Positions 1 to 26,473 of a stretch of DNA of 26,473 bases are shown here, piece by piece. Under the pieces are notes generated by a model that worked only from the letters and a program-made list of their open reading frames with translations, did no database searches and was not told the DNA's origin. The stretch comes from a virus, in the IMG/VR virus record IMGVR_UViG_3300046517_001306, positions 1-26,473 of that record; one strand, written 5' to 3'. The position numbers and the translations under genes are program-made. The number at the start of each line of letters is the position of its first letter. The first letter of the stretch is position 1.

Positions 1-1
1 G

Positions 2-79
2 AAGACGGTGACGCGTCGGCTCGGCTGGGAGTTCCTGAAGCCTGGCGATCTACAGCTCGGGGATCAGGAGGGCCGGTAA
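2..79 (+). CDS. C-terminal fragment of a small phage protein (possible ASCH-domain type)
   Basis: The frame is open from the left edge of the window and ends in TAA, giving the last 25 residues of a protein that starts outside. The fragment contains TVTRRLGW followed by FLKPGD. From memory, this resembles the N-terminal region of small phage proteins annotated with an ASCH (RNA-binding-like) domain, where TVTRR leads into a 'lkpGD' turn; here the stop follows soon after, so the protein may be truncated or of another kind. The stop is directly followed by the ATG of the next gene, and AGGAGG lies within the last codons, so the two genes are probably co-translated. The reading frame is secure because of this junction; the function is a guess. 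Confidence 0.5.
   Translation, partial: KTVTRRLGWEFLKPGDLQLGDQEGR
66..79 (+). promoter_or_regulatory. Ribosome binding site module, copy 1
   Basis: AGGAGGGCCGGTAA sits just before the ATG at 80, with AGGAGG 8 bases from the start codon. The same 14 bases recur at 263-276 before the next gene. Confidence 0.6.
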
Positions 80-283
80 ATGGCGCGTTGGGTTATTCGC
101 GTGAACTATCCGAACGGGGTTGCGTGGTTGCGTCACGGCCCAATCCGCGGTCACGGTTCGATCGTGCGGTTTCCAAACAAGAAGACAGCGGAAGTGAATC
201 TCGACTTCATTCGAGAAGGCTTGGAACCTGGAACCGTGGCGTCCGTCGTCCGCGTAGCCGAGAGGAGGGCCGGTAAGCCATGA
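80..283 (+). CDS. Small hypothetical protein, 67 aa
   Basis: The protein is basic, with an N-terminal half (WVIRVNYPNG, then WLRHGP) that looks beta-rich. It includes a VRFPNKKTAE segment and ends in RRAGKP. I do not recognise the family. The size and the strand-like pattern fit a small single-domain phage accessory protein. The start is ATG directly after the TAA of the preceding frame, behind a perfect AGGAGG. The gene ends in an ATGA overlap with the next gene, so the three plus-strand genes form one translationally coupled unit transcribed toward the tail/lysis genes. No cysteine or obvious catalytic motif is present. Confidence 0.6.
   Translation: MARWVIRVNYPNGVAWLRHGPIRGHGSIVRFPNKKTAEVNLDFIREGLEPGTVASVVRVAERRAGKP
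263..276 (+). promoter_or_regulatory. Ribosome binding site module, copy 2
   Basis: This is an exact repeat of the 14 bases at 66-79, ending 3 bases before the ATG at 280. In this copy the TAA within the motif is out of frame and the 67-aa gene reads through it, so the conservation is of the nucleotide sequence, not of the encoded peptide. Confidence 0.55.
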
Positions 284-900
284 AGCAAGAATCAGCCGAG
301 CGCGATCCGGTGAACGCGCCGCCTGCCGAGACGCTGCCACGATCAGTTGATCACCGCGTGCCGAATGTATTCGCAGACTCACTGCATGGCGCGTTTGTCG
401 CAGGGGCGAAGTGGTGGGAGTTTGCATCGACGAAAGGCACGATGTGGGCGAGTGACCGCGATTTAGCTTGGGCAGAAGCGGAGAAGCGATACGGGCCGTT
501 ACCGGACGACGCCCTGCGCGCGGAGCCGCCTCCCGTCCCAACCGCCGAAGGAGCAGCTATGAGCATTGTCGATGACACGGCGCTTCAGGCACGCATTGCC
601 GCCTTGGAAGCGAAGCTCCAGACCGCCGAGCAGGAACGGGACGAGTGGCGAGATGCTTTCGAGAAGACTTCATGGAACGCTGGAGTTGAGCTCTTGAAAG
701 TGGAAGGCGCGCTCAAGCAGCGGGACACGCGGATCGCGGCACTGGAGGCCACGCTCACACAGATCCGGGCACTTCCACGCTCGCACCGTGCTTCCACCTA
801 CGAGCATCTTGGACGCTATGAAGCTGGTCCTTTCGTACGCGCCGATGAACTGGATCGCCTGCTCAACGCTCTGCCGGAGACGCCGAAGAAATCAGACTAG
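280..900 (+). CDS. Hypothetical protein with central coiled coil, 206 aa
   Basis: The N-terminal third holds a segment of the type AFVAGAKWWEF followed by WAEAEKRYGPLP, an arrangement seen in many small phage proteins of unknown role. Residues of about 100-165 are strongly helical with heptad-like spacing (RIAALEAKL, then an acidic/basic stretch, then RIAALEATL), so a coiled coil is likely. No enzymatic motif is visible. The start is ATG within ATGA, coupled to the preceding gene, behind AGGAGG. The stop TAG lies in the palindrome CTAG, which also provides the stop of the convergent minus-strand gene. This is the last gene of the plus-strand unit. Function unknown. Confidence 0.65.
   Translation: MKQESAERDPVNAPPAETLPRSVDHRVPNVFADSLHGAFVAGAKWWEFASTKGTMWASDRDLAWAEAEKRYGPLPDDALRAEPPPVPTAEGAAMSIVDDTALQARIAALEAKLQTAEQERDEWRDAFEKTSWNAGVELLKVEGALKQRDTRIAALEATLTQIRALPRSHRASTYEHLGRYEAGPFVRADELDRLLNALPETPKKSD
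897..900. other. Shared CTAG at convergent gene ends
   Basis: The plus-strand gene ends in TAG at 898-900 and the minus-strand gene ends in TAG read from 899 to 897. The two coding regions therefore overlap by 3 bases, and no room is left for a bidirectional terminator between them. Confidence 0.8.
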
Positions 901-1103
901 CCGGGATGCGCCGCTTTCCACTGCTCGTCAATCGCAATCGACTGGACGCCCGCCTGGAGCAGCGCGGCGAGCACTTGCGCATCGGTCGGCACCGGAGCGC
1001 CTGGATTGGCCGAGCCGTGAAAGCTCTTGAACAGCGCGATAATCGCGGGCAACGCTTGCAGAATGACGTTGGCTAGGTTCACATCGTTACCGCTGACAGG
1101 CAT
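897..1103 (-). CDS. Small hypothetical phage protein, 68 aa
   Basis: The protein begins MPVSGNDVN. It continues with a helical, mildly hydrophobic segment (ANVILQALPAIIALF), a Gly/Pro-rich linker (NPGAPVPTDAQV) and a second helix ending WKAAHPG. From memory, small proteins of this pattern occur beside lysis genes of tailed phages, but I know of no assigned function. An in-frame upstream start at 1163 exists. I prefer the ATG at 1103 because it overlaps the stop of the lipoprotein gene as TAATG and is preceded by AGGGGTGG. It is the last gene of the long minus-strand operon. Confidence 0.65.
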   Translation of the reverse strand: MPVSGNDVNLANVILQALPAIIALFKSFHGSANPGAPVPTDAQVLAALLQAGVQSIAIDEQWKAAHPG

Positions 1104-1474
1104 TAGGCCACCCCTGCGATGAGCGAACGCACAAGCCCGACATACGGCAGAATCCGCAGCCACTCGGCCGGCGGAAGATCGACCTTCAACTGATCGAGGC
1201 CCGCGAGGACGGTCGCCTTCCAGCCACTCGGCGCCGCTTCGATCACCTTCACGGCCGACTCGTGGTAGTCGATAATCTTGCGCGTGTTCGCAGTCGTGAG
1301 CAGCGGCGGTGTCTGGGCGTTCGCGCTGATGGCGAAATCGCGCAGCACATCGAGCGCTTGGATCACCTGCTTCCCTATCACGGCCGCCTGACCGGCCGGG
1401 CTGAGCGTCGGCGGGGGAGGCGCGCAGCCGACGAGTGCAAGCGAGAATGCGGCAACGGCAACGGGTCTGAGCAT
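1103..1474 (-). CDS. Putative phage lipoprotein, 123 aa
   Basis: The N-terminus is a textbook lipoprotein signal: a short basic start, a hydrophobic core (VAVAAFSLALVG) and a lipobox ending in Cys17, followed by a Pro-rich stretch (APPPPTLSP). The mature part is about 105 residues and mostly helical, with a Trp-rich C-terminal portion. It would be exported and anchored in a membrane. In this position, next to a holin candidate, an outer-membrane spanin subunit is one possibility. However, it is longer and less proline-rich than typical Rz1 proteins, and no partner i-spanin is overlapping it. The start ATG follows AGGAGG and directly abuts the stop of the preceding gene. Confidence 0.7.
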   Translation of the reverse strand: MLRPVAVAAFSLALVGCAPPPPTLSPAGQAAVIGKQVIQALDVLRDFAISANAQTPPLLTTANTRKIIDYHESAVKVIEAAPSGWKATVLAGLDQLKVDLPPAEWLRILPYVGLVRSLIAGVA

Positions 1475-1726
1475 CTAGCCTCCTGCGGCCTTGACGGCCT
1501 TCGCATCCGCAATCTGTTGGGGCACGCCCGGCGGCAAGACGCTATTCGGCGTCACCTGCGCCCGCACGCACGCCGCGAGGATGATCCCGGCGACCGATGT
1601 AATCGCGGCGTCCTGCGTCGGCGTAATCGGGATATTGAAGACGATGAGCAGATGGATCACGGCTTGCACCAGCGCCGTGCCGCCGCCGAGAATCACCATC
1701 ACGGGTTCCCCGAGCCATTTTGCCAT
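1475..1726 (-). CDS. Putative holin or small membrane protein, 83 aa
   Basis: Two hydrophobic helices are visible: roughly residues 8-30 (VMVILGGGTALVQAVIHLL) and about 40-56 (AAITSVAGIILAACV), separated by a short turn (NIPITPTQ). A short polar tail follows. Size, two-TM layout and position beside a lipoprotein fit a phage holin, a protein that permeabilises the inner membrane to time lysis. No family-specific motif is recognised, so 'holin' is an inference. The reading frame is open further upstream, to 1960, but that part is Arg/Ser-rich shadow. The ATG at 1726 overlaps the stop of the preceding 51-aa gene as TGATG and has GGTGG upstream. Confidence 0.6.
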   Translation of the reverse strand: MAKWLGEPVMVILGGGTALVQAVIHLLIVFNIPITPTQDAAITSVAGIILAACVRAQVTPNSVLPPGVPQQIADAKAVKAAGG

Positions 1727-1881
1727 CAGATTTTCCACCGATCCGTTTCCCACGCATGCGGGCCGCGATGGTGCGGCTTGAACGGACACGGGGGCGCCAT
1801 CGGATTGTAGATGGCTTGATTCACATCGGGCCGTTTGCCGCAGGTGCCTTTCTTCGGAGGCGCGCCAGACACCTTGATCAT
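1726..1881 (-). CDS. Very small Cys/His protein, 51 aa
   Basis: This short frame starts with ATG two bases after the stop of the 328-aa gene and ends in TGATG, sharing a base with the holin candidate start. The protein begins MIKVSGAPPKKGTC and then has CGKRPD, CPFKPHHRGPHAW and a C-terminal DRWKI. Two cysteines and three histidines in about 30 residues suggest metal binding, although this is not a standard CxxC zinc finger. The phage-like codon use, the exact fit between two genes and the chemically coherent sequence make it very likely real. Its ribosome site is poor, so translation probably depends on coupling. Function unknown. Confidence 0.65.
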   Translation of the reverse strand: MIKVSGAPPKKGTCGKRPDVNQAIYNPMAPPCPFKPHHRGPHAWETDRWKI

Positions 1882-1883
1882 CT

Positions 1884-2870
1884 TCAAATTGGACTCCCAT
1901 CCAGCGCCCGCAGTCCTTCTGCTGTGCCCCAGACTTTGGCGTCGGTGTGCTTGACGTCATCGTACGTGCAACAGGCGAGGTAGCCGTCCAAGTTCGCGTC
2001 GTCTTCCGTGGGCGTCGGATTGTCGAACAGCAGCGTACCGAACCGCTCGAACGCCCGCATCTTGTGCTGGTCGCCCTGCTCCCCGAACTGATGCAGCGTG
2101 TCTACGATCCGCGCCTGCCACTCCGGGGCGCCCCACGCGCTGTCGCCCTGATAGTCCAAGCCGTCCACATCGCCGCCAAGGTCGGACCAGAAGCCGTAGC
2201 GCCCGCGCGGATCGCCATCAGCGAACCAGCTCGTGACGTGCGTGGAGAAGTGCAACCAACAGGACTGTCCCGTCGCGTGTCCACGCTTCCCGATTTCCTT
2301 GCAGATGTTCAGCGTCGTCGGCCCCGGCACGTTGAATAAGTCCATTTCCCAGGCTGGGCAAAATTCATCAACCACGCCCGCACTCGTCAACGCATCCATC
2401 AGCGGAAAGGCGTAGTTCACAAACGCATCGACGGTCATGTCCCGCGGCTGATAGAGCTTCGACGCGAGCATCACATGGACGTAGAGCCCGGCGGCTTTGA
2501 TGCGGCCGTAGGCGTCGATCTGCTGCTGGAGCGAGAATCCCTGCGAGGCGTCGTCGGGCGGGCTGACAATCGCGTGCGTGTAGCCGTTGCGCTGGTTCTG
2601 CTCCAGCCACTTCTGTTGCCAGTCGGAGGGATAGCGCATGAAGAACCACGACAGGAACCGATCCTGCGCGGGATGGTTGCTCGAGCCGCCCGGCACAAAC
2701 GGCAGGCCTGGGAGCGTGATGCTCCACGCATCCGCCCGCAGGTAATCGCGGGTGTGCGGAGGCTCCCACGGCAGGACCGTATAGACGCCATGCGGCGGCG
2801 CGGGGAGCGGTGGACGTGGCTGCGGTGGCGGTGGCGCAACTGTCGATCCCGCAAAGAGCAGCACGCTCAC
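1884..2870 (-). CDS. Putative TIM-barrel, glycoside hydrolase-like protein, 328 aa
   Basis: After a short hydrophobic start (VLLFAGSTVA) comes a Pro-rich linker (about residues 12-27) and then a globular domain. That domain has alternating strands and helices, for example YTHAIVSPPDD, then a helix, GLYVHVMLAS, VDEFCPAWEMDLFN and DVDGLDYQGD. This rhythm, with acidic residues at strand ends (the Glu in PAWEMD, the Asp in DGLDYQGD), is typical of TIM-barrel glycoside hydrolases. It could cleave peptidoglycan or a host surface polysaccharide, and it sits in the probable lysis/adsorption block with no other endolysin candidate. The start is GTG in a GTGA overlap with the 537-aa gene. The fold is an inference by eye; the substrate is unknown. 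Confidence 0.55.
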   Translation of the reverse strand: MSVLLFAGSTVAPPPPQPRPPLPAPPHGVYTVLPWEPPHTRDYLRADAWSITLPGLPFVPGGSSNHPAQDRFLSWFFMRYPSDWQQKWLEQNQRNGYTHAIVSPPDDASQGFSLQQQIDAYGRIKAAGLYVHVMLASKLYQPRDMTVDAFVNYAFPLMDALTSAGVVDEFCPAWEMDLFNVPGPTTLNICKEIGKRGHATGQSCWLHFSTHVTSWFADGDPRGRYGFWSDLGGDVDGLDYQGDSAWGAPEWQARIVDTLHQFGEQGDQHKMRAFERFGTLLFDNPTPTEDDANLDGYLACCTYDDVKHTDAKVWGTAEGLRALDGSPI

Positions 2871-4480
2871 GGATAGACCTTATCGATCGGCGCGCAGCCG
2901 AAGGCGTACAGATGCCCGTCGCTGTTGAACGTCGCCAAACTACCCGTCTGCTGCGCCTGCTCCCACGGCCCATCGGTTCCCGGCGGTCGGTTTCCCATCG
3001 AGCCGTCGCGCTGGCACGAAAACACCGTGTCGTCGTGGAGGATGTAATTGACGCAGCCGCTCCGGTTGGAGGGCTTCGCCGTTTTGTAGAGGATGATGGT
3101 CTTAGGGTCAATCATAAGGCTCCAACTTTCCGAGGGTATCGGCGGCAGTGTAGCACTGCCTGCGGCACTCTCAGCAGACAAAAGATTGTGAAAGGCCACT
3201 TGGAGTTCTGCGTGCGCGACGATGCCATTGGCGCGTTGATACGCAAATGGGGCGAGCTCCACGACGCGAGGCGAGAGATTCACGAGATAGGACAAGGCTC
3301 CGAGGCCATCCAGCACCTCCTGCACCGTCCAAAGTTCATGCGGGGGCGCCCCGCCTTGACAGTAGAACATGGGGATGACGCCGCAGGTGTGCGGCCACTG
3401 CTCGAGCAGGCTGGACAGTTGCCGATGCCAGCGCGCGACAGAGGCTGACAAGGTTTCCGCCGTCGTTCGGTAACACTCGAGCAGCGGGATGTCGTAGGAC
3501 CGCAAGCCTGCCGGGAGGGCCCAATCCGCTGGGCTGTCATGGCCCAGCAGGAGCCGATCCGCCGGCATCGGCTGCGGCAGGTCCGGGGCTTCCGTGTAGA
3601 CGCCATCCGTGAAGATGTCCGGCACGCCTGACCCAGACGCAAAGAACGGCCGCACCCGCACGGGATGCGTGAAGTGGAAGCTCGGCTGCGTCACGGGCGT
3701 CACCGGCACGAGCGGCACGCGGGGTTGCGTGGTGTCGATTACCAGCGTCACGATGTCCGTGGGGGCTTCCCCTTGCGTGGTGCTCCAACAGACCCGCAGC
3801 TCCCCGTTGGCGACGACCATGTCCCGGTTGTAGGCCAGTTGTCCCGGTGTCGTCAGTTCATAGCCGTCCGTCTGCCCTGAGATGTGGAGGACGACCGTAT
3901 TCGTCTGCGGGGACCAGTAGCACAGCCAGACATTGCCCTGATAGACGGCCCGCCGCACCTTCTCCGGCGTGACCGCGAAGACCGGCATCGGGATGCCGAC
4001 GACCCGCACGGTACTCCCGCCTTCGTACCAGATGGCTTGCCCCGGCCCGAGCACCTGGATGTCCTGCACCGCCGCATCCGGCACAGAAACATCAGGAGAG
4101 CCGTCAGGGGCGTTCAGGACGAGCCCGTAGCCGATGCCATAGTTAGGGACATAGGCAAGCGTCCCGTCCAGCCCAGCGCCCAGCACGCCCGCCACAGGGT
4201 TGCTCAGCGTGCCGAACATGCCCTGTCCTGGGTTGGAGCCGATCCATCGCCCGTTCCCGGCGGCCAAGAAGTTGGCCCCTCCTGCATAGATTTCAGTCAC
4301 AACGCCGTCTGCCGTGAGGGTAGCGACTTCCCACGCGCCAGAGGGCAGGCCGATGTTGGCGAGGACCAGATCGTTCGTCAGCGGGCAGCCCTTTCCGCCG
4401 GGGCCGTACAGGACTTTCCCGTCGAGGCTGACTTCGCTGTAGCCCGCGATGACGTTTCCGTTGGCGTTGAACTTCGGCAT
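2867..4480 (-). CDS. Putative tail or receptor-binding protein, 537 aa
   Basis: The first about 270 residues are beta-rich with repeated short strands and Gly/Asp turns, for example GGANFLAAGNGRWIGSN, GQAIWYEGGSTVRVVG and GNVWLCYWSPQTN. This suggests a beta-propeller or similar repeat fold. After a Pro-rich hinge (about residues 255-285) the second half changes character. It has strand/helix alternation around LLECYRTTAETL, WPHTCGVIPMFYCQGG and VVELAPFAYQRANG, which may be a barrel-like catalytic or binding domain. It is followed by a Trp/Cys-containing C-terminal region. No family was recognised. Its place downstream of the tail hub and before the hydrolase-like gene suggests a role in adsorption or host-envelope processing. 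The ATG start lies in a short AT-rich stretch without a good Shine-Dalgarno sequence. Confidence 0.55.
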   Translation of the reverse strand: MPKFNANGNVIAGYSEVSLDGKVLYGPGGKGCPLTNDLVLANIGLPSGAWEVATLTADGVVTEIYAGGANFLAAGNGRWIGSNPGQGMFGTLSNPVAGVLGAGLDGTLAYVPNYGIGYGLVLNAPDGSPDVSVPDAAVQDIQVLGPGQAIWYEGGSTVRVVGIPMPVFAVTPEKVRRAVYQGNVWLCYWSPQTNTVVLHISGQTDGYELTTPGQLAYNRDMVVANGELRVCWSTTQGEAPTDIVTLVIDTTQPRVPLVPVTPVTQPSFHFTHPVRVRPFFASGSGVPDIFTDGVYTEAPDLPQPMPADRLLLGHDSPADWALPAGLRSYDIPLLECYRTTAETLSASVARWHRQLSSLLEQWPHTCGVIPMFYCQGGAPPHELWTVQEVLDGLGALSYLVNLSPRVVELAPFAYQRANGIVAHAELQVAFHNLLSAESAAGSATLPPIPSESWSLMIDPKTIILYKTAKPSNRSGCVNYILHDDTVFSCQRDGSMGNRPPGTDGPWEQAQQTGSLATFNSDGHLYAFGCAPIDKVYP

Positions 4481-4489
4481 GATCGTTTA

Positions 4490-4843
4490 TTACTTAATTT
4501 TTTCGTCCACAGTTTGGCGCCAGCGCTCCAGCGCGGTGAGCCGCTCACGATTCTGCTTCGCGGTGTTCAGCAACCAATCGGGCGCCGAGGCGGGCTGTGG
4601 CACCATAATCGCTTTTGCCCCAAAGATGAACGATTCCAATACGCTAAGCCGATTGTCCTCTTGTTGATTGGACACGGCCAGCCGATGGTCTGCATCGACC
4701 CTGGCCGCAGCGGCCACGTCCATAAGCAACTTGAGATCGTTCATGCGCCGACCTAACGCCATCGTATAGCCCACAAGTGATGCGAACATGATTGCGATGA
4801 CCGCATGGAACAATAGTTGCGGCCCGGTCAGTTGTCGAAGCAC
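4490..4843 (-). CDS. One-TM, coiled-coil protein, about 117 aa
   Basis: One transmembrane helix is visible near the N terminus (LLFHAVIAIMFASLVGYTMAL). It is followed by a long helical region with polar heptads (RMNDLKLLMDVAAAARVDADHR, in pieces) and a C-terminal helix (ERLTALERWRQ). The frame is open back to 5086, but that part is low-complexity shadow over the next gene. I chose the GTG at 4843, which overlaps the 3' end of the neighbouring gene by 16 bases; a different non-ATG start nearby is possible. The layout of a membrane anchor plus a coiled coil is shared with the next gene, and both could be spanin-like or XhlA-like lysis factors. The gene ends in tandem TAA TAA codons. Confidence 0.55.
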   Translation of the reverse strand: MLRQLTGPQLLFHAVIAIMFASLVGYTMALGRRMNDLKLLMDVAAAARVDADHRLAVSNQQEDNRLSVLESFIFGAKAIMVPQPASAPDWLLNTAKQNRERLTALERWRQTVDEKIK

Positions 4844-5217
4844 CGCTGCCGCTCGCCATCCGTCTTTGCCGTGTTGGCGCAAATTCTCTGCAACAGACGA
4901 TACGTTTGGTCCTGCTTGACCGCCTGCTGATCCTGGATCTTTCGTAGCTGTGCCACGTCCGTCTGCGTGTTGAGTTCCATCGCTTGAATCCGCGGCCCCC
5001 ACGTACTGTTCTGATAGACCAGGAACATCGCGATCGCGCTCGGTACGCCCACCAGACCGATCGCCCGCAAAAGGATATTTATCCATGTCGAACCCGCTCC
5101 TTCAGAGAACGACGCGAACATGTCAGTATCCTCGCCGCGTCGGTGATTGTTCCGACGCTCTTCCAGTTGCTCGTTATCGTAATCGTAGTCACGGCTTTCC
5201 GGAGTAATGCTGGGCAT
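4828..5217 (-). CDS. One-TM, coiled-coil protein, 129 aa
   Basis: The protein has a very charged N-terminal 35 residues (DYDYDNEQLEERRNNHRRGED), a hydrophobic helix around residues 45-68 (INILLRAIGLVGVPSAIAMFLV) and then a helical C-terminal half (QLRKIQDQQAVKQDQTYRLL) with two cysteines near the end. A cytoplasmic N terminus and an exported coiled coil are likely, resembling small membrane lysis or spanin-type proteins; no specific family was recognised. A TTG at 5244 would add 9 residues. The ATG at 5217 is preferred because GGGAG lies 8 bases upstream. It overlaps the end of the preceding gene by 29 bases. Confidence 0.6.
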   Translation of the reverse strand: MPSITPESRDYDYDNEQLEERRNNHRRGEDTDMFASFSEGAGSTWINILLRAIGLVGVPSAIAMFLVYQNSTWGPRIQAMELNTQTDVAQLRKIQDQQAVKQDQTYRLLQRICANTAKTDGERQRCFDN

Positions 5218-5431
5218 CGGCGGCGCTCCCGTGGTAGGGCCCAAGGTCCGTGACGGTCATCACGTCCAGGTCTTCCTCTGGGATAAAGATCATCCCCTTT
5301 TCTTCGCCGTGTACGCGCACCTCAAAACCATACCAATTTCGCGTGCCGTCCCACCTACCGATGAACACGCCAACGATGCTTGACGGCTTGCCGTACAGCG
5401 GATGTGCAACCTGCCACATTTTCCGCTTCAT
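5189..5431 (-). CDS. Small hypothetical protein, 80 aa
   Basis: The sequence begins MKRKMWQVAHPLYG and contains SSIVGVFIGRWDG, WYGFEVRVHGEEKGMIF and PEEDLD. The pattern of short strands with Gly turns suggests a small beta-barrel such as an SH3-like fold. I do not recognise the family. The frame is open to 5575, but the upstream part overlaps the neighbouring gene and is Arg-rich. Starts at ATG 5431 (AGGGA very close) or GTG 5461 (ten residues more) are both possible. It lies between the DUF1617-like protein and the membrane proteins. Confidence 0.5.
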   Translation of the reverse strand: MKRKMWQVAHPLYGKPSSIVGVFIGRWDGTRNWYGFEVRVHGEEKGMIFIPEEDLDVMTVTDLGPYHGSAADAQHYSGKP

Positions 5432-5493
5432 TCCCTGAAGATGATACGCGTGATGCCGCACGAGTCGTTTTTCTACATCATGAATCCCTGGTC

Positions 5494-5910
5494 TCACCTG
5501 CCTTCGTCCTGCCAACACACCAGCGGCCCGAGTGCGTCCAAATCCGCCGCGGTGATGTCCTGGTCGCCGAGCCACGCGAGATCGACCGGCCCCACCGGCA
5601 GCGTGACCTCGGCGCTACTCAGTTCCATGATCCGCGCGTGAAACGTCAGCAGGTGTTCCGGCAACACGTCCCAGATCGGTGCAGCCCCGGCGAGCGCGCG
5701 CTCGACGTCGGTCGGAGGACGTTCGCGCCCGAGTTCTTTGATGAGATCGTTGCGGAGCTCGTGGAAGTGCTGCAGCTCAGGCCGTACGACGGCCAGCAGC
5801 TTCTTGACGTGATACGCGGCTTTGATCGCGAGCTTCATCGCGATGAGGCGCTCGAATGCGTCCTTTGATGTCGCGAGCTGTCCGAGTGTCGTGGTAATCG
5901 TCGTGTTCAC
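5494..5910 (-). CDS. Helical phage protein resembling DUF1617, 138 aa
   Basis: The protein has a helical N-terminal domain with AIKAAYHVKKLLAVVRPEL, then HELRNDLIKELG, a short Pro-containing linker, a second helix pair (LLTFHARIMELSSAEVTL) and a C-terminal ITAADLDALGPLV motif. From memory, this order (Lys/Tyr helix, 'R..li..lG', 'F...i..L...ev', then 'It..dL..L..l') is that of the DUF1617 phage protein family found near tail genes of siphoviruses; its role is unknown. The start is GTG within a GTGA overlap with the large tail hub/fibre gene, so its translation is coupled to it. The family assignment is by eye only. Confidence 0.6.
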   Translation of the reverse strand: MNTTITTTLGQLATSKDAFERLIAMKLAIKAAYHVKKLLAVVRPELQHFHELRNDLIKELGRERPPTDVERALAGAAPIWDVLPEHLLTFHARIMELSSAEVTLPVGPVDLAWLGDQDITAADLDALGPLVCWQDEGR

Positions 5911-8900
5911 TTCCGCTCCAAGGCTGTGAGGCGGGCCTCGTGGTCCCGCGCGATCGAGGTGAGATGCGCGAGAAATCCATGCTCGCGTAGGCTGAAGGGC
6001 TTGCCCTCTGCGTCAAGGTTCACAAGGTCCGTCAGGCCTGCGGCGTGGACTTCCTCCGCCGAGAAGCCGAGCACGTTGCTGACACCATCGTCATAGTCAA
6101 AGAGGATCGGCGAGACGGAGAGCAGCGACGACTGGCCGTTCCTGTGGTCCCAGCCGCGGCGGACGTTCGACTTGAACCGCTCCGACGACGAGTTGGCCTT
6201 CACGAAGTTGCTCGCGTCAAGGACAAGCGTCGTGCCGGTGTTCGAGCCGAGGGCCGGCGTGCTGACCGTCGACGACATGCTGACCGCGCCGGTGATGGCC
6301 GCGCCGCCCGCGCTGACCGTCAGGCCGACAGCATTGATCGTGAAGCCGTTATTCGTGTAGAGGCCCGAGCTTCCAGTCGACCCGCTCGATGCGAGATAGC
6401 TGAGCGCCTGAAAACCGCTGCCTGTTTGCGAGCCCGGATAGATGAACTGCGTCGCCACCTGCTTGAGATGGATACCGAGGTCGAACTCTGTCGTGCCGAA
6501 TCCCGTCACGGTGTTGATGGTGAATGCGCCCGTCACCTGCAAACTGGTCCCGTCCCACGAGATGCCGTGCGCCGCCGTGCCAAACGTGAACGTGCCGGAC
6601 GTCAGTGAGGCGCGCACGGTCGACCCAGACAGGAACCGAAGTCCGTTGATGGGCTCTAGGGTGATGTTGTCGGCAGATGGATTGCCCGCCGCAAAGCCAT
6701 AGGTGTTTGAACCGATGTTGTAGATGCCGTTGAGATTACCGACGGCCCACCGCGGCGACCAATCGTTGTAGGTCGACGAATTGCGGATATTGCCAACGAT
6801 CGTCGGCCCGAACTGGAACGAACCAGGTTTCATGCTGGCGATCGCGTACATGTCGATGAAGCCCGCGCCAGTCTGCCCCGTGTTCATGCACGTCGCACCC
6901 GCCGGCCAGTTGTTCGCGCCGGTGCCATCTAGGTTGCGCGTAATCGTATAGGTGTACGGCCCACCGCCGCTGGCCGCGCTAGCCACCGCCATAAATTCAA
7001 CCGAGTAGGCGCCGGCTTGGTCCGGCCCTTCAAAGATGATGATGTCGCCGTTCGTCAGGTTGTTGTACTTGACGGACATCGTCGTAGCGCCAGAGGCGAG
7101 CGCCGCCGAGAGAATATCCGCGCCGGAGGCGATAATAGCCCGCCCGCCAATCGTCGTGATCGTCTGCTGCGCCACGAGCGTCTCGACGTGCAGCTCCGCC
7201 GCATAGAAGGAAGCGTATTTCAGGAGCAGCGATCCGATGTCAACGTCGAAGGTATTGACAGGCAGCAGTTTTTTCGTGACAGGATTCGTGATGATGTTGC
7301 CCGTCGGCTGGATGATGAGATCGGTCGCCGCTGGCGTGGTGATCACATTGCCGACCGTCAGCGTATTGCTGCTGAACGTCAGATTCGCGTTGCCGATCGC
7401 CGTGTTCGCGCTACCTGCGACGAGCACTTGAGGAGGGGCCACCGTGCCGCTCGTCCGCACGACGATGTCTGAGGTCGAGATCGCCGCGCCGCCACCCCAG
7501 CCGAGCGTGCTCGTGACGGCCAGCGTCCCTGTGACGGTCAGCGCACCGCTGCTCTCGCTGACTATTGAGTCACCCAGCGTGGTCGGCGCCGTCCATTTCG
7601 GCAGCTTCCCTGGCGTGCCAGACCCAGTCGTCCCATCGCCGCCACCACCGCCACCGCCGGCTATGACAGGCGCGGATCCGCCGCCGCCGCTCGACCACTG
7701 CTTATAGGTATCCTGCCAGCGCGGCACGGCGCCGAACGTGAACGTCTCGATCGCGGCGACCGTCCACTTGACGCTGTTGCCGACGTCGTTCACGCCCGTG
7801 ACGTCGGTCAGCATGAAGTCGTTGTTCAGGTTCCGCGTCGTGAGGTTGATGTTCTGCTTCTGTCCTGGCAGGAGTCCACGCTTGCGCGTCGCATAGTTCA
7901 CCTTCCTCGGCACCGGCAGATTCACGGCGAGGATCGCCGCGGCCGTGGAGTTCGCGAGCGCGAGCGTCGTGATGTCTGGCGCATCGATCAGCGCCTCCCA
8001 GATGCCGTGCGTCGCCTGCTCGCTCGTGTTTTCTGCGATAACGACGCTCGTCAGCGCGGCGTCGGCACCGAAGCCGAACGTCGAGGTCGCCCCGCCGCCC
8101 TCCGTGAACCACGACGCGTGCGACGATGACGAGGCGACGCCGATCGAATTGCCGACCGCGCCGACGGCCTGCGCAAAGGCTTTCATGGCGGTCGGATTGA
8201 GGTTGATTGCTGAGACCTGCGTGTTCGCGGTCATCGACGCCGCGAACGCCGACCCGGCTCCTGGCCCTAGGTTGATCGCGTTGATCAGGTTGCTGATGCT
8301 GTCTGAGTTCGCGGCGCCAATGTGCACGTGGCCGTCGGCATCGGTCAGCGTCGTCTGAAAGAGGTAGGTGCGAGAGCCGATCGTCACCGTGTCGCCGTCC
8401 GCGACGTTCGTGCCCATGCCCAGGAACGCGTAGGCCGAAATCGCGGCGGACGTGAAACGCAGGATGATCCGGTTCGCGTAGTTCGTGCGCGCATACTCGA
8501 CGCCCACGTCGCCCTCGACGTGCTTGTCGCCGGTCGCAATCGTGAACGGACAGACTTCTCCAGACGGTTGATACATCCGGAAGAAGCCGTAGGCGTCGTA
8601 TTCCCAGACGTAGCCGCCGGCGAGGTTGCCCAGCAGGTTCAGCACGTCTGAGAGCTTCGAGTAGACGCACGGCACGGCGGCGAGCGTCGGGCCCGTCGGC
8701 TGATTCGGATCGAGCGCGATGCCGGGCATGTAGTTCGCGACGAGCGTCGTCACCATCGACTTCAGCGTGCCGGCCGCCAAGACGGTATTCACGAATCGAC
8801 GATCAGCCATCGCGTCGAACGACACGGCCGTGATCGATGTCACGATCCGGCCCCATCCCACGTCGCCGAGTCCCGTCTCACGAGGCAGCACGCTATTGCC

Positions 8901-9290
8901 GTAGAAGACGTTGCGCTGCGTGTAACCGCCACTCCCAGCGATGGTCACGTTGAACGGGATCGTGAACGTCGTCGGCGTCAGGACCGTGCAACGGCTATAG
9001 CCATTGATGACCGGCGTGTTGCCGACGACGTTCGAGATGCCGACGAGCCGTCCCGATACCAGCCCGTGCTCCTCCTTCGTCGTGATGGTCGTCGGGTTCG
9101 CGACGCTGATGCTCTGGATGTCGACCTGTTCGTAGAGGATGACCTGGTCGTCGAGCGCCGGGCGGTAGGAACCGTCGAGGGAGATCACGCGACCGGTGAA
9201 GCGGTTCCGACCGTTCTGCGTCAGGTTGACCGTCCAGCCAATCTGGAGTTGGCGCGTCACGCCGGCGACGACGAACTGCCAGTGGCTCAT
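5907..9290 (-). CDS. Tail hub / tail fibre fusion with C-terminal S74 autochaperone, 1127 aa
   Basis: The first about 530 residues resemble a tail hub (baseplate-type) protein. They carry two insertions known from phage structural proteins: residues of about 60-125 (TKEEHGLVSG to NTPVINGYSR and FTIPF, a small beta domain) and about 293-415 (DGDTVTIGSRTY, DADGHVHIG, ISNLINAIN, GNSIGVA). A Gly-rich linker follows (about 535-562, with a run of seven glycines) and then fibre-type beta repeats (LPKWTAPTTLGDSIVSES). The last 94 residues match the peptidase S74 intramolecular chaperone: SSERFKSNV with the Ser/Lys dyad, ILFDYDDG, LGFSAEEVHAAG, and a C-terminal coiled coil (RDHEARLTALERK). The fibre probably trimerises and the C-terminal piece is then cut off. 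The start is an ATGA overlap with the tape measure gene. Confidence 0.85.
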   Translation of the reverse strand: MSHWQFVVAGVTRQLQIGWTVNLTQNGRNRFTGRVISLDGSYRPALDDQVILYEQVDIQSISVANPTTITTKEEHGLVSGRLVGISNVVGNTPVINGYSRCTVLTPTTFTIPFNVTIAGSGGYTQRNVFYGNSVLPRETGLGDVGWGRIVTSITAVSFDAMADRRFVNTVLAAGTLKSMVTTLVANYMPGIALDPNQPTGPTLAAVPCVYSKLSDVLNLLGNLAGGYVWEYDAYGFFRMYQPSGEVCPFTIATGDKHVEGDVGVEYARTNYANRIILRFTSAAISAYAFLGMGTNVADGDTVTIGSRTYLFQTTLTDADGHVHIGAANSDSISNLINAINLGPGAGSAFAASMTANTQVSAINLNPTAMKAFAQAVGAVGNSIGVASSSSHASWFTEGGGATSTFGFGADAALTSVVIAENTSEQATHGIWEALIDAPDITTLALANSTAAAILAVNLPVPRKVNYATRKRGLLPGQKQNINLTTRNLNNDFMLTDVTGVNDVGNSVKWTVAAIETFTFGAVPRWQDTYKQWSSGGGGSAPVIAGGGGGGGDGTTGSGTPGKLPKWTAPTTLGDSIVSESSGALTVTGTLAVTSTLGWGGGAAISTSDIVVRTSGTVAPPQVLVAGSANTAIGNANLTFSSNTLTVGNVITTPAATDLIIQPTGNIITNPVTKKLLPVNTFDVDIGSLLLKYASFYAAELHVETLVAQQTITTIGGRAIIASGADILSAALASGATTMSVKYNNLTNGDIIIFEGPDQAGAYSVEFMAVASAASGGGPYTYTITRNLDGTGANNWPAGATCMNTGQTGAGFIDMYAIASMKPGSFQFGPTIVGNIRNSSTYNDWSPRWAVGNLNGIYNIGSNTYGFAAGNPSADNITLEPINGLRFLSGSTVRASLTSGTFTFGTAAHGISWDGTSLQVTGAFTINTVTGFGTTEFDLGIHLKQVATQFIYPGSQTGSGFQALSYLASSGSTGSSGLYTNNGFTINAVGLTVSAGGAAITGAVSMSSTVSTPALGSNTGTTLVLDASNFVKANSSSERFKSNVRRGWDHRNGQSSLLSVSPILFDYDDGVSNVLGFSAEEVHAAGLTDLVNLDAEGKPFSLREHGFLAHLTSIARDHEARLTALERK

Positions 9291-12200
9291 CGATGGATGC
9301 CCACGCCAAGCGAATCAGCCACGGACGGGATGTACGGCACGACGGTTTCGGCGAGCATGCGGCCGTCCTGGAGCACGAGCTGGACCTGCATCGACGACCC
9401 GCCTACCGGCGCAGCGGACGTCGGAGACGGAGACTGATAGGTAGCCGCACCAGACGGCGACTGGTAATCCTGCGGCAGGCCGGAGCTGTCGTAGATCGGC
9501 TTGATCCTCGGGCTGACCGTCTTGTTGCCGATCGTCTCGAGCGCGCCGCTCAGCGAGTTCGAGCCGCCGGTCAGCGCAGCGACCATGTCGTGGATCGCGT
9601 CGACGACCGACTGGAAGCCTTCTGTCAGCGTCTCGGAGAACGAAATACCGGAGTCGCCGAGGTCGGTAATCTTATTCCCGGCGGCGTCCGTCAGCGTCCC
9701 CATGTCGATCATCTTCTGCAGTAAGGGCTTCATCGCGGCGGGGACCTCGGTGCCGGTCCGGATCGCCTCAGCGATGTACTTGTCGATGTCATCCGACATC
9801 GCCTTCGTGACAGTCGAAACGTCGAACCCGGCCTTCGAGAGGTCGGCGAAGTCCTGAATGAGCCCCTGCGCGACCTCGTCGAGATGCGCCTGCTCGGCCT
9901 GCTTGCCGGCCTGCTCCCAGGAGAGCCCGTACTTCTGCATCTCCTGCGGAAGGCGCGAGATGTAGTCGTCCTGACCCTTGAGCGCCTTGTTGATCGCGTC
10001 GATTGCCGCCTGAGCCTGCTGCGGGTTGTTCTTGCCGACGCCTTGCGTCAGGTTCTTCCAGAGCGTCTCACCGACGTGACCGCCCTTCGCGTCAAGCGCT
10101 GCGAGCTTCTTCTGGAGCGCGTCGAAGCCGCCGAACGATGCCGCGAACGTGGTCACGGCGTCACGGCCAGCTGAACCAAAGAGCTTGTTAAAAACTCCGG
10201 AGACTCCGGAGATCACGGGACCAAGCAGCGAGCCGATCGCCCCGCCGATCCCAGGGATGATATTTGCGAACGCCCCGCCGATAGATTGGCCGAGCGTCTT
10301 CGTAAAGAACGATCCGAGACTGTTAGCGAAACCGTTCAGCGCGCCGCCAGCGCCGAGCAGGCTTGATGTTAGGTTGGCCCCGAGGCGCGAGGTGAAGGCC
10401 GACACGGCCTTGCTGAAATCTCCGCCGGTGAAGATGCTCGCCAGCATCGCAGGGATGGCATCGATCTCGCGCCTGAAGACGTTGACGATCGTGTTCGCTA
10501 TGAGCGCCATCTCGCGCTCGTGGTTCTCCCACACCGCGGTCGCCTCTGCTGCCGCCAGCGCCTCGGTCGCGTCGATCTCGGCCAGCGCGGTCTTGTAGTT
10601 GCTCGCCCTCGCGTCGAGCTTCGAGCGCTCCTCGCTGAAGTGGCTGTCGACTATGGAGAGCCGCTTGGCCAGCGAGTCGACCTCGGCCTTCTCGGTGAGC
10701 GCGAAGAACTCGCCCTGGGTCGTCGCTATGGCCCGCTCGTTCGTCTCCCACGCCTTGGCAATCTCCTTCATCCCGAGCCTGACGGACTTTTCCATGTCGC
10801 TCATCAGCCTGTCGTACTCGGCCAGGATCTGCTTGTTCGTCCTCGCGACGATCTTGTCTAGCTCCGCCTTGTCGAACGCGTCCGCGACGGCCTGCACGCT
10901 TGCTGGGACGGCGATGCCGAAACTCCTCGCCTCGAGCGCGGCCTTCTCCGCTGCGGTGCCGAAGAGCTTGAGCTTCTCGGTCATCGTGAGGCCGTGGGCG
11001 TTCGCCTCGTCGATCTTGAACGCCAGCTCGGCGAGCGACTTGGCGAACTTGTTCGTGATCTTGTCACTGGCGACGTCGATCTCATCGCTGACGCCACCGA
11101 CGGCGTTCTTGCTCCGATTCATGAAGTCTTCGATGATGCCGGCGACGTCCGTGTGGGACGTGGCAAGGTTCTTCAGCGACGCCTCGATCTTCGCGTTCGC
11201 AGCGACGCCGTCGCTAGCCCAGTCCTTCTGGTTCTTCTTCAGGTCGATGATGCGCGCCTCGTCGTCGGCGATGGTGTTGCCGAGTTCCTTCATCGCCAGG
11301 CTGACCGTCCTCGCGTCCTCGGCTGCGGACTTGTCGAGCGGGTTCCCGAAAGCCTTGAGCTTGGCGGTGTAGTAGAGCAGGCCCTCGACGCCGTACGTGA
11401 TTTTCTCGTAGCCGAGAGCGACGAGCGTGCCGAGGATCAGGGCCTCATCCCAGACCTGCATCAGCGCTGAGACGGCCGTCACGACCGGCTCTACGCCGGA
11501 GCGGACGAACTGGATCAGCGCGTCGCGTAGGTACTCGTAGAGCTTCACCTGCGCGGCGATCGCGCCCGTCCCGGTGCCCATCGCGCGCGCGACCGTCGCG
11601 AGGAACCCGTTGCCGCCGCCCATCTTCTCGAGGCTCGCGTTCGCGCCATCGACGGCGTCCTTGAAGAGCGAGCCGAGGTTCTGCGTCAGGCCGACGAGCG
11701 CCGGCATGAACGCCGACGCGATCCGGACCTCCGCGGCCTCGAGCTGCATGCCGAACGCCTTGAAGCCGATCTCCGCGGCATGCGCCGCGGCCGCCGTCCG
11801 CGTCGTCATCACGAGACCGAGCGCATCGGCGTCGGCCATCAGCTTGCGGATGTTTTCCGACGCGAGGCCGGCCATGTCCTTCCAGCCGCGGCCGAAGATC
11901 GCCGCGCCGATCGCCGCCTCGTCCGACTTGTTCGTGACCTGCTCCAGCGCCGAGACGATGTCGACGAACGCGGTGCCTGGGTTCTCGTTCTTCAGCGTCT
12001 TCAGGTTCAGGCCGAGACGCGTGAGCGACTCCTGCGCCTTATCGGCAGCCGACCCGGTCGAGCCGAGGAACTTCTCCATCTTGAAGAGCGTCGTGCCGAA
12101 CTGGTCGAAGTCGATCCCGGTCTGGCTCGCGACGTAGCGGAGGCGCGACAGGTCCTCGACCGAAACGCCGGTCTTCAGGCTCATGTCGTAGAGCTTGTCG

Positions 12201-12661
12201 CCGACGCCGATGGCAGACTTTAGGAGCGCGCCGAAGCCGAGCGCGAGCCCGGCGACGGCCGCGACGGCGGCGGCGGCGGCCGCTCCGGCGACGCCGATCG
12301 ACACGCCGAGCCCGGTGAAGACATTGTCCGCGTCCTTGCCGGCCGTCGCGAGATCCTGGATCGCCTTCGGCGCGGTCTGGCCGAGCGCGGAGAACTTCGC
12401 GACGGCCTCGTTCGCGACGGACTGCACGCGCGCGAGCTCGTCGGCGGTCAGCTTCGTCTTGCCGCCGAGATCCTCGACGGCCTTCGCCATCAGCGACGCC
12501 TGCTGAATGACCTTCTGCCCGGATAGCGAGTTGCCGACGCGGTTCAGCCCCGCCTCGACCTTCTCGCTGTTGGTCTGGAAGCCCCTCAGCGTCAGGTTCG
12601 CCTGCGTGACGGCCGTCTGGAACTTCGAGAAGTCCGCCTCGAAGACGCCGGTAATCGCCAT
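9287..12661 (-). CDS. Tail tape measure protein, 1124 aa
   Basis: This is the longest tail protein besides the hub. It has a helical N-terminal third (DFSKFQTAVTQANLTLRGF, then DELARVQSVANEAVAKF), a strongly hydrophobic segment at about residues 117-150 (VSIGVAGAAAAAAVAAVAG), long coiled-coil stretches in the centre and a second hydrophobic Gly-rich segment near FANIIPGIGGAIGSLLG. This pattern, together with the position after the frameshifted chaperones and before the hub gene, defines a tape measure protein, which sets tail length and is ejected at infection. With the usual approximation of 0.15 nm per residue, the tail would be about 170 nm. The ATG shares a base with the stop of the frameshift product (TAATG). 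Confidence 0.93.
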   Translation of the reverse strand: MAITGVFEADFSKFQTAVTQANLTLRGFQTNSEKVEAGLNRVGNSLSGQKVIQQASLMAKAVEDLGGKTKLTADELARVQSVANEAVAKFSALGQTAPKAIQDLATAGKDADNVFTGLGVSIGVAGAAAAAAVAAVAGLALGFGALLKSAIGVGDKLYDMSLKTGVSVEDLSRLRYVASQTGIDFDQFGTTLFKMEKFLGSTGSAADKAQESLTRLGLNLKTLKNENPGTAFVDIVSALEQVTNKSDEAAIGAAIFGRGWKDMAGLASENIRKLMADADALGLVMTTRTAAAAHAAEIGFKAFGMQLEAAEVRIASAFMPALVGLTQNLGSLFKDAVDGANASLEKMGGGNGFLATVARAMGTGTGAIAAQVKLYEYLRDALIQFVRSGVEPVVTAVSALMQVWDEALILGTLVALGYEKITYGVEGLLYYTAKLKAFGNPLDKSAAEDARTVSLAMKELGNTIADDEARIIDLKKNQKDWASDGVAANAKIEASLKNLATSHTDVAGIIEDFMNRSKNAVGGVSDEIDVASDKITNKFAKSLAELAFKIDEANAHGLTMTEKLKLFGTAAEKAALEARSFGIAVPASVQAVADAFDKAELDKIVARTNKQILAEYDRLMSDMEKSVRLGMKEIAKAWETNERAIATTQGEFFALTEKAEVDSLAKRLSIVDSHFSEERSKLDARASNYKTALAEIDATEALAAAEATAVWENHEREMALIANTIVNVFRREIDAIPAMLASIFTGGDFSKAVSAFTSRLGANLTSSLLGAGGALNGFANSLGSFFTKTLGQSIGGAFANIIPGIGGAIGSLLGPVISGVSGVFNKLFGSAGRDAVTTFAASFGGFDALQKKLAALDAKGGHVGETLWKNLTQGVGKNNPQQAQAAIDAINKALKGQDDYISRLPQEMQKYGLSWEQAGKQAEQAHLDEVAQGLIQDFADLSKAGFDVSTVTKAMSDDIDKYIAEAIRTGTEVPAAMKPLLQKMIDMGTLTDAAGNKITDLGDSGISFSETLTEGFQSVVDAIHDMVAALTGGSNSLSGALETIGNKTVSPRIKPIYDSSGLPQDYQSPSGAATYQSPSPTSAAPVGGSSMQVQLVLQDGRMLAETVVPYIPSVADSLGVGIHR

Positions 12662-13205
12662 TACAGTCTGTTCTTTGATCCGGCTTCAGCCATTGCCTCG
12701 TCCTCCGCTTTCAGCTCCTCCACGATCACATCATGGACGTCTGGGTCTAGCTCGGCAATCCATTCAATTCGCCAGTTGCAACGGCGGGCGATGGCGAAGT
12801 CGCTGACGATTCGACGGCGCCATTCTGTCCGTTTTTTTCTGCGGCTCGTGCGGCACTCTCGGCATCGACGTGCATATCGATCGCCGTCCGAATCTCCTCG
12901 AAGTCTCCAGGCTCCATGTCGTTGAGGATCTCGATCAGTTCATCTTCCGACTTCCCGACGATCGCCACGTGACGTCCCTCGAAGTCCACGATGGACCAGT
13001 CAACGAGATACGCCGCCACCATCGCGACGCCGACCTTGAGCGGATTCGCTCTGAGCGGCTTCCCGTCCTCATGCTCGTACGCCATCTTGTCGAACGCCGC
13101 ACGCTGCTGCCCCATGTTGAGCCGCCGCCGGACTGTGATCGTGTCGCCGTCTGAGATGGGAATCGTCTTCGTCTCCGGTCGCACGAATCGTGAACGTGAT
13201 GCCAT
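12661..13205 (-). CDS. Tail assembly chaperone, -1 frameshift product (GT-like), about 181 aa
   Basis: The first 125 residues are shared with the 152-aa chaperone. Ribosomes that slip back one base on A AAA AAC (12837-12831) continue with RTEWRRRIVSDF, RRCNWRIEWIAELDPD, VIVEELKAEDEAMAEA and end in KNRL. This 56-residue extension has no stop codon until TAA at 12663-12661, which overlaps the tape measure ATG. The Trp-rich, acidic, helical extension is just what the T part of lambda gpGT-type proteins looks like, and it fills an otherwise non-coding 85-base gap exactly. The zero-frame protein would be made in excess and the extended one as a minor product. The mechanism is well known in siphoviruses; its use here is inferred. 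Confidence 0.82.
12747..13205 (-). CDS. Tail assembly chaperone, zero-frame product (G-like), 152 aa
   Basis: The protein begins MASRSRFVRPETKTI, followed by DGDTITVRRRLNMGQQRAAFDKM, typical of siphovirus tail assembly chaperones in which the N-terminal part covers a short beta segment. The middle is helical (KVGVAMVAAYLVDWSIVDF, DELIEILNDMEPGDFEEI). It lies between the tail tube genes and the tape measure, as expected. By analogy with lambda gpG, it binds the tape measure protein during tail assembly. The frame is open upstream to 13466, but the ATG at 13205 has AAGGG upstream and the preceding part is shadow. The zero-frame C terminus (GQNGAVESS to GLPS) lies downstream of a slippery heptamer. 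Confidence 0.85.
   Translation of the reverse strand: MASRSRFVRPETKTIPISDGDTITVRRRLNMGQQRAAFDKMAYEHEDGKPLRANPLKVGVAMVAAYLVDWSIVDFEGRHVAIVGKSEDELIEILNDMEPGDFEEIRTAIDMHVDAESAARAAEKNGQNGAVESSATSPSPAVATGELNGLPS
12791..12837 (-). promoter_or_regulatory. Programmed -1 ribosomal frameshift signal
   Basis: On the minus strand the zero-frame codons GAA AAA AAC contain the heptamer A AAA AAC (12837-12831). After a 7-base spacer, a hairpin can form: ATGGCG (12823-12818) pairs with CGCCAT (12796-12791), then a 2x2 internal loop (CC against TT), then GTCG (12815-12812) pairs with CGAC (12802-12799) around a 9-base loop. Heptamer type, spacer length and downstream structure all match known -1 frameshift signals. 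Confidence 0.85.
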
Positions 13206-13240
13206 TTCATACCGCCCTTCGTTGGATCGTTTCAGGTTGT

Positions 13241-13510
13241 CTAACGTACCATCTGTTCCATAGATTGGATCGTCGCCACGAGCGCGCTGCCTGAAACATC
13301 CATCGAGACGACCGACCACCGCCAGCCGTTTGGCGTGACGACGGTGAGCGGACGCTGAGCGATCCGAAACGAATTGCTCGTCGCGATCTCGGCCGTGAAC
13401 TTCCACGAGCTTGGATCGCCGGTGACGGACCACGCCCCGAGCGACGCCGCGACGGAACTCCCCCACCGAAGTTCCGCCGCTGCGCCGGTGATCGAGAGCG
13501 TGTCAGGCAT
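13241..13510 (-). CDS. Small tail-region protein, 89 aa
   Basis: The protein is beta-rich with a Trp-containing centre (LRWGSSVAASLGAWSV, SSWKFTAEIATS) and ends VATIQSMEQMVR. It sits between the tail tube gene and the chaperones, a position where siphoviruses often carry a small tail protein. I do not recognise a family, and no motif is diagnostic. The ATG abuts the TAA of the tail tube gene (TAAATG) and has GGGGA a little upstream, so the two are probably translated together. A gap of 35 bases separates it from the chaperone start. Confidence 0.6.
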   Translation of the reverse strand: MPDTLSITGAAAELRWGSSVAASLGAWSVTGDPSSWKFTAEIATSNSFRIAQRPLTVVTPNGWRWSVVSMDVSGSALVATIQSMEQMVR

Positions 13511-13909
13511 TTAGAAGTGTCCCCAGCTACCGCGCGCGACGAAGTTGGCCGAGACCGTGACGGCACCTTTGACGTCGGTATCGACCGCGGTCGTCAGCCA
13601 CGCTGGGCCGTAGTCGTATTTGGTCGGCGTGTTCAGCCGATCCGGATAGAGATAGAGCGTGGTGCCGCCGGCTGACAGGCCCGCGACATAGAGCGGATCT
13701 GACGCCGAGTCCCAGAACCCGGTCAACGTGCCCTTGAGATCGGGCAAATCCAACAGATAGACCTTGTTGGTATCCCCGAAGGCCGTGACTTCGATCGTGC
13801 CAGCGTTCCGGTCAAGCGTCCACTTCGTGAGGTTGAGAACCGGCGACGCCGCTACCACCCCATCCGGCGACACGTAGACTGCGCCGTTCTTGCCTGATGC
13901 TCTCGCCAT
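13511..13909 (-). CDS. Major tail tube protein, 132 aa
   Basis: The pattern KNGAVYVSPDGV, then LNLTKWTLDRNAGTIEVTAFGDTN (in pieces), LKGTLTGFWD and YLYPDRLNTPTKYDYGPAWL is characteristic of siphovirus tail tube proteins: a short strand start, a Trp-containing beta hairpin, then 'v.tfGD' and 'G.f.G.wd'. It would polymerise into the tube through which DNA passes. At 132 aa it is at the short end for the family, without an added Ig domain. It lies after the terminator (with one inserted gene) and before the chaperones. The start ATG follows AAGGAG with 9-base spacing, a strong site fitting a highly made protein. Its first 98 bases overlap the end of the glycosyltransferase gene in another frame. 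Confidence 0.85.
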   Translation of the reverse strand: MARASGKNGAVYVSPDGVVAASPVLNLTKWTLDRNAGTIEVTAFGDTNKVYLLDLPDLKGTLTGFWDSASDPLYVAGLSAGGTTLYLYPDRLNTPTKYDYGPAWLTTAVDTDVKGAVTVSANFVARGSWGHF

Positions 13910-14999
13910 GATTGTCTGCTCCTTGCTTCCGGCCGAGATCGGCGAGAAGGCTTTGGAGATCCCCGATTATCTGGGCCGATCGTTCGACCCAGGACATCTC
14001 GGCTACGCGAGCCGGCAATTCGGACGAGACGCGCGCGCGCCCTTGCGGGTCGGCGAGCCACGAACGAATCAAGGCCGAGGCCTGGGTTGGGTGCGTGAAC
14101 GTCGGCACCAGATCCCCGAAGACCTCGCCTACTTCCTCACGATGCGACGATATGTGAAACGCGCCGCAGGCGGCCAGTTCGTACGCCCGAGGGTTCATCG
14201 ATTCGGCGTGCTCGATGCTCGGCGCGTCCGTGCCCCAGCCTTGCGACGTGCGATAGAGATTGAGTCCGATCTTCGCCCGACGGTAGAGCGCGGCCGTCAG
14301 ACGATTGTCGATCGTTCCCCCGCGCAGGAACGGTCGGAGCTTCGGCGGCATCTTCTTCAAAAACCATTGACCGTAGATGCCCAGGTCAATACCGGTCCAG
14401 TCGATCGCCGAGAACCACTCGGTGCGTTCACGGAACGGCGAGCCGACGAAGACGACGTCGTGCGCTGGCACGGCCGCGTCGGTCTCCTGCGCGCCGGGCC
14501 GATGCTTCAGCGGATGCCACGCGTGCGCCACGTAGCCCGACCGCGGGTTCACCGCACGGAACGCCGCAACGGCCGACCGCTCATTCGTCCAGCAGCCGTC
14601 GACCAGCTTCGCCGTCCGCAGCTCCGGCTCGTCGTAGGGTGACTCCGTGAACAGGATCGTCACCGGAACGCCGGCGCGACGCAGCATGATCAGGACGTCC
14701 GGATGGAGGAACATCGCCGACACGACGAGCACGGCGTCGACCTGATGGCGGAGCGCCATGCCGATCGCGCCCTCGCTCGCCTGATAGAAAATGTCGGCCG
14801 AGTTCGGCTTCTCGAACGTCGGATCGCTCTTGCGTGCGGCCAGCCACGCCGAGCGGAGCCACTTCGACGCTCGAGCGATCCGCGCATCGAGCCGATAGTC
14901 CACGATCTGGACGCCGTGCGAGGCCAGCCCGAAGCGCAGGCCGTCCGAGACGTCTGCCGTGCTCCACGAGGCGCCTGGATGGACGAGAAGAATCTTCAC
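13812..14999 (-). CDS. CgeB-like glycosyltransferase, 395 aa
   Basis: The start region (VKILLVHPGASW) is a typical GT-B strand-loop. The C-terminal half has the donor-binding signature SMNPRAYELAACGAF followed by SSHREEV, matching the CgeB/YkvP-type (Glyco_trans_1_2) glycosyltransferases. The central part includes FTESPYDEPEL, WTNERSAV and VVFVGSPFRERTEWF, also typical of this family. It probably moves a sugar from a nucleotide donor to a protein or glycan. The gene is inserted between the tail terminator and tail tube genes. An ATG at 15011 exists, but the GTG at 14999 forms a GTGA overlap and gives the usual start of the family. The last 98 bases run into the tail tube gene; the extra C-terminal residues (after QSLLADLGRK) may be acquired read-through. 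Confidence 0.85.
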   Translation of the reverse strand: MKILLVHPGASWSTADVSDGLRFGLASHGVQIVDYRLDARIARASKWLRSAWLAARKSDPTFEKPNSADIFYQASEGAIGMALRHQVDAVLVVSAMFLHPDVLIMLRRAGVPVTILFTESPYDEPELRTAKLVDGCWTNERSAVAAFRAVNPRSGYVAHAWHPLKHRPGAQETDAAVPAHDVVFVGSPFRERTEWFSAIDWTGIDLGIYGQWFLKKMPPKLRPFLRGGTIDNRLTAALYRRAKIGLNLYRTSQGWGTDAPSIEHAESMNPRAYELAACGAFHISSHREEVGEVFGDLVPTFTHPTQASALIRSWLADPQGRARVSSELPARVAEMSWVERSAQIIGDLQSLLADLGRKQGADNHGESIRQERRSLRVAGWGGSGVAGSQPHEVDA

Positions 15000-15412
15000 A
15001 GGCTCGCCCATACCCTATAGAGCCCGCCGGCATGCTGCCAACGGAGCGACGCATCCACCGGATCGGGCTCGATGTAGCGCACGTATTCGGTCCGCTCCAT
15101 GTTCATAAACGTGTAGCCGGTAATCGCCAGCGTCTTGCCATCGAGCAGCGCGTCGATCCGCGCGGCCGCGGCCGATGAACCGGCGCTACCGGTGCCCATC
15201 TCGACATACTTCACGCGGTAGACCACGTCCTCGTAGGACCGCGCATTGAACACCAGCTCGTCGAACGCGATGACGACGCTGACGACAATGAACCGCTGCG
15301 CGCCAGGCGCGGCGAAGTCGAAGAAGACGCCGCCCGTTGCGACGGCCATCAGGGCCGCGTCCGACGCGAGCGCGGCGACCAGCGCGACGTCGATGTTCGC
15401 GCTATCGCTCAT
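14996..15412 (-). CDS. Tail terminator / tail completion protein (DUF3168-like), 138 aa
   Basis: The fold pattern is that of DUF3168 tail completion proteins: a helical start (DVALVAALASDAALMAV), GGVFFDFAAP, QRFIVVSVV, YEDVVYRVKYV, AAARIDALLDG, LAITGYTF and a C-terminal GLYRVWASL. The family member in other siphoviruses forms the ring that ends the tail tube and docks to the head. The position after the HK97 gp10-like gene agrees. The gene starts in an ATGA overlap with that gene and ends in a GTGA overlap with the glycosyltransferase. A clearly homologous domain occurs at the C terminus of the SGNH protein at the right edge of the window. Confidence 0.85.
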   Translation of the reverse strand: MSDSANIDVALVAALASDAALMAVATGGVFFDFAAPGAQRFIVVSVVIAFDELVFNARSYEDVVYRVKYVEMGTGSAGSSAAAARIDALLDGKTLAITGYTFMNMERTEYVRYIEPDPVDASLRWQHAGGLYRVWASL

Positions 15413-15819
15413 TCAGTGCCCCTGACCTGCAGACCGTTATCGACGAGCATCTGCTTCAGCCGCTCATACATCGCGCGACGGTTCCGAATGACCGGCGGCA
15501 GAAAATAGTTCCCAGGCGTAGGCTTCGCGATCTGGCCACGCGATGCGCCGGAGGCAATGTGTCGGACGGCCGTGCCATGCTCGAAGATCTGCGCGAGCTT
15601 CGACGTGTTCTTCGCCACGACCTTGACGCCGAACTTCCCGGCGCTGACGACGTCGACGCGAAGACCTTGGTTCAATTCGTCCTTTATCCCGCCCGGATAC
15701 TTGACCTGGCCTACGGCGGCGCGGGCGGCGGCGGTCACGATCCCGGCAGCCTGACCAGCCAGGCTCTCCGGCAGCTTCCGGAGTTCTTCCTGCAGCTCAG
15801 CGAGCCCTGTCCACGTCAC
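15409..15819 (-). CDS. HK97 gp10-like tail completion / joining protein, 136 aa
   Basis: The protein begins with TWTGLAELQEELRKLPESLAG, the usual 'GL.eL...L.kLp' opening of the HK97 gp10 family. A helix follows (IVTAAARAAVGQVKYP), then FGVKVVAKNTSKLAQIFEHGT and the C-terminal YFLPPVIRNRRAMYERLKQML. These proteins sit at the head-tail joint. The frame is open to 15924, but that N-terminal portion is Arg/His shadow. The GTG at 15819 has GGAGG shortly upstream and forms GTGA with the preceding stop; the end forms ATGA with the terminator gene. Length and order are normal for the family. Confidence 0.83.
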   Translation of the reverse strand: MTWTGLAELQEELRKLPESLAGQAAGIVTAAARAAVGQVKYPGGIKDELNQGLRVDVVSAGKFGVKVVAKNTSKLAQIFEHGTAVRHIASGASRGQIAKPTPGNYFLPPVIRNRRAMYERLKQMLVDNGLQVRGTE

Positions 15820-16181
15820 GACGTCACCTCCGTGATGGCCGCCACGGTCTCGACGCCGGCACCTTCTGTGTCGTCGATGTCGATCACGTTGCCGACGTGG
15901 ACGGCGCCGGCGTAGTCCGTCCACGTCGCGCGCGTGTTGATGTTCATCTCCGGATTGAAGCGACCGTTAAAGACGTGCGTCGCGTGCGCGATGATCGCCT
16001 GCGAGAAGTGCTTCTCGGCGTTCGACAGCGTCACCTTCTGGATCGCGCAGCGCCATGGCGAGTTCACCAGCGGCGCATAGACCTGCGTGAACCCACCGTC
16101 GCCATCCGGCGTGGGCGGTCCGCTCGGATTCGTGAGCGTGGCCGACTGTCGGAGGTTGCCGATGACGATGACGACGCTCAC
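15816..16181 (-). CDS. Head closure / head-tail joining protein, 121 aa
   Basis: The start (VIGNLRQSATLTNPSGP) followed by DGDGGFTQVYAPL is the hallmark of phage head-tail joining proteins: 'lr..v.l..p.......gg....w'. Later parts include WRCAIQKVT, ATHVFNGRFNPEMN and a beta-rich C terminus (VIDIDDTEGAG). It would close the connector after packaging. The start codon is GTG in a GTGA overlap with the connector gene, and the stop forms GTGA with the gp10-like gene. Gene order (connector, closure, gp10, terminator) matches HK97/SPP1-type phages. Confidence 0.83.
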   Translation of the reverse strand: MSVVIVIGNLRQSATLTNPSGPPTPDGDGGFTQVYAPLVNSPWRCAIQKVTLSNAEKHFSQAIIAHATHVFNGRFNPEMNINTRATWTDYAGAVHVGNVIDIDDTEGAGVETVAAITEVTS

Positions 16182-16933
16182 AGCACGATGCTCCCGCCGA
16201 CCGCGATGGCGTAGGGCGATGCGTAGCCGTAGTCGCGGAGCACCTGCGCAGACGCCGCCGTTTTCTTGAACGCATCCATCGTGACTTCGACGCCGTAGGG
16301 CAGCTCGATGACCTGCCCGCGACGCGCCTCATGAACGGCCGAGCGAAACGTGTCGAAGTGCGCGACGAGCAGGCAGAGAATGCCGCGCACGAGCGCCGGC
16401 ACAGCTGCTGCCGTGTCGCCGTAGCCGCACTTGTAGCGGATCTTGACCGAGCCCGTCTGGTCACGCGCGATCGGCCACGTCTTCCCATAGAGCGGCTCGA
16501 CGAAGCCCGGGACGGCGTAGTCGCCGGCCGGGATCACGGTCGTAAAGAGGTTCGTCGCAGGCGACCCGCCGTCATTAAAGTTGCGGAGCACGCCGGTCGA
16601 GTCCACGTACTGAACGCTCAGAACGGACTGGAGCGGCGGGTGCGGCAGCTCGATGCGCGCGCCGCGGCCCATCGCGCCGATGAACGGGAACCGGTCAAGC
16701 CAGAACTCGCGCGTCTGCGTCAGCGGCGATCGACTCGTCTGCTCGAAGAAATACGACGTCGCGGCATCGATGAAGACGGAGATCTGCGCCGCGTCGAGCT
16801 GGCCGAGGGCCCTGACGTGCTGCTGGGCGTAACTCAGCGTGACGGCCTGGTTCACTGGCGACCCTCCCTGCACGGTCGAGACGAAATTATCGATCGTCGT
16901 GATCTCTCGGCCGTAGCTGTGGATGCTAGACAT
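16178..16933 (-). CDS. Head-tail connector / adaptor protein, 251 aa
   Basis: The N-terminal domain has YAQQHVRALGQLDAAQISVFIDAATSYFFEQ (in pieces), the helical opening of gp6/gp15-type adaptor proteins ('lk.hlr......d..i...i.aA...iE..t'). It continues with FWLDRFP, a beta segment (LQSVLSVQYVDSTGV, RNFNDGG) and a C-terminal helical part (PALVRGILCLLVAHFDTFR). This is the common arrangement of proteins that attach to the portal ring. A helical tail ends with YGYASPYAIAVGG. The frame extends upstream to 17398 as Arg/Ser-rich shadow; the ATG at 16933 overlaps the glycosyltransferase stop by 8 bases and has only a weak ribosome site. Confidence 0.85.
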   Translation of the reverse strand: MSSIHSYGREITTIDNFVSTVQGGSPVNQAVTLSYAQQHVRALGQLDAAQISVFIDAATSYFFEQTSRSPLTQTREFWLDRFPFIGAMGRGARIELPHPPLQSVLSVQYVDSTGVLRNFNDGGSPATNLFTTVIPAGDYAVPGFVEPLYGKTWPIARDQTGSVKIRYKCGYGDTAAAVPALVRGILCLLVAHFDTFRSAVHEARRGQVIELPYGVEVTMDAFKKTAASAQVLRDYGYASPYAIAVGGSIVL

Positions 16934-17459
16934 GTGGTTGACCGATCTCGACGAGCACCTCGTCACGCCAGGCGATCTCGTCCGGCGTCCAGCCCATCGT
17001 CTGAAGGAAGTGGAGGTCGCCACAGTCGCGCTGCTCGCCCCACTGCCCCATCTTTGCCGGGTTGTTCGGCGTGAAGAACATCGGCGTGCCGACGTTGCCC
17101 CACCGGATCTCGCGCTCCTTCCAGAGCAGCCCGCCATTCGGCAACCGCATCCTGAACATCGATACGCCGGTTGGGTTGGCAATGATGGCCGACGCGAGCA
17201 GCATGCGTGCGCCCGGCGCGTATGTGTCGTCGTCGTCGATGTGCGCGAGATACTTGCCGTGCGCCAGCGGCGTCGCGATGTTGCGCTCGGTGCTGCCCCA
17301 ATCGTGGCCGGGTTCGCAGGAAACGCAGCGCACGTGGCCGACCGCTCGCGTCTGGACGTTGCCGACGACGATGATCTCGTCGCCGGGCCAGCACTCAATA
17401 GACGCGAGCGTGGCCTTGAGCGACGGCCGGTTGACAGTTGCGACGATGTAGGAAATCAC
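16926..17459 (-). CDS. GT2-type glycosyltransferase, 177 aa
   Basis: The protein opens with ISYIVATVNRPSLKATLASI, the usual first strand and helix of a GT-A enzyme. It carries HIDDDDTYAPGA at residues 74-85, the donor-binding acidic (DXD-like) motif. GKYLAHID is the third strand. The sequence WGNVGTPMFFTP and a downstream CGDLHFLQ supply further acidic residues where the catalytic base is expected. At 177 aa it is at the short end for GT2 enzymes. It starts with GTG overlapping the next glycosyltransferase (GTGA) and lies immediately before the head-tail connector. Donor sugar and acceptor cannot be read from the sequence. Confidence 0.8.
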   Translation of the reverse strand: MISYIVATVNRPSLKATLASIECWPGDEIIVVGNVQTRAVGHVRCVSCEPGHDWGSTERNIATPLAHGKYLAHIDDDDTYAPGARMLLASAIIANPTGVSMFRMRLPNGGLLWKEREIRWGNVGTPMFFTPNNPAKMGQWGEQRDCGDLHFLQTMGWTPDEIAWRDEVLVEIGQPHV

Positions 17460-18127
17460 GCCGCGCTCCTGAGCTTCGCGACCGCGTCGGCGACGGCGGA
17501 CGCGTGCGTGCCGTTCCAGTAGTCCGGGTCGCGCCGATAGATGTCGTTCTGGTTCCCCTCGTTAAACGTCTGATCCGGCGCGAAGCCGATCCAGTCGTGC
17601 GCGATCTCGACGTGCGTCAGGATCTCCGACCGACCGAAGACGGCCATCACGTCCCGCAGGAAGACGTCGCCCCACGCGATGCCTGGATGCCAGAAGTAGC
17701 CCATGCGATCGGCCGCCGCCTTCGAGATGACCGCGAACGGGTAGTGACTCTCGTTGTGCGTCCGCGTGCCGAAGCAGAACAGGCCATCGCCGGCGAACTT
17801 GTTCGCGGCGTCGAGTATCAGCTCGTCCCAGCCGAGCGTCTTGAAAATCATGTCGTCGTTCCCGCACATGAGCACGTCGCCGAGCGCGGCGGCGTAGAGC
17901 TCGTTAAAGAACGTCGCCATGCTCGCGTAGCCGCCGAGCCTCTTGCCGACGACGGCGCGACACCCGAACGCCTCCAGCACCGGCGGCGTCAGGACGTCGT
18001 CGTCGTCGATGCGGAACACCAGCTCGGACGCCGTGCCGCTCGCGGTCGCCTCGTACGATTCAATCATCGTCGCGAGTCGCGTCGGGCGCCGTCGCGTCGG
18101 CACCAGCACGGAGATTTTTGTGAACAC
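17456..18127 (-). CDS. GT2-like glycosyltransferase, 223 aa
   Basis: The N-terminus (ISVLVPTRRRPTRLATMIES) and the acidic motif RIDDDDVL at residues 39-46 are typical of GT-A fold enzymes. A second acidic motif, CGNDDMIF, sits at about residues 88-95, and HPGIAWGDVFLRD lies in the C-terminal half, where GT2 enzymes have an acceptor-site Asp. The arrangement with two DD motifs resembles glycosyltransferases found beside phage structural genes. The start is GTG with AAAGGAG five bases away, one of the strongest ribosome sites of this block. Its first 68 bases overlap the zinc-ribbon gene. The stop forms GTGA with the next glycosyltransferase. Confidence 0.78.
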   Translation of the reverse strand: MFTKISVLVPTRRRPTRLATMIESYEATASGTASELVFRIDDDDVLTPPVLEAFGCRAVVGKRLGGYASMATFFNELYAAALGDVLMCGNDDMIFKTLGWDELILDAANKFAGDGLFCFGTRTHNESHYPFAVISKAAADRMGYFWHPGIAWGDVFLRDVMAVFGRSEILTHVEIAHDWIGFAPDQTFNEGNQNDIYRRDPDYWNGTHASAVADAVAKLRSAA

Positions 18128-18296
18128 GCGGCTCCTTTATCTTCGGGATTTCGCTCGGCGGCGGCGCGGCAGCCTCGACCGCCACGGTCGCGGTCGCAGC
18201 CACGTGACGGCAGTCGGGGCATTGATACTGGCCGCCGCCGAGCGATTCCATCTCAACGTCCTTGCCGAGCGTCGCGTAGCATTGCTCGCACTTCAT
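18060..18296 (-). CDS. Small zinc-ribbon protein, 78 aa
   Basis: Two knuckles, MKCEQCYATL at the start and YQCPDCRHV near residue 27, form a CxxC-CxxC zinc ribbon. A low-complexity Ala/Pro tail follows (VAVEAAAPPPSEIPK), with a charged C terminus. Such proteins often act as small nucleic-acid- or protein-binding modules; no specific role is visible. GGGAGG lies upstream of the ATG at 18296. The C-terminal 23 codons overlap the next gene, and the overlap carries that gene's ribosome site, so part of the tail may be constrained by that rather than by protein function. Confidence 0.7.
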   Translation of the reverse strand: MKCEQCYATLGKDVEMESLGGGQYQCPDCRHVAATATVAVEAAAPPPSEIPKIKEPRVHKNLRAGADATAPDATRDDD

Positions 18297-18308
18297 TCGT
18301 TTCCTCCC

Positions 18309-18530
18309 TCAGCTCGCAGGAGCGTCGCTGAAGTCGACGTAGTAGTAAGACCCGACGGCGAACTGCTCGAGCGCCTTCGGATTGTCGATGCCGAGCTGGA
18401 TCTGTCCCCACGGCGTCGCCTTCGTGAAGCGGACGTTCTCGTCGCTCTTCTGCGCGTCGTTCTCGTAGACCGTCGAGAACGCGACGGCGTTGCCGTCGAT
18501 CTTCTCGCACCGAACTTTCGCTCGCACCAT
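18309..18530 (-). CDS. Small conserved phage protein, 73 aa
   Basis: The protein begins MVRAKVRCEKIDG, then VAFSTVYEND, ENVRFTKATPWGQIQLGI, NPKALEQFAVG and ends YYYVDFSDAP. I recognise this overall pattern (a short basic strand start, 'FtkaTP.G.i.l.i.Np.Al.qf..G..YyvdF') as a family of small beta-rich proteins of unknown function widespread in siphovirus and myovirus structural modules. No enzymatic motif is present. The ATG follows AAGGAGG closely. It sits between the radical SAM gene and the zinc-ribbon gene, probably a normal structural-module gene around which the glycan island has grown. Confidence 0.7.
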   Translation of the reverse strand: MVRAKVRCEKIDGNAVAFSTVYENDAQKSDENVRFTKATPWGQIQLGIDNPKALEQFAVGSYYYVDFSDAPAS

Positions 18531-18542
18531 GCTGTGCCTCCT

Positions 18543-20138
18543 TCAGTGACCGGCGTAGCTCAAGCCGCTCGCCGCCGTCAGGACGCCGTGTGCCTCTGCT
18601 TCTTCCTGCTGCTTCCTGATGCGAACGTCTTCATCCCATTCCGCCTTCGCCCACCCTTCCGAGACGAGGAAGTCGAACATCTCGCGCTTGATCTGGAACA
18701 TCTCCTCGACCGTAGCGCCGTGCGGCCGGACGAGGATCTCGTCGCGCGCCGAGAACCCGACAATCCACTGGTTGTCGTAGTTGTAGTCGACAATGTCGAG
18801 GCCGCTCTCCTGCGGATGCGTCCACCATCGGCTCCCCGGATACGGGATGCCAACGGCGAGGTTGCACGAGTCGAGATACGGCTTGACGGTCTTGAGCCAC
18901 GCCATTGTCTCGCGCGCCGTCTCGAGCGTCTCGCCGGCGAGCCCGGCGACCAGGAACGCGATCGTGTAGAAACCGTGACGCTTCGCCGTCATCAGCGCGC
19001 GCGTGTTCTGCTCGACGGTCGTGCCCTTCTGGTTCGCGTCAAGCACGCGCTGGCTGCCGGACTCGATCCCGAAGCACGTCACCTTGCAGTTCATCAGTTT
19101 CAGCGACTCGGCAACGTGGTCGTCCATCGTGTTGACGCGCGTGTGGATGCGTGCGGCGAACGACCCTGGCCCGAGGTCGGCATGGATGGCTTCCGAGAGC
19201 TCGCGGAGCTTCGTGCGATGCAGCGTGTAGGTGTCGTCCTGAAACTTGAACATCCGAACGCCCTTGTCCATGACCGTCCGCATCTCGGCGATGATGTTCT
19301 GCGGCGAACGGTAGCGCGGCTTCTGACCGATCCATGGCGTCGAGCAGTAGGTGCATTTGTATGGGCAGCCGCGCGTCCCGATGAGCGACATCACGGCGCC
19401 GCTCGCGTCCGGATGCGCGTCGTTGGGGAAATACCGCTTTTTCATCACCGCGACGCCGTCGTTGTAGATGTGATCGTGCGGCAGGAGATCCCAGGCCGGA
19501 AATGGGATCGCATCGAGGTCCATCGCGTCGGCCTTGTCGCCGTAGTAGTACGGCTGGAGTTGCCCGGCGTCCCAATCGCTCAGCAGTTGGAGCGTCGCGG
19601 CCTCGCCTTCCATCACGACGACCGAGTCGAAGAGCGCGCGGCCGTCGGCAGCGCGGTAGTCTCGGCGCTCTCGGAGGACGCCCTTGTAGTGATACGCGTC
19701 CTGGCGCCCGGCTTCCTTCGTCTCGCGCGGCTCGTAGGACGGGTGCGGGCCGCCGGCGACGACGAGCGCATCCGGCGCGCGGTCCTTGATGTAGGCGGCG
19801 AGCTCGAGCGCCTCGCCAAACTGCGGTGTGCAGAAACCGAACATGTGGACGTCAGCGTCCATCACCGACTCCGGAAGATGGATGTTCCCCTCGTAGCGCT
19901 TGTCGAGCATCGACGTGACGGCGACGTCGTGGCCGTGCGCGCGAAGCAGGCCGGCGATGTAGAGCACGCCGAGCGGGATGTTCGTCTTCGAGTCGGCGAG
20001 CCACGGCGACGACGGAAGGACGAGATGGATCTTCCGGCGCGCGATCTCTCGGATCGGTAGACCGGATGTCGGCGCGTCGCACGCGCTCCGATCGCTCATC
20101 TGGTAGCCGGACGCGGCCATCGACAGTGGCTTGCCCAT
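18543..20138 (-). CDS. B12-binding-type radical SAM protein, about 531 aa
   Basis: Numbering is from the alternative GTG at 20141. After a leader of about 35 residues, the N-terminal domain (IHLVLPSSPW, NIPLGVLYIAGLLRAHGHDV, MFGFCTPQF, DALVVAGGPHPSYEP) matches the Rossmann-like cobalamin-binding domain of class B radical SAM enzymes; the classical DxHxxG cobalamin motif is not evident. The radical SAM core carries GTRGCPYKCTYCS, with the cluster cysteines at about residues 259, 263 and 266 (CxxxCxxC). FKFQDDTYT and TCFGIESGSQRVLD are typical core strands. A C-terminal extension (about 420-532) is of unknown type. Such enzymes make methylations, methylthiolations or rearrangements of unactivated carbons. 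The next upstream gene overlaps its start as GTGA or TGATG; both starts are plausible. Confidence 0.85.
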   Translation of the reverse strand: MGKPLSMAASGYQMSDRSACDAPTSGLPIREIARRKIHLVLPSSPWLADSKTNIPLGVLYIAGLLRAHGHDVAVTSMLDKRYEGNIHLPESVMDADVHMFGFCTPQFGEALELAAYIKDRAPDALVVAGGPHPSYEPRETKEAGRQDAYHYKGVLRERRDYRAADGRALFDSVVVMEGEAATLQLLSDWDAGQLQPYYYGDKADAMDLDAIPFPAWDLLPHDHIYNDGVAVMKKRYFPNDAHPDASGAVMSLIGTRGCPYKCTYCSTPWIGQKPRYRSPQNIIAEMRTVMDKGVRMFKFQDDTYTLHRTKLRELSEAIHADLGPGSFAARIHTRVNTMDDHVAESLKLMNCKVTCFGIESGSQRVLDANQKGTTVEQNTRALMTAKRHGFYTIAFLVAGLAGETLETARETMAWLKTVKPYLDSCNLAVGIPYPGSRWWTHPQESGLDIVDYNYDNQWIVGFSARDEILVRPHGATVEEMFQIKREMFDFLVSEGWAKAEWDEDVRIRKQQEEAEAHGVLTAASGLSYAGH

Positions 20139-20854
20139 CACGCCGACCTTTTCCTGAGACAGATATTGACGAAGGAGTACGTGTGAACGAAATTGCCTCT
20201 GTATTCTAAGTCTGTTCCGCCGACGAAGTTGGCAGGAATCATCGTCGGGATCGCGCGAACAAAGTCTGCCGTGTAGGCCGTGAACTGGAGGTGTCGCGAC
20301 GGCGATGATTCAAAGTGCTGGCCAGCATCTCGGAAGTAGTCCGACGTAATGAAGATGTAGCCGCCTGGTTTCGTGACGCGACAGAGTTCGGCGAGCGCTC
20401 GGTCGTGGTGGGCGGCGTCGACGTGCTCGATTGTCGAGATGCACATCGCGACATCGAAGGCGTCCGACGCGAGCGTCACCATATCCTCGCACGGCACGTC
20501 GTAGAGCGGAAGAGCGATGCCGTAGTGCGAGCGCTGCGACGCGACGTCGCCGGTCACGTCGCCGTACTTCATCGAGTCTGTCAACGTCACGTTCGACCAG
20601 CCGGCGACGGCCGCGAGGTATGGCGGAAAGAACGATCCGCCACTGCCGACGTCGACGAGAGACGCCGTCTTCGGAACGCCGAGTTCCTCGAGCTGCTGCA
20701 GAATGGACGCGTATTCCCAGAGCCGGTGCTCGTGCCAGTCGCGATGGCCGACGCCGCTGGCCCGCATGTCGCGCTCGAACGAGCGGAGCGGCTCGGCGTG
20801 CGGCAGAAACGCATAGTCGCTCGGGTCCAGCGATCGCGTGTAGGGTCTCGTCAT
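20138..20854 (-). CDS. Class I SAM-dependent methyltransferase, 238 aa
   Basis: Motif I is visible as LVDVGSGGSFF (about residues 66-76). FDVAMCISTIEHVD is the post-motif strand with the His-containing 'iEHv' of the Methyltransf_11 group, and VTKPGGYIFITSDYF supplies motif III. The protein would methylate a small molecule, sugar or protein using S-adenosylmethionine. Because it lies among glycosyltransferases, a sugar O-methyltransferase is the most natural guess. The frame is open to 20959, but the ATG at 20854 follows the TAA of the previous gene by one base and the upstream part is shadow. The end overlaps the radical SAM gene. Confidence 0.8.
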   Translation of the reverse strand: MTRPYTRSLDPSDYAFLPHAEPLRSFERDMRASGVGHRDWHEHRLWEYASILQQLEELGVPKTASLVDVGSGGSFFPPYLAAVAGWSNVTLTDSMKYGDVTGDVASQRSHYGIALPLYDVPCEDMVTLASDAFDVAMCISTIEHVDAAHHDRALAELCRVTKPGGYIFITSDYFRDAGQHFESSPSRHLQFTAYTADFVRAIPTMIPANFVGGTDLEYRGNFVHTYSFVNICLRKRSA

Positions 20855-20855
20855 G

Positions 20856-21608
20856 TTAGTAGGGCTTCGCGCCGTCGTGACGGCTCCAGAGTTCGCCGAG
20901 GCTGACGCCCTCGGCCGCGAGTTGCCGGTGCGCCTCAGCAAGGTCGCGCTCGCCCGCATGCGCCGGATGGAAAAAAAGTGTCTCGCGGATGCGGACGCAC
21001 TCGGCGCCGGCGGAGTGGAGCTTGTACTGGAAGAGCGTCTGCGCGTGGCCCCACGACGACAGCCGCTCGTTCAGGCCGCCGACGCGGTCGAAGACGTCGC
21101 GACGCGCCATCCAGACACCGGCGTCGATGCACGTATACTCAAAGTCGATGCCGCCAAGCACGCCGGCGCCGGTCGTCCGCCAGCCCATCTCCTCGCAGGC
21201 TGCGACGTCGCAGTGCATGTGCCGGCCGTTGCTCGTCACGAAGCCGCTCCAGTCGGCCGGCTGCGCGTCGACGATCGCCGCGAACTTCGCGACCGCCGAG
21301 AAGTCGAGCAGGTAGTCCGCGCGCGTGAAGAAAACCCACGGCGTCGCGGCCTCCCGCACGGCCGCGTTCGTCGACCATGCATGCGTGCGGGACTGGTCGC
21401 CATGCTTGAATGAGCGAACGACAACAGGCACCGGAAAGTCTTGATCGGCTACCAGGCCGTCGATCGCGTCGCGCGGATCGTCTGTCGCGTTATCGATGAC
21501 GACGACAGCAGCGACCCGTGAGAAGTCCTGGCGCCTGATCGAGTGGAGCGCGGCGGACAGGTTCGCCAGCGTCAGGCTCCGAAAGTACGTCAGACAGATC
21601 GTGATCAT
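20856..21608 (-). CDS. GT2-family glycosyltransferase, 250 aa
   Basis: The opening MITICLTYFRSLTLANLSAALHSI is a GT-A first strand and helix. VVVIDNATDDPR is the second strand, with the usual Asp-Asn in it. WVFFTRADYLLD (about 91-102) is at the DXD position, though it reads RAD rather than DXD, which is unusual. Later come DAGVWMARRDVFDRVGGLNERLSSWGH, in pieces, which match the ggfDE-type acceptor region of GT2 enzymes (here GGLNERL), and HAGERDLAEAHRQ. It starts in an ATGA overlap with the preceding glycosyltransferase; the longer frame to 21728 is shadow. Sugar and acceptor are unknown. Confidence 0.8.
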   Translation of the reverse strand: MITICLTYFRSLTLANLSAALHSIRRQDFSRVAAVVVIDNATDDPRDAIDGLVADQDFPVPVVVRSFKHGDQSRTHAWSTNAAVREAATPWVFFTRADYLLDFSAVAKFAAIVDAQPADWSGFVTSNGRHMHCDVAACEEMGWRTTGAGVLGGIDFEYTCIDAGVWMARRDVFDRVGGLNERLSSWGHAQTLFQYKLHSAGAECVRIRETLFFHPAHAGERDLAEAHRQLAAEGVSLGELWSRHDGAKPY

Positions 21609-22231
21609 CGGAGCGCCTCGACGAGCGGCGGATACGCCTCGAGCCGGAAGATGAACGTCGCGCGGTCGACGTGTGCCCACCGGACGCCGCGCTCGTAAAC
21701 AAGCGCGCGGATCATCTCCCAGTCCCACGAGAAGACGCCGTTAAACGGCAGGCGGTCGTCAATAAAGTGCTCGCGGAGTACCGAGCGCCGCCACAGCGGT
21801 TGACCGAGGTCGATGCCAGCGCCCATCGGCGGAGCCAGGCGGAGTTCGCGCGTCCCTGCGTAGAGGCACGAGCTATAGACCATGCCCAGGCCGCGGTCAC
21901 TGTCGAGCGCGGCGACGAGCGGCTCGAAGTGGTCAGGCAGATACGCGTTGTCGTCGCTCAGGAAGCAGACGTATTCTCCGGTTGCATAGCTCAGGCCGAG
22001 CGACGCCGGCGAGTTGCCCCAATCGTTCGTCCGAAACGGCGTGCTATAGAGCGCGACGTCGTTATCGGCGCAGAGCGTCGCGATATCGACGAGCGCCTCT
22101 GACGGCGGATCGTCCGCGACCACGATGTGCTCGACGTTCGGCATGGTGAGCTTCTTCACGGACGCCACGCAGCGACGCAGGCACACGACGCGATCGTAGA
22201 CGGTCGTGATGATTGAGACCGTCGGCCTCAC
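21605..22231 (-). CDS. GT2-family glycosyltransferase, 208 aa
   Basis: The protein starts TVSIITTVYDRVVCLRRCVASV, then HIVVADDPPSEAL, the nucleotide-binding strands of GT-A enzymes. FLSDDNAYLPDHFEPL at about residues 90-105 is the acidic metal-binding motif. The C-terminal part has GQPLWRRSVLREH and FSWDWEMIRALVYERG, where Asp/Glu residues of the catalytic site are expected (DWEM). The frame is open to 22375 but starts there with low-complexity Arg. The GTG at 22231 gives a GTGA overlap with the CgeB-like gene and begins the protein at its first strand. The end overlaps the next glycosyltransferase as ATGA. Confidence 0.8.
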   Translation of the reverse strand: MRPTVSIITTVYDRVVCLRRCVASVKKLTMPNVEHIVVADDPPSEALVDIATLCADNDVALYSTPFRTNDWGNSPASLGLSYATGEYVCFLSDDNAYLPDHFEPLVAALDSDRGLGMVYSSCLYAGTRELRLAPPMGAGIDLGQPLWRRSVLREHFIDDRLPFNGVFSWDWEMIRALVYERGVRWAHVDRATFIFRLEAYPPLVEALR

Positions 22232-23133
22232 GTCGCCACCTCGACGGCCATCGTCTTCAGGACGGTCGAGAGCCGCTGCGCGTAGGTGTCGTCCTTGAGT
22301 TGGTCGGCGCAGCGAGCGCGGACCAGCTCTGCGGCGTCTGGCTCGGCGAGCAGCGCGCGCACGATCTCGACGCACTCAGCGTCAGAGCGGAACATCGGCA
22401 AGCTCGGGATCCTCCTGGCGATCTCCTCGCGCCATTCGCTGACCACGAGCGCGCCGCAGGCCAGCGCCTCGTAGATGCGCGGGTTCATCGCGGTCGCCTG
22501 AACGCCTGCGGCGTTGTAATGGTGCTGCTCTCGAAAGACGTTCACGACGATCCGCGTGCCGCCGTAGAGCGCAGCCGTCACGGCCGGCGGGACGTTGTCG
22601 GATATCGTCAGAGCGTTCACGGCCGGATCGCTCCAATAGCCGCCGACAACGTAACTCAAGAGCTTCGCCTCGGCGAGCGCGCTGAGCACGCGTTCACGTC
22701 GCGAATTCGCGCCGCCGACGAAGCCGACGCGGTTCGCCGGATAGCCGGTCGAATGAACGTGGAGATGCGGATCGTAGCAGACGGGTAGATACGACGCGTT
22801 GCCGTGGCGGTGTAGCGTCGCCTGGTCGTTAACGAAGACGTGGTCGAAGTGACGCGAGAACGTCGCCGTGTCGTCGACCTCGTACGGCTCGTCGAGCAAC
22901 CAGACGGCCGTTGCGCAGCCGGCGCGCGCGCCGCCCCACCGTTGCGAGAACCGTCGGCCATGAACGACGAAGAGCAGGTCTGGCTTGAACATCGAGATCT
23001 GCCGGTCGAGGTTCGGCGCGTCCCACGACGTATGCTCATACACGATGTTCAGATCGCGTGCAGCGGCGGCCAGGCCATTCGTGAAGACGTCTCCGCACGA
23101 GAGGAACTGGTAGTCGACGCCGAAGACCCTCAT
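22228..23133 (-). CDS. CgeB-like glycosyltransferase, 301 aa
   Basis: The signature AMNPRIYEALACGAL at residues 215-229, followed by SEWREEIARRIP, is the donor-binding motif of CgeB/YkvP-type glycosyltransferases. The N-terminal half has FKPDLLFVVHGRRF, AVWLLDEPYEVDD, HVFVNDQATLHRHG and VGFVGGANSRRERVL, all in the order known for the family. It is paralogous to the enzyme encoded near the tail tube gene (motif SMNPRAYELAACGAF), though about 95 residues shorter. It starts with ATG in an ATGA overlap with the GGGPS-motif gene. It is predicted to be cytoplasmic, with a nucleotide-sugar donor; the acceptor is unknown. Confidence 0.85.
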   Translation of the reverse strand: MRVFGVDYQFLSCGDVFTNGLAAAARDLNIVYEHTSWDAPNLDRQISMFKPDLLFVVHGRRFSQRWGGARAGCATAVWLLDEPYEVDDTATFSRHFDHVFVNDQATLHRHGNASYLPVCYDPHLHVHSTGYPANRVGFVGGANSRRERVLSALAEAKLLSYVVGGYWSDPAVNALTISDNVPPAVTAALYGGTRIVVNVFREQHHYNAAGVQATAMNPRIYEALACGALVVSEWREEIARRIPSLPMFRSDAECVEIVRALLAEPDAAELVRARCADQLKDDTYAQRLSTVLKTMAVEVAT

Positions 23134-23726
23134 CGCGCGACCTCAGTAATAGCACCGAGCGCTTCGTCAAGAGCGACAATCGGAAACGCCGTCAACGCCG
23201 AGCGCCTGGAGCAGTTCAGGACTTCGACGCCTGCGTTGGCGAGCGGCGCCTTCAGCGACTCGAACGCCTCGCGCATCTCGTCATATGGCGAATAGTCGCG
23301 GACCGTTGGCGGGTGTTCGCCGAACCAATGCGATCGCCCGTCGGCGCTGAGGCTCATGTCGTAGCCGAGGAGCAGGATGCGCGTCGCGCCGAGATGCACG
23401 GCCAGGTTGATCGCTTGATAGCCGCCGTTCTTCCCGGCGCGCAGACCGGTCGGATCGGTCTCCAGCCCGTCCGGGCCGGTATTGCGGAGCACCGTCACGC
23501 CAGGCCAGTAAAGACCGATCGATGACTCAATCGAGCACTTCAGGCCGGTGAAGTCCGGCGCGCCTCGGTGATACTCCCACCACTTGTAATCTGCCGCATA
23601 GAGCACGTCAGCCCACGGCGCGAGCCGGTAGGCGTCATTGATGGCGATAACAGAGCAGCGGCCTCGAAGCCGGTCCACGTCGGCCTGCGTCAGGCTCGGG
23701 CCGCCGCCGATGCACGCGAACGTCAT
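23130..23726 (-). CDS. GGGPS-motif, DUF115-like protein, 198 aa
   Basis: The start FACIGGGPSLTQADVDRLRG carries the GGGPS loop, followed by VIAINDAYRLAPWADVLYAAD, then GGYQAINLAVHLGATRILLLGYDM. This matches a Rossmann-like family related to DUF115 (MAF_flag10/MptE-like), found in flagellin glycosylation loci and in many phage genomes. In flagellar loci, members take part in transferring sialic- or pseudaminic-acid-like sugars, so a glycan role here is reasonable, although in phages it is undetermined. The frame extends to 23891 as Arg-rich shadow; the ATG at 23726 shares a base with the previous stop (TGATG). It overlaps the CgeB-like gene by ATGA. Confidence 0.7.
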   Translation of the reverse strand: MTFACIGGGPSLTQADVDRLRGRCSVIAINDAYRLAPWADVLYAADYKWWEYHRGAPDFTGLKCSIESSIGLYWPGVTVLRNTGPDGLETDPTGLRAGKNGGYQAINLAVHLGATRILLLGYDMSLSADGRSHWFGEHPPTVRDYSPYDEMREAFESLKAPLANAGVEVLNCSRRSALTAFPIVALDEALGAITEVAR

Positions 23727-24259
23727 CACGACGAGAAGCTCCTTCCAGGCGTGCCGGTCTTGCCCTGCATGCCTGGGACGCCCTGCGGGCCCGGCTTGCC
23801 CTCGCGCCCGTCGCGGCCGGCCTTCACGGCGAGCGTCCACTTTGTCGCGCCATCGCCCGGCCGCTCGTTCGTCGCGTCCCTCGCGTACCACATCCCGCCG
23901 GCGTGCGTGACGACGTCGCCCTTTACGTACGTGGTGGTCGGGTCGTAGACGCCGCGGTAGAGCGGCGCGCTCGCGAACTTGACCGCGCCGTCGATGGGCG
24001 ACCCGTCAGGGCGGACCAGCCGATACGTCCGCTCGTCGACCTGCTCGAGCCGGGCGCCGTCGAGCGTCCCGTCGCGACCTGGAGCGCCGTCCGCGCCGTC
24101 CTTCCCGGCCGGTCCGGGCGGCCCGTCCTTGCCGGCGAGAAGTTCCGCCGTCTCCAGCGCCGCCAGGCGGTCGTCGATCGCCCGCTCCAGCGACTCCAGG
24201 TAGTCGCGGATGACCGGCGCGATGCCGTTGATGACCGCGACGAGATCAGACTTCAACAT
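23726..24259 (-). CDS. Collagen-like virion protein with carbohydrate-binding-type module, 177 aa
   Basis: An N-terminal helical part (residues 1-40, LESLERAIDDRLAALET, a trimerising-coil type) leads into Gly-X-Y repeats at about 43-65 (GKDGPPGPAGKDGADGAPG). A beta domain follows with YRGVYDPTTTYVKGD, then GGMWYARDATNERPGDG and WTLAVKAGRDG, the pattern of the ChiC/CBM5-12-like domains that recur in phage structural proteins. A second Gly-X-Y segment (about 148-172, GREGKPGPQGVPG) forms the C terminus. It would be an elongated trimeric surface or fibre protein. The ATG at 24259 has GGGGAAG upstream. It is the first gene before the glycan island and a candidate acceptor for it. Confidence 0.75.
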   Translation of the reverse strand: MLKSDLVAVINGIAPVIRDYLESLERAIDDRLAALETAELLAGKDGPPGPAGKDGADGAPGRDGTLDGARLEQVDERTYRLVRPDGSPIDGAVKFASAPLYRGVYDPTTTYVKGDVVTHAGGMWYARDATNERPGDGATKWTLAVKAGRDGREGKPGPQGVPGMQGKTGTPGRSFSS

Positions 24260-24272
24260 CGGCTGCTTCCCC

Positions 24273-24698
24273 TCAGAGGACGGAGACCTGCACGCGGTAG
24301 AGGCCGCCACGCCGGAGCCACCGGAGCGACGGATCGACTTCATCCAGCGAAACCAATCGCGTCCGCTCTTCACGCTGCATCGTCATCCACGTATAGCCGG
24401 CGACGACAAGCGTCTGCCCGTCGAGCAGCACATCGATCCGCGCCGCGGCGGACGCGATGTCGCTGCCGACCTGAGCCGACTTCGGATCGAAGAGGATCAG
24501 CGCTTCGATGAGATAGACGCCGTCCTCATACGCGCGCGCGCCGAAGGCCGTGACGTCCTGCTCCGTCGCGAGATGGACGATTACGAACCGCTTCAGATTT
24601 GGCGGCGCCCAATCCAACCAGACGCCGCCTGGACAGAGCGCCGAGAGCGTCGCATCGGCGGCGAGCTTCGCAATGATCGCGTTGCCGATCGCCGCCGA
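24273..24698 (-). other. DUF3168-like domain fused to the SGNH protein
   Basis: This is the C-terminal 141 residues of the SGNH protein. They align without large gaps to the 138-aa tail terminator encoded at 14996-15412. Shared pieces in the same order include A.LA.DA.L, GGV..D.A.P, RF.., AR.YED.VY, AARID.LLDG.TL, GYT.M.M, VD.SLRW and GGLYRV. By eye, about 30 of the last 55 residues are identical. Confidence 0.85.
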
Positions 24699-26473
24699 GC
24701 CGTGCGTTGACGGCGGGATGACCGCCGCGAATGTCGGAACAATACTCTGGAGTCGTTGGACCGGCGATAGATCCGGCGGTTGCGAGGCGGCGTAGACATG
24801 CGCCGGCAACGGCAGCGCACGCACGGCCAGCGGAATCGACGGGATGTTCCAGGATGCGTTTTTCGGGCCGGTCTGCGCATCCCAGGTGACCGCCCACATC
24901 GCGACGATCTGCGTAATCTCGACGACGGACAGCGGCGGCTGGGGCGTCGGTTGGCTCGCGGCCGGTAATGTCGGAACGATGCTCCGGAACCGCTGTAACG
25001 GCTGTGGATCAGGCAGCGCCGAGGCCGCGTAGACGTACGCGGGTAACGACGATACAGGCGCTGAAGGCGGAATCGGCGGAATGTTCCACGCGGCACTTTT
25101 CGGCGCCGTCTGCGCGTTATTGCTCGTTTGCCAAGAGGAAACCAGCAGGTTCAGCTCGATCGCGCTCAAGAAGGCCGTGGGCGTCGGCTGCTGTCCTGTT
25201 GGGAGGGTCAGCGGCGCAACTTTCACCGGGGCGTTGATCGGCCACGCGACAAGCGGCCCGACATCGATCGGCCACGCGCCGACGATCTGGTTCAACTTCG
25301 CAGCCGAGAGCGGCGTCTGGAGGAGCTGGTTCGCTGATGGCTGCTGAATGAACGCTTCGTTCGGCAGGGTCAGGCTGCTTGAGTCCGTCGGCGGCGTCAG
25401 GTTCGCGCCGCCGTTGTCCGCGACGTCGAGCCCGGAGCCGAGCGAGAGCGTGAAGACGCCACTCAAGGCCGGCGAGAAGCCGAGCGTGACGTGTGTGCTG
25501 TCAACCGTCGTAACGGTGACGGTGGACCCCGTGACCGACCCATTGTCGTAGACACGGAAGCCGCCCATGCCTGACGCCGGCAGGATCGGCGTCGTCGGCA
25601 CCGCGAACGTGATCGTCGCGAGCGTCTTGGCCGCGTTGAGACTGATCGACGCGACGGTCGGGCCGCGACCGCTGCCGGCCGCGCCGCCGTAGAACTTCTC
25701 GATAATCGCTGCGGCCCAGCGGTTCGCCACGATCGCGGCGCTCGCATCTGACTGATAATGCACGCCGTCATTGGGCGTGATGTCGTAGAGCACCGGCCCG
25801 TTCCAGGCGCCCGTGACCGTGTTCCACGCTTCGCGGATGGCCTCGCGGATGTTGTCGAGCGCCGCGCGGCGATCCGGCGGCGCGCCGGTCGTCACGTCCC
25901 CGAGTTGCGCCCAGAGCACCGTCGCGCCGGGATAGTCGCTGCGCAGGTCTGAGACGAGTTGCGCAATCGCCGTCTTGTAGGTCGCGACACTTTCCGTGCT
26001 GGTGTCCACGGAGTCGTTCGCGCCGAGATGGACCAGGAAATACTTGGGCGGGTTGACGATCCCGGCAGCCGTGATCGCTGCCGCCATCGCCGTATAGTTC
26101 GCGTTCCCCTTCGGCCAGAGGTTCCCCGTCAGATTCGGGTTGACGAGCCCAGAGCTGCCGACGCCGACGTTGATGAACGCGACAGGATACGTGCTCGTTG
26201 CCGCAACGAGCGTCGTCCCCACGAGCGGCCAGAACGATCCGTTCGTCGTGCTGGCGTTCGTCGGGTCGTTGGCCGGCCCCCAGGTCGTCCCATTCCAGCA
26301 GGTCGCAATGATTCCGCTGCCGTTGGCCGTCGTGGTCTTCGCGTTCGTGACACGTCCCTGCGTGATCGAGTCGCCCAGGCAGGGGATGACGTCGCCGATG
26401 CCCACGAAGGTCACGGTCGCCGTGACAGCGTGGTCGTTCGTGAACCTGACGGTCAGCGTGCCCTGACCCTTGG
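24273..26473 (-). CDS. SGNH-esterase protein with C-terminal tail-terminator-like domain, partial at right edge
   Basis: Numbering is from the GTG at 26414, but the frame stays open to the right edge, so the real start lies outside. Residues 12-20 hold CLGDSITQG (nucleophile Ser16), about 129-134 HLGAND (block III, Asn133) and 216-219 DGVH (Asp/His of block V): all SGNH-hydrolase blocks are present, so it should be an active esterase, perhaps deacetylating a polysaccharide. Residues of about 251-345 form an Ig-like or beta domain (ITFAVPTTPILPASG, GFRVYDNG, LSGVFTLSLGSGLD). Residues 360-567 hold Pro-rich repeats with a 79-residue period. Residues 573-713 are a DUF3168-like domain similar to the tail terminator in this window (AAARIDVLLDGQTL, RGGLYRV). 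It may be a virion-associated enzyme anchored to the tail. Confidence 0.8.
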   Translation of the reverse strand, partial: KGQGTLTVRFTNDHAVTATVTFVGIGDVIPCLGDSITQGRVTNAKTTTANGSGIIATCWNGTTWGPANDPTNASTTNGSFWPLVGTTLVAATSTYPVAFINVGVGSSGLVNPNLTGNLWPKGNANYTAMAAAITAAGIVNPPKYFLVHLGANDSVDTSTESVATYKTAIAQLVSDLRSDYPGATVLWAQLGDVTTGAPPDRRAALDNIREAIREAWNTVTGAWNGPVLYDITPNDGVHYQSDASAAIVANRWAAAIIEKFYGGAAGSGRGPTVASISLNAAKTLATITFAVPTTPILPASGMGGFRVYDNGSVTGSTVTVTTVDSTHVTLGFSPALSGVFTLSLGSGLDVADNGGANLTPPTDSSSLTLPNEAFIQQPSANQLLQTPLSAAKLNQIVGAWPIDVGPLVAWPINAPVKVAPLTLPTGQQPTPTAFLSAIELNLLVSSWQTSNNAQTAPKSAAWNIPPIPPSAPVSSLPAYVYAASALPDPQPLQRFRSIVPTLPAASQPTPQPPLSVVEITQIVAMWAVTWDAQTGPKNASWNIPSIPLAVRALPLPAHVYAASQPPDLSPVQRLQSIVPTFAAVIPPSTHGSAAIGNAIIAKLAADATLSALCPGGVWLDWAPPNLKRFVIVHLATEQDVTAFGARAYEDGVYLIEALILFDPKSAQVGSDIASAAARIDVLLDGQTLVVAGYTWMTMQREERTRLVSLDEVDPSLRWLRRGGLYRVQVSVL
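24714..25187 (-). repeat. Two tandem 79-residue repeats in the SGNH protein
   Basis: Residues 410-488 and 489-567 are homologous: PTPTAFLSAIELNLLVSSW against PTPQPPLSVVEITQIVAMW, then AQTAPKSAAWNIPPIP against AQTGPKNASWNIPSIP, LPAYVYAAS against LPAHVYAAS, and QPLQRFRSIVPT against SPVQRLQSIVPT. A shorter related piece (TPLSAAKLNQIVGAWPI) lies at about residues 367-383, so there may have been a third copy. Confidence 0.8.

Follow-up and report, generated by a model that had tools for sequence, protein, structure and literature searches.

The window (the whole 26,473-nucleotide stretch that was analysed) is a linear virus record of 26.5 kb, and its minus strand carries a run of glycosyltransferase and tailoring genes that continues into the genes for the connector, closure, neck and tail of a phage head-tail operon. 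All island genes lie on this strand, and in the open reading frame list neighbours mostly overlap by 1-4 nt. The features and their profile matches are as follows.

24273-26414, minus strand: GDSL-esterase-like protein with repeats, open at the contig end (PF00657/PF13472, E ~3e-7)
23726-24259, minus strand: COL, collagen-like virion protein with a CBM5/12-like domain (PF01391, 4e-8)
23130-23726, minus strand: DUF115/PHROG4603 sialyltransferase-like glycosyltransferase (PHROG4603, 3.5e-47)
22228-23133, minus strand: CgeBa, CgeB-like glycosyltransferase (PF13524, 6e-16)
21605-22231, minus strand: GT2a, GT2 glycosyltransferase (PF00535, 2e-15)
20856-21608, minus strand: GT2b, core GT2 glycosyltransferase (PF00535, 8e-8)
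20138-20854, minus strand: MT, class I SAM methyltransferase (PF08241, 1e-11)
18543-20138, minus strand: rSAM, B12-binding and radical SAM enzyme (PF04055, 2e-20; PF02310, 6e-12)
18309-18530, minus strand: 73-aa protein, not conserved in the cassette
18060-18296, minus strand: 78-aa zinc-ribbon protein, accessory
17456-18127, minus strand: GT2c, core GT-A glycosyltransferase (PHROG14945, 6e-17)
16926-17459, minus strand: GT2d, core GT2 glycosyltransferase (PF00535, 6e-5)
16178-16933, minus strand: CONN, head-tail connector/adaptor (PHROG442, 5e-13)
15816-16181, minus strand: CLOS, head closure (PF05521 weak, plus position)
15409-15819, minus strand: gp10/Neck1-like protein (PHROG5, 5e-5)
14996-15412, minus strand: TERM, tail terminator (PF11367, 7e-6)
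13812-15011, minus strand: CgeBb, CgeB-like glycosyltransferase, directly before the tail-tube gene (PF13524, 1.5e-14)
13511-13909, minus strand: major tail (tube) protein (PHROG10528, 5e-6)

Overlaps of 4 nt join DUF115/CgeBa, GT2a/GT2b, GT2c/GT2d, CONN/CLOS, CLOS/gp10 and gp10/TERM, and the CgeBa/GT2a junction is a GTGA overlap provided that GT2a starts at 22231; the overlap is 1 nt at COL/DUF115 and at MT/rSAM. A preliminary description of this DNA, made from its letters and open reading frames, had reported overlapping genes on one strand that merge into structural genes, and the frames, overlaps and strand are as it described. Profile searches likewise agree with its six glycosyltransferases, DUF115 gene, class I methyltransferase, B12 radical SAM gene and collagen-like gene (GT2c through PHROG14945, not Pfam), and its connector, gp10 and terminator genes, like the tail-tube gene, are real by the matches listed above; a tape measure gene is also among the structural genes confirmed by profile search. 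Position 26473 is the contig end, and the upstream portal is therefore missing. Whether the GDSL-like gene belongs to the island is uncertain. Its C-terminus is a second tail-terminator domain, 46% identical to TERM over 136 aa, which was absent from the preliminary description.

The glycosyltransferases differ in how closely they can be placed. The best NCBIfam match of GT2a is PglI, at a score far under the cut-off, and the profile of GT2b, which sits in the core of nearly all related contigs, matches TagF and chondroitin synthase. GT2c had no match in the Pfam search; its AlphaFold2 model (pLDDT 89) finds GT-A glycosyltransferases such as SpsA as best PDB matches (Foldseek, 1e-9). In GT2d a DDDD (DXD-type) motif is invariant, and the profile of its alignment matches PglI-type and RmlT glycosyltransferases. 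PHROG4603, annotated 'alpha-2,3-sialyltransferase', matches DUF115 over most of its length; PDB sequence searches returned no solved relative for DUF115 and nothing useful for CgeBa. MT weakly matches the mycofactocin oligosaccharide methyltransferase MftM and is probably a sugar O-methyltransferase. COL also matches PHROG profiles for a portal C-terminal extension and for tail fibres, and its CBM5/12 match is weak. The window enzymes show no membrane segments bar one borderline stretch in CgeBb, and no nucleotide-sugar dehydratase was found on 18 contigs, which together fit a cytoplasmic use of host donors.

Conservation in related contigs

The comparison set comprised 50 related contigs that carry core genes, all metagenomic and many of them near-duplicates. 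The core order GT2b-MT-rSAM-GT2c-GT2d is kept in 49 of the 50, although amino-acid identity is about 50%, and it spans two unrelated head-tail lineages (A and B). Virion genes lie within 5 kb of the cassette in 45 of the 46 contigs in which this could be assessed, so that several related phages show a linkage of glycosyltransferase and virion genes. This recurring gene order is more than chance, and the comparison turns an island in one record into a real system. One contig, L024, has its genes separated and outside a clear virion operon, which counts against the explanation favoured below.

Outside the core, the set is less uniform. COL, DUF115 and CgeBa never occur apart and are confined to lineage A, with COL adjoining DUF115-CgeBa wherever a contig covers the region, while CgeBb travels with the tail-tube gene; these behave as two separate sub-modules. 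COL is a candidate acceptor for the DUF115/CgeBa sub-module and the tail tube a candidate acceptor for CgeBb. Lineage B carries GT4 enzymes and has the core without a collagen-like gene, and the collagen-like protein therefore cannot be the core's general acceptor; the preliminary description had named it as one of three possible acceptors. MT is missing from six cassettes, and the lineage-A type represented by L087 and L088 has neither rSAM nor the C-methyltransferase (CMT) described below, so these steps are dispensable. The zinc-ribbon gene, counted as part of the set in the preliminary description, is not conserved and is limited to the closest relatives (L002, L003 and L029); the 73-aa gene is absent from other lineages and even from L003. 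As essential partners both were ruled out, since they are absent elsewhere. The expectation that the genes travel together in the head-tail region thus held for most of the set. The single pathway proposed in the preliminary description is only partly right, and one fixed route to one acceptor is not supported.

The radical SAM enzyme

The rSAM protein has a B12-binding domain followed by a radical SAM domain (PF02310 and PF04055, both over cut-off), and all rSAM contigs that were searched score above the PF02310 threshold. The CxxxCxxC motif (C258/C262/C265) is invariant in the family alignment. By its domains the protein would be assigned to the class B cobalamin-dependent radical SAM enzymes. 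Among solved structures AprD4 comes closest, both in sequence and in coarse fold; the full AlphaFold2 model was poor (pLDDT 57, from a shallow alignment) and served for a coarse fold match only. The best NCBIfam match is HpnJ (111 bits against a cut-off of 578), and no named family (HpnJ, PhpK, AprD4, BchE) scored over its curated cut-off. rSAM shares domain architecture and nearest structural match with the sugar methylases GenK and GenD1, also of class B, and with AprD4, all of which act on sugars (PMC5461906), but the similarity is only distant. GenBank phages yielded no close relative and bacterial genomes essentially none, and our literature search returned no phage radical SAM enzyme in glycosylation. 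Judged from sequence, rSAM appears to be a new, undescribed phage family.

Median amino-acid identity is 81% for rSAM against 51-61% for its neighbours, and fourfold-site divergence is 0.44 against 0.38-0.42, a pattern that indicates purifying selection on rSAM. Recent transfer was rejected as a cause of the high conservation, since divergence at fourfold sites comes close to that of the neighbours. Search bias is made less plausible by scans with GT2b and GT2c, which are independent of rSAM and found only already-known rSAM genes, CMT, or slots with neither.

A sugar C-methyltransferase in the same slot

In seven contigs the rSAM slot is filled by CMT; rSAM is present in 28 cassettes, and no cassette has both. 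The exclusivity extends to whole contigs, with PF08484 in 0 of 18 rSAM contigs and PF02310 in 0 of 3 CMT contigs, and the gene tree implies one to three independent swaps. CMT matches PF08421, PF13489 (Methyltransf_23) and PF08484, all above cut-offs, and the structure that it matches best, over the full length, is that of D-mycarose 3-C-methyltransferase (E 8e-40); this identifies CMT, at the level of sequence, as a sugar 3-C-methyltransferase of the TylCIII/TcaB9 type. An enzyme of this type is absent from the window, and the family is unrelated to rSAM in sequence and mechanism. The substrates of the CMT family are NDP-4-keto-sugars, whereas class B radical SAM methylases target unactivated carbons. 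The shared slot argues for a common role and is no proof of the same reaction. Because a sugar 3-C-methyltransferase family takes the rSAM slot elsewhere, the tailoring step proposed earlier for rSAM, alongside the glycosyltransferases, gains independent support. The swap also offers a direct route to assigning a reaction to a radical SAM family that has no assignment, which is a common problem.

The nature of the radical reaction bears on a somewhat unlikely alternative, in which the enzymes act on virion glycans and rSAM carries out another sugar radical reaction, such as AprD4-type deoxygenation, HpnJ-type ring contraction or epimerisation. Its nearest structure is indeed that of a radical SAM diol dehydratase, whose substrate is an aminosugar pseudodisaccharide (PMC5461906), and HpnJ, its nearest NCBIfam model, acts following glucosamine transfer (PMC12583986). 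However, sugar 3-C-methyltransferases occupy the same slot in other contigs, the B12-binding domain is well conserved across the rSAM contigs, and none of the cassette genes was recognised as an AprD3-like partner reductase.

Independent genes, DNA modification or host surface

The head-tail operon could instead be a tolerant insertion site, with the genes being independent morons and not one pathway. This is improbable, as the core order is nearly invariant despite the divergence of the 50 contigs and rSAM is replaced in its own slot, never standing beside its substitute. The coming and going of COL-DUF115-CgeBa, CgeBb, MT, GT4 and small zinc-ribbon genes would suit it, as would the different mixture in the same region of Pseudomonas phage PAJU2 and the rSAM tree, which mixes virion lineages and differs in topology from the GT2c tree.

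Decoration of modified bases in the phage genome is a still more doubtful reading. Virus-encoded glycosyltransferases that add diverse glycans to DNA are known (Pyle 2024, as described in PMC12619734), but the cassette is located in head-tail operons and a DNA C5-methylase is present on only 4 of 18 contigs. A thymidylate-synthase-type base hydroxymethylase (PF00303) was found on 0 of 18 contigs in a search with a working control, and Tet_JBP (PF12851) on 0 of 19 in a search without a positive control, the contigs in both cases being possible fragments.

Alteration of the host surface, for serotype conversion or superinfection exclusion, is very improbable even though serotype-changing phage glycosyltransferases are known (PMC12619734): the cassette enzymes include no flippase or clear membrane glycosyltransferase (CgeBb and the lineage-B enzyme c7 have a single borderline hydrophobic stretch each), the overlaps tie the genes into a late virion operon, and a tyrosine integrase was not seen on most contigs.

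Proposed pathway

We consider it probable that the island is a cytoplasmic virion-glycosylation cassette in the head-tail operon, in which rSAM alters a carbon of a sugar, C-methylation being the likeliest reaction. The cassette would be expressed with the head-tail genes, and virion proteins would be glycosylated in the host cytoplasm. GT2b, GT2c and GT2d, as soluble GT-A-type enzymes, would use nucleotide sugars of the host to assemble a short oligosaccharide, which MT would O-methylate. The B12-type rSAM would alter a sugar carbon, most likely through a GenK/GenD1-like C-methylation or, alternatively, an AprD4-like deoxygenation. Lineage-specific enzymes would either initiate the glycan directly on the virion protein that they accompany or transfer it there: DUF115, CgeBa and GT2a in the case of the collagen-like protein, CgeBb in that of the tail tube, and GT4 enzymes in lineage B.

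More tentatively, it is possible that phages from two or more unrelated virion lineages equip their particles with a C-branched glycan, O-methylated in part, by means of a phage-only B12-type rSAM that is swapped slot-for-slot with an unrelated sugar C-methyltransferase. If true, this would be, to our knowledge, the first case of radical chemistry in virion glycosylation. The sharing of a conserved set of several enzymes, radical tailoring included, by uncultured phages of several lineages would show that phages make their own elaborate modified glycans. The pathway also predicts that cassette phages depend on a cobalamin-supplying host. One cassette-bearing MAG contig (L034), placed in a Sulfuricaulis bin, was rejected as host evidence, as it is itself phage and the binning is weak.

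Comparison with known systems

Few cases of phage virion glycosylation are known, each with few enzymes. Phage glycosyltransferases are established as the enzymes that glycosylate the virions of the mycobacteriophages Che8, Corndog and Myrna (PMC12363180), and the known acceptors are the capsid and tail tube (Freeman 2023, as described in PMC12363180 and PMC12619734). The cassette likewise relies on phage-encoded glycosyltransferases, but it comprises seven candidate glycosyltransferases and two tailoring enzymes in the window, whereas the mycobacteriophage papers name single glycosyltransferases such as Che8 gp110 and Corndog gp38. GT2b and CgeBb had no match in 50,697 GenBank phage records, and the only GT2c match in sequenced phages was Pelagibacter phage HTVC008M, at 28%. 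The core thus appears to lack clear homology to the glycosyltransferases of sequenced phages, those of mycobacteriophages included, a trait that is not strictly defining. Relatives of DUF115 occur in 75 GenBank phage records. In the cultured phage PAJU2, the gp10-gp12 stretch lacks rSAM, the GT2 core and any collagen-like protein and places a DUF115 homologue (gp10) and a class I methyltransferase in the head-tail region, between the head closure and neck/terminator genes.

Gene organization of the cassette

The window record is linear (26,473 bases), with all of its late genes on the minus strand. Read from the high end, these encode a GDSL-like protein, a collagen-like protein (COL), the sialyltransferase-like DUF115 protein (PHROG4603), the glycosyltransferases CgeBa, GT2a and GT2b, a class I methyltransferase (MT), a B12-binding radical SAM enzyme (rSAM), two small proteins, and GT2c and GT2d, followed by the connector, closure, gp10, terminator, CgeBb, tail tube and tape measure. 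Profile searches bore out the family assignments of the preliminary description, which had proposed a virion glycosylation island. GT2c gave no match in the Pfam search; a PHROG match and a confident structure model (pLDDT 89), whose top PDB matches were SpsA and other GT-A enzymes, identify it as a GT-A glycosyltransferase.

CgeBb (13812–15011) shares 98 nt with the tail-tube gene (13511–13909), which is read in another frame. At the contig end, the GDSL-like protein (24273–26414) has proline-rich repeats, and its C-terminal domain shows 46% identity to the tail terminator; judged by this sequence, a duplicated terminator domain is joined here to an esterase-like protein.

A conserved core in two virion lineages

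Scanning IMG/VR with rSAM recovered 32 loci, the rSAM profile added a single, distant locus, and the GT2b and GT2c profiles added about 15 contigs, giving 50 distinct contigs with core genes. As far as each contig extends, the order GT2b-(MT)-[rSAM or replacement]-GT2c-GT2d is kept on one strand in 49 of the 50. Near-duplicates are present (L006/L027, L009/L010, L016/L017 and window/L002/L003), so independent types are fewer than contigs. Of the 46 contigs with enough flank, 45 have a virion gene no more than 5 kb away. The sole exception to both patterns is L024, a 116-kb contig in which the genes lie apart and MT overlaps a terminase-like gene.

The core occurs with two different head-gene sets. 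In lineage A (terminase PHROG9, protease-capsid fusion PHROG617, portal PHROG2271), the head genes are followed by COL-DUF115-CgeBa-GT2a-core-connector. Lineage B differs in its head set (PHROG760, 766 and 264, with adaptor Ad1, PHROG477), which is followed by the core, another GT2 and GT4 enzymes, and then Neck1. Elsewhere, the core sits between the terminase and capsid genes (L014) or after the connector (L018). GT2c and GT2d form one fused protein of about 406–409 aa in the lineage-B contigs L016, L017 and L025.

DUF115 and CgeBa were found only where COL adjoins and are absent from contigs without it (L009 being cut at its contig end), and CgeBb directly precedes the tail-tube gene in every contig having both. 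No collagen-like gene was found among the lineage-B sequences read, though the core is present there. From adjacency, we infer that DUF115 and CgeBa may serve COL and CgeBb the tail tube, while the core may make or tailor a glycan used by both lineages.

The rSAM family and its replacement

The rSAM protein combines a B12-binding domain with a radical SAM domain whose CxxxCxxC is invariant; N- and C-terminal motifs (YQMS, YAGH) are conserved as well. No named NCBIfam model exceeded its cut-off (best, HpnJ and PhpK), and AprD4 is the solved structure closest to rSAM both in sequence and in coarse fold. Among 50,697 GenBank phage records there was no close relative (best 26%), and the best match in 397 other Pseudomonadota genomes was 33%. 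A pattern scan of 84,980 bacterial and archaeal species genomes yielded a single copy; the MAG contig carrying it is a phage sequence. Median amino-acid identity across contig pairs is 81% for rSAM versus 51–61% for GT2b, MT, GT2c and GT2d, whereas fourfold-site identity is alike (0.44 versus 0.38–0.42), which indicates much stronger purifying selection on rSAM.

Several variants were observed at this locus. In L031 (10001–12859), a 417-aa intein-like insert (frame residues 266–682; N-terminus CFVQGT, C-terminus ATHN before C) lies directly before the third Cys of CxxxCxxC, a position typical of active-site insertion. The rSAM frame of L022 (9100–10701) is interrupted by a single in-frame TGA, owing perhaps to pseudogenization or to a sequencing error. 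Several contigs encode a small Cys-containing protein of 55–59 aa between rSAM and GT2c (L006, 11586–11765; L017, 11602–11772; L031, 12861–13028), where the window instead has two other genes, one for a zinc-ribbon protein and one for a protein of 73 aa.

In seven contigs without rSAM, which have GT2c and GT2b or MT, the slot is filled by a 401–413 aa protein. PF08421, PF13489 and PF08484 all exceeded cut-off in the three replacements tested; the best solved relative is D-mycarose 3-C-methyltransferase (E 8e-40, full length), with further full-length matches to TcaB9 and other sugar 3-C-methyltransferases. No contig has both proteins. In whole-contig searches, each rSAM contig examined had one B12-binding domain and the three replacement contigs examined had none; the C-methyltransferase domain was present in 3/3 replacement and 0/18 rSAM contigs. 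One lineage-A type (L087/L088) has neither, and a GT2 gene occupies the slot in L088. Slot content requires one to three changes, varying with the gene used for the tree.

Possible function and comparison with known phages

Class B rSAM enzymes such as GenK and GenD1 C-methylate sugars, and the related AprD4 deoxygenates a sugar (PMC5461906). Given the swap with sugar C-methyltransferases, C-methylation would be the most likely role of rSAM. Searches of 18 contigs for a nucleotide-sugar dehydratase gave no match, nor did searches for base-hydroxymethylating enzymes (thymidylate-synthase type, 0/18; Tet_JBP, 0/19, without positive control) on contigs that may be fragments. No clear membrane segments were seen in the enzymes of the window, CgeBb being a borderline case.

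Virion glycosylation by phages is already known, and is established in mycobacteriophages (PMC12363180; PMC12619734). Searches of the literature, with partial coverage, turned up no rSAM enzyme described in the glycosylation of phages. In the cultured Pseudomonas phage PAJU2 (L145), the place of the window cassette is occupied by genes that include DUF115 and a methyltransferase:

4974–6917: DUF115, an unassigned 275-aa protein and a methyltransferase, between the head closure and neck genes

Compared with the mycobacteriophage and PAJU2 cases, the present cassette is larger and conserved, and includes a new rSAM family.
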